NCBI RefSeq assembly: GCF_000613845.1
Contig: NZ_BAJT01000002.1
Location: 124,001 to 188,000 of the forward strand
Source of the DNA: Asaia astilbis JCM 15831
GTDB lineage: Bacteria; Pseudomonadota; Alphaproteobacteria; Acetobacterales; Acetobacteraceae
Direction of reading: 5' to 3'
Length of the DNA: 64,000 nt
Shown here: one piece after another, positions 1-64,000 of the stretch
Numbering within the stretch: position 1 is the stretch's first letter
Layout: the number at the start of each line of letters is the position of its first letter
Translations under genes and position numbers: made by a program
Notes under the pieces: generated by a model
Told to the model about the DNA's origin: nothing
Databases searched by the model: none
What the model saw: only the letters and a program-made list of their open reading frames with translations

Positions 1-347
1 ATAATCTTGATCAGCCAGAAGATGGCGAAGGCAACGATCAGGAACTGAATGACGGCATTGAGGAAAACGCCTACATTAACCGTGACGGCTCCAGCCTTCT
101 GAGCCTCTGCCAGTGTCGGAAGAACGGGCCCCTTCAGCGTCAGAAAGATGTTCGAAAAATCGATGCCCCCCGTCAGCAGACCAATCCCAGGCGTCAGGAT
201 ATCCTTCACCAGACTGGTCACGATCGAGGTGAAGGCAGCACCGACGATGATACCCACAGCCATGTCGATCACGTTGCCGCGCATGATAAATTTCTGGAAT
301 TCTGTAATCCAGCCAGGGGTGTGCAGCTTTGATCGGAGATCGGACAT
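1..347 (-). CDS. mscL: Large-conductance mechanosensitive channel MscL (partial, 5' part)
   Basis: The gene runs off the left edge on the minus strand; the first 115 residues are visible and the C-terminal helical bundle is missing. A short amphipathic N-terminus is followed by the family signature [14 protein letters not shown] at residues 23-36, which forms the pore-lining first membrane helix, then a periplasmic loop and the second membrane helix at about 95-115. MscL pentamers in the inner membrane open under tension and release solutes on osmotic downshock. The ATG at 347 is preceded by AAAAGGATAGATC, a reasonable ribosome site. It is divergent from rpmE, so 348-583 must hold both promoters. 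Identity is clear from the signature; nothing unusual is visible. Confidence 0.95.
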
Positions 348-477
348 GATCTATCCTTTTCTAGGTTCAAGTATGACGAAAACAGGCTTCGTCCGCCCTG
401 ACCTGTTCGGTGAGGCAGACGGATCGGGTAAGGGATGAGGGATAAAAGAGAGCGATCAGGTAGAAAAAACACAGGAG

Positions 478-500
478 ACGCAAAAGTTTCTGCGTTTTTA
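478..500 (+). other. Small hairpin with T-run in the mscL-rpmE intergenic region
   Basis: ACGCA (478-482) can pair with TGCGT (491-495), and a run of T follows. It looks like a weak intrinsic terminator, but no gene upstream on the plus strand would need one. It may be a leader hairpin of rpmE, or chance. Confidence 0.25.
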
Positions 501-583
501 TCGTTCCCCTGACGGTTTCTTTCCGTTATAGCCGCGAAATTCGCTCCGGTCGGCATCGGAGCTCTGCAACAAGGACAACTGAG

Positions 584-817
584 ATGAAATCCGGCATCCA
601 CCCCGACTACCACGAAATCAACGTCATCATGACCGATGGCACCGAGTACAAGACCAACTCCTGCTACGGCAAGGCCGGCGACACCCTGCGCCTGGACGTT
701 GATCCGAAGTCCCACCCGGCCTGGACCGGCGTGCAGCGCATGCTCGACACTGGGGGCCAGGTTGCCAAGTTCAACAAGCGCTTTGCTGGCATCGGCGGTC
801 GTACCGCAAAGAAGTAA
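584..817 (+). CDS. rpmE: 50S ribosomal protein L31
   Basis: A 77-residue protein with the L31 features HPDYHEI near the N-terminus, TDGTEYKT, and HPAWTG in the second half. bL31 sits at the central protuberance of the 50S subunit and helps bridge to the 30S. The CxxC zinc motifs of the zinc-binding form are absent, as is usual for alphaproteobacterial L31; only one cysteine (in NSCYG) is present. The start is set by AAGGAC at 571-576 before the ATG. It appears monocistronic, divergent from mscL and about 160 bp upstream of the Hsp20 gene. Length and motifs fit the family. Confidence 0.95.
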
Positions 818-889
818 GTCAGGCACTCCTTCCCAGGCGGGACCTTGTTCTGCCTGGAAACGGTCCTACATGATGGTTATCGCGATGCC

Positions 890-915
890 CTTGAGGGTCG
901 CGAGACACCCCTCAT
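890..915 (+). promoter_or_regulatory. Possible sigma-32-type heat-shock promoter of the Hsp20 gene
   Basis: CTTGAG (890-895) and CCCCTCAT (908-915), 12 bases apart, resemble the RpoH consensus (CTTGAA, 13-15 bases, CCCCATNT). The spacing is one base short and the two boxes also form part of an inverted repeat, so this is tentative. Its placement about 60 bases before the Hsp20 start fits the gene's expected heat induction. Confidence 0.35.
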
Positions 916-919
916 GCAG

Positions 920-979
920 CGGCGCTTGCCCCTGAGGAAGCACGCTGTCGGATCTGCCTTGAAGGAGGTTCACATCATG
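920..979 (+). ncRNA. ROSE-like RNA thermometer in the Hsp20 leader
   Basis: The leader just before the Hsp20 start can form two hairpins. The first pairs GCTT-CC with GG-AAGC around CCTGA (about 934-950). The second folds UCUGCC onto the ribosome site GGAGG around a short UUGAA loop (about 952-969), so the Shine-Dalgarno is sequestered. This is the layout of ROSE elements, which precede small heat-shock genes in alphaproteobacteria and melt at high temperature to permit translation. The canonical anti-SD segment is UYGCU; here it is UCUGCC, so the match is good but not exact. No folding energy was computed. Confidence 0.5.
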
Positions 980-1453
980 TCCTACGATTTTGCACCCCTA
1001 TTGCGTTCAGCAATCGGCTTCGATCGCCTCGCTCGTCTTGTCGACGATGCCGTATCGAATGCTCCTGCCAATGCGAGCTACCCCCCGTATAATATCGAAA
1101 AAGCGTCGGACGACGATTATCACGTCACGATGGCACTTGCCGGTTTCGGACCTGACGATGTCGAGATCTATCTCGCGGATAATCAGCTGATCATCAAAGG
1201 CAACGCGCCACGATCCCCCCGCGCGGGTCAGATCCTCCACCGAGGTATTGCCACGCGCGCCTTCGAAAGACGCTTCGCGCTCGCGGATCATATCGAAGTT
1301 ACCGGAGCAGAACTCGTCAACGGGCTTCTCACGGTCGCTGTGCGACAGATCACCCCCGAGGCCCTCAAACCGAGACGTATTCCGATCAGCGTCGGCCAGC
1401 CCGTCTCCCGGCAGGTTCCGGAAAAGACAACAGCCCTCGGGCACGCTGCCTGA
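977..1453 (+). CDS. Small heat shock protein, Hsp20/IbpA family
   Basis: A 158-residue alpha-crystallin chaperone that holds unfolding proteins for refolding by DnaK/ClpB. The crystallin domain covers about residues 38-140, beginning YNIEKASDDDYHV and ending with the family motif AELVNGLLTVAV. A C-terminal IPI (the I-x-I motif that locks oligomers) follows at about 136-138. The ATG at 977 was chosen over an in-frame ATG at 845 because AAGGAGG sits at 962-968 and homology begins with MSYDF. The leader carries a likely thermometer and heat-shock promoter. The domain assignment is firm; IbpA versus another Hsp20 paralogue is not resolved. Confidence 0.9.
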   Translation: MSYDFAPLLRSAIGFDRLARLVDDAVSNAPANASYPPYNIEKASDDDYHVTMALAGFGPDDVEIYLADNQLIIKGNAPRSPRAGQILHRGIATRAFERRFALADHIEVTGAELVNGLLTVAVRQITPEALKPRRIPISVGQPVSRQVPEKTTALGHAA

Positions 1454-1502
1454 TACTAGGCGAGACGCTCGGCGTCACACGGGTTTTTTAACGATTTTAG
1501 CG

Positions 1503-1523
1503 CGGAAGGGCTTGACCCTTCCG
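1503..1523 (+). terminator. Hairpin after the Hsp20 gene
   Basis: CGGAAGGG (1503-1510) and CCCTTCCG (1516-1523) form a perfect 8-bp stem with a CTTGA loop. It lies 50 bases after the Hsp20 stop. No T-run follows, so this is a transcript-end or stabilising hairpin rather than a classical terminator. A second 7-bp stem, GCCCCGG/CCGGGGC at 1585-1603, lies in the trcR leader. Confidence 0.4.
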
Positions 1524-1659
1524 TGTCCGACAGACCATACATTTGGCAACTTTGCAGTGCATCCAGCAGGTGCCAGGCAGAACCGCCCCGGTTTCCCCGG
1601 GGCAGGACATTTCAATCGGTGCCTGCTGGAGCGATGCTCCTCACGCAGGATAAACCGAG

Positions 1660-2243
1660 ATGACCTTGCCGCTTATGCCGAAAGCCACCGCAGTGTGGTT
1701 GATCGACAAAACCGCCCTCACCTTCACCCAGATTGCCGAGTTCTGCGGCATGCACCCGCTCGAAGTTCAGGCGATTGCTGACGGCGAAGTGGCTGCAGGA
1801 ATCAACGGCTACGATCCCGTCAAGAATAACCAGCTTACGCAGGAACAGATCACGCGCTGTGAAGGCAATGCTGACCTTCGTCTGAAGATCTCCGCGAAGG
1901 CCAACCCGGTGGCACGTCGTGCCAAGGCGCCCGCTACACGCCAATTGCCCGCCGTAACGACCGACCGGACGCAATCGCGTTCGTCCTGCGCCAGTTTCCC
2001 CAGCTCTCCGAGCTGCAGGTCATCAAGCTGCTCGGCACGACCAAGGACACCATTGCCAAGGTGCGCGACCGCCAGCATTGGAACAGCGCCAACATCAAAC
2101 CACGCGATCCGGTGATTCTTGGCCTGTGCAGCCAGACCGATCTCAATGCTGCCGTCCAGGCTGCCAATGAGCGTCTCGCCCGCGAAGGCCAGAGCGTTCC
2201 TGTTGTCGCGGAAATGTCAGCCTTTGAAGACAGCCACAACTAA
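1660..2243 (+). CDS. trcR: Cell cycle transcriptional regulator TrcR (DUF1013), frameshifted
   Basis: The N-terminal half (MPKATAVWLIDKTALTF, EFCGMHPLEVQAIADGEV) and the C-terminal half (VRDRQHWNSANIKPRDPV, LGLCSQTDL) are both typical of DUF1013/TrcR, a conserved alphaproteobacterial DNA-binding regulator with a helix-turn-helix. They lie in different frames. The break is at about 1926-1928, where AAGGCG should read AAGGGCG; adding one G gives a continuous 194-residue protein (583+1 bases, whole codons). TrcR is normally retained and both halves are well conserved, so a sequence error is more likely than a pseudogene. The ATG at 1660 follows GCAGGATAA. It appears monocistronic, followed by the DUF465-purE-purK operon. 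Confidence 0.8.
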
Positions 2244-2320
2244 GAAGGGTTGGCACCAGCCTACAACCCTGTTGTAGGATTTCTGGGTTAACGTCTGTCT
2301 TTAGAGCGGAAAAGAAGCCG

Positions 2321-2521
2321 ATGCTCGTTGATCATGAAATCATGCTCCGCCGTTTGCATGAGCTCCGAAGCGAGCATCGCGACCTCGACACGGTCATCGA
2401 CAGACTCATCCAGCATCCTCTCAATCAGTTGCAATTACAGCGTCTCAAGAAAAGGAAGCTCATTCTCAAGGATGAGATCAATTTCATCGAGAACCGCCTG
2501 ATACCGGATGATATCGCCTGA
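2321..2521 (+). CDS. YdcH/DUF465 family small protein
   Basis: A 66-residue, highly charged, helical protein with the DUF465 pattern: a first helix with LRSEHRDLDTVID and a second with LQRLKKRKLILKDEI. The family is widespread in Proteobacteria; it is thought to form a coiled-coil hairpin and its role is unknown. Its TGA (2519-2521) is directly followed by the purE ATG at 2522, so it is probably cotranscribed and translationally coupled with purEK. A neighbouring DUF465 gene next to purE recurs in alphaproteobacteria as far as I recall, but I cannot check that here. Confidence 0.8.
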   Translation: MLVDHEIMLRRLHELRSEHRDLDTVIDRLIQHPLNQLQLQRLKKRKLILKDEINFIENRLIPDDIA

Positions 2522-3049
2522 ATGAGCGAAGAACTCGATCTTTACCGTCAAAAGACGGACGCGGCCCAGACTCCTCGCGTAGGGATTATCATGGGGAGCC
2601 AGTCTGACTGGTCCACGATGAACTTTGCAGCAGAAAAGCTGGCCGAACTCGAGATTGCTTTCGAGACGCGCATCGTCTCAGCCCATCGCACGCCCGACCG
2701 GCTCGCCGAGTATGCGCGCTCGGCGCGCGGGCGCGGATTGCAGATCATCATTGCCGGAGCTGGCGGTGCAGCTCATCTCCCAGGAATGGTCTCAGCTTGG
2801 ACGACCCTTCCCGTATTGGGTGTGCCAGTCGAATCCCATGCGCTTAAGGGGCTCGACTCCCTGCTCTCCATTGTCCAGATGCCGGGTGGCGTGCCGGTCG
2901 GAACATTGGCAATCGGCAAGGCCGGTGCCATCAATGCGGCCCTGCTTGCAGCATCGATCCTTTCTCTTCAGGATGACGGCGTGCAGGCAAGGCTGGACAC
3001 CTGGCGTGCCATGCAGACGGCCTCTGTCGCCGACACACCTGAATCATGA
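2522..3049 (+). CDS. purE: N5-carboxyaminoimidazole ribonucleotide mutase PurE
   Basis: A 175-residue class I PurE that rearranges N5-CAIR to CAIR in purine synthesis. Visible signatures are GSQSDWSTM near residue 25 (phosphate and substrate binding), SAHRTPDRL near 59 with the catalytic histidine, and the glycine-rich [12 protein letters not shown] near 79. The GVPVES and [14 protein letters not shown] segments complete the active site. It abuts DUF465 upstream and overlaps purK by four bases (ATGA at 3046-3049), so the three genes form a coupled operon. Length is normal and the frame is intact. Confidence 0.97.
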
Positions 3050-4190
3050 GTCTGGATGCGCTGCCCGCCGGGGCAACGATCGGGATCATCGGTGGCGGTC
3101 AGCTTGGGCGCATGTCTGCCATGGCGGCCGCCCGTCTGGGCTATCAGGTGCATGTTCTGAGCGCGGAAGATGCACCCCCGGCGGAGGACACCGCCTATCG
3201 TGTGACGATCGGCGCCTATGACGACGAAGCGGTGCTCAGACATTTTGCTGAAACCGTCGATGTGATCACCTTCGAGTTCGAAAACATCTCCACGGAGGGG
3301 CTTGAGCTTCTCGCCTCGCTACGCCCGGTTCACCCCGGGAAGCATATTCTGGCGACCAGTCAGGATCGTATCCGGGAAAAGACCTTTCTCGGCGATCAGG
3401 ATATTCCGGTCGCGCCCTGGGTTTCTGTCCCCGACGAAACACAGCTTGCCAAAGCAGCCTCTCAACTCGGTGTCCCCTTCCTGCTCAAAACCACGCGTTT
3501 CGGATATGACGGAAAAGGCCAGTTCCGGATCACTGATGAAGGGTCGCTCTCGCAGCACGCTGCGGATCTGCCTTATCCCTTGATCGCCGAGGGGTTTGTC
3601 GATTTCGAAAGAGAGCTGAGTGTCATGGTGGCGCGTAACGCTCACGGTGCGGTCCGCTGCTTCAGCGTGACCGAGAACCAGCATCGCGAAGGCATTCTCG
3701 ATCTCAGCCTCGCACCGGCACGTATCCCGGTGGCGCTGGCTGAGGAAGCGGAACGACTTGCCAGAAGAATTGCAGAGACCATCGGACTGATCGGCATTCT
3801 TGGCGTCGAGATGTTTGTTGCGGCAGACGGAACCCTGCTCGTCAATGAAATCGCGCCACGACCGCATAATTCGGGTCACTGGACCATGGATGCCTGCCTG
3901 ATCGACCAGTTCGAGATGCATATCCGCGCGGTGGCCGGCCTGCCTCTGCCGGAGCCGTTTCGTCATAGCGACGCAGTGATGAAGAACCTGATCGGCCCGG
4001 AAGGAATCGCACTCTGCGATGCTGTACTGGAGCAATCGGGTCTGGCGCTTCACCTCTATGGCAAGCGTGAATGCCGACCGGGGCGCAAAATGGGGCATGT
4101 GAACGCGCTGTTCCCCCTCGGTGCACTTCCGGTCCGTACGGAATTGCCGCTCAGTTCGACGCAGCGCTTCAGCCGGAGCTTTCCAGCTGA
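3046..4190 (+). CDS. purK: N5-carboxyaminoimidazole ribonucleotide synthase PurK, frameshifted near the end
   Basis: An ATP-grasp enzyme that carboxylates AIR with bicarbonate and ATP, feeding PurE. N-terminal [11 protein letters not shown] (about 10-20), the central [12 protein letters not shown] lysine segment, [15 protein letters not shown], and [14 protein letters not shown] are classical. After LFPLGALP the frame as read continues for 38 unrelated codons into the convergent radC gene. Restoring one G at 4131-4132 (CCGGTCC to CCGGGTCC) instead gives GPYGIAAQF and a TGA at 4188-4190, a normal C-terminus that clears radC by 20 bases. The corrected protein has 381 residues. A sequence error is the simplest reading. 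Confidence 0.93.
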
Positions 4191-4210
4191 GCGCCTAGCG
4201 GGTCCAGCCC

Positions 4211-4960
4211 TTACGACTCACTCAACAGACCCAGATCGCGGAAGCTGACATAGGCGCCGTTGCCGATGATAATATGATCGACGATACGCACCTCGATCAA
4301 CGCTGTTGCTCGCGCGGTATCTCTCGTCATGGAGATATCCCCGTCGGAAGGGCTGGGGTCGCCGCTCGGATGATTATGGACGAGAACAATTTTTTTGGCG
4401 CCCAGCTCCATGGAGCGTCTTGCCACCTCTCTGGGATAGACAGGGGTATGATTCACAGTCCCGCGCGTCTGGGCTTCATCGGCCAGCAATCGGTTTTTCT
4501 CATCCAGAAAAAGGATATGAAATTGCTCGATGGGTTCGCGGGCGAGGCGCGAAATCAGATAATCGAGCAAAAGCTTCCGATTGCCGAACACGTCATCGCT
4601 GCCCAGACGCGCACGGCTCACCCGAATGGCGGCGTCATGAACCAGCCGCAATCCGGTGCGTATAGGAGGGCCGACATGCAACAACCCGGTCAACGCACGA
4701 TCCTCTGCTGCAAACACGGCAGCAAGTGAGCCGAACCGAACCAGAAGGGTCTGCACCATCGTCCGTCCAATTTCCGGATTCACCCCAAGAGACTCGCAGA
4801 AAAGCCTCAACAGCACTTCATCCGCCAGCACTGGCCCCTGCCCCGCGACCAACGCCTGTTGGGGAAACTCAGTCCAGTCAGGTGAAGAAATGTCCGATCC
4901 GTCACCAGAAGGTTCCTTCTTCTGGTTCTTGACGCCGTTAGTGTGCTTTACTTTCCTCAA
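4211..4960 (-). CDS. radC: RadC-family JAB domain protein (intact metalloprotease motif)
   Basis: A 249-residue RadC homologue. The N-terminal third carries a helix-hairpin-helix-like region (LADEVLLRLF; FGSLAAVFAAED). The C-terminal JAB/MPN domain keeps the full JAMM metal site: an upstream glutamate in the domain, HNHPSGDPSPSDGD at about 199-212, and a downstream IIIGN. RadC was once linked to DNA repair, but its biochemical role is unsettled. The start is a TTG at 4960, supported by GGCGGAGAA just upstream; no ATG in frame is better placed. It is convergent with purK and divergent from the phosphatase gene. A second, degenerate RadC lies 700 bases away. Confidence 0.85.
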   Translation of the reverse strand: MRKVKHTNGVKNQKKEPSGDGSDISSPDWTEFPQQALVAGQGPVLADEVLLRLFCESLGVNPEIGRTMVQTLLVRFGSLAAVFAAEDRALTGLLHVGPPIRTGLRLVHDAAIRVSRARLGSDDVFGNRKLLLDYLISRLAREPIEQFHILFLDEKNRLLADEAQTRGTVNHTPVYPREVARRSMELGAKKIVLVHNHPSGDPSPSDGDISMTRDTARATALIEVRIVDHIIIGNGAYVSFRDLGLLSES

Positions 4961-4992
4961 CGGCTTCTCCGCCTTGGTCCATCGAGAGAATT

Positions 4993-5686
4993 ATGTCAGA
5001 GTTTGATAATTATACGAGTGATCATTCTATTTTATTTGATCTTGACGGGACAATTATCGACTCCCGCATCGGTATTATCGAAACACTCCACAAAGTGGTT
5101 TCGGCGCTTGGACACAAGCCGGATTTATCGATCGACCTGACTTGGGTCGTCGGGCCACCACTTGCCGAACTTATGGCCGAGGTGATCAGCGCCTACGGAG
5201 AGACACGGGTGAACGAAGCCATCACACTCTATCGTCGCTTCTATGACGAGACGGCGCTTTCAGACACTTGTATTCCCTGCGATGGCGGAATTGCTTCGCG
5301 ATCTCGCCCGGTCACCGATCCGTATTTTCACAGCCACCTCCAAGCCAGCCTTTCTGGCCCGTCAGATCCTGACGGAGCATGGCCTCGATACATGTTTCGA
5401 CGCGATCCACGGGGCTTCCGATAATGATAGCGGCGGCGAGAAGCCTGAGATGATTGCCCGGATCATCGCCGAAGAAGGCCTCGCGCCCCACCGTACGCTC
5501 ATGATCGGCGACCGGCGCTTCGACATATCAGGTGCGCATGCGAACAAGCTGAGAGGGCTCGGCGTCCTCTGGGGCTATGGCGGTGTCGAGGAGCTGACCG
5601 AGGCAGGAGCGGATCTTCTTGTCGAAACGCCTGATGGGCTTGCCGCCGCCATCAGGGGACAATTTCAGGCGCTCTCTCGCCTCTAA
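4993..5686 (+). CDS. HAD-family phosphatase (phosphoglycolate phosphatase-like), frameshifted
   Basis: The N-terminal part has HAD motif I FDLDGTIIDSR (about 14-24), with the nucleophile and acid/base aspartates. The C-terminal part, in the +1 frame, has motif II TATS, a lysine in EKPEM (motif III) and motif IV MIGDRRFDISGA. The two join if one T is removed at 5278-5279, giving a continuous 230-residue protein. This matches Gph/PpaX-type phosphatases that remove phosphoglycolate or act on pyrophosphate-like substrates; the exact substrate cannot be read. The ATG at 4993 follows CGAGAGAATT. It lies between the two radC genes, divergent from the first and convergent with the second. Confidence 0.8.
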
Positions 5687-5696
5687 GTCACGAGAT

Positions 5697-6395
5697 CTAA
5701 AACAAACCTTTCTGCCTCAGGCTGAGGGGGGAGCGCCTCTCGGAGACGATGACGACATCGTGCAGGATCATCGACAGCGCGCCCGCCTCCTGGCTCAGAC
5801 GCCCGGCGAACAGTTTGAGAGGCGAGGTTGTGGCATGAAAGCTGGCGAGCGTTTTCTGAACGCCGATCAACGCCACAGCCTGTAGCGCCAGAGCGCGACG
5901 AAAGATCGGGGCCGTGCAGGCAAAATCATCGACTGGCTCATCGGCGAGAAGGCGGTTTCGGTTATCGAGATAGAGCAAGCGAAACTGCTCGGGCACCGCA
6001 CTTGTCATCGCGCCAGAAAGATAGGCGCAAAGCTGCTCCCAACCACTCAGCCTTGGGCGCAATCGATCCTCAGCCAGGGCAAGGCGATCTGCGACAACGG
6101 GCGGGAATTTCAGCAGCAGGACAGCCTGCTCCCGTAACCCCATGGCGAGGAGGTCCTTGCCAGAGGCGGCAAACACCCCGGCGAGGCTCCCAAACCGGTG
6201 CAGAAGCGCCTTTGCCAATGGCTTGGTGTCCCGTCTCGGCACGCTGTAATAAAGCAGCATTTCCAATGTTTCGTAATCGGCCAGCGTCTCTGCCCCCTGC
6301 GTCAGCACACGATGACGCATCCGCTCCCGATGACCGTGAGGGCCAGTTCCTTTCAGCAGGTTCTTTTCTCGGGTCGGAAATGAGGATTTGGCCAT
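5697..6395 (-). CDS. RadC-like protein lacking the JAMM metal-binding motif
   Basis: A 232-residue protein with the RadC N-terminal layout: GHRERMRHRVLTQG, LADYETLEMLLYYSVPRRDTKP and FGSLAGVFAASG. The C-terminal JAB fold is recognisable (EQFRLLYLDNRNRLLADEP), but the place where RadC has HNHPSGDPxPSxxD reads FHATTSPLKLFAGRLSQEAG. The first histidine, the downstream histidine pair and the aspartate are lost, so it should not bind the catalytic zinc. The frame is open throughout, so this is a divergent paralogue rather than a broken gene. I chose ATG 6395 (MAKSSF) over 6431, because the latter would overlap the divergent helicase start at 6423. Its function is unknown. Confidence 0.75.
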   Translation of the reverse strand: MAKSSFPTREKNLLKGTGPHGHRERMRHRVLTQGAETLADYETLEMLLYYSVPRRDTKPLAKALLHRFGSLAGVFAASGKDLLAMGLREQAVLLLKFPPVVADRLALAEDRLRPRLSGWEQLCAYLSGAMTSAVPEQFRLLYLDNRNRLLADEPVDDFACTAPIFRRALALQAVALIGVQKTLASFHATTSPLKLFAGRLSQEAGALSMILHDVVIVSERRSPLSLRQKGLF

Positions 6396-6422
6396 AACGC
6401 CATTACATTCTATATCGAACCG

Positions 6423-8651
6423 GTGACGCAATCCCTCATCTCACCCTCCTCCCCTGAGTATCTCGACCGGCTCAATCCGGAGCAACGAGAGGCCATTGAA
6501 ACGACCGAAGGGCCGCTTCTGATTCTCGCGGGAGCCGGCACTGGCAAGACACGTGTTCTGACGACACGTTTTGCCCATATCCTGCTCGAAGGGCGCGCGC
6601 GCCCCTATCAGATTCTGGCTGTGACCTTCACCAACAAGGCGGCCCGGGAGATGCGCGAGCGTATCGGGGCCCTGCTCGGCGAAACCATCGATGGGTTGTG
6701 GCTCGGCACCTTTCACGCCCTCTGCGCGCGTATGCTTCGGCGTCACGCCGAGTATGTCGGGCTAACGACCGGCTTTACCATCCTCGACACCGACGATCAG
6801 ATCCGTCTGGTGCGCCAGATCATGGAGCCTTATCGTCTCGATACCAAGCGGTGGCCGCCTCAGGCATTGCTCGGAATTTTCCAGCGCTGGAAAGACCGGG
6901 GACTGACCCCCGAACAGGTGACCGCCGCTGAGGATACGGATTTCGCGGGCGGTCAGGCGCGCAAGATTTACGCGGCCTATCAGGACCGCCTCAAGGCAGT
7001 AAATGCGTGCGATTTCGGCGATCTCATGCTGCACACGCTCGAGATCCTACGCACCCAGCCCGATGTCCTCGCTCAGTATCACCGGCTTTTCCGTTACATT
7101 CTGGTCGATGAGTATCAGGATACGAACACCATCCAGTATCTCTGGCTTCGGCTTCTGGCCAAACGCGAGCACGGCCCGGCCAATATTGCCTGTGTGGGTG
7201 ATGACGATCAGTCGATCTATTCATGGCGCGGCGCCGAAATTGAAAATATCCTGCGTTTCGAGAAGGATTTCCCCGGCTGTAAAGTCGTCCGTCTCGAACG
7301 CAACTACCGATCCACCGCCCAGATCCTGGCTGCCGCTTCCGGTCTGATCGCCCATAATTCGGGTCGCCTGGGTAAAACGCTTCGTCCCGGCCGAGACGAC
7401 GCGCAGGGCGAAAAGGTGCAGATCATCAGCGCCTGGGATTCGGATGAGGAAGCCCGTATCGCGGCAGGCGCCATCGAGCGTCTGCGCGCCGAGGGTCACC
7501 CCCTTTCGCAGATTGCCATACTCATGCGGGCGGGCTTCCAGACACGCCCCTTCGAAGAGCGTTTTCTGACACTGGGTCTTCCCTATCGGGTCGTTGGTGG
7601 TCTGCGCTTTTACGAGCGCGCCGAGATTCGCGATGCCATGGCCTATATGCGTGTTCTGGCGCAGCCCGCAGACGATCTCGCTTTCGAACGCATCATCAAC
7701 GTGCCCAAACGCGGTGTCGGCGCGGCGGGGCTGCAGAAGCTCCACCATGAAGCCAGAACGCTGAATGCACCGCTCAGCGCAGGTGTTGCCCATGCGCTTG
7801 AGACTGGCGTGGTCAAAGGCAAGGGCCGCGAGGCTCTGGCAAGCCTGATCGAGGCCTTCCGGCGCGCACGCGAGACACGAGAGACCGAGGGTCATGTCGT
7901 GGCGACCGAGCAGCTGCTCGAGGAGAGCGGCTATCTGCAGATGTGGCGCGACGACAAGACGCCCGAAGCACCGGGCAGGCTCGACAATATCAAGGAACTG
8001 CTACGCGCTATCGGCGATTTCGGAACGCTTGAGGGTTTTCTCGAACACGTGGCTCTCGTCACGGAGACCGAGGACAAGGCCAATCTCGACACCGTCAGTC
8101 TGATGACACTGCATGGCGCCAAGGGACTGGAGTTCGACACGGTCTTCCTTCCCGGTTGGGAGGAAGGCGTATTTCCCTCCCAGCGCAGTCTCGATGAAGG
8201 CGGTCTCAAAAGTCTGGAGGAAGAACGCCGGCTGGCCTATGTCGGCATCACGCGCGCGCGCAAACGGGCGATCATCATCCACGCAGCACGTCGACGCATC
8301 TATGCCAACTGGCAGGACTCAGTGCCAAGCCGCTTCATTGAGGAAATCCCCTCCGAGACGGTCGAACATACGGGTCAGGCCATGCAGGAGCGGCGTCAGG
8401 CCGCAGCGCAGACATCGATCTTCGCCTCGGGCCCCGTGTCCAGTTCACGGGGCAGCTATGGTCGCCCCTCTCCGCGTGTTACCGACGTGCTACCCGATGC
8501 CTCGCATAACATCGCCATTGGAGCGCGCGTTTTCCATCAGAAATTCGGTTATGGCACAGTGCTGGGCGTCGAATCCGATCGGCTTCATATCAACTTTGAA
8601 AAGGCAGGCGAAAAACGCATCATGGCCCATTTTGTGGAACAGGTCTCGTGA
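6423..8651 (+). CDS. UvrD/PcrA-type superfamily 1A DNA helicase
   Basis: A 742-residue 3'-5' DNA helicase of the UvrD/PcrA/Rep family, acting in nucleotide excision and mismatch repair and in clearing stalled forks. All helicase motifs are present: Walker A AGAGTGKT at 36-43, TFTNKAAREM (Ia), DEYQDTN (II), GDDDQSIYSWRGA (III), ERNYRST (IV), TLHGAKGLEFDTVF (V) and RRLAYVGITRARK (VI). The last 45 residues (FHQKFGYGTVLGVE onward) form the small PcrA/UvrD C-terminal Tudor-like domain that contacts RNA polymerase. The start is GTG at 6423. Its TGA overlaps the prmA GTG by four bases, so the two are coupled. Confidence 0.92.
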   Translation: MTQSLISPSSPEYLDRLNPEQREAIETTEGPLLILAGAGTGKTRVLTTRFAHILLEGRARPYQILAVTFTNKAAREMRERIGALLGETIDGLWLGTFHALCARMLRRHAEYVGLTTGFTILDTDDQIRLVRQIMEPYRLDTKRWPPQALLGIFQRWKDRGLTPEQVTAAEDTDFAGGQARKIYAAYQDRLKAVNACDFGDLMLHTLEILRTQPDVLAQYHRLFRYILVDEYQDTNTIQYLWLRLLAKREHGPANIACVGDDDQSIYSWRGAEIENILRFEKDFPGCKVVRLERNYRSTAQILAAASGLIAHNSGRLGKTLRPGRDDAQGEKVQIISAWDSDEEARIAAGAIERLRAEGHPLSQIAILMRAGFQTRPFEERFLTLGLPYRVVGGLRFYERAEIRDAMAYMRVLAQPADDLAFERIINVPKRGVGAAGLQKLHHEARTLNAPLSAGVAHALETGVVKGKGREALASLIEAFRRARETRETEGHVVATEQLLEESGYLQMWRDDKTPEAPGRLDNIKELLRAIGDFGTLEGFLEHVALVTETEDKANLDTVSLMTLHGAKGLEFDTVFLPGWEEGVFPSQRSLDEGGLKSLEEERRLAYVGITRARKRAIIIHAARRRIYANWQDSVPSRFIEEIPSETVEHTGQAMQERRQAAAQTSIFASGPVSSSRGSYGRPSPRVTDVLPDASHNIAIGARVFHQKFGYGTVLGVESDRLHINFEKAGEKRIMAHFVEQVS

Positions 8652-9543
8652 GCGCATCCAGACGACACGCTTCGGCACTCGAAACCATCTCCGTCACCGT
8701 TGCCGATGAGGCCGTGCCTCTTTTCGAACAGGCCATGCTGACAGTCTGCACCACGGTCGGCATTTTCGAAGCCAATGAAGACCAGAACATCTGGCGTGTC
8801 GAAGGTGTCAAAGACGTCGGCTACGGTGAGGAAGAGCTCGACCGCGCTCTGACGCTGGCACGCCTGATGACAGGCGTGGATGCCGAACTGATCCGCGAGC
8901 GCACCGAGGCCGAGGGCTGGCTGGCCCGCACCTATGAAGCCTTTCCCCAACAGAATGTCGGCAAGCGTTTCGCCATACGCGGCACACATCTGACGCCGAG
9001 CCATAAGCGCGACCGCCTCACCATCACGCTAGATGCCGGCATTGCCTTCGGTTCTGGCGAGCATGGATCGACACGGGGCTGCCTTCGCGCGCTCGAGGAG
9101 ATGGCCTGGCGCAAGCCGCCCGTATTCTGGATATGGGATGCGGTTCGGGCATTTTGGCCATGGCGGCGGCGCAGCTTTTCCGCAAGCGCGTTCTGGCAGT
9201 CGATATCGAGCCGTGGTCGGTGCGTGTCGCTGCCAGCAATGCCACGCTAAACGGCATCGGCCCGCAGATCGATGCGCGCCTCGGTAATGGCTGGCTTACC
9301 CCCGCCGTCAGGGCAAAAGCCCCTTATGACCTGGTCTTTGCCAATATTCTGGCCCGCCCGCTTTGCAAGATGGCGCGCTCCCTCGCCAATCATCTCGCAC
9401 CGGGCGGGACGGTCATTCTCGCCGGTCTTCTGACCACTCAGGCGCGGATGGTGCTTGCTGCTCATCGCCGACAGGGCCTGGTGCTCGAAAAGCAGTATTA
9501 TGAAGGCGAGTGGTCCACGCTGGTTCTCCGCCGCCGTGGTTGA
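8648..9543 (+). CDS. prmA: Ribosomal protein L11 methyltransferase PrmA, frameshifted
   Basis: PrmA trimethylates L11 using S-adenosylmethionine. The N-terminal half includes the substrate domain and AGIAFGSGEHGSTRGC (about 137-152). The C-terminal half, in another frame, starts with the SAM-binding loop LDMGCGSGILAM and includes VDIEPWSVRVA and the catalytic-loop segment FANILARPL. Inserting one G at about 9117 (CCGCCC to CCGGCCC) restores KPARILDMGCGSG and a 298-residue protein of normal length. Start GTG 8648 overlaps the helicase stop (GTGA). Its own stop overlaps the GNAT gene. Most likely a sequence error. Confidence 0.9.
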
Positions 9544-10036
9544 GCTGCGCGACGCGACAAAACACGATCTGCCAGCCATCCTGGCGATCACAAACGACGC
9601 CATCGAGACGTCGGAGGCCATCTGGGCCACGTCACCGCGCAGTCTCGATGAGCGCAGAGCCTGGATGGCTGACCGCCAGGCGAACGGCTTTCCCGTCGTC
9701 GTCGCGGTTTCCGAGGGCGTTATCCTCGGTTTCGCCTCATACGGCCCCTTCCGGGCCTATGAAGGCTATGCGCGCACCGTGGAGCATTCGATCTACGTCT
9801 CCCGGCAGGCCCAGAGGCAGGGCATCGGTCGGCGACTTCTTGACGCCATGGTCGCCCATGCTGAAGGAGCGGGCATGCACGTGCTGGTTGGCGCCATCAC
9901 GGCGAGCAATTCCGCCTCCATCGCCCTGCATCGTGCTGCGGGGTTCAGCGAAAGCACCCCCTTGCCTCAGATGGGGCGCAAATTCGGGCGATGGCTCGAC
10001 CTGATATTCATGTACCGGCTTTTCGAGAGCCCCTGA
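9536..10036 (+). CDS. GNAT N-acetyltransferase, phosphinothricin acetyltransferase-like
   Basis: A 166-residue acetyl-CoA-dependent N-acetyltransferase. It begins VVELRDATKHDLPAILAI, and the acetyl-CoA loop RQAQRQGIGRRLL lies at about 100-112. The segments NDAIETSEAIW, SIYV and TASNSASIALHRAAGF are characteristic of the Pat/Bar/MnaT branch, which acetylates amino-acid analogues such as methionine sulfone or phosphinothricin. The actual substrate here is unknown. I chose GTG 9536, which overlaps the last codons of prmA by 8 bases, because homology begins there; upstream codons read through prmA in another frame. It is followed closely by the aminopeptidase gene, suggesting an operon from the helicase onward. 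Confidence 0.8.
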   Translation: MVELRDATKHDLPAILAITNDAIETSEAIWATSPRSLDERRAWMADRQANGFPVVVAVSEGVILGFASYGPFRAYEGYARTVEHSIYVSRQAQRQGIGRRLLDAMVAHAEGAGMHVLVGAITASNSASIALHRAAGFSESTPLPQMGRKFGRWLDLIFMYRLFESP

Positions 10037-10065
10037 TTCCCGGACCAGAAGTGAAAGATCGCACG

Positions 10066-11835
10066 ATGAGCAGCATTCCCCTCGCCAATCGTCAGGCCCT
10101 TGTCCGTCAAGAACTCAAGGCCAGCCGCGTGGATGGATTTATCCTGCCTCGAGGAGACGAGTTCATGGGCGAATATGTCGCGCCCTATGCCGAACGCCTC
10201 GCCTGGCTGACCGGATTTACCGGAAGCGCCGGCATGGCCATTCTGCTGCGTGACAAGGCCGCTGTTTTCTCGGACGGACGCTACACCAGCCAGCTTGAGG
10301 ATCAGGTGGAATCCGACCAGTGGGAACGCCTTCATATCACGAAGGAGCCCCCCCGTGAGTGGCTGGCCGCTCATGGCAAGGGACTCAAGATCGGGTACGA
10401 TCCCAGGCTTGTCAGTGACGTGCTTGTCGCCTCCCTGAGTAACACGGGCCTTGAGCTCGTGGCCATGGACCGCAATCCGATCGATGCAGCCTGGACGGAT
10501 CAACCCGCCCCCCCTCAGAGCGAGGTGCGTTTTCAGGAGGATGCGTTCAGCGGTGAAGGCAGTCTCGCCAAGCGCCAGAAGCTCGCTGCCGAGCTCGACA
10601 AGGCCGGTCAGCAGACGATGCTCGTCTGCGACCCGACGTCACTCGCCTGGCTGCTCAACATCCGTGGCGATGATGTGCCCCACACGCCGGTCATCCTTGC
10701 GTTCGGCATTTTGCACCAGAACGCCTCTCTGGAGGTTTTCGTTGACGCGGCCCGCGTGAGCCCCGCCGCTGCGGCCTCTTTCCAGGAAGTCTCTGTTTTG
10801 CCGCCTCAGGCCCTTTCTGAGCGTCTGCAAGCACTCAGTGGTCGCGTCGTGCGCTTCGACCCAGCCCAGACCGGGCTTTGGTTCATCCAGACCCTTACGG
10901 AGGCCGGAGCGGAACTGGCCCGTGGTCCCGATCTTTGCGCCCTGCCCCGCGCATGCAAGAATGACACAGAGCAGAATGGCGCCCGCAAGGTGCATCTGAC
11001 GGATTCAGCCGCACTGTGCCGCTTCCTGCGTTTCGTCGAAAGCAAAGGGACGGGTCTTCGCGAGACCATGCTTGCGGACATCCTCGATACCTATCGGTCT
11101 GCTGCTCCGGATTATCATGGCGAAAGTTTCCCCGCGATCTCTGCAGTGGGACCGAATGCGGCCCTGCCCCATTACCGTGCGCTGCCCGGAGAAGATCGCG
11201 TTCTGCAACCCAATCAGGTCTATCTGATCGATAGTGGCGGGCAATACGACGCCGGGACGACCGACGTGACGCGCACTCTGTGGAGCGGACCGGATGCCCC
11301 GCCACCGGCACTCTGCGAAGCCTTTACCCGCGTTCTCAAAGGCAACATCGCCCTTGCGCGGGCACGCTTCCCGGCTGGCACGACAGGACACCGCCTCGAT
11401 GCGCTTGCCCGTTATGCGCTTTGGCAGGCCGGACTCGATTATGACCATGGAACAGGTCACGGTATCGGCAGCTATCTGTCCGTGCATGAGGGACCGCAGA
11501 ACATCAGCGCCGTGCCACGCCCGACAGCGCTTGCCGCAGGCATGATCGTGTCCGACGAGCCCGGATATTATCTGCCGGGCGAATACGGGATCCGGCTTGA
11601 AAACCTGCTTCTCGTTCGTCCGTCCGCCGTGACAACGAGAACGCCCTTCCTCGAATTCGAGGTCCTGGGTTTCGCTCCCTTCGATCGCACGCTGATCATG
11701 GCATCGTTACTGGAACCTGAAGAGCTGCGCTGGCTGAATGCCTATCATGAGGATACGCTCGCGCATATCGGACCGCTTCTGGACGAGCAGGACCGGAAGT
11801 GGCTCGTCGACGCCTGCGCGCCGATCACGAACTGA
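10066..11835 (+). CDS. Xaa-Pro aminopeptidase (M24B, three-domain type)
   Basis: A 589-residue cytosolic metalloaminopeptidase that removes an N-terminal residue before proline. The two creatinase-like N-terminal domains (residues 1-320) include GFTGSAGMAILL and LAWLLNIRGDDVPHTP. The M24 pita-bread domain carries all five metal ligands: two aspartates in DSGGQYDAGTTDVTRT, the histidine in GTGHGIGSYLSVHEG, and glutamates in SDEPGYY and GIRLENLL. A C-terminal extension with EELRWLNAYHED is typical of the long bacterial and eukaryotic form (about 600 residues). ATG 10066 (MSSIPLAN) is preferred to an in-frame ATG at 9991, which lies inside the GNAT gene. Confidence 0.9.
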   Translation: MSSIPLANRQALVRQELKASRVDGFILPRGDEFMGEYVAPYAERLAWLTGFTGSAGMAILLRDKAAVFSDGRYTSQLEDQVESDQWERLHITKEPPREWLAAHGKGLKIGYDPRLVSDVLVASLSNTGLELVAMDRNPIDAAWTDQPAPPQSEVRFQEDAFSGEGSLAKRQKLAAELDKAGQQTMLVCDPTSLAWLLNIRGDDVPHTPVILAFGILHQNASLEVFVDAARVSPAAAASFQEVSVLPPQALSERLQALSGRVVRFDPAQTGLWFIQTLTEAGAELARGPDLCALPRACKNDTEQNGARKVHLTDSAALCRFLRFVESKGTGLRETMLADILDTYRSAAPDYHGESFPAISAVGPNAALPHYRALPGEDRVLQPNQVYLIDSGGQYDAGTTDVTRTLWSGPDAPPPALCEAFTRVLKGNIALARARFPAGTTGHRLDALARYALWQAGLDYDHGTGHGIGSYLSVHEGPQNISAVPRPTALAAGMIVSDEPGYYLPGEYGIRLENLLLVRPSAVTTRTPFLEFEVLGFAPFDRTLIMASLLEPEELRWLNAYHEDTLAHIGPLLDEQDRKWLVDACAPITN

Positions 11836-11850
11836 CAAAGGAAAGACAGA

Positions 11851-12873
11851 ATGGCTGATCACATGATCCCCGCGACCCTTATCGAAGGCGACGGTATCGG
11901 TCCCGAGATCACCGCTTCGGTCGTCGAAATCCTGACGAAAATCGGAGCGCCGCTCGAGTGGGACCATCAGGCCGGCGGTCTCGGCGCGATCGAGAAGTTC
12001 GGCGCTCCGCTGCCCCAGCCGACGCTGGACAGCATCCGCAAGACCGGCCTTGCTCTCAAGGGCCCTTTGACGACGCCGGTTGGCGCTGGTTTCAAATCCG
12101 TCAATGTCACCATGCGTCAAGAATTCGGTCTATACGCGAATCTGCGTCCTACGAGGACGGTCGTGCCGGGCGGTCGCTTCGACAAGATCGACCTGGTGGT
12201 CGTGCGTGAGAACATCGAAGGCCTCTACGCCGCCATGGAACATTACCTGCCAGAAGGCGACGACCCCAAGGGTCTTGCCTACGGCGCAGGGTTCAATTCC
12301 CGTCGTGAATGCGCCCGTATCGTGCGCTTTGCCTTTGACTACGCCGTGGCAAACGGTCGCAAGAAGGTCACGCTGGTCCACAAAGCCAACATCCTCAAGA
12401 TCTTCAGCGGTATCTTCCTCGAGGAAGGTCGCAAGATCGCGAAGGAATATGAAGGCAGGGTCGCTGTCGAGGAACGTATCGTCGATGCCTGCGCCATGCA
12501 GCTCGTGACCGATCCCTGGCAGTATGATGTGATCGTCACCACCAACCTCTTTGGCGATATCCTGTCCGACCTGACAGCGGGTCTCGTCGGTGGTCTGGGC
12601 ATGGCTCCTGGTGCCAATATCGGCCCCAATGCCGCGATCTTCGAAGCGGTTCATGGCTCGGCTCCTGACATTGCAGGCAAAGGCGTTGCCAATCCGCTTG
12701 CCATGTTGATGGCCGCAAGCATGATGCTTGCTCATGTCGGCCGTCAGGATCTCTCGAGCCGCGTCGACAGCGCCATCGACCGCGTCATTCGCGTCGACGG
12801 CGTGCGCACGCGCGACCTCGGCGGTGAAACCGGAACCGCCGAACTGACAAAGGCTCTTCTTGCCGCTATCTGA
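11851..12873 (+). CDS. Isocitrate dehydrogenase, NAD-type short form
   Basis: A 340-residue member of the isocitrate/isopropylmalate dehydrogenase family, oxidatively decarboxylating isocitrate to 2-oxoglutarate. Signatures are EGDGIGPEI near the N-terminus, the substrate-loop ENIEGLYAAMEH, the catalytic lysine in HKANILK, and the metal-site NLFGDILSDLTAG. The short length and the ENIEGLYA loop fit the NAD-dependent enzymes of acetic acid bacteria and mitochondria rather than the about 415-residue E. coli Icd. Homoisocitrate or isopropylmalate dehydrogenase is a less likely alternative. AAAGGAAAG lies just before ATG 11851. A strong hairpin follows the stop. Confidence 0.85.
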   Translation: MADHMIPATLIEGDGIGPEITASVVEILTKIGAPLEWDHQAGGLGAIEKFGAPLPQPTLDSIRKTGLALKGPLTTPVGAGFKSVNVTMRQEFGLYANLRPTRTVVPGGRFDKIDLVVVRENIEGLYAAMEHYLPEGDDPKGLAYGAGFNSRRECARIVRFAFDYAVANGRKKVTLVHKANILKIFSGIFLEEGRKIAKEYEGRVAVEERIVDACAMQLVTDPWQYDVIVTTNLFGDILSDLTAGLVGGLGMAPGANIGPNAAIFEAVHGSAPDIAGKGVANPLAMLMAASMMLAHVGRQDLSSRVDSAIDRVIRVDGVRTRDLGGETGTAELTKALLAAI

Positions 12874-12885
12874 CACTCTCGACGA

Positions 12886-12906
12886 GGCCGGGTGCCTTAC
12901 CCGGCC
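12886..12906 (+). terminator. Hairpin terminator after isocitrate dehydrogenase
   Basis: GGCCGGGT (12886-12893) and ACCCGGCC (12899-12906) form a perfect 8-bp GC-rich stem with a GCCTT loop, 13 bases after the stop codon. The tail is only weakly T-rich (TGACTTCC), so termination strength is uncertain. Confidence 0.6.
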
Positions 12907-13145
12907 TGACTTCCAAACCTTCTAAGATCCGGATGGGTCGAGAAAGGGTCTTCTGCCACTTTACCGTGTCGGTAGAGAGAACTGTCCACGCCGCTCAGAC
13001 GGCCCGTAGGCCTCAACGCGGACTCTTTCCCTGGACGGTGAGCATCTGCGCGGCACCTTCACATCACAGACCAAATGAGACCGCTCGAGCACGACAGGGA
13101 AGGCTTCTCCTGCGTGCTCGAAGGCTCCGTCTAAAGCGTGAGTCC

Positions 13146-14110
13146 TTATTCACGTGCCAGAAGCGTGTTGACCTTATCTTCAATGTGGATCAGTCGATCC
13201 ATCATATCCTGGCTCCTGAGCTTTTCCTTGAAGTGATCGCTTGCTTCCAGAAGCATCTCGCGTTCCTTAAGTTCACGAAACGGCAGGCACACAGACAGCG
13301 AGACTTCCGCTCCACCGCCTCCGAGATTCAGCCACTCCAGATGATTTCGGTACCACTCACTGAAGAGAGCGAGCAACGCCTCGCTCTTCCAGATTTTTTC
13401 GTCTCCACCGAAATGGACAACCCTCGCCATGATGGCAGTTTCCCGCTCTGGCATGCATTGCCAGATTTCTGTCGGGACGAGAGTTGGGCGAAGACTGAAG
13501 TTTTGCAACGCCAGATTGAAAATCGGTTGATCGCCAAGCTTCAAGAGAGCTGCATGACGGACGACAGCTTCGTGGCACCATTCGTAGATTTCTCTGTGGT
13601 TTCCAACTGAATCGTCCACAACGATGAATGCTGAACAGACAGACGGAGTCCGCATGTTGAAGCCTGGAACAGGCTGCAGAAAATTGTCACCAACTGTCCA
13701 AGGGTAGTCTTCGGTCATGACCAGACCCTGAAAATCTACAATCTCGTTAAGGTTCCTCTGGACAAGCATATCGATATCCAGCCAGGCCGTTTTTTTGTAG
13801 GTGTCTAACAGACTAAAAACCTCAAAATGGGCGAGAGCATCAAGTGCTTTTCGTTACGCACAAAACGAGAGTCCTCGGAACAGTTTTTCAACACCGTTTC
13901 CCTGTAGGTTTCTACATCGAAGCGACGCACGGAAACGTTGTCTATGCTCTCCAGTGCCTCTCGATCGCTCTCAGAAATATCATCGCTAAATAAGATGATA
14001 TCGAACGGACAAGCTGTGAAATACTTATTAAGACTAATCGCTGTATTTGCGGCCGCGAACAGAAGGTTATTTGTAGCAGCAAGAACGAAAGCTAATTTTT
14101 TCTGATTCAA
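13146..14110 (-). CDS. GT8-like glycosyltransferase, frameshifted
   Basis: The upstream segment (KLAFVLAATNNLLFAAANTA) and the downstream segment are in different frames; adding one base at 13829-13831 (GGG on the plus strand to GGGG) joins them as HFEVFSLLDTYKKTAWLDID and gives 321 residues. The joined protein has the GT-A features of family 8: a Rossmann-like start, the DxD metal motif in WLDIDMLVQ, DQPIFN, and VVHFGGDEKIW, which resembles the HFxGxxKPW motif. It probably transfers a sugar to a surface glycan; donor and acceptor are unknown. The start is TTG at 14110 with GAAGGGA 11 bases upstream. The 5' half and the region upstream are AT-richer than the neighbours. Confidence 0.6.
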
Positions 14111-14450
14111 GGAGAAATATATCCCTTCGCTTAACTGGGTATAAACAATGATACGATCTGATTATCGTCGATGACGACTCTGAGGGAAAATAAATATTTA
14201 TTGAGGCTTTATTATGGGTGTCGGTCGGTTACACATACGAACTCCGATACTTATTCTCAAATCTCCGGGCCCATAGATCAACATCCGGACATATTGCTGT
14301 CGCACACCTTCGCGACGTCAGAGCACAGCCTGCTGGAGTCACTTGGACTCCGACGGCGACCGAATAACGTTAAGCCAAGAACTCCTACCGCTTATGAAAC
14401 TCTTTTCTGCTCCCACTGTTTCGTCCTCCCATCGAAGCAGTGAGACGATC
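14111..14450. other. AT-rich intergenic region between the GT8 gene and the pigment operon
   Basis: This stretch separates two divergently read transcription units and must contain their promoters. It is visibly AT-richer than the flanks up to about 14220. I see no convincing gene, RNA or operator in it. An in-frame ATG at 14394 is a possible alternative start of the aldehyde dehydrogenase. Confidence 0.4.
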
Positions 14451-15791
14451 ATGATCAACGGCGTGCCTGATTTTAGGCAGCAATCTGAAAAACAGTCCGA
14501 CGCTCTGACACACCAGATCAATTCACTTCGCGAGTATCAAGAAGAATGGGCTCAGGTACCGGTACGAAAGCGTATCCTGTTTCTGAAACGCCTCAGAAAA
14601 CTTCTTCTTTTTAATATCGCCGACCTTACATCCCGCATCAAAGATCAATCAGCGTTCGATATCGTCACCGCAGAACTGCTTCCTCTCCTCTCGGCGACAC
14701 GCTTCTTAGAGCGAGCCTCTTCCAGACTTCTTAGAGACAAAGCGCTTAGCGTCGTGAACCGACCTTTGTGGCTCTGGGGCGTCAAGACCACCGTAACGCG
14801 AAAGCCGCTGGGTGTCGTTCTTATCCTTGCACCGGGCAATTATCCCCTCATGCTCGCTGGCATCCAGACCCTGCAGGCGCTGGTCGCGGGCAATACCGTT
14901 GCGCTCAAGCCTGCGCCAGGACGGACGGCCGTGCTGACACATTTCGCCAGTCTGCTCGCACAATCCGGCCTCCCTGACGGTACACTGCAAATACTGCCGG
15001 AAGACGCCGGCCCCGAGGCCTGCCGGGCGGATGTCGATCTCATCGTTCTGACCGGCTCTGCCAACACGGGGCGTCAGGTCGCTCTCGCAGCAGCGGATAA
15101 TCTCACCCCCACGATCATGGAGCTCTCCGGGGCTGATCCCGTGTACGTGTTACCCTCCGGCTCGCTCTCGCTTGTGACGCGAGCCCTGCATTTCGGCCTC
15201 TCGCTCAAACAGGGCGCGACCTGCATCGCACCGCGACGTGTCTTCGTTGAGAAAACGCGGCGCGACGCGCTCGAAGCGCGGCTCATCTCTTTGCTGAAGA
15301 AAGCACCTCTGCGAGATCAGACTGCGCCTAACCCGGCTCTGGATGCTCTCTTGAGCCGCGTCATCGCTGCCGGTGGAAAAGCCATCCTCATAGGCGGAGC
15401 GACGGTTTTCGTCCTGGACGCAAAACACACTGACCTGGTGGACATCGATCTCTTTGCCCCGTGGCTCGCTCTGATCAGCGTGACGGACATGGATCAGGCA
15501 CTTGCTCTCGAAAGGCAGGCGAAGCACGCCCTGGGCGCCAGTATCTTCGGCAATGAAGACGAAGCGACAGCGCTCGCGCGCCACCTTCCGGCGGGCACCA
15601 TCACAATCAACGATCTCATCGTACCTAGCGCAGACCCACGCCTCGCATTCGGTGGCGCCAAGTCGAGTGGCTATGGCGTGACGCGGGGGCGCGAGGGATT
15701 GCTGGCCATGACCCGCCCTGCATCGATCGCCATCCGCAGGCGCGGTGCCTTGCATCTTATCGAACGCGTAAGGCGCTGGCACAGCAGATAA
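14451..15791 (+). CDS. Carotenoid aldehyde dehydrogenase (AldH-like)
   Basis: A 446-residue aldehyde dehydrogenase. The cofactor region shows LAPGNYPLMLAGI, the NAD-binding lysine in ALKPAP, and LTGSANTGRQV. The catalytic pair is present as glutamate in IMELSGADPVYV and cysteine in GATCIAPRR. The C-terminus has AFGGAKSSGYGVTRGREG. Position directly upstream of CrtN- and CrtP-like genes argues that it oxidises a C30 carotenoid aldehyde to the acid, as AldH does in staphyloxanthin synthesis; this is inference from context, since the family is broad. ATG 14451 is chosen by homology; ATG 14394 or 14343 is possible. The first about 90 residues use AT-richer codons than the rest. Confidence 0.75.
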   Translation: MINGVPDFRQQSEKQSDALTHQINSLREYQEEWAQVPVRKRILFLKRLRKLLLFNIADLTSRIKDQSAFDIVTAELLPLLSATRFLERASSRLLRDKALSVVNRPLWLWGVKTTVTRKPLGVVLILAPGNYPLMLAGIQTLQALVAGNTVALKPAPGRTAVLTHFASLLAQSGLPDGTLQILPEDAGPEACRADVDLIVLTGSANTGRQVALAAADNLTPTIMELSGADPVYVLPSGSLSLVTRALHFGLSLKQGATCIAPRRVFVEKTRRDALEARLISLLKKAPLRDQTAPNPALDALLSRVIAAGGKAILIGGATVFVLDAKHTDLVDIDLFAPWLALISVTDMDQALALERQAKHALGASIFGNEDEATALARHLPAGTITINDLIVPSADPRLAFGGAKSSGYGVTRGREGLLAMTRPASIAIRRRGALHLIERVRRWHSR

Positions 15792-15924
15792 AACCTTGAC
15801 GAACCGAAACCCCATCGATCACGATCCGTTCTTGAAGATGTGCAGAGTTTCGGCGCATCGACCGGTCATGCGCCTTGAAACGATCCTCCGGTCTGACCAT
15901 GCGCCTCTGACGCGGCGCGGCCTG

Positions 15925-15940
15925 ACCGGAACATTCCGGT
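15925..15940. promoter_or_regulatory. Inverted repeat upstream of the CrtN-like gene
   Basis: ACCGGAA (15925-15931) and TTCCGGT (15934-15940) form a perfect 7-bp dyad around CA, 33 bases before the crtN start. Its size and position suit an operator, but it could also be a transcript hairpin in the 181-base aldH-crtN spacer. No regulator gene is nearby to pair it with. Confidence 0.35.
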
Positions 15941-15972
15941 AGCGGCTAATCCTTGGAAGGAATTCTCGCCTG

Positions 15973-17575
15973 ATGGCCCCCTCCCTCCCGCCGGCATCCC
16001 AGCTTGCCTCGTCTTCTCTCGCTTCAAAAAAAGTTGCGATTGTCGGGGCTGGCCCAGGTGGGCTCGCTGCAGCAATGCTTCTTGCTCACGCAGGCGCCAA
16101 AGTCACTGTCTATGAAAAAGCCTCACAGCCGGGTGGACGCTCGGCTTTTATGGAAATCGACGGCTTCCGCTTCGACACCGGCCCGACGTTTTTTTCTTTA
16201 CCCCGAGATCCTTCGGGAGATTTTCACACGCTGCGGCTTCGATCTTGACCGGATGGTCAAACTCACGCGCCTCAAGCATCTCTATGATCTCGTCTTCGAG
16301 GATGGTCCCCGGCTCGGCCTGACTACCGACCCGACACGGCTGGAAGCTGAAATTGCCAAGATTTCGCCCGAGGATTCTCGCCAGGTCAGGCGCTTTCTGA
16401 AAGATAACCGAGGCAAGTTCGCACGATTCATCGCGCCGCTGCAGCGACCGTTCAATTCATGGCGTGACCTGCTCAAGCCTGACATGCTGCGTGCTCTGCC
16501 GGTGCTCTCGCCCTTCTCGTCGATCGACAAGGATCTGTCGCGGTATTTCAAAAACCCGCGCACCCGCCTCGCCTTCTCTTTTCAGAGCAAATATCTGGGC
16601 ATGTCGCCCTATCGCTGCCCGTCGCTCTTCACAATCCTGAGCTTTATGGAGCACGAATACGGCATCTATCATCCCGAAGGCGGGACTGGATCCGTGATGG
16701 CCGCCATGACCGAAGCGGCCGAGAGCCTTGGGGTAACGATCCGCCTGAACACGGCCGTGGAGACGATCGTCACCAAAGACGGTAAAGCCGTTGGTCTCAA
16801 GACGTCAGAGGGGACGCAGTCTGCCGATGCGGTCATCGTCAACGGCGACTTTGCCCGTACGATCCAGAAGCTCCTTCCCGACACATCACGTCGCAAATGG
16901 AGCAATGAGGCACTCGCGAGCAAGAAATACTCCTGCTCCACCTTCATGATGTATCTGGGTTTGCGCGGAACCATGCCCGGCAAGGGACATCACACGATCT
17001 TCCTGTCGAGCGACTACCAGTCCAATTTCGCCGAGATCGAGGCGGGCAAAATTCTCTCACCTCGCGCCTCACTCTACGTTCAGAACGCCTGTGTCACCGA
17101 TCCAACCCTGGCGCCAGAGGGATGCACAGCGCTTTACGTCCTGATGCCCGTCGGCAATCTGCGCGAAGGCGGCTATCAATGGGACGAAGCAGCAACTCAG
17201 GAGGCGAGGCAGATCGTCTTCAATCGCCTGCGCGATGCTGGATTCGGCGAGATCGAAGACCGCATCATGGTCGAGAAGACCGTCACCCCGCTGGACTGGC
17301 AGGAAGAATACGACGTCCATCGGGGTGCCGTCTTCAACCTCGCCCACTCGCTCGATCAGATGCTGCATCTCCGCCCTCATAACCGCTATGAGGATGTCGG
17401 CTCCGTGTATCTTGCCGGCGGTGGAACCCATCCTGGCAGCGGTCTTCCCGTCATCTTTGAAGGGGCTCGCATCAGCGCCGACCTTGTCATCAGAGATCTG
17501 GCAAAGATGCCCGCTTCAATCGCCGAAATGCCGACACCCGGCCTCACCCTCATGCCCGAGTGCTCGCGTGGATGA
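15973..17575 (+). CDS. crtN: Dehydrosqualene desaturase CrtN-like, frameshifted
   Basis: A FAD-dependent phytoene-desaturase-family enzyme. It starts with the dinucleotide-binding motif [21 protein letters not shown] (about residues 18-38) and [11 protein letters not shown]. At 16189-16195 there are seven T; six are needed to continue [12 protein letters not shown], so the frame breaks 73 codons in. Corrected length is 533 residues. The C-terminal FAD segment is [15 protein letters not shown]. Similarity to Staphylococcus CrtN ([20 protein letters not shown], a single compact C-terminus) suggests desaturation of squalene or dehydrosqualene to 4,4'-diaponeurosporene-type C30 carotenoids. GGAAGGA lies before the ATG. 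It is followed 24 bases later by the crtP-like gene. Confidence 0.8.
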
Positions 17576-17599
17576 GGGCCCTTCCAAAGGGATTACGTC

Positions 17600-19161
17600 A
17601 TGACAACATCGTCTGAACACGCGCCGGTTATCATTATTGGAGCAGGACTTGGCGGGCTGGCCGCAGCCTGCACCCTCAGCGCAAGAGGGCACAAGGTCGT
17701 CGTTCTGGAAGCCAATGACTGGACGGGTGGCAAGGCCGCGGAACTGAGTCAGGATGGCTACCGCTTCGATATGGGGCCGACCATTCTGACGCTGCCTTCG
17801 GTCCTCAAACGCATCTTCGCCGAGGGAGGCCTCAGCCTCGATGAACGGCTCGATCTGCGTCGTCTTGACCCGCAATGGCGTTGCTTCTTCGATGAGGGAT
17901 CCCCTCTCGATCTCGTCGAAGACATTCCCCAGATGGCTGCCGAGCTTGAAAAGCGTCATCGTGGCGACGGTAAGGGTTATGAGGCACTTCTCGCGATGAG
18001 CGAGAAATTGCATGAGATCTCCCGACGCTTTGTGTTCTGGAAGTCCGTCGGTGGGCTTCGTGATACGATCAAGATCGGCGAGGCCATGGCGCCCGATACG
18101 ATGCGTGATGTCCTCGCACTGAGGATGCATTCCACTCTGGGCCGAGAGATCCGCAAACGCATCTCTAACCCGCAAGCCGCTCAGGTATTCGACCATTTCA
18201 CACAATATGTCGGGTCGAACCCGCTTCAAGCGCCGGCTGTCCTGACAGGAATCGCCCATATGCAGGTCGATGAGGGCATCTGGTACCCAATCGGTGGCAC
18301 GCGTGCAGTGCCGCAGGCATTACGCCGCATGGCCGAGGAAAACGGCGTCGTCTTCAAGACAAACAGCCGTGTCACGCGTCTTGTCCATGATTCAAAGCGG
18401 GTTCGTGGGGTGGTTACCGAGCAGGGCGACACCTTTGCCGCGTCAGCCGTCATCTCCAATATGGACTCTGTGCGAACCATGCGGGAACTGGTCGACGCCC
18501 AGATTGCGCCGCGTGCCGTGCGCAGTTTCAAACGGCAATGGAAACACCGCGAACCGGCATGCTCGGGCGTCGTTCTCTACCTCGGGCTCAATCGGGCCTA
18601 TAACCATCTGGCCCACCATAACTTCGTCTTCTCCCGTGACCCAGAAGAAGAGTTCGATGCCATCTATAAGCACGGTGAACCAGCCCCGGATCCGACCTGC
18701 TATCTGGCGGCACCATCGCGCACCGAGCCGCAGACAGCCCCCGATGGGGGCGAAGCGCTCTATGTGCTCGTCCATACGCCTTATCTGCGTCCGGGACAGA
18801 ACTGGACCGAGATGTTCCCCGGCTACCGTCAGGTAATTCTGGACAAGCTCAAGAAGGCGGGCGGGATGCCCGATATCGAAGAACGCATTGTGAGCGAACA
18901 TCATCTGACGCCAATGGACATCCATACCCGCTATGCGCCGCAGGCGGGTGCCATCTACGGTCTGGCAAGTCACGGTCGTCTTTCCGGCGGGTTCAAGCCT
19001 GCCAATCGCTCGGGGGAGCTCGCGGGGCTCTATCTGGCTGGCGGAAGCGCCCATCCCGGGCCCGGGATGCCGATGGCCTCATGTCTGGCTGGATTGCCGC
19101 AGATTGCCTGGACAGCGACCGCAAGGAGACTGCCCAGACCCTGCATGCTCGTGCCGTCTGA
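17600..19161 (+). CDS. crtP: Diaponeurosporene oxygenase CrtP-like, frameshifted at the C-terminus
   Basis: Second FAD-dependent carotenoid enzyme, 520 residues when corrected. The N-terminal VIIIGAGLGGLAAACTLSARG binds FAD. QWRCFFDEGSPLDL, FTQYVGSNPLQAPAVL and HLAHHNFVFSRD parallel S. aureus CrtP, which oxidises the terminal methyl group of diaponeurosporene to an aldehyde. As sequenced, the frame continues into an acyltransferase domain. At 19077-19078, however, one C seems lost: adding it restores GMPMALMSGWIAADCL, the normal end of this family, with a TGA at 19159-19161. The apparent fusion is therefore very probably an artefact. ATG 17600 follows AAAGGGA. Confidence 0.8.
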
Positions 19162-19924
19162 TCCCGCAAGGGCTTTCGGCAGATCGCCCTTCCTGACGCC
19201 TTGGGTCACGCGCGCCTTGAAGCATCGCGTCAAACGCAGCTTCGAGTGCGTCAGGTATTGTGGAAAGCTTCCGCAGATCGAAAGAGGACGCGGGATCCTC
19301 CTCTATGCCACCCATCCCTCCTGGTGGGACCCGGCCATCTTTGCGCTTCTTCAAGATCACTTCTTTACCGACCGGCCGGGCTTTGGCCCCATCGACGCGG
19401 CTGCGGTCAAGCGCTATCCCTTTCTGCAAAAGGCGGGTTTTCTCCCACTGGACGCCCGTTCTCATGGCTCGATACGTAGCTTCCTGACTGCTTCACAGCA
19501 GATTCTCCGTTCAGGAGGAACGTTCTGGATCACCGGTCAGGGCGAGTTTTCAGACACGCGCCTTCGCCCGATCCGGCTGCGACCCGGACTGGCCCATATT
19601 GCAGCCCGTTCACCCGGAACGGCCATCATTCCCGTCGCCCTCGATTACAGCTTTGGCTCGGAAAACCGTCCCATCGTCTCGGTCAAGTTTGGAGAGACGA
19701 TCTATCCGACAGGCCATAGCATTGCCGAGCTTAACCAGCATTTGAGCAAAGCTCTGGAATCGACTGCAGACGCACTCACGCGCCTCGTCGTCGCGCGGCA
19801 GGACACCGCTTTCACCATTTTGCTGAGAGGATCAGTCGGGATGGGCGGTCTTTACGGAAAAATCCAACATTTTTCGGCATTTTTAAAACGGCGGCCCTAT
19901 GATCCGAACCATGCTGATCGCTAG
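19145..19924 (+). CDS. PlsC-like acyltransferase of the carotenoid operon
   Basis: A 259-residue acyltransferase of the 1-acylglycerol-3-phosphate acyltransferase superfamily. The catalytic H-x4-D motif is HPSWWDP at about 56-62. The second motif, usually EGTRS, appears as GQGEFSDTR, and a third block is TAIIPVALDYSFG. In the operon it is the natural candidate to esterify the sugar of a glycosylated C30 carotenoid acid, the step done by the unrelated CrtO in Staphylococcus; this is inference. ATG 19145 overlaps the corrected crtP stop by 17 bases. The end overlaps the next gene by 26 bases. Without the crtP correction it reads as the C-terminal domain of a fusion. Confidence 0.7.
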   Translation: MLVPSDPARAFGRSPFLTPWVTRALKHRVKRSFECVRYCGKLPQIERGRGILLYATHPSWWDPAIFALLQDHFFTDRPGFGPIDAAAVKRYPFLQKAGFLPLDARSHGSIRSFLTASQQILRSGGTFWITGQGEFSDTRLRPIRLRPGLAHIAARSPGTAIIPVALDYSFGSENRPIVSVKFGETIYPTGHSIAELNQHLSKALESTADALTRLVVARQDTAFTILLRGSVGMGGLYGKIQHFSAFLKRRPYDPNHADR

Positions 19925-21018
19925 CCCTCTCCTTCGGAAGAGCGGTGAGACAGTCATTGCAGGGCTCGCCTTGCTGCCTCTCGTCATGACGCGCTCAACC
20001 TCCGCGCGCTTGGCCGCGCACCGGCAGAGGCTCCTGGTGACGTTGAAGGAATCTCTGTTCTTATCCCTGCGCGAAATGAAGGTGCGCAGATCGACGACGC
20101 CCTTGAGTCCATTCTGGCGAACCGTGACTGGGTTCGGGAAATTCTCGTCCTTGACGACCGCTCGACAGACGATACCCGGGCACGGGTAGAGGCGTTTCAT
20201 GACCCGCGCATTCGGCTTCTCGCAGGGGGAGAGCTCCCTTCGGCTGGGGCGGGAAGAACTATGCCTGTGCGCAACTTGCTGGGGCAGCAAGCCAGCGTTG
20301 GATGCTCTTTATCGATGCTGATGTCCGTCTTGCACCGGATGCGCTCTCCCGCCTCATGGCACATATTCGCAGAACCGAGTTCCCCTCTTTTGTCAGCGGT
20401 GTGCCAAGACAGGTGATGAACACCCCGATGGAGTGGCTGCTTCTGCCGTTCATCAACGCTCTGCTGTTTGGCTATCTTCCTGCGTCGCTCGACAAGGGAC
20501 GAAAGCCAAAGATGGCAGCAGCATGTGGGCAGCTCATCCTGATCGAGTCAGACGCCTATCGCAAGATCGGGGGGCACGGCGCCATCAAGGCCCGTCTTCA
20601 CGATGGCCTGGCGCTGGCTCGTCGGATGAGAGATGGCGGGTATCGCACAAATCTTGTTGATGCGACCGATCTGGCATCCTGCCGCATGTACCGAAACGGT
20701 AGCGAAGTCTATGCCGGACTGATGAAAAACGCCACGGAAGGCCTGGCTGGTCCGGTTGCGCTCCCGGTGTGGACCCTTCTGCTCGGAGGTGGGCATATTC
20801 TGCCTTTCCTCATGCGCTCGTCTCCGGTCATCTGGCTTGCACGTTCTGCAAGCCTTCTTTTCCGGTTGCTCGTTGCGCTAAGGTGTAAACAAGGCTTTCG
20901 TACCGTGCTCGCAAGCCCTTTTGGGACGTTTATTCTTCTCTGGATCCAGTGTCACGCACGCCTGCGTCACCTCGCCGGGCGCCCCGTTTCGTGGAAAGGA
21001 CGTTATTATGACACTTGA
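19899..21018 (+). CDS. CrtQ-like family 2 glycosyltransferase, frameshifted twice
   Basis: Three frames must be joined. Adding a G at about 19990 leads from VIAGLALLPLVMT into LNLRALGRAP and the GT2 start SVLIPARNEG. Adding a G at 20242-20243 leads from GELPSG into WGGKNYACAQ. The corrected protein has 373 residues. GT-A features are VLDDRSTDDT, the DxD in FIDADVRL, GGHGAIKARLHDGLALARR, and C-terminal hydrophobic segments. This resembles CrtQ of S. aureus and similar enzymes in other C30 carotenoid clusters, which glycosylate the carotenoid acid at the membrane. Both indels are in short G or GC runs, so sequence error is likely. ATG 19899 overlaps the acyltransferase; ATG 19911 is an alternative. 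Confidence 0.72.
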
Positions 21019-21451
21019 CTTGCATCACCTCAGGCATGTGCTCGCTGGCACCGTTTTTTCTCTTGTAGTCCTGCCGGGCGTCGCGTTGGCCGGTCCGGTC
21101 ACAGCAACCATCGAAAACATCCCTGACGACCAGGGGACAATTAGGGTCGCTGTCTGCACCGAAGACGAGTTCCTGAAGCCAACCTGCCACTATAACAGTG
21201 AGGTGAAGGCCAGCTCTCCCAAGGTCAGCATCAGCTTCACTGACATCCCTGCAGGAACCTACGCGGTTCAGGCCTATCAGGATCGCAACGGCAATGCGAA
21301 GCTGGATCGCTCCTTCCTCGGGATTCCCAAAGAGCCGATCGGCTTCTCCAGAAACCCGGCGCTCCATTATGGACCGCCCAGCTTCGAGGACTGCGCTGTC
21401 GAACTCAGAGAGGCAGGCGGCGCCCTCAATGTGACGCTCCGCACTCGCTGA
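21008..21451 (+). CDS. DUF2141 secreted protein at the end of the carotenoid operon
   Basis: A 147-residue protein with a signal peptide (hydrophobic about residues 10-30, ending in ALA-GPV) and a beta-sandwich-like DUF2141 domain. Typical segments are GTIRVAVCTEDEFL, DIPAGTYAVQAYQDRNGNAKLD, FLGIPKEPIGFSRN and FEDCAVEL. DUF2141 proteins are extracytoplasmic and of unknown function. ATG 21008 overlaps the glycosyltransferase stop by 11 bases, so it is translationally coupled to the pigment genes, implying a role in handling or placing the carotenoid. That role is inference only. The four cysteines may form disulfides. Confidence 0.75.
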   Translation: MTLDLHHLRHVLAGTVFSLVVLPGVALAGPVTATIENIPDDQGTIRVAVCTEDEFLKPTCHYNSEVKASSPKVSISFTDIPAGTYAVQAYQDRNGNAKLDRSFLGIPKEPIGFSRNPALHYGPPSFEDCAVELREAGGALNVTLRTR

Positions 21452-21487
21452 GCCGAGCACGCCGACCCTGCGGTCGTCAGGAGCGTC

Positions 21488-21520
21488 TGGCCTGAATGGA
21501 GAAGATCTCCAGCCAGGCCA
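21488..21520. terminator. Bidirectional hairpin between the carotenoid operon and a TonB receptor
   Basis: TGGCCTG-AA-TGGAGA (21488-21502) pairs with TCTCCA-GC-CAGGCCA (21506-21520), leaving an AGA loop and one internal loop. It lies between two convergent genes. There is no T-run on either side, so it may act with Rho or protect 3' ends. Confidence 0.5.
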
Positions 21521-21529
21521 TGCTAAAGG

Positions 21530-24456
21530 TCAGAACGAGCGATTGACCTGCATGAAGACGTAACGTCCGATCATCGCGCCTGAATAGATTGCGTTGGCGG
21601 TATTCGTCGCTGTGTCGAGAACAAATGGCGGGTTTTTATCGAGGATGTTGTTCACACCCGCTTCGAAGTTCCACTTGTTCCAGCGGTAGTTCACTGTCAC
21701 GTCATGCGTGAAGATGCCCGGTGTCCGCCATTGTCCCGCAGTAGCTGGTGTCAGATCCACCGACATGTCATTCCAGACCATACCGCCTGTGTAATGCAGC
21801 ATGTAGGTGAAGGTGAAGGCATTATGCTGCCACGACGCGGTGGTGTAGTTGGTCACGCGCGGGATACCATTGGGCATACCCACCGCTGAAGACCCCTGGA
21901 AAAACAGCGCCCGGCATAGTTATACCATGATCCACCCGGCTCGTTCTGCTGCAGATAAGAGACGATCTGCTGAAGATTGTTCGACAGGGTCAGCGTATTT
22001 TCGCGATTGATGCGGAAGCGATAATCGAGATCGAAATCGATGCCCGAGGTCTTCAGGCCGCCCAGATTGTCGTAAAGCGTGCTGACATAATTGATCTGCT
22101 GGTTCGAAGACCGCACGATGTCCGAGCAATATTGCTGCGAAGAACCTGAATAGCAGGAGTCCAGAACATACTGCGCGGAGACCGCGTTGATCGCGTTCTT
22201 GATCGTGTAATGCCAGTATTCCACCGAAGCAGAGAGGTTCGGAATCCAGCGTGGCGTAATGACGGTGCCAACCGTATAGGTGCGACCCGTTTCCGGACGC
22301 AGGTTCTGGTTACCACCACTGATGGAGGGCACCTGACCCGAATTGGCAACTTCGAATGTCGCAGGGTTGATCCCCTGTCTCATGCATGTCGCCACCACTG
22401 TCGGGTTGCTGGCACCCGCGCAAGGATCATTGGCCGCCGCATAGCCAAGCGATTGACCCTGATAGAGCTCGTAAACATTAGGCTGACGATAGGACGTGCC
22501 AAGTGTCGCGCGGAACCGGATGTCGCGGATCGGAGCCCAGTTGATGCCGACTTTCCAATTCTGTGTGTTGCCGAAGGTGTTGTAATGCGACCAGCGACCC
22601 TGCGCGTCGACCGTCAGATCCTTCGCCAGAAACGCGTCGCGTAGCAAAGGCAGCTTGGCCTCGCCATAGATCTCAGTCGCGTTAAACCCGCCCCCCGTAT
22701 AAGATTGGGTGTTACCAGTCGTATCGCCATTAACTGCCAATGGATCGGGCGCATAGCTGAGCTGCTCGCTACGACGTTCAAGCCCGAAAGCCAGCCCCAG
22801 AGCGCCACCGTGCTGATACGGCATCTTGACGACCTTGTCGTTGTTCACACGGAAGTTGAAATCGCGGATCATATATTGTGAATGATCGTGCTGATTGAAC
22901 TTTGCGTAAGAAGCTCCCTGCTGCGACATCGGCGCAAAAGGGTTCTGCAGCGTGCATCCCGATGAGGCCTTACACACGCTCGGGTCGTAGACGACGGCGC
23001 TGCTGGCGTCGGTCGGATCGACCTGACGAATACCGTATTCTTCCTGAATATGGCGGTAATTACCCATATTATTGGTATCGTAACGCGCTTGGCTCACGCC
23101 GTAACCCATTGACGCATCGTAGTACCAGTTATGCGTGATCAGGCCGTTCATCCCGCCTGTGATCTGCAAATTATCAGTCGCGTATTCCTGTCGACGATCG
23201 CCCAGATCGGTATAACGCTTCTGGACGATGGCATCGACACCGAACGGATTATAGGGTGCCCCAGCAGGCAAAGTCAGCGGGTTGGAGAGCTGTGACGGAT
23301 AGATCGAGCCGGCAACGGGCGACGGAGCCAGTGAAGCTGCGGCTGTCTTATGCGCGTAGCGCACATTCGCATAGATATTGAAGTGCTCGCTGAACTTGTA
23401 ATGGGCATCGCCGGACAGAACCGAGTTCTGGACGTAATTGGTGAGGCTCTGGTTATTACCGTAATTATAGCGATTGGCCGCTGTGTATTTCGAGAAGCTC
23501 GACCCGTCTCCATTCGAAATCAGACCGGCGCCGGGACCGCTGAGCACGCGCGTATTTGCCGTGTATCCCGAACCATAGATCGGGGCGACGCCAGGGTCGT
23601 TCGAGGCCTGAACGAGACGCGACCAATCGCGGTCTCGCTGCATGACCGGGCCCTGCGTCAGATACTGACCAGACAAGGTGATGTTTCCCTTGTCGTGATC
23701 GAAATTCCAGCCTTTATAAGCGGAGATGAGCCCGGTGCGTGAGTCACCCTGATCTGTAATACCACCACGAATGGTCATGCCGCCTGTTGTCAGGTCATGA
23801 CGCAGCTTGATGTTCACCACACCCGAGACGGCATCGGCGCCATAGAGCTCTGAACCGCCATCCTTAAGGATTTCGACACTCGCGATCTGCTCGATGGGGA
23901 TCGTGTTCAGATCGACGCAGGCGGCGCCGGGATCCTGTGCGACACGCTTGCCGTCGACCAGGACAAGAACACGTTTCGAGCTCAGGTTACGGATATCCGT
24001 GCACGAAACTCCACTGAATCCATTGGTCTGGGTGTTGGACGCGCCCGCACTGCCAATGGAGGGAAGACGCTGAAGATAGTCACCGAGCGTCGTGGCTGAA
24101 GTCTGCTGAATCTGCTTCGCAGTGATGATCTGTACCGGATTGGCATTCTGGTTGTTCGAGCTGCGAAGCATGGAACCCGTCACAACGATGTTCTCGCTCC
24201 CGCCCTCGCTCACCCGGCTTGAAAGAGTCCGTGCGCGTGCCGATGGTTTGGCAGCCGGCACCGCAGTGGGAATAGCGGCGCGACTGCCATCATTGACGAG
24301 GACCTTTGTCTGTTTCGCTGAGCCCTTGGACGCATGAGTGCCAGGAAGTGTGTGAGATTGGGTTTGCGTCGCAGCCATCGCGGCAGGAAGACCGCACCAG
24401 GACGACGTCAGAACGGTTGCCCCGAGAATTCTTGCGAGGATCGAATGACACTTCAT
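21530..24456 (-). CDS. TonB-dependent receptor, frameshifted near the C-terminus
   Basis: An outer-membrane active transporter of about 975 residues after correction. It has a signal peptide (MKCHSILARILGATVLTSS, ending GLPAAMA), a long Ala/Lys-rich linker, the plug domain starting ENIVVTGS at about 88, with VEILKDGGSELYGADAVSGV, and a 22-strand barrel. At about 21911 one G is missing (in minus-strand GGGCGC), where YAGALFFQG should continue into VGMPNGIPRV. The last residues VFMQVNRSF end in the expected phenylalanine. It resembles the Oar-like/sphingomonad receptor class; the ligand is unknown. ATG 24456 is chosen over an upstream start because the signal peptide begins there. It is a lone gene. 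Confidence 0.85.
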
Positions 24457-25002
24457 GTAAAAAGCTATCCATTCTTTATCAGTTATCAGATGCCAATGTT
24501 CTTCCGTCGCAGAAACAATACCGGTTAAGCAATGGCATTCGGTTACAAGAACGCCAGTTTCGTCACAAGACACCGATACAGTTGCATAAAAGCAACAATT
24601 ACTAATATAGGTAAACGATCTTCGGTGCCAAGAAGAAACAAGAGAAACGAAACATAAGCACAGTCACTCTGGATCACCCGAAGATTAATCTGACGGTCGC
24701 GTGAGTTTCTTACTGCACTTGATATTCCACCCTCTCTAATATTTAATCGACATCACTTAATTGAGAACAGTATGAGTGTATTCTCATCATCCCTGAATTC
24801 AGGATGATCAGTGGCGAAGGATGTGCAGCGATATGACGAGGACTTGCGTCGACCCCCTTCCCTCGCCCGATCAAAATGCCGCAACTTCAGCAGCCTTAAA
24901 GCTCACACTCTTCGGAAATCTGTTGAACCTTCGAATATTTCATGGAACGATATTTTGACGTAACAAATGACACGGAAATAGCATTCGCTAGAGGGAGCCA
25001 TT
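24457..25002. other. 546-base region without a gene upstream of the TonB receptor and the Imm gene
   Basis: It separates the divergent TonB receptor and the superinfection-immunity gene and should hold both promoters. Base composition is AT-rich between about 24580 and 24800. I found no open frame with coding character, no RNA gene and no clear operator in it. Confidence 0.35.
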
Positions 25003-25299
25003 ATGAGCGAAAAAACAGTTATCCTGATCGCGTCTCTGATCGTCGCTTACTTTATTCCGACGATCATCGCGGTCGTGATGCGTCGGAGTTATTATCGGAG
25101 ATTGTTTTTCGTCAACCTGGCCTCTGGCTTCACGTTCTCAGGATGGCTCGGAACGCTGACATGGGCTGTATCGAATAACCCCGAGCCGCTGACGAAGAAA
25201 AACAGTCCGAAGTCGAGATATGCTTATATTTTCCTGATCGGAGTTTTTATTCTTGAGGCCGGGATCGCTGCCTATGTCAGCAGCAGAAAGCATTTTTGA
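25003..25299 (+). CDS. Superinfection immunity protein (Imm_superinfect family)
   Basis: A 98-residue membrane protein with two or three hydrophobic helices (about 5-25, 37-57 and 75-92). The core YFIPTIIAVVMRRSY followed by NLASGFTFSGWLGTLTWA matches the Imm_superinfect family: PTIIA in the first helix, then N-x5-G-W-T-x-x-G-W. The phage T4 Imm protein of this family sits at the inner membrane and blocks DNA entry by related phages, but most chromosomal members have no tested role. GAGGGAG lies 7 bases before ATG 25003. No phage genes are nearby, so it is an orphan. Family assignment is fairly sure; an anti-phage role is not. Confidence 0.75.
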   Translation: MSEKTVILIASLIVAYFIPTIIAVVMRRSYYRRLFFVNLASGFTFSGWLGTLTWAVSNNPEPLTKKNSPKSRYAYIFLIGVFILEAGIAAYVSSRKHF

Positions 25300-25333
25300 G
25301 CCCGACCTCGAAGGGCCTGCTGGCCAACCCGCC

Positions 25334-27714
25334 TTAATCCTCGCTGGGGGGAGTGTATGGTGCTTCAGACGACTGCCAACGATTGAGCAGTAGGGAATTA
25401 CTGACAACCGACACCGAGCTCAGCGCCATGGCACCCCCCGCTATCGCCGGGCTCAGATAGCCACAGGCCGCCAGCGGAATTGCTGCAAGATTATAACCGA
25501 AGGCAAAGCGAGATTCTGCCTGATCTTGCGGACTGTGGCCTTCGACAACGACAGCGCGTCCGGAATGGCCCGCAGATCCGAGCGCATCAGAACGAGATCG
25601 GCAGTCTCCATCGCCGCGGCCGAGCCCGAGCCAATCGCAATGCTGATATCGGCTGCGGCCAACGCCGGTGCGTCATTGATGCCATCACCCGTCATACCGA
25701 CAACTTGCCCGGGCCGACGCAACCCCTCGATCGCATCGACTTTCCCCTCAGGTTTGAGGGCCGCGAATACCTGATCGATACCGATCTCCCGGGCAATCGC
25801 CTCCCCCATCACGGGAGTATCGCCTGTCAGCATGACGGACCGAATGCCCTGCCTATGAAGCACATCAATGACCCGAAGGGCCTCGGGACGAATCTGGTCC
25901 GAGAGGCCAATCGCCCCCAGATAATCGTCATCCCGCGCCAGACAGGCAATTGTCTCCGGCCCTTCCGAGGACAGAAGCTGAGTCGTATCGACGCCCGAGT
26001 TAGTCAAAAACGCCGGTGTTCCAACCAGATAGCGGCGCCCGTCGCTCCACGCCTCAAGGCCACCACCGGGGATCGCGCGAAAGCGCTCCATCTTCGCCGA
26101 AGGGTCAATTCCTCTCTCCTGCGCCTCACGACAGATCGCCTTTCCGAGAGGGTGCTCCGAGTTCAGTTCGAGAGCTGCGGCAAGGGCCAGGAGCTCATCA
26201 CAGCTGACTCCGTTAGCCGGATGAAGCGAGTGCACCCGAGGAGCCCCCATCGTGAGAGTCCCGGTCTTGTCGAAAGCCAACACATTCAGTCGATGTACCC
26301 GCTCGAGCGCCTCGGCATTGCGAAAGAGAATACCCGCAGACGCGGCTTTCCCTGTCCCGACCATCAGGGCAGTCGGCGTGGCCAGACCGAGGGAACAGGG
26401 ACACGCAATCACAAGAACGGAAATCGCTGAGACAAGGCTCCAGCTTGCATTGCCGGTGATAGCCCATCCGATCAAAAACGTAAGGACCGCGATGATGATA
26501 ATCGTCGGCACAAAAACTGCCGAGACGCGATCTGCCATTCTTTGGATCGGCGCTTTCGACCCTTGCGCTTTTGAGACAAGCGCCACAATCCGGGCCAGAG
26601 CGGTTTCGCTGCCGAGCGACGTGGCTCGTGCCCGCACTGCGCCCGTCGTATTGAGCGTCCCGGCATAGATGATGTCACCCTGACGGCGCAGGACCGGGTT
26701 GGCTTCACCGGTCAGCATCGACTCATTGATCTCTGTCTCGCCGTCGATCACCTCACCATCGACCGGCACTGCCTCTCCCGGACGAACGAGAAATACATCG
26801 CCCTTACGTAAAGACGACACGGGACAGGTGACGATTGCCTCCCCCTCAACCCGATTGGCGGTCTCAGGCTTCAGATTGAGCAGAGCCTCAAGCCCCGCCG
26901 CAGCATGGTGACGCGCCCTCGCCTCAAGCAGACGCCCAAGCGAGACCAGGAGGATGACAAAAGCACTCGCCTCGAAATAGACAGGCAGATCAAGATCAAG
27001 GAGTGTGACGATCAGACTGAAGGCATAGGCGATGGTCGTGCCGAGACAGACGAGCACATTCATGTTCGCCGCGCCGGTCCTCAAAGCGTGCCACGCACTC
27101 CGGTAAAAATGACGCGCTGAATAGACCTGCACGACCGATGCACAGAGACACTGGATCCATATCGGGACAACGCCATGCTGACCGAAGGCCATGCCGCTCA
27201 TCTCGACGATAAACGGCAGGCAGAACACAGCGGTCAGCCAGAGATCGACCCAGGCACGGTTTTGCTCGGAAGCAGGATTTGAACCGGGAACTTCGTCGCG
27301 CGCGGGTGCCGCGGAAAATCCGGCTTTCTCGATTACCGCAACGAGTTTTTCTTCCGTCGCGGCGCCGGAAATATACCGAATTTGCGCCCGCTCGGTCGCA
27401 AGATTGACTGAGGCCGCTACTCCTGGGAGCCGGTTCAGCACCTTCTCGACCCTGGCCGAGCAGGCAGCGCAGCTCATTCCGGTAATCTGAAGCGTCGTGT
27501 CCACATGCACGAGCCCAAAACCGGTTTTCTCGATTACTTTCTCGATCGCCGCCAGATCGGGAGCTTCGGCCTTGCGCGCGATCACCGCGCGGGACGAGGC
27601 AAAATTAACCGACGCCTCGATCCCGGTTTGTCGGTTGAGCACTTTCTCCAGACGTGAGGCGCAGGCAGCGCAGCTCATCCCTGTGACTTCAAGATCGAGA
27701 CTTTGAACGGTCAT
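25334..27714 (-). CDS. copA: Copper-exporting P1B-type ATPase CopA, frameshifted near the C-terminus
   Basis: An inner-membrane Cu(I) efflux pump. There are two N-terminal heavy-metal domains, each with GMSCAAC (cysteines at 15/18 and about 80/83), eight membrane helices, the ion-site CPC in [11 protein letters not shown], the TGE motif in SMLTGEAN, the phosphorylation site DKTGTLT, the HP motif in SEHPLG, and [10 protein letters not shown]. As sequenced, the frame goes astray after KIRQNLA. Adding one A to AAA at 25505-25507 restores [16 protein letters not shown], the last helix, and a stop at 25334; corrected length is 793 residues. copZ lies 59 bases upstream on the same strand. Confidence 0.95.
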
Positions 27715-27773
27715 TCACAACACTCCCCGCGCTCGCCGACACATGATCTTGCGCCTGCCCCCGTCAGTCCGAC

Positions 27774-27989
27774 TCAGTCCCGGACGACGTCAAACCCCGT
27801 CTCTTCAATCACTGTCTCGATCGTGGCTCTTGGCAGCGGACGCTCCCCCAGCGTAACCGTCACAGCGCCCGTCTCATGGCTCGCCGTCACGGCCTGAATG
27901 CCCGGAATTTCGGAGAGTGCTTTCTCCAGCTTGCCTGAACATCCGCCGCAGGACATGCCGTCGACCTGAAAATGGAGTAGTCCGCTCAT
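27774..27989 (-). CDS. copZ: Copper chaperone CopZ
   Basis: A 71-residue single heavy-metal-associated domain with the Cu(I)-binding motif GMSCGGC at residues 11-17 and the betaalphabetabetaalphabeta fold layout (FQVDGM; AVTASHETGAVTVTLG; VIEETGFDVV). It delivers cytosolic Cu(I) to CopA, encoded directly downstream. The start ATG at 27989 is preceded by GAGGTATTTG. The gene is divergent from a small Cys/His-rich secreted protein gene with a 108-base shared regulatory region. Confidence 0.92.
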   Translation of the reverse strand: MSGLLHFQVDGMSCGGCSGKLEKALSEIPGIQAVTASHETGAVTVTLGERPLPRATIETVIEETGFDVVRD

Positions 27990-28010
27990 CTCAAATACCT
28001 CTTCACTGCG

Positions 28011-28035
28011 TTGACGCCCTGAAGTTAGGGATCAA
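28011..28035. promoter_or_regulatory. Imperfect dyad in the copZ / copper oxidase divergent promoter region
   Basis: TTGACGCCCT (28011-28020) and AGGGATCAA (28027-28035) form an imperfect inverted repeat. On the minus strand it overlaps a possible copZ promoter with TTGATT and TAACTT separated by 17 bases. MerR-family copper sensors (CueR) bind dyads in such spacers, but this one does not match the known CueR consensus well. Confidence 0.3.
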
Positions 28036-28097
28036 AGCTGTTGCAATCAACTCGCAGCTCTGAGAGATTTAAGGCCTGACCGCAAATCAAGGATCCC

Positions 28098-28490
28098 ATG
28101 CCGCGCCTTCGCCAGTCCCTCTGGATCGTCTTTGTTCTGACGTTCTGCCTCGTTCTGCGCGGTGCCTTGCCTGCGCAGGCGGGAGGGGTTGGGTGCGCGT
28201 CATCGCATCACTCACTCGGCATGTCAGCCATGCCGAATGCAATGATGTCCGGTCAAGGCGACTGCATGGAGCCACACAAGAAGGCCCCGCCTCACCCGGC
28301 CTCGCACGGCCATGGATGCACGACGACTTGTCTGCCCTCCATGTCCTGCATTTCCTGCTTCTCTGTCCCCCCGGGCACCTCATTCAGTGCGTCCTTTGCG
28401 ACTGACGAGGCGCGCTTCGATATGCGGACATCGTCCGTGTTGCTCGGGCACAGGGTTCCACCCGATCTGAGACCCCCCAGAACCTCCTGA
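28098..28490 (+). CDS. Secreted Cys/His/Met-rich small protein of the copper locus
   Basis: A 130-residue protein with a cleavable signal peptide (hydrophobic WIVFVLTFCLVLRGALPAQA, residues 8-27). The mature part is rich in possible copper ligands: HHSLGMSAMPNAMM, CMEPHKK, HPASHGHGC and CLPSMSCISC. I do not recognise a defined family. Its place at the head of the multicopper oxidase-copB operon and its residue content suggest a periplasmic copper-binding protein. The last 25 residues run up to the oxidase start. There is no strong ribosome site; AAGGATCCC lies before the ATG. Confidence 0.6.
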   Translation: MPRLRQSLWIVFVLTFCLVLRGALPAQAGGVGCASSHHSLGMSAMPNAMMSGQGDCMEPHKKAPPHPASHGHGCTTTCLPSMSCISCFSVPPGTSFSASFATDEARFDMRTSSVLLGHRVPPDLRPPRTS

Positions 28491-28555
28491 AGCTTTGACC
28501 CTCACAGACCCGATCAATGCCCGGGTCTCGTCTTGTCTCGCTCAGGAATTATCTG

Positions 28556-30391
28556 ATGATTATGCGTTCCCGCCCCGGAACCGGTCTGTCCCGTCGGCAT
28601 TTTGTCACGGGTCTGACGGGCCTTGGTCTTTCGGCCTGCACCCGGGCCCCTGCGCCTTTCCCGGCGTCGCCCCTTGTCGATGCCTCCGCCATCCCTGCCA
28701 CCGCAACCTCGCGCCATACGCTCACCGTGGATACAAGACCCTGGCAGATCGGCTCACGCATCGGACGGGCCTTTACCGTTAATGGCAGCGCGCCTGCCCC
28801 GACGCTCCGCTGGCGCGAAGGCGATGACATGGTCCTCGAGGTCCAGAACCGCCTCAGTGAGCCGACATCGATCCACTGGCACGGGATCAGACTTCCTGCG
28901 AATATGGATGGGGTCCCCGGCATCAGTTTTGGTGGTGTGCCTGCGAAAGGCGCGTTCACCTATCGCTTCCCGGTTCGGCAGTCCGGGACCTACTGGTACC
29001 ATAGCCACTCCGGAATGCAGGAAGCACAGGGGCTTTTTGGCGCGCTGGTGATCGACCCGATCAGCAAACCGATCCACACCTATGAGCGTGATTACGTTCT
29101 CGTGTTGTCCGATTGGAGCGACGTCGCTCCGCATGACATCATGAGCAATCTCAAACAACAGGATGACTATTATAATTTCCGTCAGCGCACTGTGGCCTCC
29201 CTGTTTGGAGAAGCCAAAGAGAAAGGCCTCGGCAACGCGCTCGATGACCGCCTGACATGGTCTCGTATGCGGATGGCGGCAACCGATATTTCCGATGTCA
29301 GTGGCGTCATCTATAGCTATCTGATCAATGGCGAGGCCCCGGATTCAAACTGGACAGGTGTTTTCACACCAGGCGAACGGATACGTCTGAGGGTGATCAA
29401 CGCTTCGGCCATGACTCTTTTCGACTTTCGCATCCCCGGTCTGACCTTTTCCGTCATCTCGGCCGACGGATCAGATGTCGATCCTGTGACGGTCGAAGAG
29501 TTCCGCATCTCACCGGCCGAAACCTACGATATCATCGTGCAACCCACAGATGGCCGCGCCTGGACCATCTTCGCGCAATCTGAGGACAGGACCGGCTACG
29601 CCCGTGGCACCTTGGCTCCGAAAAAGGGCATGAAAGGCGCGATCCCGCCTATGGATCCGCGCCCGGTGCGGAGCATGGTCGATATGGGTATGGGGCACAT
29701 GGATATGGGCCATATGCACGGCTCGGAGTGCGGCATGAGCGGCATGAGCGGCATGAGCGGCATGAGCGGCATGAGCGGCATGAGCGGCATGAGCGGCATG
29801 AGCGGCATGAGCGGCATGAGCTCGACTGACAAGCCTGCGTCAACCCCAAAAGAGGCCCCGCCAGCGCCGGTGATCGACGATCCGGGACCGCCTCCGAAAA
29901 ACGTCGAAAACCAGATTGTCGCCGTCAATCCGATCGACAGACTGGGCGAACCGGGTGACGGGCTTGAGCATAATGGTCGCAAAGTCCTGACCTACGCCAT
30001 GTTGCGCGCCCTGCGCCCTGCGCCGGATCAGCGCCCGCCGAGCCGCGAGATCATCATGCATCTCACGGGTAATATGATGCGCTATATCTGGGGCTTCGAC
30101 GCAAAGAAATTCTCAGAGTCCTCCCCCATTCATATCAAGCTCAACGAGCGTGTCAGAATAACCCTGATCAACGATACGATGATGGAACACCCCATTCATC
30201 TGCATGGCTTTTGGAGCGAGCTCGAAAACGGTCAAGGCGAGTTGAGACCCAACAAACACACGATCCTGTCACAACCGGGGTCGAAGCTCAGCTATCTCGT
30301 GACAGCGGACACTCCAGGGATGTGGGCGTTCCATTGCCATCTCATGTATCACATGCATCTGGGCATGTTCAGAACAGTGGTGGTGTCATGA
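28556..30391 (+). CDS. Multicopper oxidase of the CopA/PcoA copper-resistance family, likely Tat lipoprotein
   Basis: About 611 residues. The N-terminus has a twin-arginine signal SRRHFVTG followed by a hydrophobic stretch and a lipobox LSAC, so it is probably exported folded and lipid-anchored. All copper-site motifs are present: HWHGIRLPANMDGVPG and YWYHSHSGM near the N-terminus, HPIHLHGFW and HCHLMYHMHLGMF near the end. Such enzymes oxidise periplasmic Cu(I) to Cu(II). Before the third domain is a Met-rich insert (MGHMDMGHMHGS) and ten perfect GMS repeats. I chose ATG 28556 (or 28562); an ATG at 28517 would lie well before the signal. It overlaps copB (ATGA). Confidence 0.9.
   Translation: MIMRSRPGTGLSRRHFVTGLTGLGLSACTRAPAPFPASPLVDASAIPATATSRHTLTVDTRPWQIGSRIGRAFTVNGSAPAPTLRWREGDDMVLEVQNRLSEPTSIHWHGIRLPANMDGVPGISFGGVPAKGAFTYRFPVRQSGTYWYHSHSGMQEAQGLFGALVIDPISKPIHTYERDYVLVLSDWSDVAPHDIMSNLKQQDDYYNFRQRTVASLFGEAKEKGLGNALDDRLTWSRMRMAATDISDVSGVIYSYLINGEAPDSNWTGVFTPGERIRLRVINASAMTLFDFRIPGLTFSVISADGSDVDPVTVEEFRISPAETYDIIVQPTDGRAWTIFAQSEDRTGYARGTLAPKKGMKGAIPPMDPRPVRSMVDMGMGHMDMGHMHGSECGMSGMSGMSGMSGMSGMSGMSGMSGMSGMSSTDKPASTPKEAPPAPVIDDPGPPPKNVENQIVAVNPIDRLGEPGDGLEHNGRKVLTYAMLRALRPAPDQRPPSREIIMHLTGNMMRYIWGFDAKKFSESSPIHIKLNERVRITLINDTMMEHPIHLHGFWSELENGQGELRPNKHTILSQPGSKLSYLVTADTPGMWAFHCHLMYHMHLGMFRTVVVS
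29732..29821 (+). repeat. Ten tandem 9-base repeats (GGCATGAGC) in the multicopper oxidase gene
   Basis: The unit GGCATGAGC is repeated ten times without a mismatch and encodes Gly-Met-Ser each time. The reading frame is kept whatever the copy number. The absence of any silent change points to recent expansion or ongoing slippage. The encoded methionines add potential Cu(I) ligands. Confidence 0.98.
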
Positions 30392-31178
30392 GCACGTTTC
30401 ACCGACACCTGCTTCTGGCTCTGATCACTCTGGCAAGTCTTTCGCATGCAGAGGCCTCTTCTATGGCCGACTCAATGGCCAAGCCTTCATCGACCACACC
30501 CGACCCGTCGATGGCCAATTATATCGACGACATCATGCCGGTCATGGATCAGGAAATCTGGGTTCATGGCATCCTCAACCAGTTTGAAGGACGCCTTGCG
30601 GGCACGAATTCGAATTTCCGATGGGACGGAGAAGCTGGGTAGGCGGCGATTACAACCGCCTCTGGTTGCGGTCAGAAGGTACAGTCTCCAAGGGCCGCAT
30701 GGGGGATGGCCAGCAGGAGGTGCTCTATAGCCGTTCGGTCTCAACCTATTTCGACGTTCAGGGCGGCGTGCGTGTCGATCTCGATGACGGACCGACCCGA
30801 ACCTGGGGGGCATTCGGCCTGCAAGGGCTCGCGCTCTACCAGTTTGAGGTCCAGGCGACCGCTTATGTCAGCGACCGCGGACGGTTCGCAGGGCGCTTCG
30901 AAGGGTCGTACGATATCCCGATTACGAACAGACTTATCCTGCAGCCTCAGATCGAGCTCAATCTCTACTCGAAAGCAGACAAAGGACGCGGAAATGGTGC
31001 CGGGTTATCTTCGATCGATACCGGTTTGAGACTGCGTTACGAGTTCTGGCGCAAATTCGCTCCCTATGTCGCCGTCACCTATGATGGCTACCTGCAACAG
31101 GCACGACGCTTCGCCCGCGACCGTGAGGACAGCGCTGGCTCCGTCCGGCTGACCTTCGGCATCAGAAGCTGGTTCTGA
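30388..31178 (+). CDS. copB: Copper resistance protein CopB, frameshifted
   Basis: An outer-membrane beta-barrel of the CopB/PcoB family, 263 residues after correction. It has a signal peptide (HLLLALITLASLSHAEA) and a short Met-rich linker. The barrel begins at WVHGILNQFEGR, continues GGDYNRLWLRSEG and DVQGGVRVDL, and ends with FGIRSWF. At about 30634-30637 one base is missing (GAAGCTGGG), which as read gives an early stop after DGEAG; adding one base continues into WVGGDYNRL. ATG 30388 overlaps the oxidase stop by four bases. PcoB-type proteins bind copper and work with the oxidase at the outer membrane. Sequence error is the likely cause of the break. Confidence 0.88.
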
Positions 31179-31191
31179 ACATCCTGCAAGA

Positions 31192-31229
31192 AACCACCTC
31201 CAGACCGTCAAAAGGGTCTGCAGGTGGTT
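31192..31229. terminator. Strong hairpin after copB
   Basis: AACCACCT-C-CAGACC (31192-31206) pairs with GGTCTG-C-AGGTGGTT (31215-31229), giving 14 base pairs with one mismatch and an 8-base loop. It begins 13 bases after the copB stop. A T-run is lacking, so efficiency as an intrinsic terminator is uncertain. Confidence 0.55.
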
Positions 31230-31817
31230 CTCGTTGGCGCACCAATCCTAATGCCTTTGCAAGGGCTTCAAGTCCGAAAGCGCAAATTTTTCGGGGCTAG
31301 GCTCTGCCGCATCGCTGACTTGAGCGGCGGCTCCATCGCTTTGAAGAAGACGCGTTTTCAACCTTTGTCGTTACGGCCTCTCGATTGCCCCCGTTCCTCA
31401 GTCCACATGCATGGTTCAAGATATTCATAGTAATAGCATGACTGCATTGGAGGATGCTGAAAGCACAGCGAGAGAAGATTGGTCGAATTTAAACGCAATG
31501 TTACAAAGTTCACAATCACGTAAGCTTCTCTTAACCTAATCGGACTTTGCAATGATAATTACCTCCCAATTATAATTGGGAACCATGGAGTTCATCGACA
31601 GTCAAATTTCAGAATGAAAAGAACGCAAATCTATTTGATCATCAGTTTTTATGAACTACGACAATGTTACCTGGAGTGTTAAGATTATATAAACTTGGAT
31701 AAATTAACCGTTCGCCCGCGTTACATTTCGTGGCGCCTGGATTTTTTCCGCAAGACTTCTTTCTAGGAGAAAGCGTGGAATTTCCATTCGAGAGTTAGCG
31801 AAGCGGAGCGTCGTGGT
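31230..31817. other. 588-base AT-rich leader region of the autotransporter gene
   Basis: No gene is apparent. The region becomes strongly AT-rich from about 31430 and contains an 18-base perfect palindrome at 31564-31581. TAGGAGA at 31764-31770 followed by a GTG at 31775 would be an attractive translation start, but that frame closes after seven codons. A missing base there, as elsewhere in this window, could hide the true start. Confidence 0.4.
31564..31581. promoter_or_regulatory. 18-base perfect palindrome upstream of the autotransporter gene
   Basis: TCCCAATTA at 31564-31572 is followed directly by its reverse complement TAATTGGGA at 31573-31581. A perfect palindrome of this length in front of a large surface-protein gene is a good operator candidate. 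Cruciform or RNA hairpin formation is an alternative. Confidence 0.45.
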
Positions 31818-34800
31818 TTGATCAACAAGAAGTTCTATTTTTATTTTGCCTTTATTACCATTACGCTCAGCAGACATGACACGTTCCTTATGGGGACTGC
31901 CCTTGCCAACTGCAACGGAACTTCTGGAACAGTAACGTGCACTGGAACAACAACATCTCGCGTTGGAGCTGGCTCAGGCGACCCGATAACGACTTTAAAT
32001 GTCTCCTCCGGCGCCGTCATAAGCACGCCCGGTGTCTCCATAAGTCTGGGATCGGGAACCTCGTCGAACCAGAATGTCATCAACGTCGATGGTACGGTGC
32101 AGAATCAGGGGAGCGGCGCTGGGCCTTATGACCTCGGCCCAAATGTTATCGAATTTGGAAGCAACACGACTGTCAATGTCGGCAAAACCGGCACGATCGA
32201 GCAGCTCGGCGGAGATAGTGGCGGAGAAGCGATCAACGTCACAGGTGGCAATAATACATTCAACAACTATGGTACCATTCAGACAGCGACTTCCTCGACA
32301 TTCTGGTTTGAGGGAAAAGACTCCGCCACGTCCGATATGCGTAATACGATTGAAAATTATGGCTCAATAAGAGCAGGCAGCACGGGAAATGACACGCTCC
32401 TCGGGTTTGGAACTGCCGGAAGTATTTCCTTCACAAATCATACCGGCGCGACGGCCAAGGGCAATTTGAACTTTGGAAGCGGCGGCTCCATCTCGAACGT
32501 AGCGACGTTCTATACGGGCTCCACTTTCACGGGAAATATCTCAGGCGGCGGAAATGCCGACATCCTGAATTTGACCGGTGATGGCGGATCATCCAATCTA
32601 GGTACCGGAATTACCGGCTTCGGTACGCTTAACAAGACTGGCACCGGAACTTGGACGGTAGGCGCCAATGAGCCATTATCTCAGCTCGGTTCTTCTCTTG
32701 CGATGAACGTCGACGGCGGTACTCTGATCCTGGCCAGCGATACCTCCTCCAGCCAGACAAAGGCGACAATCAATTCAGGCGGCGTCCTACAGCTTGGCAA
32801 TGGCGGCACCGCTGGCTGGCTCGACAGTGTCTCATCGAATGACGGAACCCTTTCCTTCAACAGATCAGATACCAAGACATATTCTACCGCCATAAATGGA
32901 TCTGGCTCCATAATCCAAGGCGGAACCGGCACCACGATACTCTCTGCCAATAATGGTTTTACGGGCGACACTACAATCTCTGCCGGAACGCTTGCCCTGA
33001 GCGGGGCAGGCTCAATTTCGACGTCTTCAGGTGTCCATAATAACGGCACTTTCGACATCTCCGGAACGTCTTCTTCAAGCTCGTCAATCAAGGCATTGGA
33101 CGGGAACGGCAGCACGATCCTGGGAGACAAGACACTCGTCTTGACAGATGCCAACTCGACTTTCGGCAACACCTATTCGGGGATCATGTCAGGCCCAGGT
33201 GGGCTGACCATCGAGGGTGGGACGCAGACGCTGTCAGGGCTGATACGTACACCGGAGACACGACGGTCGCCGACAATGGACAGCTGAACCTTCCAGGGTC
33301 GATCGCATCCGCTCTGATCAACGCCGGCACGACAAACATCGATGGCGGAACGATTGGGGGAAAAACGACAAACACGGGAACCCTGAACGCAAAGAACGCG
33401 ACGCTCGCCGATATCGATAATGGGACCGGTCAGGCAACACTGACCGACAGCTCCGCCAATTCTGTGACCAACACACAAGGCGCTACCTTCGAAGCAAATG
33501 GCGGCACAATGGCGACAGCGAGCAACGCTGGCACCATGACGCTCAAAACGGGTAACACCGTTACCGGCGATCTCGCCAATAGTGGTGACCTCACGCTCAA
33601 CGATAACGCGATCAACGGAAAAACCACCAATACGGGCGCTTTAAACGCTCTGAACGCCACGCTTGCCAACATCGATAATAACGCCGGTCAGGCAACGCTG
33701 ACTAACAGCACCGCCGACGCCGTAACCAACGCACAAGGCGCGGCCTTCACAGCGACAGGCGGCACACTTGCTCAGGCAAGTAACGCTGGCACCATGACAC
33801 TCGATGCGGGCAACACTGTCAGCGGCAACGTCACAAATACCGGCGATCTCACGCTCGACGGCAGCACGATCAAAGGAACACTCGCAGCGCAGTCCGGTAC
33901 TTTTACCGTTGCACCCAAGGTGGCAAGACTTGCTCGCTTGGCTCGCGCAAACGTCAGATCGGGCTCTACATCTGCTGCTAAAAACAATGCAGAGATCGGC
34001 TCATTAAGCGGTGCGGGCAATGGCACGCTCAATGGCAGCCTCACCCTCACCGCAGCTGAGGATGACTATTCGGGGGTTATGTCAGGTCCCGGAGGGCTGA
34101 CAGTCGAGGGAGGAACGCAGACTCTATCGGGTGCGAACACCTTTACTGGCAACACGACAGTCGCGCGTAACGCGGAACTCATCCTACCAGGGTCGCTCGC
34201 CTCGGAAGTGATCAACGCGGGTACGATGACCGTCAATAGCGGCGAGGTTGGGGGGAATACCGCCAATACAGGGACCATCAACGCTGATAACGCTACATTT
34301 GCTGACATCGACAACAATGCCGGTCAGGCAGTCTTGACGAACAGCACCGCCAACACCGTAACGAACGAGCAAGGTGCCACATTCACGGCAACAGGCGGGA
34401 AATTAGCCAGTGCGAGCAACGCCGGCACGATGAATCTGACTGCCGGAAACGTTGTAACGGGTGACGTCATCAATAGCGGCGACCTGTCCCTCGACAGCAA
34501 TTCAATCGCGGGGCAAACCGTCAACACAGGGACCCTGAACGCTGAAAACGCCACGTTGACCGACCTGGATAACAATGCCGGTCAGGCAGCAGTAATCAAT
34601 AGCTCGGTCGGCACCGTGACCAACGCTCAAGGCGCAGGTTTCACAGCGGCGGGCAGCAGGCTGACCTCTGCGAGCAATGCCGGCACCATGGCACTCCAGT
34701 CCGGTAATATCGTCACTGGTAACGTCATCAACAACGGCGACTTGACACTTGACGGCAGCTCGATCAGGGGCACGCTTGCCGCACAATCGGGTACCTTTAC

Positions 34801-37800
34801 GATCTCGCCGGGGAACGCTCAGGCGGGATCGTTGAGCGGTGCAGGTAATGGCACGTTGAACGGCTCTCTGAACCTTACCAATGCAGTGGACACCTATTCC
34901 GGCGTGATGTCCGGCCCGGGAAGCCTGACGATAACCGGTGGTACACAGACATTGGCCGGTGACAATACCTATACCGGAACGACCAAGGTTTCATCGGGCG
35001 CTCTTTATGTAAACGGCAATCAGCAGGCTGCTACAGGAGCAACAACGGTTTCAGCGGGCGCACTCGTAGGCGGCTCTGGCACGATCGGGGGTGATGTTTA
35101 CATTGGCGACAACGGAACCCTCCTTCCCGGCGCAAGCAGGACAACCGTTGGTACCCTCACAATCAATGGTAATCTCACGCTCGCTGGAAATGCCGTCCAG
35201 AACTTCAGTTTCGGGCAGGCCTATACCGAAGGAGGTCAATATAATGATCTCGTGCGGGTAAAGGGGAACTTGAACTTCGGCGGCATACTGAATCTCACAG
35301 CCCCATCGAGTGGGCCGGATGTCGAGAGAATTGCTCACGGATTTGGCTTTGGCAACGGCGTTTACCGTGTCTACACCTACGGCGGCACATTGGCTGGGGC
35401 GCAGATTGCGCGACTTGGCTTGGTGTCTCCTGCGACAGGCACCACAATCGGCCTGCAGACGGCGGTCAACCACCAGATCAACCTGATTGTCAGTGATGGA
35501 ACACTAACCTTCTGGGATGGCGGAAACACCAAAAACCACGGAACTGACGGCTCGTCCGGAAACGGGACGATTGATGGCGGTGACGGCTCCTGGACCGCGT
35601 TGAACGGTGCTGGTGACAATAACTGGACCGATGCAGCAGGATCCAGAAACCAGCCTTGGGCGCAAAAGCAGTTTGCGATTTTCGAAGGGCCTGCTGGTAA
35701 GGTGACTGTTATCGGCAAAGACACCAATGGTAGCCCTGCAAAAGTCATGTTCAGCGGGATGCAATTCGCTAACAATGACGGGAGTGCTTACACGATCACG
35801 GGCGACGATCTTTACGCAACAACTGCCAGGACGGTCATCCGCGTTGGCGATGGAACAGGTCTCGGCTCCAAAATCACCGCCAACCTGGACACCGTGATTG
35901 ACGACCGCGACGTCAAGGGGGGAACATCCCTCGTGAAAAGCGACGCTGGATCGCTTGTCATCACAAAGGACCAGAGTTACTCGGGTGCCACCGAAATTGA
36001 AGGCGGCACATTGCAGCTTGGCAATGGTGGCACATCCGGCCAGATTTCCAGCAGCTCCGCGATCCATAACGATGGCGTCCTCGCAATTGATCACAGCAAT
36101 GCCGTGACCTTGGCACAGGCAATAGACGGCAAAGGCTCGCTGGTTCAGTCAGGTTCCGGGACGACGACCCTGACCGGCCAGAACAGTTATTCGGGCAAAA
36201 CCTCCATCGCTCGCGGAACTCTCAAAGGCTCCGGCCGGAGCTTCGGCTCCAGCGCGATCGACATTGGCGAAGAAGGCACTCTTGCCCTTGATGAACAAGG
36301 TCGCAGCACTTTCGATAATACCATTTCGGGAGCAGGCCTGCTGAAGAAACTCGGCACCGGGACATCAGTGCTCACTCGAGACAATGACAGTTTCAGCGGT
36401 GCGGTGGATGTTACCGAAGGCGATCTGAGCATCAATGGGTCAATGCGCTCCGCCACGTTCAACGCACGACAAGGTGGCACGCTTTCAGGCACGGGCACAC
36501 TCGGTAAGACGACGATCGGGGCCGATGGACGGCTATCGCCTGCAGGATCAGGTTCCTTGGGTGAGCTGACCGTGGACGGCAACCTGACCATGCAGCAAGG
36601 ATCGACCTTGCTGTGGACGGCGACGGTCAGCAGACGGGTCTGACCCTGCAGCATCAAGGTCACCCCTATATCAGGCTCGCCAGCGATCTCGTGAAGGTTC
36701 AGGGCGCGGTCACTCTAAATGGTGGAACAGTCGCTTTGAATGTGAAGAGCGGTTCCATTCTGAACCTCAATCGTGGGTACAAAATCCTTCAGTCAACCGA
36801 GGGTGTCACAGGCAAATTCGACCAGCTCTCCACCAACATCACGAGCGACTATCTCTATCTGTCGCCAGCGCTGATCTATTCGGGAAATGACGTTGATCTA
36901 TTATTGAATCGTAATTACGTCAGCTTTTCGGCAGCAGGGATATCGCGCAATCAGATTGCGGCAGGGCATGCGATCGACGGCCTCTCAGGAAACAACGCGT
37001 TGCCATCGGCTCTGCTAGGCCTCGACAAACGTGATGCCCGTGCGGGCCTGGATGGCAGTCTCAGGCGAATTGCACGCCTCGATTCGTTCTGCACTGATCG
37101 AAGATGCCTCCCAAATCAGGGAAGCTGTCAATGAAAGGCACGAAAGCGCAGATTGTGACGGCGGCGGCAACGCGCTGTCGATGCGCACGATTTCTGGTGA
37201 AAAGGGCTCACGCAAAGGACAATGTTACTCGGATCGTGCTGTTTTCTGGACCACGGCTTATGGCAGCTTCGGCCGTAACTACGGGAACGGAAACGCCGCC
37301 ACTCTGAAACACACCAATGCTGGTTTCCTTATGGGCGCAGATGCACCGGCATTCGAAACGGCTCGGTTCGGTGCAATGGCAGGGTACAGCAATTCGACGT
37401 TCAATGTCGGTCAGGGCCGAAACTCGTCAGGTCAGAGCAACAACATCTCTATCGGAGGATATGCCAGCAACCATTGGAATGCACTCAATGTGCGTGCCGG
37501 AGCAAGCTATACATGGAGCATGCTCAGCACACGCCGATCGGTAGATTTCAAGGGATACCAGGCTCGCGCCTCAGTGCTTCCTATCTTGCTGGCACAGCTC
37601 AGGCGTTCGGCGAAGTCGGGTACAAGATCAGCCGGAAAAATGCCCGTATCGAGCCCTTCGCAGGCATCACATACGTTAACCTTCAGACCGACAGCTTCAG
37701 AGAGCATAACGGTTCCGATGCTCTTCGCGGCAAGGCCATGACGACGGGTGTGACATACTCAACCTTCGGCGTCCGGGCTTCTGCGGATTATCGTCTCGGC

Positions 37801-38067
37801 AAGACGATGATCACCCCTAATCTGATGGTCGGCTATCGTCATGCATTCGGCCTGACAACCCCGACAAGCTCTCTCCGATTTGCGAATTTCAGCACAGTGT
37901 CTCTGGATACGGCAGGCGCACCTCTGGCAAGCGACGTCGCCATGGTGAACGCAGGCCTCAGTGTCAAACTGACTGACCGCATCGATTTTGGCTTGGTGTA
38001 TTCTGGCCAGTATGGCGTTCAGGCGATCGATTCCGGCGCAAAAGGAAGTTTCAACTTCAAGTTTTGA
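31818..38067 (+). CDS. Giant autotransporter adhesin with PATR repeats, four frameshifts
   Basis: About 2083 residues after correction. A hydrophobic N-terminus (FYFYFAFITITL, ending MGTALA) acts as signal. The passenger is a low-complexity Gly/Ser/Thr/Asn beta-helix with many autotransporter-associated repeats of the type GGTQTLSGANTFTGNTTV. Four 86-residue units (from NTGTLNA to LDGSTIKG) begin at about 33371, 33629, 34265 and 34523. The barrel (last about 270 residues, from FWTTAYGSFGRNYG to FNFKF) ends in phenylalanine, and LSGELHAS-type sequence precedes it. Frames break at about 33237, 36608, 37057 and 37561, each fixed by one base. Start TTG 31818 is uncertain. It likely mediates adhesion or aggregation. 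Confidence 0.85.
33371..34780 (+). repeat. Four 86-codon repeats arranged in two pairs inside the autotransporter passenger
   Basis: Units start at 33371, 33629, 34265 and 34523; the spacing within each pair is exactly 258 bases. Each carries the pattern NTGT-NA-NAT, DIDNNAGQA, VTN-QGA-FTATGG, ASNAGTM and GD-LDGS-I-G. Each pair is followed by TLAAQSGTFT, LSGAGNGTLNGSL and YSGVMSGPG. DNA similarity between units is obvious by eye, so the array arose by duplication of the pair as a block. Confidence 0.85.
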
Positions 38068-38577
38068 GCCTCAGTTTCCTTTTCGTACGTCACCTCCAGT
38101 CGCAAGGTGCGTTGTCTCGTCACAGCGCACCTGTCCTACGCGATGTGCCTCGCAAGAAAGGCACATCCGCGAAGATCCGAAATCCACGCAAGGCGCGAAA
38201 TCTGAGGCGGACCCTCTTTTCATAGAGAGTTCGCAAATGTGGATATCAATCACTTAAGATGTAATTTATACACTACAGAATAAATATATAATCTATATTG
38301 AAACATATTCATTAATATATGCGTATTTTCATTTATTTAAATATGTTAATACATAGTCTATCCTGAACTTCACTTAATTAAGTCGGGATAACAACGTCTC
38401 TACATTCTACCGTTTGTTACCTCGGCCTGGCGTTTCCCAATATGTGGCAGAAAAACCACTTTCCGCCGACCAACGTCGGGTTGCTTTCGGAATTGGATCA
38501 ATCCGCATTGTCATATTATGAAATATTGATAGGACGGCTGGACCGGCCATTCACGAGGCCAACAATCAGACCAAAGA
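38068..38577. other. 510-base region between the autotransporter and the OprB porin
   Basis: The first part has two small hairpins (AGGTGCG/CGCACCT at about 38104-38131 and TGTGCCT/AGGCACA near 38143-38164) that may end the autotransporter transcript. From 38240 to 38400 the DNA is extremely AT-rich, then returns to normal. Neither strand has a convincing gene. The AT-rich part probably contains the oprB promoter. Confidence 0.4.
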
Positions 38578-40134
38578 ATGTGCGCGATGATGATTGTCTC
38601 AAAAATCGGGAAGCTCGGCTCCCTGTGGGCTGCTGGGACCATCCTTGGTGGCTGTTTTCTTACCAGTCAGGCCTACGCTCAAACCGCGGCGACACTCGAT
38701 CCCACGGAAAAAGTCACGGCCTCCCCAAAACAGACAGGCACAACTGTCGATAGCCCGGCCAATCTGTATGGCAGCCCCTATGACCGGGGACAGCCGACGC
38801 TTGGCACGGTCCGTCATCCTGTGGTGCCCGTCCCCGGTAACGAGGCGCTGTTTCCGGCAAGTTTTTCCGACTGGCTGCAACAACCGAGCATGACGGGTGA
38901 CTGGGGCGGTCTTCGAACGCGCCTCCAGAACATGGGCATCACACCGCAAGGTCACTATCTGCAGGATAGTGCGGGCAATCCGACCGGCGGACGGGCTCAA
39001 ACAGTGCGTTATGCACACGAAGTTGCGCTCGGCGCCGACGTCAATTTCGCTCAGCTGACCGGCCGTAACTTCGGACTGTTCCATATCCTGCTTACAGAGC
39101 GTGCGGGGCTCGGTATCGGGCAGCAGCTTCCCGCGCTGAATAGCCCTCAGCAGATCTTCGGCTCAGGCGAGACAATCCGCTTTACCCGGCTCTCATGGGA
39201 AATGCAGTGGAACCGGTACGCAGACACGGAAATAGGCTGGATCAACACCGAGAACGATTTCGGTCAGTCCACGATGCATTGGGGCATGAACCTCTACTGC
39301 CAGTTCGAATCCAACGCGATCTGCGGTATGCCTCAGGCCATCGCAAGCAACTCGGGCTATGGCTATTACCCGACCGCCCATCCCGGGGCCATGGTCAAGC
39401 TGTTTCCGTTCGGTGATGAGCGGATGCTCGTTTCGGCCGGTATCTACAATGTCGACCCGACGATCTCTAACACCGGATATGCCTGGAAGATGTGGCTCCA
39501 CGGCTCGACCGGTGCCTATCTTCCTTTCCAGGTCGGCTGGCATCTCGGTGGCACCGACAGCAAGGGGCGACTGCCCACCAATATCAAAATCGGTGGGTAC
39601 TGGGATACGTCTGAAGTCAAGAACGTCTACTCCCAGCTCGCCGGGTTCGAACTCCCGACGACCGTCCTCGGCAATCTGCCCGTCGACAAGGTACGGGGCC
39701 GTTACGGCGGATGGTTCATGGCCGACCAGATGCTTCAGCGCGACAAGAGCGACCCTTCGCGCTCAACCGTTGCCTTTCTCTCTTTCACCTGGGGTGATCC
39801 GAGAACGGCAATTGCGCCCTATTACGTGACATGGGGTGTCGTCCGGAAAGGCACGTTCTGGAACCGCCCGAATGATACCATCAGCATTGGTGGCAAGTTC
39901 AACTTCGTAAACCCGAAGCTCGGCGCCTATGTCGGTGCCTTGCAGGCAACACAGACCCAGGACACGGGTCTGCTGAAGCCGAGCGGCGAACATGCGGGTG
40001 AAATCAACTATGGCTGGCGCCCTGCCCCATGGCTGACCATTCGCCCAGGTGTTCAGTATATCTGGCATCCAGGCGGCACAAATCGCTATAAAAACGCGTT
40101 CCTGCTCGACCTCGAAACCGGTGTCAGCTTCTGA
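38578..40134 (+). CDS. OprB-family carbohydrate-selective porin
   Basis: A 518-residue outer-membrane porin with a signal peptide (LGSLWAAGTILGGCFLTSQAYA). The OprB family hallmark WLQQPSMTGDWGGLRTRLQ lies at about 100-118. Further segments are TEIGWINTENDFG, GGYWDTSEVKNVY and a final strand FLLDLETGVSF ending in phenylalanine. OprB porins let sugars and polyols across the outer membrane, which fits the oxidative sugar metabolism of acetic acid bacteria. Starts at 38578, 38587 and 38590 are all possible; none has a strong ribosome site. It is a single gene, followed by a hairpin. Confidence 0.88.
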   Translation: MCAMMIVSKIGKLGSLWAAGTILGGCFLTSQAYAQTAATLDPTEKVTASPKQTGTTVDSPANLYGSPYDRGQPTLGTVRHPVVPVPGNEALFPASFSDWLQQPSMTGDWGGLRTRLQNMGITPQGHYLQDSAGNPTGGRAQTVRYAHEVALGADVNFAQLTGRNFGLFHILLTERAGLGIGQQLPALNSPQQIFGSGETIRFTRLSWEMQWNRYADTEIGWINTENDFGQSTMHWGMNLYCQFESNAICGMPQAIASNSGYGYYPTAHPGAMVKLFPFGDERMLVSAGIYNVDPTISNTGYAWKMWLHGSTGAYLPFQVGWHLGGTDSKGRLPTNIKIGGYWDTSEVKNVYSQLAGFELPTTVLGNLPVDKVRGRYGGWFMADQMLQRDKSDPSRSTVAFLSFTWGDPRTAIAPYYVTWGVVRKGTFWNRPNDTISIGGKFNFVNPKLGAYVGALQATQTQDTGLLKPSGEHAGEINYGWRPAPWLTIRPGVQYIWHPGGTNRYKNAFLLDLETGVSF

Positions 40135-40155
40135 CAACCACTGCTAGTGGCCGCC

Positions 40156-40192
40156 CCCTGCAACACCCTCGGACCTGAGGGCGATTGCAGGG
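40156..40192 (+). terminator. Two-part hairpin after oprB
   Basis: CCCTGCAA (40156-40163) pairs with TTGCAGGG (40185-40192), and inside it CCCTC (40166-40170) pairs with GAGGG (40177-40181). It is 22 bases after the oprB stop. No T-run follows. Confidence 0.5.
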
Positions 40193-40266
40193 AGGCACCA
40201 CAGAAAAGCTGCCCGCTTCCTTAAGGGAAAAACATCGTTTATCCCCTAGGCTCGCGTGAGGCAGTG

Positions 40267-40284
40267 ATTTCATAAAACTATCAC
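40267..40284 (+). promoter_or_regulatory. Pho box upstream of pstS
   Basis: TTTCATAAAACTATCAC matches the PhoB direct-repeat consensus TGTCATAAAACTGTCAC at 15 of 17 positions. A TTATAT -10-like element follows about 9 bases downstream, which is the normal architecture of PhoB-activated promoters. It sits 72 bases before the pstS start, so phosphate-starvation induction is expected. Confidence 0.6.
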
Positions 40285-40355
40285 CAGCGAATTATATCTT
40301 TCTGTTGCTGCCCCCGGTAAAACGAGCCGTCATCTAGATCTATCGAGGTCACACC

Positions 40356-41363
40356 ATGCAGCTTACCCGAATTTTCGGCGCTCTTTCCCTTTCTCTGGCA
40401 CTGACCTGCGGCGTGTCACACGCGGCGACCATCACGGGCGCTGGCTCCAGCTTTGCCGCGCCGATTTACGGCGCCTGGGGCGAAACCGCAAAGAAGGCTA
40501 TTGGCACGTCCATCAACTACCAGAGCGTTGGGTCGGGTGCGGGCCAGAACCAGGCTATCGCTCGCACGGTGGATTTCGGCGCTTCCGACAAGCCGATGGA
40601 CGCGGCGAAGCTGGATAGCAGCAAGCTCTATCAGTTCCCGACGGTCATGGGTGGCATTGTCGTCATCGTCAATGTCCCAGGCATCGCACCGGGCAAGCTC
40701 AAGCTTGATGGCCCGACCCTTGCCGGTCTTTACGATGGCTCGATCTCGACCTGGGATGATCAGCGCATTGCCGCTCTGAACCCGGGCCTCAAACTGCCGG
40801 ATTCAGATGTCGCTCCGCTTCACCGCGCCGATGCCTCGGGCACGAGCTACGTCTTTACTTCTTATCTCTCCAAGGTCTCGGCCTCCTGGAAGGGCAAGTT
40901 CGGTGCAGGCACCTCCATCGCCTGGGCTGGCGGTGCAGGCGCACGCGGCAACGATGGCGTTGCTGCCGGTGTCAAGGAATCCGAGGGCGGCATCGGCTAT
41001 GTCGAATATGCCTATGCCAGCCGTAACCATCTGAACATGGTCCAACTGCGTGACCATGACGGCGCCTTCATTGCACCGAATGCCGCATCGTTTGCCGCCT
41101 CGGCAACCCATGCCGACTGGTCACACGCCGACCATTATGCTGTCGATCTGCTGGACATCGCCGGTGCCAATGCCTGGCCGATCATGAGCGCGACCTTCGT
41201 TCTCGTACCGACGAACCCGGCCGACGCGACGCAAGGCAAGGCCGTGAAAGACTTCTTTTCCTACGCCCTAAAAAGCGGCAACCCGGACGCGATCAAGCTC
41301 GATTACGTCCCGCTGCCGCAATCGGTCAAAGACGCCATCGTCTCTGGCTGGCCGAAAAACTGA
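40356..41363 (+). CDS. pstS: Phosphate ABC transporter substrate-binding protein PstS
   Basis: A 335-residue periplasmic phosphate-binding protein. The signal peptide (LFGALSLSLALTCGVSHAA) is followed by the family start ITGAGSSFAAPIYGAWGE and the phosphate-site segments SVGSGAGQNQAIA, DFGASDKPMD and HRADASGTSYVFTSYLS. VGYVEYAYA-like and KDFFSYAL complete the fold. It normally works with PstCAB, but those genes do not follow; a terminator comes directly after and the next genes are on the other strand. The good Pho box upstream supports its role. The start ATG 40356 follows GAGGTCACACC. Confidence 0.94.
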   Translation: MQLTRIFGALSLSLALTCGVSHAATITGAGSSFAAPIYGAWGETAKKAIGTSINYQSVGSGAGQNQAIARTVDFGASDKPMDAAKLDSSKLYQFPTVMGGIVVIVNVPGIAPGKLKLDGPTLAGLYDGSISTWDDQRIAALNPGLKLPDSDVAPLHRADASGTSYVFTSYLSKVSASWKGKFGAGTSIAWAGGAGARGNDGVAAGVKESEGGIGYVEYAYASRNHLNMVQLRDHDGAFIAPNAASFAASATHADWSHADHYAVDLLDIAGANAWPIMSATFVLVPTNPADATQGKAVKDFFSYALKSGNPDAIKLDYVPLPQSVKDAIVSGWPKN

Positions 41364-41417
41364 GGCCCATCATCCAGCGGAGATTTTCTCCGCCGGATCG
41401 ATCTCTGGTCACAGACA

Positions 41418-41447
41418 GGGGCGCTCTCGGGCGCCCTTTCTGTTTTT
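41418..41447 (+). terminator. Intrinsic terminator after pstS
   Basis: GGGCGC (41419-41424) pairs with GCGCCC (41431-41436) around a TCTCGG loop, followed by TTTCTGTTTTT. This is the clearest Rho-independent terminator in the window. A second stem, GCGGAGA/TCTCCGC, lies earlier at about 41378-41394. Confidence 0.8.
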
Positions 41448-41471
41448 GGTTTGCCGTCTCGATCCTTCGCT

Positions 41472-42122
41472 TTACTCCATCCCGAACTCGGGGCAGGCCC
41501 TGAGACGATCGATCTGCCGGACCAGATCCGGAAGCGAAGCAGCCTGCATTTTTCGCATCAAACTGGCGCGCCGCACCTTGACGGTGATCTCACTCAGTTC
41601 GAGTTCTGCTGCCGTCTGCTTGTTGAGCAATCCGGCAACGACACGATGGGCCACATCCCGCTCTCCCGCAGTCAGCCCCGCCCATCGTTCCATCAGAACC
41701 CGGCGTTCGCCTTCGCTCGCCAGCCTCGCTTCGTCCAGAACCAGCCCCCGATGGAGCGCGTCGAGCAGATCGATATCCCGAAAGGGCTTGGTGAGAAATT
41801 CTATGGCTCCATTCTTCATCGCCTCGACGCCCATAGCGATATCTCCATGACCGGTGATGAAGATGACCGGCGTCGAGGCACCCTGCTCCAGAAGCCTCCT
41901 GTGGAAATCCATCCCCGAAAGTCCTGGCATGCGGATGTCCAGAACGAGACAGGACGGCCCCTCCACGGGCTCCGCCCTGAGATAGGAATCTGCATCGGAG
42001 AAACATCTGACATCGTAGCCGACCGACATCAGGAGGTCTTCAAGCGCCTGTCTGATGGACGCATCATCGTCGATGACCTGAACGCAGGCGTTCCGTTCTT
42101 TCAGAACACTGTTCCCCGTCAT
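41472..42122 (-). CDS. FixJ/NarL-family response regulator
   Basis: A 216-residue two-component regulator. The receiver domain has the acidic pair DDD near residue 16, the phospho-acceptor in VLDIRMPGLSG, the TGHGD switch segment and the lysine in FLTKPF. A LuxR-type DNA-binding domain follows (LTAGERDVAHRVVAGLLNKQTAAE, then helices to LMRKM). Domain order and the LLNKQTAAELELSEITVKVRR recognition region are those of the FixJ/TtrR branch. ATG 42122 overlaps the histidine kinase stop (ATGA), making it the last gene of a TonB receptor-kinase-regulator operon. Targets are unknown. Confidence 0.85.
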   Translation of the reverse strand: MTGNSVLKERNACVQVIDDDASIRQALEDLLMSVGYDVRCFSDADSYLRAEPVEGPSCLVLDIRMPGLSGMDFHRRLLEQGASTPVIFITGHGDIAMGVEAMKNGAIEFLTKPFRDIDLLDALHRGLVLDEARLASEGERRVLMERWAGLTAGERDVAHRVVAGLLNKQTAAELELSEITVKVRRASLMRKMQAASLPDLVRQIDRLRACPEFGME

Positions 42123-43188
42123 GCTTTTGCCCTCCTGACAGACCCATCCGCCCTTGCTGCAGGAATACGAAAACAGAAAGCCGTCCCCTTCTTCTGGTCC
42201 TGCATCACCCAGATCTGACCCTTGTTGGCCTCGACAAGGTTGCGGCTGATTGCAAGACCGATCCCTGTTCCGTCCTGCTTGCTGGTCCAGAATGCCTCGA
42301 ACAGATGAACGGCAAGACCGGGGGGATCCCTGCCCCATTATCCTCAATCCTGCAGCAGGCATGGTCTTCTTCATGCCAGATCCTGATCTCGACGAGACCG
42401 TCGGCCTGTTTCGTTTCCCGGATTGCATCGATCGCATTAGCTAAGAGATTACCGATAATCTGCTGGATCTGGACCGGATCGGCATGCGCAAGAACAGGCT
42501 CATGCATCTCGACAAAGCGATGAGTGATCCCGTGCTGGTCGAGCCTGGAGCGCATCATCCGCAAGACGTCCCTGACAGCGTCCCCCAACGCAAAGCGCTT
42601 CGCCTCCGGCGTGCCACCTTTGGTCAGTGCACGCATGCGGGAGAGAATGGCAGCCGCTCTGACGGCATCTTCCTCGATCCGAGTCAGCGCCATGCGCGCG
42701 CGCGCAAAATCGGGCGCAGGAAGCGAGAGCCATCGCGCGCAGGCCTGACTGCTCATTGTCACAGCGGCAAGAGGCTGATTGAGTTCGTGCACAATCGACG
42801 TTGTCAGCCCGCTCAGTGTCTGGGCTGTCGTGACGCGCGCCAGACTTTCCTGCGCACGCAGGGCGATGTCTCTCGCATGGAGCATCTTGAGCGCAAGGCA
42901 GGCAGTAATCACGATCGCCGCCGTACTCAGCCCCAGATTGATCAGCCCGCTCGGGACATTACCTCTGACCGTAAAGAAAAAGCTCACCACCGCCAGAGCA
43001 AGGCAGAGAAGGGCCAATCCCGCCAGATAACCCCGACGGATGACAAGAGCGGCATAGAGAATGACGACGGTATAGAGCACCGGCATCGCCACTTCGTAAT
43101 GCGTCAGTGTGTCTGCCACGAAAATCACCACGACAAGGGCAGCGAGACAAAGCGGATGCAAATAGCGTGAATAACGATGTGCTGGCAT
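42119..43188 (-). CDS. Membrane sensor histidine kinase, frameshifted
   Basis: A 356-residue kinase after correction. There are about five hydrophobic segments in the first 125 residues and no PAS or HAMP domain, then a HisKA domain with the phospho-acceptor in IVHELNQPLAAV at about 153. The HATPase shows the N box LLANAIDAI and the G1 box EDNGAGIP. At about 42319-42325 one base is missing; adding it continues GLAVHLFEAFWTSK into GTGIGLAIS and a normal end. The HELNQPL box is shared by FixL/TtrS/DctB-type kinases. ATG 43188 (MPAHRYSRY) is 11 bases after the TonB receptor stop. The membrane region should be the sensor. Confidence 0.82.
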
Positions 43189-43198
43189 GGCGCCCTCG

Positions 43199-45594
43199 TC
43201 AGAACTGGGTTCCGAGACTGAAAACCATCTGGCGCGGCGAGGACCGCTGCATGGTCTGCAGATCTCCCGAGAAGGGTGCCCCATCGACATTGAGGTTACC
43301 GATCATCTTACTGTTCATCAGATTATAGACGTCCAGCCGGGCGGTGAAGGGCGGGATCTTTCCCCGACGCTCAAATTTCCACGATGCGTAAGCGGTCATG
43401 TTCCAGTAATTAGGGCCCATGATGTCATTTGTGTAGGAAAACGGCCGGTTGAGGTAGACGATATTCGTTGCACCCATCTCAAGATGAGAGACATGTACCA
43501 GAGCGCTGGTCTGCAAGCTGAGCTCGGGATAACCGGGCTGCGCCTTGCCTCGCAGGTCGAAAGTCTCACCACCGACAAAGAGATCGCCACCGTAGCGAAA
43601 CCGGCTGACAGAGAGCGATTGCCGAAGGGTAAAATGCGAACCGATCGGCAGACTCGCCGCCACATCGCCGCCCCAGATATGAGAGGCGCGGACAGTACCG
43701 ACCGTATTGACCGGGCTGTGAAGCGTGCCTACCGAGGCGGAGACGAGACGGTTCTCAATCAGGCTGAAATATCCGTCCCATGAGAGGGAAATCCATTTCC
43801 GCTTGAGATGGCCACCAATTGTCACGGTCGTATCCCGCTCGGGCGCAATGCGGGCAAGGGCCTCGTCGAAACTGGCCTGGTCCGATGCGGACCAGATCGA
43901 TGCGGAATATCCGATATTGCCTCTTGGCGAGAGGCGGTAGGCGCTCTGGGTCTGAGCGGCGTCAATGAAGACATCGTCATGCTTATTGTAGCGCCACAAT
44001 GCCGATAGATGCGGCAGGAACCCGGCCTGAGAACGAAGACGCCCGCGCGGCGCCTGGTCGTCTCCGATCCCTCCTCCAGACGAGACAAAATCCACCGCCT
44101 TGAACCCTGCCCCAAGGGTCAGCGAGTCTGTGATTTTCCAGTCATCATGGAGGAAAATCTGCCGGGACTGGGTGTTCCAGGTCGAAAGATTGGCCGTCTG
44201 AAAGGCATCGCCATAAGTGTCGAAGGGACCGATGGCCTTTAACGGTGCACCCTGTCCGAGTAGCGGCTCGTTATACCACGCCTGATGCGCATCCGAATGA
44301 GCGGCTTCCTGCCAGATGCCTGCGGATAAATCATGCCGGGCCAGACGATAGCCGAGTTCGAAAGATCCGCCGAAGCGACGCACTGCCGAATGCCAGACCT
44401 GTTCAGAAAAGGGCGCTCCTGTCTCGGAGGGCGTGGTCGGATCGGAGACACTCGCATCGGTATAAGTCGTTGCACCGTAAAACACCGCCTTCCCTTTAAG
44501 ATGCGGCGTCAGGCGGAAATCATGGGTCAGAGAGCCGATCAAATCCCGGGTGACCTGACCACTATCATAGGGGGTCAGAGCAGCTCGCTCGGCACAGCTA
44601 TATCCTCCCCCGCACGGCTTATCTGCATTCTCGGGCAGCGCTGCTTTATAGGCAGTCTCATAATCCGGATAAGTGTAATCGGAACCACGCCAGCCGAGAC
44701 GGTTCAGCATATCGTGGGAGACATCATTGTAGCCCGCGATCCGAGCGCTGGATGCTGAGAAAAAGGCGTTGAAGGCCCCCCAGCCCGTCTCTTGCGTCGC
44801 TTTGACATTGCCGCGCGTCATGTACTGGCTCCCTGAGCCTGGTACTTGTCTTTGCTGATGCGCTGGAAGCCCGCCATCACCTTCGGACCGTTTGCGCCGA
44901 GCTGACCCGACTGGCCCACCAGCGTTGTCACCAATGTATTGTTGCTTCCCACGCCCTGATTGGTCGACAGGCTGTGCTTTTGCGTGGGGGCAAGCAGCAT
45001 ATATCTGATCTCGCCGCCATTATTGCTGTTCGAAAACAGATTTTCTCGTGCTGTGCCCGGGGAGACGTAAATCGAGCCGATTGTATCGGGCACACTGATA
45101 TTGAGCACATTCGTGCCGTTCAGAGTACCGAAGCTGGTTTCGTTCAACGGGATGTTTTCAAAGAGAATGCCCAGTTCGTTCATGTGGAAGCCACGAAGGA
45201 AAAGGCTGGCATCGGACTCATCCAGCCCATAGGCGTCGGACGCGGTGTAGGACACACCCGGCACCTGAGAGAGCAGCGCCAGAGGGTTTGAGCCACTCAG
45301 AACGTTGCGCCAATCGGAGCGCGTCAGAACAGAACCATTGGCGCGAGGCGTCCGATGAGCATCACGTGCAACCCTGATCGTCTCGATCGGGCTCAAAGGC
45401 TTCTTCTTCTTCGCACGTTCGGATGTCACCGGCTCCGTCCGCGCGATGCGTTCGACAGAGGCGGCTGATGCCGAAGTGGAAAAGACAGCGAGCGAGGTCA
45501 GGATCAATCCCGCAGACGAGACGCAGCAGCGCCTCAAACACAGAGACCGGTTGGTGAAATAAGCCTGCGGAAAATTTCTTACGTGATATCGCAT
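43199..45594 (-). CDS. TonB-dependent receptor heading a two-component operon, frameshifted
   Basis: About 798 residues after correction. The signal peptide (CCVSSAGLILTSLAVFSTSASA) is followed by a plug domain with RVARDAHR, LLSQVPGVSYTASDAYGLDE, LFLRGFHMNELGILFENIP and NNGGEIRYML. The barrel continues through DDWKITDSLTLGAGFK to FSLGTQF. At 44824-44825 one base is missing (GCCAGTACATGA), where QGAS should continue as YMTRGNV. The ribosome site AGGAGGG is 7 bases before ATG 45594. It resembles the receptor at 56.0 kb in its plug sequence. Kinase and regulator genes follow within 11 bases, so it may report or import the signal they sense. The ligand is unknown. Confidence 0.85.
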
Positions 45595-45668
45595 GAGACG
45601 ACCCTCCTGTTGGAGCGGTCCTAATAGACATCAAATATATGATCCATATTCTCTTTGGTTTTTCTATC

Positions 45669-45684
45669 GTATACTTTCGTATAC
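45669..45684. promoter_or_regulatory. GTATAC direct/inverted repeat upstream of the TonB receptor operon
   Basis: GTATAC occurs at 45669-45674 and again at 45679-45684, separated by TTTC. Each half is itself palindromic. The pair lies 75-90 bases upstream of the TonB receptor start. Spacing and symmetry suit a dimeric regulator, possibly GntR-like or the operon's own response regulator. Confidence 0.4.
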
Positions 45685-45831
45685 CGAAAGTCTTCATGAC
45701 ATCCGCACGTATGAAGGCTCTGCTTTTGGAGCAATCCAGTCGGGATACGGGACTAAGACGTTACCATAACAAAATTGCGTTCCAAATGAACATGAAGTAG
45801 TTATTTATAAATATCGTTATTTTATTCAATG

Positions 45832-45845
45832 TTGATCTAGATCAA
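45832..45845. promoter_or_regulatory. FNR/FixK-type box
   Basis: TTGAT-CTAG-ATCAA at 45832-45845 is a perfect match to the FNR/FixK/Dnr consensus TTGAT-N4-ATCAA. It lies 167 bases upstream of the 53-residue membrane protein gene and 238 bases upstream of the TonB receptor start. It suggests oxygen-responsive control of one or both. Confidence 0.65.
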
Positions 45846-46011
45846 TCCTTACTTTTCGTGAAGTTTGTGTACGAATGTAAGTATTGACGAACACGCACAG
45901 GAGAGTGCAACCTGCGTTTATCGAGCGGATCGATCACTTATCAAGGGCCGGAAGAGCCAGATGAGGGTCGATCCGCCGATACCCTCAAGAATAAAAAAAG
46001 GAGATCACGCG

Positions 46012-46173
46012 ATGAGATGGTGGGGTCCGGTTCACGCACATTACGCGATGACAGATATGCAGTCTCTGACGCTTAGCATTGGGGCGACTCTTGTCGTGAT
46101 CTCGGCTGCAAGCCTCGCGATCAGAGCCATGAAGAAGCGTCGGTTCCACGCCACGCATATCAAAACGCTCTGA
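46012..46173 (+). CDS. Small single-helix membrane protein of unknown function
   Basis: A 53-residue protein. MRWWGPVHAHYAMTDMQ is followed by one hydrophobic helix (LTLSIGATLVVISAASLAI, about 20-38) and a basic tail AMKKRRFH. It is supported as a gene by a strong ribosome site AAAGGAG 8 bases before ATG 46012 and by a promoter-type region with an FNR-like box upstream. An upstream in-frame ATG at 45865 lacks a ribosome site. I recognise no family. The tail predicts N-out, C-in topology. Confidence 0.55.
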   Translation: MRWWGPVHAHYAMTDMQSLTLSIGATLVVISAASLAIRAMKKRRFHATHIKTL

Positions 46174-46192
46174 TCCTGTTTCTTCGGCCTCG

Positions 46193-47383
46193 TCAGACGA
46201 TCTGAGGGCGTAAGCCCCTCACGAACGCGATGAGGCCGAGCAAAAGAAGCGCAATAGCCGTCAACGGCAAGGCCGTGATGGTGGCGTGAGTGAGGATGGC
46301 TCCCCCCAGCAATCCGCCGAAAGACACGGCCAGGTTCCACGATGTGGTCGCCATTGCCTGCGCCGCATCGAGGGATGAGCCGCTTACATGCGCCATCGCG
46401 TTCTGGGTCAGCGCTGCAAAACCGCCCATAGCGAGCCCCCACAGAGTGATCGCGACGATGATGAACAGAGGATGACCCAACCCTGTGCCCAAAATCATGT
46501 TCGCGAGGGCAAAAAGAGCAATACCAGCCATAAACAGGGACGCCATATGACGATCGATCAGGGCGCCCGTTATGAACAGGCCAATGACCGAAGCGCCGCC
46601 AAAAAGCAGGAGAAGCGCGTCGATCCGCGTATTCAGTGATGAAGGCACCATAAGCGGTTCGATATAGACATAGAGAAGGCTATGGGCCGTCACGAAGCCG
46701 AAGATCAGGACGAGCGTGGCGCCTACCCCCGGTAGACGCAGCGTCTTCAGCACACTGAATTCGAAATCATCGTCAGTCCCTGGGACATCCGGAAGAATCA
46801 GGGCGGACCAGAGCACCAGAAGGGTCGAGAGTCCCCCGAGCGCGGCGAAAGCTCCCCTCCATCCGATCATCTGCCCGAGGAAAGCACTCAATGGCGCGCC
46901 GAGCACAAGGGCGAGTGTTACCCCTGACCCTGCCATGGCAATCGCACGGCCCTTTTGCCCCTTCGGCGCGAGGCGTGTCGCATAACCAGCGAACATCGCC
47001 CAGATCAAACCACCACAACAGCCTGCCAGAAAGCGGATTATCAAAGAGAGGGTGAAATTGCTGACGAACGCATTGCCGAAATTAACCACCGCAAAGCCGA
47101 CCAGCCCGGAAAGCAGCAGTTTTTTTCTCGCCATACGATGCGTGAAGGCCGCCGATGGGAGCGCTGCGAACAAGGCGCCAAGAGCAAACGCCGTGATAAA
47201 CTGTCCCCCGACAGGCTGGGAAACCCGCAATCCATCCGAAATGGCAGAAAGCAGACCTGCGGGCATGATCTCAGTCAGCAACGTCACAAAGGCAGCCAGA
47301 GCGAGAAGCAACATTGCATGGACAGGCAGAAGCTGCGGGACAGCGTGATCGGATAGTGGCAGTTCGGCGGCTTGTTCAGTCAT
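46193..47383 (-). CDS. MFS transporter, DHA1-type exporter
   Basis: A 396-residue permease with 12 predicted membrane helices. Family marks are LTEIMPAGLLSAISDGL in helix 1, the A-motif-like HRMARKKLLLSG between helices 2 and 3, and the C-motif-like AMAGSGVTLALVLGAPLSAFLG in helix 5, typical of drug/H+ antiporters and sugar efflux permeases of the AraJ type. It is the last gene of the operon with the TonB receptor, the glutamine-synthetase-like ligase and the amidohydrolase, so it could export a product or take part in uptake. ATG 47383 is chosen; an ATG at 47425 is possible. The substrate is unknown. Confidence 0.8.
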   Translation of the reverse strand: MTEQAAELPLSDHAVPQLLPVHAMLLLALAAFVTLLTEIMPAGLLSAISDGLRVSQPVGGQFITAFALGALFAALPSAAFTHRMARKKLLLSGLVGFAVVNFGNAFVSNFTLSLIIRFLAGCCGGLIWAMFAGYATRLAPKGQKGRAIAMAGSGVTLALVLGAPLSAFLGQMIGWRGAFAALGGLSTLLVLWSALILPDVPGTDDDFEFSVLKTLRLPGVGATLVLIFGFVTAHSLLYVYIEPLMVPSSLNTRIDALLLLFGGASVIGLFITGALIDRHMASLFMAGIALFALANMILGTGLGHPLFIIVAITLWGLAMGGFAALTQNAMAHVSGSSLDAAQAMATTSWNLAVSFGGLLGGAILTHATITALPLTAIALLLLGLIAFVRGLRPQIV

Positions 47384-47485
47384 GAGGCGCTCATTAACGT
47401 TCACGGCTCCTGTCTCTCGCATCAATTTCTGTTGATCGAAAGAGCCGTGAAGCGGCTACCTACGCTCCGCGACGGATACGACCGA

Positions 47486-48619
47486 TTACAGATTGTAGAT
47501 CCGTTTGGCGTTGCCCGAGCATATGGCCGTGGCAATTTGTTCCGCCTTGTTCGCAGTAACATCGCCGGTCGATATCCAGCCATTGAGGACCTCAGCCATG
47601 CCCTTCCGGAAAAGGGCTGCCCCAAGATAATGCATCTCGGCAAGGCCGAATGCATCTGAACTATAAAGCTGTTTGTAGAACGGGGTTATCTCCATGGCTT
47701 CACCGATGATCTTCTTAGCAAAGGGGCCTGCGAAGCTCTGCATGACGCCGATATCCATGTAGACGTTTGAGAACACCTCGCTCAGCCATGCTGCTTCCCG
47801 GATAAAAGGATAGCAGTGCAGCAGGGTAATCGAGACGCCCCAATCCTCCATGTCCTTGATGAAAGGCGCAAATACGGTCGGGTCGCATTTCGGCATGAAA
47901 ATATCACGATCACCAATACCGACATGCAATTGAAGGGGAAATTTATGCTTGCGGCAGAGCTCGCCCGCCTCCCAGAGAGCGAAACGAACAAGGGTTACAT
48001 CTTCGAGCCGCTTACTGGTTCCGTCAGCAAGCTGCCGTAGCCATTCATCCGCAGCAAGAAACACCTCGGTTTCTGATGGGCGGCTCTGAGGAATGTCAAA
48101 ACTCGTCCGATACGCCACGATCGACTTGAGTCCGCTTGCAAAGGCACTCCGGGCGCCCAGCGTCTCGACAAACGCCAGAGCCAGCTCGCGACCTGAGGTA
48201 ATTCCCGACCGCGCAACTTCCTCCATCAGCGCCTCGATCCTGATAACCTCTTTGGTTTGAATGCCGGTCACCGCCTTCATTTCATTGCAGTCGTATAAGC
48301 GCTCCGCGAGAAAACCTGTGTCGATCAGCATCAGATTGACACCTGTCTGACCGGCCAGCCTTCGCGCAACCTCACGGGCCCCGAGAGCCTTCCGGGCGCT
48401 GAGATAGCTGTCCGGGTCTGCGTGAGGCGCCAACCCAAGGACAGGCGCGCACCATTTTCCCATCATTAAGCCGAGAGGCTTGTCGAATTGCGTGCATCCG
48501 GGAACGGCTCGATCGCCCTCGCTCATCAGGGATTCGAACGTCGCACGATCCAGATCCTGATTTGTGACGGCGTGACAGTGGTGATCGATGAGTTCGATCT
48601 GTTCCATAAACTTGTGCAT
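47486..48619 (-). CDS. Amidohydrolase-family protein, FluG N-terminal-domain type
   Basis: A 377-residue metal-dependent hydrolase with a TIM-barrel layout: HxH in LIDHHCHAV at residues 11-19, a histidine in LQLHVGIGD, SITLLHCYPF, YMDIGVMQ, and the catalytic aspartate in YSSDAFGLAE. This pattern is that of the amidohydrolase_2 domain found at the N-terminus of fungal FluG and of plant nodulin/glutamine synthetase fusions. The adjacent upstream gene encodes the matching glutamine-synthetase-like half, 9 bases apart, so the pair is a split FluG. It probably hydrolyses an amide or gamma-glutamyl intermediate; the substrate is not known. The start ATG at 48619 follows GAGAGACAC. Confidence 0.75.
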   Translation of the reverse strand: MHKFMEQIELIDHHCHAVTNQDLDRATFESLMSEGDRAVPGCTQFDKPLGLMMGKWCAPVLGLAPHADPDSYLSARKALGAREVARRLAGQTGVNLMLIDTGFLAERLYDCNEMKAVTGIQTKEVIRIEALMEEVARSGITSGRELALAFVETLGARSAFASGLKSIVAYRTSFDIPQSRPSETEVFLAADEWLRQLADGTSKRLEDVTLVRFALWEAGELCRKHKFPLQLHVGIGDRDIFMPKCDPTVFAPFIKDMEDWGVSITLLHCYPFIREAAWLSEVFSNVYMDIGVMQSFAGPFAKKIIGEAMEITPFYKQLYSSDAFGLAEMHYLGAALFRKGMAEVLNGWISTGDVTANKAEQIATAICSGNAKRIYNL

Positions 48620-48628
48620 TTGTGTCTC

Positions 48629-49936
48629 TCAATAGGCGTGCAGATAGCGTGTGTAGAGATCGGCATCAGCAAGTTTTGACGCCTCTGCAATTTCCCATTT
48701 CTTGATATCGACGTAGACATCGAGCAGTTCTTTAGAAAACCAGCTGCACACCACGTCGTTGGCCTGCAATGCGTCCAGAGCCGCCTCCAAAGAAACAGGG
48801 AGAGGCGTGATACCGCGTGCCTCTCTCTCAGTTTCCGACAAAGAAGCCGGGTCGTGATTGATGGGAGCAGGTAAGCTCAACTTGCGGCGTATCCCGTCCA
48901 GCCCCGCTCGTGTGATGGCGCCGAGCGTCAGATAGGGGGAAGCGCATCCGTCCGAAGCTCTAAATTCAACATTGTATCCGTTCCGCTGACGCTCGGGATC
49001 ACTCGATGCTGAGGGCGCTATGCGCAGGGCTGCCTCGCGGTTTTGCACGCCAATGCATTTATAACCGCAACTCCAAGCTTGAGGTCGTAATCTGCTGTAA
49101 GAAACAGGCGTTGGCGACGAGAAAGCAACGAGTGCGTCCAGATGCTCTAGAACTCCCGCGCAGAAATGCGCTGCGATCTGGCTGAGCCCTGCGATCCCTG
49201 AGGGATCGTGTGTCACGTTTTTCCCCTCAGCATCAACGAGACTGAAATGGATATGCGCTCCATTGCCTACGGCGGTCGCCGTGGCCTTCGGCGTAAAACT
49301 CGCCCGCGTCCCAAGATCCGAGGCAACCGCCCTGATAATCTCACGCGCAATCACAATGTGATCGGCCCCAGTGATGCCAAGGCTCGGGCTACAGCTGATT
49401 TCAAATTGCCCCCGACCGTATTCCGGCTCAAGTGTTTCAGGGATAACACCTGCGTGCTGAAGGGCAATGTCGCAAGCTTCGAGGAATGCGTTTCTCTGCA
49501 ATGCGGCGCCGAGCGTAAAACCGTGCAGCGGCTCCACCGTGTCATCGAGCACGAATTCATGTTCACATGCCACCGCCAAGGTAAGGCCGGTCTCGCTCTT
49601 CAAGTCGTCCAGGGCTTGCCGATAGAACGTGCGGGCACAACAGGCCCAATCGGTATCCGGTGAGAGTTTTGAGTCGCAGATCACTGCGCTCCACCGGACT
49701 TCGCCGGTGGCATTTTTGTAGGTAAAGGCTGTCTTCGGGTCGGGTATCTGCCGCGCCTCGTCGACCGGTCCCCATGGGTTAGAAACGATATGTCCGAAAG
49801 CTGTCAGAGCTTGTCCTGCACAGGCCCAGCCGAGACCAAGCTCGCCGTAACGGGAAGCTTTATTCGTGGGAACACCGCGCGTGCGTGTCGTTCCCGTAAG
49901 GTCGTTCCAGAGAAAATATGTAATGCCTTGAGACAT
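48629..49936 (-). CDS. Glutamine synthetase-like gamma-glutamyl ligase
   Basis: A 435-residue glutamine-synthetase-family ligase. The catalytic-domain marks are CEHEFVL (metal glutamates), FEISCSPS, PKATATAVGNGAHIHFSL (GSI-like ammonia/glutamate site), SYSRLRPQAWSCG and EFRASDGCASPYLTLGA. The N-terminal beta-grasp domain is short (WNDLTGTTRTRGVP). Such non-nitrogen-assimilating homologues couple glutamate to amines, as in PuuA or FluG C-terminal domains. Context with an amidohydrolase, a TonB receptor and an MFS permease suggests processing of an imported or exported amine or amide. ATG 49936 follows AAGGTAACC. The amine is unknown. Confidence 0.78.
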   Translation of the reverse strand: MSQGITYFLWNDLTGTTRTRGVPTNKASRYGELGLGWACAGQALTAFGHIVSNPWGPVDEARQIPDPKTAFTYKNATGEVRWSAVICDSKLSPDTDWACCARTFYRQALDDLKSETGLTLAVACEHEFVLDDTVEPLHGFTLGAALQRNAFLEACDIALQHAGVIPETLEPEYGRGQFEISCSPSLGITGADHIVIAREIIRAVASDLGTRASFTPKATATAVGNGAHIHFSLVDAEGKNVTHDPSGIAGLSQIAAHFCAGVLEHLDALVAFSSPTPVSYSRLRPQAWSCGYKCIGVQNREAALRIAPSASSDPERQRNGYNVEFRASDGCASPYLTLGAITRAGLDGIRRKLSLPAPINHDPASLSETEREARGITPLPVSLEAALDALQANDVVCSWFSKELLDVYVDIKKWEIAEASKLADADLYTRYLHAY

Positions 49937-49972
49937 GATGGTTACCTTGAGCATTCAGGAGATGATGGCGGA

Positions 49973-52307
49973 CTAGAAATGATAGGTCATGCTCGCGGAC
50001 CACCAGCGAGGACGCCCCCGGTAAATCTGCGCGAAGCCGAAAAAGCTCGCGAGGTCGAAGATTGCGGTCGCGTATTTCTGGCCCGTTACGTTTTCCACGC
50101 CTGTCACCAGATCCCACCGTCGGTCGGGCGAGGTGTAGAACAGCCTGAGGTTCATCAAGCCATAGGCTTTCTGTGCTGTGTCGGGCGCATTTGTCAGTGC
50201 GAAATACTGATGAGTGACAAAATTACCGTCGACCTGCTCGGTCACAGTCCCCCACCGCGTGGGGTCGATATGCGCTACAGTAAGATTACCACTTCCTCGC
50301 GGCGCATTGGCGGGCTGGTAATCCCGCTCCCCTGTGCCGTTCAGGTCGATTTTTTTCACTGTTCCATGATTATAGGCTGCGTTCGCGGTCACGCGCCAAT
50401 GATCGCTGGGGATCCATCGGATCTCCGCCTCGGCGCCATAATACTCAGCCGGAGCGTTCGAGACCCTCTGTGTCGCGTTGCTCGTGCGCAGAGCCTGATA
50501 ATTTTTATAGTCATAATAATAGCCGGACAAATTAACCCGAACGCGATGGTCTAAGAGCTCTGACTTCACCCCGATTTCATAGTCCCTGAGTTCTTCCGGC
50601 TTGAAGGGTATCTTGCTGTTATCGACATCCGACCCAGCGTCGAGGGGCGCGTTAAAGCTGCCAGCCTTCACGCCAACATTATAACTGGCATACCCCATGA
50701 TTGCGGGAGTGAACTGATAGGTAAGCTCTGCCTTGCCGCTCCACATATTAGCATTGAGCTGGGCAAGGTTACCTACGGTTGCTCGGTTGAATGTGTAGCT
50801 GTACCCTGGATAGGCCTGATTAAACGAAAAGCCTTTCTCATCTCGGGTAAACCTGATTCCCCCTATCAGATGAACCTTGTTCGTGATCGCGTACTGCGTT
50901 TGCCCGAAACCCGCATAGGATCTCGTGTTGAGGTGATACTGATCGTAGAGTCCGCCATATAACGAACCTTCAGCACCCTGATAGTAGTCTCCAGAGATAT
51001 CGAGGAAATAAAAGCCGCCAATCCATTGGAACCGACCGGTCTTACCATCCACGTGGGTGTCGAACGAAATTTGTCTGGAGGTATTTCCGTTGAAGAACTC
51101 GAAATAGTTCACCGGCGTCGTGTCAGAATCTTCTTGGTAAGACTTTTTGATGTGTTGATAATCGAACAGATTTGTCCAGGTCACCTTATCGCTCAGCGGC
51201 GTTGTGAGGCGCGCTGTCGCCTGATAAGTCCGGACACGCACGTGCTTGGCGCTCTCGTTACCATCTGTGAGATAACCGCTACTCGGGTAGCCCAGAAAAT
51301 TGAGGTTACCGCCAATCGCACCATAGCCTGCATTCGGGCCATCAGGGATGACGTAAGCCGTCTTACTCTCCCAGCCTCCGCCCAGATTATTCATATCGCC
51401 AATTCTGCCTATGAGAAGAAGCTTTGACTCCCCTGGCAATTTGAAAAGCAACTGACCGCGTCCCGCCCGCGAATGATCGTTTTCCAGTCGCGGTCCACCA
51501 TAGCGGTTCTTCATGATCGGATTATGATCCGACGTCACGAAAGAGAGACGGCCTTCGATCTTTTTGGAGGGGATCAATGGCCCCCCCGATTGCCGCTTCG
51601 CTTCGTATCTCCCGGTAGCTCCCCAAGCCGAAGCGTAGGTACCCGTCGAGCTTGTCCGTTGGCGCAGCTGAAATGAACTGAGCGAGACCGGCAGTTGCGT
51701 TCCGACCGTAAAGCGTTCCCTGAGGTCCACGTAGAACCTCGACCCGTTCAAGGTCAAAAATCTGGAACGCCAGTCCCGTCATCTGGCTGATGTAAGCACC
51801 ATCGAGATAGATGGCTGCAGGCCCTTCCTCGTGATCTGCAAAGTCATTTTGGGTCACACCGCGGACCGACAGGGTGTACGCCCCTTGCCCGTTCGGTTGA
51901 GCCAGCTGCACGTTAGAGACCAAGGTCGCTATTTGAGATGGCGAGGTAATGTGAGCCTGCACGAGCTGCGTTCCCGAGACACTCGACATTGCGATCCCGA
52001 CGCGTTGCATATTCTCGCGCCTGCGCTGTGCAGTGACGACAATATCTTCGACACGGGAACGGCCTGACTTCTTGGACGCGTGCTTGTCCCCTGACTGAAT
52101 TACAGGCTTCAGTGCTTCGTTACCTGAAGCCGGTAAAGCGCTCAGGAAAACGCTGAAGCCTGCAATGGAGAGAAGTAGACTTTTCCGGGGTAGGTGCCGG
52201 TTATCCTGATCGTAAAAGCAAACGTTCCAGAATCGGCACAACTCAACCAGTGGGATTACCGCAATCAAGCCAGAACGAGGGCGGAACGATCGACTGTAAC
52301 TGAACAT
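49973..52307 (-). CDS. TonB-dependent receptor of the FluG-like operon, frameshifted
   Basis: About 777 residues after correction. A long N-terminal region with a hydrophobic signal (SLLLSIAGFSVFLSALPASG) leads to the plug: VEDIVVTAQRRRENMQ, SVRGVTQNDFADHEEGPA, YLDGAYIS and VEVLRGPQGTLYGRNATAG. The barrel has SSDHN-type strands and ends ASMTYHF. At 51582-51588 there are seven C; six are needed to continue AAIGGPLIPSKKIEGRL. This receptor class (TAQRRxExxQ start) is common in sphingomonads and takes up varied small molecules and siderophores. ATG 52307 follows AGGAAT. It is the first gene of the operon with the ligase 36 bases downstream. Confidence 0.85.
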
Positions 52308-53017
52308 TGGTATTCCTAGAGGTAGCGCGGAAATAAACCGCAAAGGCAACGAGCAGTCGATAGAATGGCACTTTGCCACATTCACGATCATGTTACGGTC
52401 AATATACATAAATTTAGGTTGGTCAATGCCAAACACCGATTTTTATCGTGGATAATTCTATTTCCCCGAAAATATCCTGCGTTGGGAGATAGAGTCGCGT
52501 TCGATATACGTTGGCTCTCTCCTTCTCCATGACGGGTTAGAGAAATATAGTGAATGATATCGGTAACTTATAATTTTTTCTTGAGAGTGCAGATCGCCAC
52601 TGCCTCCTCTCAGACGGCTCACTGTGGAGGGAATCTCAGCTATTTAATGTACAAAAAATTATAGTTGTTTTAGGTGGAGGGCCGCTGGCTAGGCGCAGTC
52701 GTGATAGGCGGACGCCTACTGAAAGACCTTCGCTAGGCTGAGAATGAGCACGGCAAGGCCTCGATCATTTTTGCGATTTGCCCAGCTCACAAGAGTCAAT
52801 AACCTCTGGCATTTCGCGGCTCGCAAGATCGTCGTCCGAGCACGGCTCACCCACAACACCATTCCTCAAAGAGGTATCCGGGTGTCCTACATTGGTTTTA
52901 ACAGCGTGACCCAACTCCTGAACTGCAGCACCGGCTTTTTCTCGTACCTCAAAACGACGAAGCTTCCCCACTCTGGATCAATAATCGTGTCAAAGCGGGG
53001 GGGCAAAAAGCAACGTC
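52308..53017. other. 710-base region without an identified gene between two TonB receptors
   Basis: The first 370 bases are AT-rich and should contain the promoter of the receptor at 52307. From about 52670 the composition becomes coding-like, and open frames exist on both strands (52744-53040 plus; 52765-52971 minus). Neither has a recognisable family or a good ribosome site. A remnant of a decayed gene is possible. I cannot name it. Confidence 0.35.
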
Positions 53018-55264
53018 TTAGAACGCTGCGGTCAGGCTGAGATTGAACGAGCGTCCAAGCCCGGCCAGCGGTCCCAGAACGCCGGTCTGGGTATAATCCC
53101 CGATCGCAAGACCACCCAAAGGAAGGTAGTATTTCTGGTTCATGACGTTTTCGATGCTCGCATCGAGCGTCAGTTTGCGCCAGCGATAGCTTCCTCCCAG
53201 CCCGAGCAGCGCATAACCCGGAGTGCGAGGCTCGCTGCGTATCCAGTCGACCGACGATTTTTTCTTGACCAGGGTAACATCCACGCGCCCGGTCCAGTTC
53301 TGCCAGGCCTCACGCAGCCCGATGGTGCCATTGACCGGCATCTGATGGTACAGCCCCGAATGTGTCACGAAGTCCTGACCCCGCACCCAGCTGAAGGTGC
53401 TGACCACCCTGCCCTGACCGAAACGCTCGGTGTTCCAGAGACGAACGCTGCCGGATCCGTTGACCCCGTAGCTCTGGGCGTTGTGATTGACGAATTGCAA
53501 TTTCGACAATCCGCTCCCGAATTTAGCCAATGGGATGACATTAATGTAATGTTGGGTGTAAGTATAAAAGGGCTGAATCCTAACATTCCACCCCTCTCCT
53601 TTGGGGTCGTGCCAGGTCACCGTCACACTGGCTGTGTTGGCGATTTCGGGCCTCAGATTTAAATTACCGACATAGCCATTCCCGTCGCCGAACCAGCCAA
53701 TCATACGCGTCGTCATGGCCCCCATGCCCCAGGCATAGCGCTCATACAGATTGGGAGAGCGCGTCTTTCTGGCATAACCGCCCTCGATCATGAGGCTGTC
53801 CAGCGCATGCCACCGACCGGTCGCCGTCACGTCGAAATTGACGTCAGTTCGACCGCGCGATGCCGCATTGAATTTCTTCGCGGCGACAATGTCGTCCATC
53901 TGCATCATGCCGGTCCACGCATAGGGAGCGACCTTACCCGTATTCATCATGACCAGATCGTTTCTCAGCCCGAGCTGGGTTGAAAAACGCGGCGTCCACT
54001 GGGCGTTCCACTCGATATAATGGCCCAGGCGATCTCGATGACCATTATTGACGTTGTGGAACGTGTTCGGCCCCATCATCATGCTTCCCATGAGGGGCGG
54101 CCACCAGTCATTGAGCCCGTTGTGATCGTATCCGCTCCCGATCTTGACGTTGTGCCGTGTTGAAAGCGGGATTTTCAGATCGATCGCATAGCCTGCCGTG
54201 CGGGCATCCGTGTTCATGGGCATACCGGTGGTTGCGCTGTGCCCTCCCTTGTCATTCATCATGTCCATGACGTGATCCACGCGCTGCCAGAAGCCGCGGA
54301 CATCCAGCGTTGCCCAACTGAAGTCGCCGCGATACTTGCCATTGACGAAGGTCGAGCGGTTATTCGTCATGTCCATGTACTGGTTCGGAAATCCCTCATA
54401 AGGGATGTTCTGCTGGCCGAAGGTCAGGGCAAGAAGATGGTTATCCTTCTTCAATCCGGCTGTGACTGCATGATTGAAGGAGAGATAACTGGTCGAACGG
54501 ACCTGTCGTCCTTCGCCCCCTGTGCGATAATTACTGGCATGACTATAGGACCCGGTATAGCGAATGCTGAGCAGGTCATTGGCAACAGTAACCGTGCCGG
54601 ACGCACCTGAGCCTCCGCCATTGCTGCGATAATCTCCCCTCACATGACCCGTGACGAGAATTTTGCCGCTCTTTGCAAAAAGCGGGTCACGCCGTTCGAT
54701 CTTGACCGTTCCACCAGTGCTGTCGCCACCGATACTCACCGGCGTCACGCCGGCGATCGCCTCAGCGGTCGCCACACTATCGGGATCGATATACGACATG
54801 GCGGGGTTCATGTGATTGGGGCAGGCTGCAGCCGTCCGCATGCCATCGACAAGTGTCGCGACACGGTCGTCTGCCATGCCGTTCAGCACCGGAAGCGCTG
54901 ACACGCCTCCCGCCGAATACATGCTGTATCCCAGAGAGTTCTTGAGCAGCGACGCCGTATCTGCGGAATGGATCGCTGAGCGCCGTATTCCCTGCACCTG
55001 CAGATACTCGACCGGTACATCGTCTTCCGCTTCTGGCAGAGGCGTGGCCTGAGATGCCTGCACGGCTTTCCCACTGACGTCGCCGCGTCGGGATTCGCCG
55101 GGTTTACGCCCGTCAGAAGTGGATACAGTCCCATCGCGGGACATAGCGAGATCGGCGGCGTTTACCGCTCGAGCATCGAATGCGATGATGAGAGCAAGGA
55201 GTGAAGTGCAACCCAGCGCAAGGCGCGCGCGATCGCGCGTCCTGCCTGACAGGGGCTGTGTCAT
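53018..55264 (-). CDS. TonB-dependent copper receptor, OprC/NosA-like
   Basis: A 748-residue outer-membrane receptor with an intact frame. The signal peptide region is LALGCTSLLALIIAFDARAVNA. The plug contains LVDGMRTAAACPNHMNPAMSYID; the C-x3-M segment (CPNHM) matches the copper-binding pair known in Pseudomonas OprC. Met- and His-rich barrel loops (MMNDKGGHSATTGMPM, GSMMMGPNTFHN) add likely ligands. It ends in FNLSLTAAF. OprC imports copper or handles the metal for cuproenzymes such as terminal oxidases and nitrous oxide reductase. ATG 55264 (MTQPLSG) is preferred over 55336. It is preceded by a DUF2946 gene on the same strand. Confidence 0.85.
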   Translation of the reverse strand: MTQPLSGRTRDRARLALGCTSLLALIIAFDARAVNAADLAMSRDGTVSTSDGRKPGESRRGDVSGKAVQASQATPLPEAEDDVPVEYLQVQGIRRSAIHSADTASLLKNSLGYSMYSAGGVSALPVLNGMADDRVATLVDGMRTAAACPNHMNPAMSYIDPDSVATAEAIAGVTPVSIGGDSTGGTVKIERRDPLFAKSGKILVTGHVRGDYRSNGGGSGASGTVTVANDLLSIRYTGSYSHASNYRTGGEGRQVRSTSYLSFNHAVTAGLKKDNHLLALTFGQQNIPYEGFPNQYMDMTNNRSTFVNGKYRGDFSWATLDVRGFWQRVDHVMDMMNDKGGHSATTGMPMNTDARTAGYAIDLKIPLSTRHNVKIGSGYDHNGLNDWWPPLMGSMMMGPNTFHNVNNGHRDRLGHYIEWNAQWTPRFSTQLGLRNDLVMMNTGKVAPYAWTGMMQMDDIVAAKKFNAASRGRTDVNFDVTATGRWHALDSLMIEGGYARKTRSPNLYERYAWGMGAMTTRMIGWFGDGNGYVGNLNLRPEIANTASVTVTWHDPKGEGWNVRIQPFYTYTQHYINVIPLAKFGSGLSKLQFVNHNAQSYGVNGSGSVRLWNTERFGQGRVVSTFSWVRGQDFVTHSGLYHQMPVNGTIGLREAWQNWTGRVDVTLVKKKSSVDWIRSEPRTPGYALLGLGGSYRWRKLTLDASIENVMNQKYYLPLGGLAIGDYTQTGVLGPLAGLGRSFNLSLTAAF

Positions 55265-55361
55265 GTCGGTTATTCCTGACCGAAGAGCTCGAAATCTGCC
55301 TCTGCGCTCGCGCGCACCATGGACTAGGCGCAGCACACTCGCAAAGACGCTGTGAGATCGA

Positions 55362-55799
55362 TCAGCTCAGCGGAGGAGCCTGGGCAGGCGGATGGAGCCA
55401 TCTCAGCCCCGGCGGCGCTCGGCCTGGCGGCAGGATGACGCACTGCCCCAGCAGGACACGATGTGAGAAGGCTGCCAGCAGACACGAGGACAGAATGAAG
55501 AAGCCGAGCTGCAACAGAGGGCACAGCGCGCACGCCGCATCATGATGATGCCCCGCCTTCGGTGCGTGAGGCATCTGGGGCATGACCATCGTCATGTCCC
55601 CCTCGTCGGGGCACTCGGACACGGCAAGCGACGCCGCAATATCGATACCGGTCAGCCGTTCGATCTCGGCACGGGGCGTCTCGCCCGGCCTGCCGAGACT
55701 TTGCAACATCAACGAGACAAGAAACGCCGCAAGTACAACAAAGGACACAACAAGGCGGGTCGAGCTTGCGCCCGAACGCGTTCCCCCTCGATATGTCAC
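55362..55799 (-). CDS. DUF2946-type copper-associated small protein
   Basis: A 145-residue protein with an N-terminal membrane or signal helix (VVSFVVLAAFLVSLMLQSL), a Met/His segment (MVMPQMPHAPKAGHHH), and the DUF2946 core DAACALCPLLQLGF followed by a second hydrophobic helix. DUF2946 proteins are frequent neighbours of TonB copper receptors; the CxxC and the His/Met clusters suggest copper binding. The start is GTG at 55799 with GCAGGG just upstream. It reads into the OprC-like receptor gene 97 bases downstream, so they probably form a copper-uptake pair. Confidence 0.72.
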   Translation of the reverse strand: MTYRGGTRSGASSTRLVVSFVVLAAFLVSLMLQSLGRPGETPRAEIERLTGIDIAASLAVSECPDEGDMTMVMPQMPHAPKAGHHHDAACALCPLLQLGFFILSSCLLAAFSHRVLLGQCVILPPGRAPPGLRWLHPPAQAPPLS

Positions 55800-56012
55800 T
55801 ACCCTGCTAATCGCCCCGTCCCTTTACCTGTCCGGTTATGCCCGCAGAGGGTTACAACCAGATACAGAGCCCGTCCAGTGCCCGAATAATGGACCTGAAT
55901 ACTCCTCGTTCACCTGGATGACCTTCCTGTTAATTTCAGGACATAAAAATCTCCGGAAACGCCTTTTCAGGCCGGCAGACACACAGGCAGGCACCGCTCA
56001 TTTTTTGTTATA

Positions 56013-58463
56013 ATGTATCAATTTACACAGAACGTAAGATTTCTTATCCCTACGGCGCTTCCTTGCCGTACCGGACCCATTCCTTTGCCAAAAAAAATCC
56101 TTTTCCTCGCCTCGACGCTCCTGTGCACTTACGGTTTTCGCCCAGAGCACACCCTCGCAAAGACAGATCGGCAAAACCCTTCCGTAACGGGTCGGAACGT
56201 TACGTCGAAAAAATCAGGGGCCACGACCAGACCCCGCGAGGTGGTTACGGTGCGGCATCAGCGCATCAATGCAGACGGCTCTGGCGGGAATACCGCTGGT
56301 GGCGGCATGCTGCCTGAGCAGACCGCAGCGCGCTCGCAAAGTGGTCTGACACGTGACTTCATCGCGAGGCAGTCACCGACCCTCTCGCCCGTAGCGATGA
56401 TCGCAGACCTTCCCGGCGTCATCTATTCCGGTAACGATCCATTGGGTACGAATGACGAGCAGCAAGGCCTCTCCGTGCGCGGCCTCGACCAGACGGAAAT
56501 CGGATACGTCTTCGAGAATGTTCCGGCAGCGCCCCCTCTTTTTCTGGTGCCTTACGCATCGTCGACAGCCGATAACGAGAATATCGCTGGTATCACGCTC
56601 GCCCAGGGCGCCGCAGAGACCTCTGCCCCCCTCTATAATGCTGTAGGCGGCGTGCTGTCGGTCCGTATGCGCAAACCTTCGGATATCGCAGGCGGATTTA
56701 TCGGTGGGTCATGGGGCTCATATAATCTCAACCGTGAGTTCCTACGGCTCGAGACGGGGCGCATCCGGGATACGGGGGTCAAAGGCTATGCCTCGTTTTC
56801 TTATCGCGGTGCCGATCAATGGCGTGGCGCTGGAACGTCGCGCCGGTTTCACACCGATATGCGGTTGACGAAGGAATGGCAGGACAACAATTCGGCCTCT
56901 CTGATTTTCTCGTTCAATCGTGAGCGCGGCTATTATCTCCTCCCGCCTACCCTCGCGCAGTGGCAGCGCCTCGGAACGGATGCCAATTACGCCGAGACCT
57001 TCAAGAACGGCGATAGCAGCTATTACAAATTTCAGGAAAACGCCCGGGCCCAGAGCTTCCTCTCCGCGCCGGTCTCCCTTCACCTCAATCGTCAGCTAAG
57101 CCTCGATCTCACGCCATACTTCATCTATGTCTGGGGTTACGACAGCTACGGTACTTCTTTGAACCGCACAGGAAGCTTTTACGGCAATCGCCCTGCCGGA
57201 ACGCTACAGGTGCCTACCTCTCTCGGACGCAGCTTCACGGCTGTTGCGACTGATGTGTTTCATCAATCGCATCCCGGCCTGAACACTGCCCTGCATTATG
57301 AAGCAGGGTCGAACAGGCTCTCACTCGGCTACTGGTATTCCTATTACGACTTCTCGAGCGTGTCGCGCTATGTCCTGCCGGACGCACAGGGTGGGGTCTC
57401 CAACCAATGGGGCGCCTATCCGATCCTGACGGCTGACTCAGAACCTTTGTCATCTTACAACGCGCATCTCATGCAACAGGTCAACGCCCTGTCGCTGACA
57501 GACCGCCTCCATCTTCTGAACAAGCGCCTTACCTTGTCTGCTGGTGTTCGCGTCGTCATGACCTCTCGTTCTGTCACCAACCTTCTACCCGGAGCGCGTT
57601 ATCGCAATGGCGCAAGCTACCTGACGCCCCTGCCCCAATTCTCCGCCTCCTATAAGCTGACGCCGCACGACCAACTCTATATCAACGGAACAACAGGATT
57701 CCGGGCCCCTTCAGGGATTTCGAGCTATCAGGATCGCTTCAGCATGGGCACGGGTCTGCAGACGCGTGTGGCGTCTTCAGACACAAAGCCCGAATATTCG
57801 ATCGGCGAAGAAATCGGCTATCGCCATAATGGCAAGGTCACGCTCTCCGTTGCGCTTTTCAATTACAATTTCACCAATCGACAGGTTTCGACCACCACCG
57901 TTCTGAATGGGGTGACAACGACTGAATCGATCAATGGGGGTGGGCAGACGGCGCGAGGCGCGCAGTTCGAATTCGGCCTGCGTCCCTGGCACGGATTCAG
58001 TCCCTATCTTTCCGGGCAGTATATCCACGCCACCATCGACAACGATATTCAGTCAGGCGCCGATTATCTCCCGACCAAAGGCAAACGCCCCGTACGAACG
58101 CCCACTCTCTCGGGCTCGCTTGGGCTGTCTTATGATGACGGTCAGTTCTTCGGTCTTTTCAACGGTCATTACGTGGGGCCGACCTATGCGACCTTCATGA
58201 ATGACGAAAAGATTTCCGGTTTCGCGACGGCCAATCTCTCGCTGGGCTATCGCCTGCAGAAAACAACCCGCCTGAAAACACCGCAGATCCAGCTCAATCT
58301 CATCAATCTCGGTCGCTCGGGCTATCTCTCCGGTGTGAGTGGCGTCACACTCAACCGCAATGCAACTCGCGGCGTTTTTGGAACAACGATTGCAGGTAAG
58401 GCCCCGACCTATTTTGTCGGTGGCGGCTTTGCAGGGGTTGTCTCGCTCTCTTCCGGCTTCTGA
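56013..58463 (+). CDS. TonB-dependent receptor
   Basis: An 816-residue receptor with an intact frame. The signal region is PKKILFLASTLLCTYGF, then a Lys/Arg-rich linker. The plug has VVTVRHQRINADG, MIADLPGVIYSGNDPLG, LSVRGLDQTEIGYVFENVP and AVGGVLSVRMRKP. The barrel includes YINGTTGFRAPSG, KPEYSIGEEIGYRH and ends FAGVVSLSSGF. The plug is closely similar in pattern to the receptor at 43.2-45.6 kb, so the two may be paralogues with related ligands. The N-terminal ATG at 56013 has no strong ribosome site. It is a single gene, closed by a bidirectional terminator. Confidence 0.88.
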   Translation: MYQFTQNVRFLIPTALPCRTGPIPLPKKILFLASTLLCTYGFRPEHTLAKTDRQNPSVTGRNVTSKKSGATTRPREVVTVRHQRINADGSGGNTAGGGMLPEQTAARSQSGLTRDFIARQSPTLSPVAMIADLPGVIYSGNDPLGTNDEQQGLSVRGLDQTEIGYVFENVPAAPPLFLVPYASSTADNENIAGITLAQGAAETSAPLYNAVGGVLSVRMRKPSDIAGGFIGGSWGSYNLNREFLRLETGRIRDTGVKGYASFSYRGADQWRGAGTSRRFHTDMRLTKEWQDNNSASLIFSFNRERGYYLLPPTLAQWQRLGTDANYAETFKNGDSSYYKFQENARAQSFLSAPVSLHLNRQLSLDLTPYFIYVWGYDSYGTSLNRTGSFYGNRPAGTLQVPTSLGRSFTAVATDVFHQSHPGLNTALHYEAGSNRLSLGYWYSYYDFSSVSRYVLPDAQGGVSNQWGAYPILTADSEPLSSYNAHLMQQVNALSLTDRLHLLNKRLTLSAGVRVVMTSRSVTNLLPGARYRNGASYLTPLPQFSASYKLTPHDQLYINGTTGFRAPSGISSYQDRFSMGTGLQTRVASSDTKPEYSIGEEIGYRHNGKVTLSVALFNYNFTNRQVSTTTVLNGVTTTESINGGGQTARGAQFEFGLRPWHGFSPYLSGQYIHATIDNDIQSGADYLPTKGKRPVRTPTLSGSLGLSYDDGQFFGLFNGHYVGPTYATFMNDEKISGFATANLSLGYRLQKTTRLKTPQIQLNLINLGRSGYLSGVSGVTLNRNATRGVFGTTIAGKAPTYFVGGGFAGVVSLSSGF

Positions 58464-58494
58464 ACACCTGAAATTGGTGCTGAACGACACAAAA

Positions 58495-58525
58495 AAGGCC
58501 AGGGTGACGTGCACCGTGGCCTTTT
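58495..58525. terminator. Bidirectional intrinsic terminator
   Basis: AAGGCCA-G-GGTG (58495-58506) pairs with CACC-G-TGGCCTT (58512-58523) around ACGTG. A run of A precedes it and TTTTCTATTT follows, so it can terminate from both sides. It lies between two convergent genes. Confidence 0.8.
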
Positions 58526-58549
58526 CTATTTCCGGTAACTTTTCTGCTT

Positions 58550-60304
58550 TTACTGGAAAGGCAGATAGCGCAACGACAGGAAAACCATGTTGTCGTTGGT
58601 GTGAGGCGTTCCGCCTACGCCACTGAAAGACGAGACATAGGTGTAGGAGTACTGGGCGCCCACACGCAATGTGCCGTAATCGCCATGCATATAGGTCCAC
58701 CAGAAACCGGCGGTCCCCTGAACGACGCGATTGATGCTCGTCTGGCAGGTTGTGGACGACGCCCCTTCGATATCGCAGCCGCCGACGCTGTAGAGCGGAT
58801 TGCCGTAACCGTAATGCTTGCCCCCGACATCGAAATAAGAGCGCGAGCGCAGCATTTCCATGCCGCCATAGGCGTAGAGCTGCACGGCCTTGGTCGCATT
58901 CCCATAAAGCCCGACAAGCACATTGGCGGCTGGCATGGGCTTGACCTGACCCTTCTGGTCGATGGTCACGTCAGGAATATTCGCTGTGCCGTAGCGGCCA
59001 ATGCCCGTCCCGACGAGGCCTGAAGCCTGGAAAAATACCTTGTGCGACTTTTCGACTGGCAGAATAAGCCCGCCGCCGCCGCCGCCCGCAACCTTGGTGC
59101 TGCTCTGACCGGTGCCCGTATAGGAAACGCGGCTATGGGCAAAACGCAGAAGTCCGGTCAATTCATAATGGCCCCAGCCCGGATCGGCGGCGACCTTGCC
59201 GATAATATCGGGCGCAATATCCGTCGAGTAATTGGTCGACGGGTTATTCACGTTCACACCAGCGTTCTGATAGGTGCCAGACGTCGCCCCTGTGGGGAGA
59301 TACTGACCGCCTGAGCCGACACCGATAACCTGTTGCGGGTTCTCGACCGAAACACCAACGTTATAACGTCCGTGGTCGAAGCCCTTGACCAGTCGAACCT
59401 GAGTATTACGCGTCCAGTTGAAGCCGGGAATATACTGGGCTTCGATCGAGAGCGGCACCTGCTCGTCACGGGCACGCATGCCGTGATTGAACATGGTTAG
59501 CAGAGACCAGTTCTGCCCCCCGAGAAGCGTCAGATCATCGACATCGTCGATCAGCTGACCATAGAACACGCGTTCACGCAGCACATAGGAATTCGACTGG
59601 CGGGAATTGGAAGACGATCCCGATCCCTGAAAATCGGTCTCGATATAGGCCTGAGCACGAAGGTTTTTGGTGATATCGCCCTCAACGAGTGCCGCAAGGC
59701 GGCTCTGACGGGCGGTCTCATGAAATTCGTTGATGTGATAATTGGGGCTGTTCGCGAAAGGAATGGAGCCGAAATTCGACGCAATATCAGACACGTTATT
59801 ACGCGATCTGAAAACCGTCGCCGCCTCGACATAACCGCCCAGCGTGATCCGCACGCCGCCGATCTGGATCTGACCGCGATGCAGGGGACCGTAAAGGTCC
59901 GTCACGCGCCCCGTCGGTGTGCCAGTCAGCTGACCATAAGGCGTTGCCGCATTGACCGGAGGCAAGAGAGTATTACTGTTCGGGCCGGGAGCCGATGCCG
60001 TTACAAAACCAGCTGTCGCAGGAGTTCCCGACCCATGAGCCGGCATGCCACGATAGCCGTTGCGTGCGCCGTAGGGGTCGTTCTCTTCTGCTTGACGCTG
60101 TTGCGCCAGCTGGTCGTGGATGCGCTTCATTTCGCGCTGGTGTTCGCGCTTCATCTGAGCGAGCTGCGACTGCATGGCCTTGATCTGCGTCTCCATCAGA
60201 CTCATCTGATCGAGGCTGGCAGCATGCACCGGGGTCGCTATGACGAGAGACGCCACAGACACCGATGCCAGCAACAGGCAGCAGACACGGGGAAGTAAAA
60301 TCAT
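58550..60304 (-). CDS. DcaP-like outer-membrane porin with N-terminal coiled coil
   Basis: A 584-residue protein. The signal peptide (LLLASVSVASLVIATPVHAA) is followed by a coiled coil (LDQMSLMETQIKAMQSQLAQ, to about residue 75), a Pro/Gly-rich linker, and a barrel starting VRITLGGYVEAATVFRSRNN at about 150. It ends NMVFLSLRYLPFQ. A helical N-terminus plus an ITLGGYV-type first strand is the layout of trimeric DcaP-like channels, which transport small organic acids. The acid or sugar carried here is unknown. GGAAGA precedes the ATG at 60304. The frame is intact. Confidence 0.7.
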   Translation of the reverse strand: MILLPRVCCLLLASVSVASLVIATPVHAASLDQMSLMETQIKAMQSQLAQMKREHQREMKRIHDQLAQQRQAEENDPYGARNGYRGMPAHGSGTPATAGFVTASAPGPNSNTLLPPVNAATPYGQLTGTPTGRVTDLYGPLHRGQIQIGGVRITLGGYVEAATVFRSRNNVSDIASNFGSIPFANSPNYHINEFHETARQSRLAALVEGDITKNLRAQAYIETDFQGSGSSSNSRQSNSYVLRERVFYGQLIDDVDDLTLLGGQNWSLLTMFNHGMRARDEQVPLSIEAQYIPGFNWTRNTQVRLVKGFDHGRYNVGVSVENPQQVIGVGSGGQYLPTGATSGTYQNAGVNVNNPSTNYSTDIAPDIIGKVAADPGWGHYELTGLLRFAHSRVSYTGTGQSSTKVAGGGGGGLILPVEKSHKVFFQASGLVGTGIGRYGTANIPDVTIDQKGQVKPMPAANVLVGLYGNATKAVQLYAYGGMEMLRSRSYFDVGGKHYGYGNPLYSVGGCDIEGASSTTCQTSINRVVQGTAGFWWTYMHGDYGTLRVGAQYSYTYVSSFSGVGGTPHTNDNMVFLSLRYLPFQ

Positions 60305-60674
60305 TTCACGTTCATCTTCCGATGCTGCGGTGGGTGTGAGCTTCCCTTACCGACAGGCACTGGCCGTTTCCTGAGAAGGTTTCATGACTCTCGCGTGACG
60401 TTTTTATGACAAGAAATACAACCTATTGATTTTTTTCCCTTATTTCATTCCGTATTTTTTCGTTACATGGCTATTGTCTGACAAAGTATGACTATCTGTG
60501 GTTTTCAAACCACACCATTCTTTCCCAACGCACCCCGAAAGAGAAGAACTCCAAGTATAAAAATGGCGAGTGGCGCCTTTCAAAGACGCTCGCAGGCGAT
60601 GGAGGCAAATGAGCGCTCGGGCATGGCTACAGAGCGCATCCAGCGACCTCTCCTGTGCCCTATCCGACCACTTG
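60305..60674. other. 370-base region upstream of the DcaP-like porin
   Basis: It contains an AT-rich promoter-like part (60400-60470) and a perfect 8-bp dyad at 60497-60514. No gene or RNA was recognised. The part next to 60675 is the 3' side of the SDR gene. Confidence 0.4.
60497..60514. promoter_or_regulatory. Inverted repeat TGTGGTTT-TC-AAACCACA
   Basis: TGTGGTTT (60497-60504) and AAACCACA (60507-60514) form a perfect dyad around TC, 193 bases upstream of the DcaP-like porin start and 160 bases beyond the SDR stop. It could be an operator for the porin or a hairpin ending the SDR transcript; there is no T-run. Confidence 0.35.
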
Positions 60675-61454
60675 TCAGAGAATGGTGTACCCGCCATCGA
60701 TCAGCAGATCGGCGCCATTGATCATTGCTGCGCTCGACGAGGCCAGGAAAACGGCTGCAGACGCGATTTCTTCTGGCAGAGCGAAACGTCCGGTCGGAAT
60801 ACGGCTAAGTGCCGCTGCGCCCTTCTCACCCGCCCACGCCTTTTTACCGAGCTCTGTCAGCACAATCGTCGGAGAGAGCGTATTGACGGTGATCCCGTAT
60901 TTCCCCCACTCAGCGGCGAAGGTCTTGGACATGCCAATAACGCCGAATTTCGAGGCGCAATACGCCACGTGTTCTTCGATCGCGACGCTTCCTGCCTGCG
61001 AGGCAAGATTGATAATCCGCCCTCCCTCGCCAGCCGCGATCATTTGCGCCCCGACTGTTTGGGTGACCAGAAAACTCCCGGTCAGGTTGATGGCGATCGT
61101 CTTGTCCCAGTAGTCCTGTGGTAATGTTTCTGCGGGCGACAGAAAAACAACACCTGCGCAATTGACGAGAATATCGATGCGCCCAAACGCTGCCGTGACA
61201 TCAGCAACCATAGTTTGAACAGAGCTGCATGATGAAACATCACATGAAAACGGGGTGGCCTGACGCCCCAGCTGAGCTGCCTTGCTGGCGGCGTTCTCTT
61301 GATTGACGTCAACGAGCGCTACTCTTGCATCCTTTCGCACGAAAGCTGCAGCAATAGCGGCTCCGATGCCTGAGGCGCCTCCAGTGACGAGAGCGACCTT
61401 GCCGCTCAGACCGAACTCCAGATCGACATCGTTTGCCGAGAACTCGTTTTTCAT
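60675..61454 (-). CDS. Short-chain dehydrogenase/reductase
   Basis: A 259-residue classical SDR. The NAD(P)-binding TGGASGIGAAIAAAF lies at about 26-40, LVDVN marks the adenine-ribose side (an aspartate at the strand end favours NAD), NCAGVV is the NAG motif, and the catalytic Ser-Tyr-Lys set is in NLASQAGS and AYCASKFGV. It ends in DGGYTIL. Similar enzymes oxidise polyols such as threitol or sugar alcohols, which would fit acetic acid bacteria, but the substrate cannot be fixed. ATG 61454 follows AGGGAGTATG. It is a single gene, divergent from creA. Confidence 0.85.
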   Translation of the reverse strand: MKNEFSANDVDLEFGLSGKVALVTGGASGIGAAIAAAFVRKDARVALVDVNQENAASKAAQLGRQATPFSCDVSSCSSVQTMVADVTAAFGRIDILVNCAGVVFLSPAETLPQDYWDKTIAINLTGSFLVTQTVGAQMIAAGEGGRIINLASQAGSVAIEEHVAYCASKFGVIGMSKTFAAEWGKYGITVNTLSPTIVLTELGKKAWAGEKGAAALSRIPTGRFALPEEIASAAVFLASSSAAMINGADLLIDGGYTIL

Positions 61455-61739
61455 AATCACATACTCCCTGTGATAATTCACACATTGAGTAGATCAAGTG
61501 GGACGGCGCGGTAAGCTGTCCTCTCTCATTCTCACAGGGATGTCAGTGTTCTTCAGGCGTTAGTGATCAACAGACGGAATTTTACGGGAAAGCGTGAAAG
61601 GTCCATATCAATGATCACAATCATGCGTTCGACGATAACGCGTGAGCTCTTCACGGAAACACCCCTCAGCAACATGCAACTGAGGCTGACACCTGACACG
61701 CCTTGTTTGCACGAACGCCTCTTTCAGATTGGAAACTTC

Positions 61740-62219
61740 ATGCGCGCTTTTTCTTCCTCAATCATGCGATTTTCAGTGTGTCTCCTCGCCATTGGAGGCA
61801 TGATCGCGGGTGTCCGTCCCGCGCTAGCACAGGACGCGGGCAAGCTCGGGGGCGTCAACACCTCGTTCCACATCCTCGGTTCGCATGATGTCGAAGTATC
61901 CTACTTCACAGATCCCCAGCTTCCCGTGATCTGTTATCTTTCACGCGCTCAAACCGGTGGGCTGAAAGGCGCTGTAGGAATTGCGAAAAATCCAACGCGA
62001 TTCTCTCTTTCCTGCGTGAAAACCGGTAGTGCGGCGCCTGATTTTGCCACCCTGCCCAAACAGCAGAACATCACGAAAATACGAAATTCTTTCGTCTTCA
62101 CGAAGCTCGTGATCACCCGAATGTCCGACGCAGAACACAATGCGGTGGTCTATCTTGTAACAAGCCAGGGTCTGATCGACGGATCTCCCGCCAATACCAT
62201 CGCTGCAATTTCCTGGTAA
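61740..62219 (+). CDS. CreA family protein
   Basis: A 159-residue secreted protein. The signal peptide is IMRFSVCLLAIGGMIAGVRPALA. The mature part has the CreA pattern: FHILGSHDVEVSYFTDPQLPVICYLSRAQTGG-type start (split by DDP-like acidic residues), GIAKNPTRFSLSC and FVFTKLVITRM. CreA is a conserved periplasmic protein of unknown function. ATG 61740 follows TGGAAACTTC and is preferred to upstream in-frame ATGs, which give a long unrelated extension. It stands alone. Confidence 0.85.
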   Translation: MRAFSSSIMRFSVCLLAIGGMIAGVRPALAQDAGKLGGVNTSFHILGSHDVEVSYFTDPQLPVICYLSRAQTGGLKGAVGIAKNPTRFSLSCVKTGSAAPDFATLPKQQNITKIRNSFVFTKLVITRMSDAEHNAVVYLVTSQGLIDGSPANTIAAISW

Positions 62220-62356
62220 CGGGGCAGTCCGCCTGTCTCCAATGACCTCATTTCTTCTTGCGACTTTAGGCAGGGTCACGCGTTAACTTAACCACCTCAT
62301 CATTCTGTCGCTGTCAGATGCGTCTGTCAGGCGGAATGCAGACAAGGAGCAAGAGC

Positions 62357-62569
62357 ATGAGTTCATTGACGGATAAGATCGGCGGAACCGTGAACAAGGT
62401 TGTCGGCACGATCAAGGAAGAAGCCGGAAAGCTGACCGACAACGAGAAGCTTCAGGCCGAAGGTGCCGCACAGCACCTGCAGGGTCAGGCAGAAACGGCC
62501 AAGGGTGACGTCAAAGACACCGTAAAAAATGGCATCGACAGTGTCAAAGAGGGCATCAACAAGCTCTGA
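62357..62569 (+). CDS. CsbD-family stress protein
   Basis: A 70-residue hydrophilic, helical protein with the CsbD pattern DKIGGTVNKVVGTIKEEAGKL, then EAEGAAQHLQGQAE-like repeats of Lys/Glu/Gly/Ala. Such proteins are induced by general stress or at stationary phase; their molecular role is unknown. AAGGAG lies 9 bases before ATG 62357. A perfect 10-bp stem follows the stop. Confidence 0.85.
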   Translation: MSSLTDKIGGTVNKVVGTIKEEAGKLTDNEKLQAEGAAQHLQGQAETAKGDVKDTVKNGIDSVKEGINKL

Positions 62570-62581
62570 CAAAGTGAGCCC

Positions 62582-62616
62582 TGCTGGGAAGATGACAGTG
62601 TGTTCCCTTCCCAGCA
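62582..62616 (+). terminator. Hairpin after the csbD-like gene
   Basis: TGCTGGGAAG (62582-62591) pairs perfectly with CTTCCCAGCA (62607-62616), with a 15-base loop. It starts 13 bases after the stop. No T-run follows. Confidence 0.5.
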
Positions 62617-62676
62617 CACCTAGGAGCAGACCCAGCTCCAATTCGACCGGGTTTCGATGAAGAATAGAGAAACACG

Positions 62677-63375
62677 ATGAAGCGTCTTCGCTATCTCGGC
62701 GTGCCACTTGCCGCCTTCTCCGCGCTGACGTGCCAGACGGCCTCTGCTGAGGCGCTGCCGCGAGAGACCGGATTGAATTTTTCCGTTTCCGGACAGGCGC
62801 AGTCAGCACCTGATCTCCTGACCATCCATCTTTACGGCCAGACCGAAGATGCATCATCCGTCGAAGCGCAGAATGCTCTGAATTCTCTGATCGCCAAAGC
62901 GCTGAAACTATCTGCGTCTGCAGGCAATGTGACAGCTCGGGCCGGAAGTTACTCGGTCTACGACAATTCGTCTAAGCACGAACCCACTCATTGGACAGCC
63001 CGTCAGACGCTCTCCCTGAGCAGCAAAGATGCTGTCCATCTTCTTGAAATCGCTGGCAAGCTCCAGAATATGGGACTGCTCATGGATCGCGTTGAGTGGT
63101 CCCTGGCGCCATCGACTCACGACAGGCTTCAGGAAGAAGCCAAAACGGAAGCGCTGAAGAAGGTGCAGCGGGAAGCCGATTTAAGCGCCAAGACCCTGAA
63201 TCTTCACGTCTTGGGTCTCAAGCAGATCAGCATTGAAGCCGATGACTCGCGGCCGGTTGCCGTAATGATGGCAGCTGATTCCGCGTCCGCTGCCGTTCCA
63301 CCTCAGGCAACACAGGAAACGCAGACGGTCTTCGTCACGGTCACTGTGCAAGCAATCCTCGGGTCCGGGCAGTGA
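62677..63375 (+). CDS. SIMPL (DUF541) domain periplasmic protein
   Basis: A 232-residue protein with a signal peptide (YLGVPLAAFSALTCQTASA) and a DUF541/SIMPL domain. Typical parts are FSVSGQAQSAPDLLTIHLYGQTE-like opening strands (SGxxxxxPDxxxI), an ARAGSYSVYDNSS loop with a Q-rich strand, and a late helix EALKKVQREADLSAKTLNL followed by a Ser/Ala-rich linker. SIMPL proteins are periplasmic, in some species protective against oxidative stress. The function is not established here. The frame is intact; AGAGAAACACG lies before ATG 62677. Confidence 0.8.
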   Translation: MKRLRYLGVPLAAFSALTCQTASAEALPRETGLNFSVSGQAQSAPDLLTIHLYGQTEDASSVEAQNALNSLIAKALKLSASAGNVTARAGSYSVYDNSSKHEPTHWTARQTLSLSSKDAVHLLEIAGKLQNMGLLMDRVEWSLAPSTHDRLQEEAKTEALKKVQREADLSAKTLNLHVLGLKQISIEADDSRPVAVMMAADSASAAVPPQATQETQTVFVTVTVQAILGSGQ

Positions 63376-63594
63376 CTTTGATGCACTTGCCGGACGAAGT
63401 GGCGAATAACGGATCCCAAGGCCTTAGGCATCCGTTTGGCGACGCGATGCTACACTTTTAAATGGGCAGTCATTTATGAACTCAAGTTCGGAGTGTGGTC
63501 AAATCCGAACGATAAGGCATGCGAGCGGCGAAGCGTCAGTTATCGAAACACTGATCGCCTGCGTCGGCACTTGAAGGCTTCGGAGGAGCAATCC

Positions 63595-64000
63595 GTGAGC
63601 AATATCAAAATCTCTCCGAAAGAGAATTCAATCGACAGCTTTGATCTGTTCGATTTCATCATGACTGAGATCCGCTGCGAAAATGACGCCATAAATAGCA
63701 GACTTCAGGCCCTTCTCGGATCCCAGTCTTTTCTCGTCATTGCGTACGCGACAGCCCTGACAGGCTTTTACAGGGATGGCGCGACCAACCTTACGATATT
63801 GATCCCCTGCCTGTTCTGTCTACTGGGCTTTATGCTCGCGGTCATGGCGCTCGCCGGAATCCGGGCTGGATACGCCGCGATTTCGAAATGGGAGGGTCGC
63901 CAGCGGGAGCTGATTGCTCAAAACGCCATCTTCGGAAAGCTTACGCTGTTTTCAAACGAGGACGAGGCTTACGATACCGAGCGCAGGTCACAACGAGGCT
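63595..64000 (+). CDS. Two-helix membrane protein, partial at the right edge
   Basis: Open to the end of the window, 135 residues visible. GTG 63595 is supported by GGAGGAG at 63582-63588. The protein starts MSNIKISPKENSID, an amphipathic helix (FDLFDFIMTEIRCENDAINSR) follows, then two membrane helices (about 46-63 and 72-93) and a charged cytoplasmic part (KWEGRQRELIAQN). I do not recognise the family; the layout resembles small two-TM proteins of unknown role. Nothing upstream is in the same operon. Confidence 0.6.
   Translation, partial: MSNIKISPKENSIDSFDLFDFIMTEIRCENDAINSRLQALLGSQSFLVIAYATALTGFYRDGATNLTILIPCLFCLLGFMLAVMALAGIRAGYAAISKWEGRQRELIAQNAIFGKLTLFSNEDEAYDTERRSQRG

Follow-up and report, generated by a model that had tools for sequence, protein, structure and literature searches.

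In Asaia astilbis JCM 15831, a TonB-dependent receptor, a histidine kinase and a response regulator of the StyR/FixJ type follow one another on the minus strand (45594-41472) of the window, the whole 64,000-nucleotide stretch of DNA analyzed here, and we consider it probable that they form one operon, controlling itself through a two-component system that is linked to magnesium. A palindrome conserved ahead of the receptor also precedes mgtA-mgtC, the magnesium pump genes, in Neokomagataea and Gluconacetobacter dulcium, and in a third genus (genome G303) stands between mgtA and the genes of kinase and regulator. The evidence is that of sequence comparison: gene order, conservation, the uniqueness of the site in the genome, its movement with the genes and its co-occurrence with the kinase.

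Genes of the probable operon

The genes and the element that follows them are:

44821-45594, minus strand: receptor N-terminal part with the Plug domain, 258 aa (PF07715, 25.2 bits)
43199-44821, minus strand: receptor C-terminal barrel part, 540 aa (an ORF; the fold of the orthologue is TonB-transporter-like in a low-confidence model)
42119-43188, minus strand: histidine kinase with four membrane helices, HisKA and HATPase_c (printed ORF 43188-42205, out of frame after 42313-42325)
41472-42122, minus strand: response regulator, 216 aa, with receiver and GerE (LuxR-type) DNA-binding domain, StyR/FixJ type
41417-41438, plus strand: weak terminator-like candidate, a stem-loop where the pstS and regulator genes converge (the region has 6 sites of this kind against 3.9 expected)

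The order proposed in the first-pass annotation, receptor (45594-43199), kinase (start at 43188) and regulator (42122-41472), was recovered, all on the minus strand. The receptor stop and the kinase start are indeed close, at a distance of 10 bases and not the 11 claimed, and the four-base overlap described between kinase and regulator (ATGA) exists solely in a shifted frame, being absent from the kinase frame as printed. Recurrence of the receptor-kinase-regulator order in Asaia and Neokomagataea goes beyond chance. The G. dulcium locus is rearranged, reading mgtA-mgtC-kinase-regulator and then receptor, and in G303 the kinase-regulator pair is divergent from mgtA and accompanied by mgtC.

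The Plug domain of the receptor passes its cut-off (25.2 bits against 23.9 in the window; 30.0 in orthologue L024). The Pfam barrel match stays under its cut-off in the window (19.8 bits against 30), and the barrel domain of L024 had no Pfam match. A structure model of the orthologue (mean pLDDT 49.6) is beta-rich and resembles TonB transporters and porins; its top Foldseek match was PqqU, the PQQ transporter, and the top 50 VIA-align rows mixed TonB transporters with porins at Z scores of 14.7 to 12.6. Because these 50 rows fall within about two Z units and the model is poor, no ligand was inferred from structure. A solved-sequence profile search (E up to 1) gave no TonB receptor among the matches listed, a non-listing that is no counter-evidence. 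No STN signaling domain was found, Plug being the only domain listed for L024 (E up to 0.1) and for the N-terminal part in the window (E up to 0.001), and a transducer of the FecA/FpvA type, linked to sigma/anti-sigma factors, was ruled out on this ground.

The kinase contains HisKA and HATPase_c. Four hydrophobic helices were found rather than the five first counted; the absence of PAS, also claimed, was borne out, the domain families listed for the window kinase and for two relatives (L022 and L027) being confined to HisKA and HATPase/GHKL. In a kinase tree that carries a long-branch warning on the Neokomagataea, G. dulcium and G303 rows, these kinases (clade A) form one group with 100/99 support. 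The regulator has Response_reg and GerE domains, and its nearest solved homologue is 1yio (2.6e-47, against 4.7e-42 for FixJ, 5xso), which we take to be StyR. It fails the FixJ equivalog NF006900, at 198.4 bits against a curated cut-off of 255.

The palindromic site and its distribution

Three elements were placed upstream of the receptor:

45669-45684, no strand: predicted operator GTATAC-N4-GTATAC, with the core TATAC-N4-GTATA spanning 45670-45683; the receptor ATG follows after 74 bases
45644-45659, minus strand: ACCAAAGAGAATATGG element, common, at least partly, to Asaia promoters, between operator and start codon
45619-45629, minus strand: GTCTATTAGGA, partly conserved in Asaia

The palindrome that had been proposed as the regulator's site is present as GTATAC-TTTC-GTATAC and is conserved ahead of the receptor in relatives, its core occurring there in the window and in eight relatives (L022-L029). 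A receptor match of at least 48% identity was found in 9 of 299 family genomes; seven of the nine have an adjoining kinase, and all seven have the exact site upstream. Next to the receptors kept in G078 and G157, neither kinase nor regulator nor site was found. In G. dulcium the site stays with the receptor despite the changed gene order of the locus. The exact core has one copy in the window genome assembly (G000) and none in three Asaia genomes that lack the receptor-kinase-regulator cassette. It is also the only five-base palindrome (gap 0-12) common to four diverged receptor promoters; 2000 shuffles yielded none of this class common to all four. As judged from sequence, the link between site and regulator is well supported, and the earlier suggestion that the operon may control itself through 45669-45684 gains support from the retention of the site with receptor and kinase in relatives. 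The ACCAAAGAGAATATGG element is a possible third half-site. GTCTATTAGGA may be the -10 region; it was not reported by a sigma-70 scan of the region.

A narrowed pattern, TATACBAARGTATA, picked after some sites had been seen, gave 15 sites in 11 of the 299 genomes, and 11 of these 15 lie at the receptor operon, at mgtA, or between mgtA and the kinase. All eight genomes with a clade-A kinase among the matches listed have a narrowed site in such a position. MgtA (E up to 1e-100) was found in 66 of the 299 genomes, and the narrowed site was present in 4/4 of those with the kinase and in 0/62 of those where the kinase was not found, a contrast that does not represent 66 independent events, since three Neokomagataea genomes are one lineage. 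In each genome the family searches scored no more than the best 6, 3 and 2 candidates, and their match lists were limited in length, so that "without kinase" is to be read as "kinase not found." With the pattern reversed as a control, genomes had 0 to 5 sites each against 0 to 3 for the true pattern, and the 299 genomes together about 10 (counted by eye) against 15 for the narrowed pattern; exact matches are therefore not rare, and the weight rests on where the sites stand. G. dulcium has two exact sites, one ahead of mgtA and one ahead of the receptor, and in Neokomagataea the mgtA site is on a different contig from the kinase. Other exact sites (G001:C32, two in G006, G274, G243 and G296) were put down to chance, with no convincing neighbor where inspected, and one further exact site in G086 was treated in the same way.

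MgtA exceeds the TIGR01524 cut-off of 610.75 in all three locus types (1284, 1398.3 and 1204 bits). The relatives' mgtC genes score under the cut-off of 255 of the MgtC equivalog NF011912 (151.3, 171.2 and 152.8 bits), the name resting on resemblance and neighborhood. Control by an mgtA riboswitch was rejected, as six 3-kb stretches around the sites gave no Rfam match at the gathering score. In nine Asaia genomes MgtA had no match at E up to 1e-60, and in the window genome neither of two mgtC genes had a site within two mismatches in the surrounding 16 kb; the window's own organism thus offers no link between the operon and magnesium. The receptor operon is the only place known to keep the site in Asaia.

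Signal, cargo and related systems

In the magnesium-linked system that we favor, the four-helix membrane kinase would phosphorylate the StyR/FixJ-type regulator, which would bind TATAC-N4-GTATA 74 bases ahead of the receptor start and, we infer, activate rather than repress the joint transcription of receptor, kinase and regulator; the same two-component system would also serve mgtA-mgtC. Because the site stands ahead of mgtA-mgtC or between mgtA and the kinase-regulator pair, the likeliest signal would be magnesium limitation or an accompanying condition (acid, envelope stress), not the imported compound or receptor state first suggested. The kinase may feel this signal within the membrane, since it lacks an additional sensor domain. 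On this view the receptor would act as an outer-membrane component of the magnesium response, with magnesium possibly serving as signal or cargo. It seems rather unlikely that, in this branch of the acetic acid bacteria, the receptor imports magnesium or a magnesium complex by energized transport, under the control of a new two-component magnesium system that senses within the membrane and governs mgtA-mgtC as well; such a receptor would add a new cargo to TonB transport.

A possible, if doubtful, alternative is ligand induction resembling that of PfeS/PfeR, in which a compound imported by the receptor (a siderophore or cofactor) would be sensed by the kinase, in periplasm or membrane, and receptor levels would rise through the regulator; the sites at mgtA-mgtC would have been recruited later in some lineages. 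Precedent exists in the PfeS/PfeR-PfeA system (PMC8001512). Moreover, kinases of the sister clade B, in Gluconacetobacter, adjoin a Fiu-like siderophore receptor (with an Fe2+-dependent dioxygenase at one locus), the kinase-regulator pairs being divergent from these receptors with a related site in between, and from this position beside iron-uptake genes the kinase family can serve iron uptake. However, the loops between the four helices are short, and domain and helix analysis found no periplasmic ligand domain in the kinase. G303 has the kinase-regulator pair with mgtA and mgtC, but an orthologue of the receptor was found there neither by the family search (best candidates scored) nor in the surrounding 18 kb. 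Nor does the clade-A receptor pass any curated receptor family, its sole curated match being a weak one to a vitamin B12 receptor model (22.1 bits against a cut-off of 599.7).

Direct coupling of a TonB receptor to a membrane kinase without PAS had been presented as less usual. The sequence supports this coupling, as well as that to a FixJ-like regulator; two-component control of TonB receptors is, however, known from PfeS/PfeR-PfeA and PirS/PirR-PirA of Pseudomonas aeruginosa (PMC8001512), and receptor-kinase coupling alone is therefore less unusual than claimed. As in the arrangement proposed for Asaia, a membrane kinase and its partner regulator govern TonB receptor expression in those systems. 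PfeS answers periplasmic ferric enterobactin (PMC8001512), whereas the Asaia kinase consists of four helices with short loops; the Asaia system further differs in its StyR/FixJ-type regulator and in that magnesium-pump genes of relatives carry the same site.

A study of Pectobacterium versatile reports, from RNA-seq of a phoP mutant, that PhoPQ activates mgtA and a TonB-dependent siderophore receptor (PMC7843439). Control of mgtA and a TonB receptor by one two-component system is a likeness to the system proposed here, and with such a regulon in print shared control alone is not new. There, PhoPQ is global, acting on more than a hundred genes with the receptor among several iron genes, and uses another operator (PMC7843439), whereas for the Asaia-type system we predict a small dedicated regulon whose receptor gene shares an operon with the genes of the kinase and regulator.

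StyR/TodT-type regulators recognize ATAAACN4GTTTAT according to PMC5874301, and share with the Asaia regulator a receiver with a LuxR-type DNA-binding domain and a 5-N4-5 palindrome with alike outer bases (TA..AC/GT..TA). The predicted Asaia operator, TATAC/GTATA, differs from that published form in the middle base of each arm and does not match ATAAACN4GTTTAT. The kinase paired with the Asaia-type regulator is a small membrane protein that lacks PAS domains, and the regulator is predicted to act on the receptor and mgtA-mgtC, not on aromatic degradation. The kinase core and regulator also resemble FixL/FixJ, from which they differ in the PAS-less kinase and in the regulator score of 198 bits, below the FixJ cut-off of 255. 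MntR, by comparison, is a one-component regulator. In Stenotrophomonas maltophilia, an MntR-regulated module likewise places a TonB receptor in the regulon of a non-iron metal, the metal there being manganese (PMC13217887). FmvB of Francisella tularensis is a magnesium-responsive outer-membrane protein with a proposed role in magnesium uptake, as this receptor might have, but within the text available it is not called a TonB-dependent receptor and its regulator is not described (PMC4981453). The accessible sections of an Asaia secretome paper name TonB receptors and link none to the present operon (PMC12502724). In the open-access papers searched we found no report joining a TonB receptor, mgtA and a FixJ/StyR-type two-component system, nor one for acetic acid bacteria. 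If true, what would be new is the control of a receptor operon and of mgtA-mgtC by that operon's own StyR-type regulator and four-helix kinase, as a small dedicated system.

Frameshifts and the state of the operon

The genes had been read as intact, which the printed sequence contradicts, with one frameshift each in receptor and kinase:

44827-44839, minus strand: receptor frameshift zone, frame -2 to -1
42313-42325, minus strand: kinase frameshift zone, run of six C

The first breaks the receptor into its ORFs of 258 and 540 aa; at the second the kinase leaves its frame and the C-terminal part of the ATPase domain is lost. Programmed frameshifting in the kinase was ruled out, as relatives read through the same place in one frame. 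The receptor is a single ORF in all five other Asaia genomes with an orthologue, and the kinase in eight of nine other loci examined, the ninth, in A. prunellae, being broken elsewhere in the gene. Of the 12 window genes that could be compared with ORFs of relatives, 4 are broken (the fourth is doubtful and was rechecked), and one mgtC at another place in this genome is likewise interrupted. Given this proportion, indels of sequencing or assembly are the likelier cause of both frameshifts. It is decidedly unlikely that the operon is decaying in this strain through genuine frameshifts that inactivated receptor and kinase: both genes are interrupted as printed, the G157 receptor orthologue (L032) is likewise in several frames, and the regulator of A. 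platycodi is split as is the A. prunellae kinase, but the kinase break falls at a C run in a draft with other split genes, and regulator, operator and spacing are all kept.

That the palindrome serves another regulator, its association with the kinase-regulator pair being hitch-hiking of neighboring DNA, is highly improbable: the link is predicted from sequence, palindromes are typical of many operators and the reversed control is about equally frequent in genomes, but the Neokomagataea mgtA site and kinase are on separate contigs, none of the 62 genomes with MgtA but no kinase found carries the narrowed site, and the site has StyR/TodT geometry. The operator predicted for the magnesium-linked system is short, unique in the window genome and predictive of targets, which makes the claim readily testable.

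Layout and products of the receptor operon

The first-pass annotation had placed the receptor, kinase and regulator in that order on the minus strand, and the ORF coordinates bear this out:

45594-43199, minus strand: TonB-dependent receptor
near 44827-44839, minus strand: frame change in the receptor, which is printed as two ORFs
43188 (start) to 42205 (end of the printed ORF), minus strand: histidine kinase
near 42313-42325, minus strand: frame change in the kinase, at a run of six C
42122-41472, minus strand: regulator

The close spacing of receptor and kinase holds, with 10 rather than the claimed 11 bases between stop and start. The genes had been taken as intact, but the printed receptor (258 + 540 aa) and kinase each contain one frame change; the printed kinase lacks the end of its ATPase domain, and the reported four-base overlap with the regulator (ATGA) is present in the other kinase frame and absent from the printed one. 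In all five other Asaia genomes with an orthologue, one ORF encodes the receptor; the kinase is likewise unbroken at eight of nine other loci, and the exception, A. prunellae, is split at a different place. Relative to ORFs of relatives, splits affect 4 of the 12 window genes that could be compared (one of the four was re-checked), and an mgtC elsewhere in the genome is also split. The assembly spans 3.14 Mb in 49 contigs and is 88.77% complete; the nearest named relatives found were Asaia platycodi and A. prunellae. Draft errors are the likelier explanation for both operon frameshifts. Besides receptor and kinase, two window genes (21533-24279 and 30334-31175) have frames split relative to relatives, and a long repeat-rich stretch at 33464-38067, autotransporter- or adhesin-like by eye, holds several overlapping ORFs, which fits many assembly frameshifts.

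Domain searches found Plug and no STN domain in the receptor; a low-confidence structure model of an orthologue suggests a general TonB-transporter fold only. In the kinase they found HisKA and HATPase_c and no PAS domain, as annotated. In the model of a kinase orthologue (mean pLDDT 69.8), helices span 2-28, 36-49, 52-71 and 78-123, and the fourth extends towards the phospho-acceptor domain. Hydrophobic stretches likewise number four in the window protein; we therefore count four membrane helices with short loops, as in intramembrane-sensing kinases, rather than the five proposed. The regulator (receiver and GerE domains) scored 198 bits against the FixJ model, below the cut-off of 255, and its nearest solved structure was StyR 1yio (2.6e-47), ahead of FixJ 5xso (4.7e-42).

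By tblastn over the fetched loci, the order receptor-kinase-regulator recurs in Asaia and Neokomagataea, with the N. thailandica contig stopping before any regulator and that of N. anthophila within it; in Gluconacetobacter dulcium the order is kinase-regulator-receptor. With the best few candidates per genome scored, 9 of 299 family genomes had a receptor match of at least 48% identity, and the kinase adjoined it in seven. Neither kinase nor regulator was found next to the receptors of the other two (G078 and G157); the G157 orthologue lies in several broken frames. Upstream of one Neokomagataea operon (L036, 3509-8008) are a GMC dehydrogenase, an HbpS-like protein, an OprB-like porin and a shikimate-dehydrogenase-like gene, a possible substrate hint.

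A predicted operator before the receptor

Across nine receptor promoters, the window's own and those of eight relatives, TATAC-N4-GTATA was the one palindrome common to all, and its ten bases were the sole invariant columns when the nine were aligned. Four diverged promoters shared one five-base palindrome (gap 0-12), whereas 2000 dinucleotide shuffles gave none. The A. astilbis genome has a single exact copy, at 45670, and no exact copy was found in three Asaia genomes without the cassette or in G078. Because a reversed control was about equally frequent (0 to 5 per genome vs 0 to 3), a lone match means little, and position counts. In G. dulcium the site lies between regulator and receptor, although kinase and regulator precede the receptor; thus, it follows the receptor promoter rather than gene order.

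StyR/TodT-type regulators are reported to recognize ATAAACN4GTTTAT (PMC5874301). The present site has the same arms but for one base in each, which supports the operon's own regulator as the predicted binder. Both the operator guessed at 45669-45684 and control of the operon by its own product appear right in substance, as judged from sequence. In the proposed mechanism, the kinase would phosphorylate the regulator on sensing a condition within the membrane or at its surface. The regulator would then bind 74 bases upstream of the receptor start and raise transcription of the whole operon, its own gene included.

Separately, an FNR/FixK-like box, TTGAT-N4-ATCAA, lies at 45832-45845 and likewise in two relatives (L022, L023); the single copy in the window compares with 0.14 expected, and 13 of 100 shuffles had at least one. 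Downstream of it, divergent from the receptor, 46012-46173 encodes a small membrane-like protein of 53 aa (MRWWG...) that is conserved.

Magnesium genes beside the site in relatives

Each of three Neokomagataea genomes has a second exact site just before mgtA-mgtC (one, G086, has a third). In G303 the sole exact site lies between mgtA, adjoined by mgtC, and a divergent kinase-regulator pair, while G. dulcium reads site-mgtA-mgtC-kinase-regulator-site-receptor. In all three types MgtA scored above its curated cut-off; MgtC fell below its equivalog cut-off and is named by resemblance.

A narrowed core, TATACBAARGTATA, gave 15 sites in 11 of 299 genomes, against about 10 for its reversed control; 11 of the 15 were at receptor-operon, mgtA or mgtA/kinase loci and four elsewhere. 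Among the matches listed, all eight genomes with a clade-A kinase (that of the receptor operon and its mgtA-linked relatives) had the narrowed site at the locus, while three of the remaining 291 had it anywhere. MgtA was found in 66 of the 299 genomes, and the narrowed site in 4/4 of those with the kinase and 0/62 of those in which no kinase was found, three of the four being of one genus and the core having been picked after the first scan. The regulator type and the mgtA-mgtC partners lead us to infer that the regulator activates and does not repress, and that the probable signal is magnesium limitation.

A sister module and known systems

In the kinase tree, clade A and its Gluconacetobacter sister clade B each had 100/99 support, with a long-branch warning. 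In four loci (L084, L085, L087, L088) clade-B kinase-regulators are divergent from a different TonB receptor of ~830 aa, with a related site between (one mismatch in three loci, three in L088). The two clade-B receptors that were scanned are similar to the catecholate receptor Fiu but score below its cut-off; at one locus an Fe2+-dependent dioxygenase scores above its own. These loci show the combination of receptor, small membrane kinase and StyR/FixJ-type regulator to be a recurring module. They also weaken the case for the kinase family sensing magnesium as such. Beside the clade-B site, all four share a conserved stretch around TGCAATTGTGA..AATTC.CATTTGTG, which resembles a Fur-type box; that reading would suit an iron-regulated siderophore receptor.

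The receptor-kinase coupling proposed initially is present but less unusual than suggested, as two-component control of TonB receptors is already known. In published work, ferric enterobactin acts through PfeS/PfeR on the TonB receptor PfeA, and PirS/PirR controls PirA (PMC8001512). The PhoPQ regulon of Pectobacterium versatile spans more than a hundred genes, and PhoPQ activates in it both mgtA and a siderophore receptor of the TonB-dependent kind (PMC7843439). Francisella has a magnesium-responsive outer-membrane protein, FmvB (PMC4981453), and a manganese-regulated TonB receptor module is reported in Stenotrophomonas (PMC13217887). The open-access literature searched yielded no account of a FixJ/StyR-type system joining a TonB receptor with mgtA-mgtC; what is new in the finding is the predicted link to magnesium in relatives.

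Elsewhere in the window, 46193-52436 holds a cluster of an MFS transporter, an amidohydrolase, a glutamine-synthetase-like gene (gamma-glutamylputrescine synthetase-like, below cut-off) and another TonB receptor that spans two overlapping ORFs; the cluster is possibly an amine or glutamyl-compound pathway.
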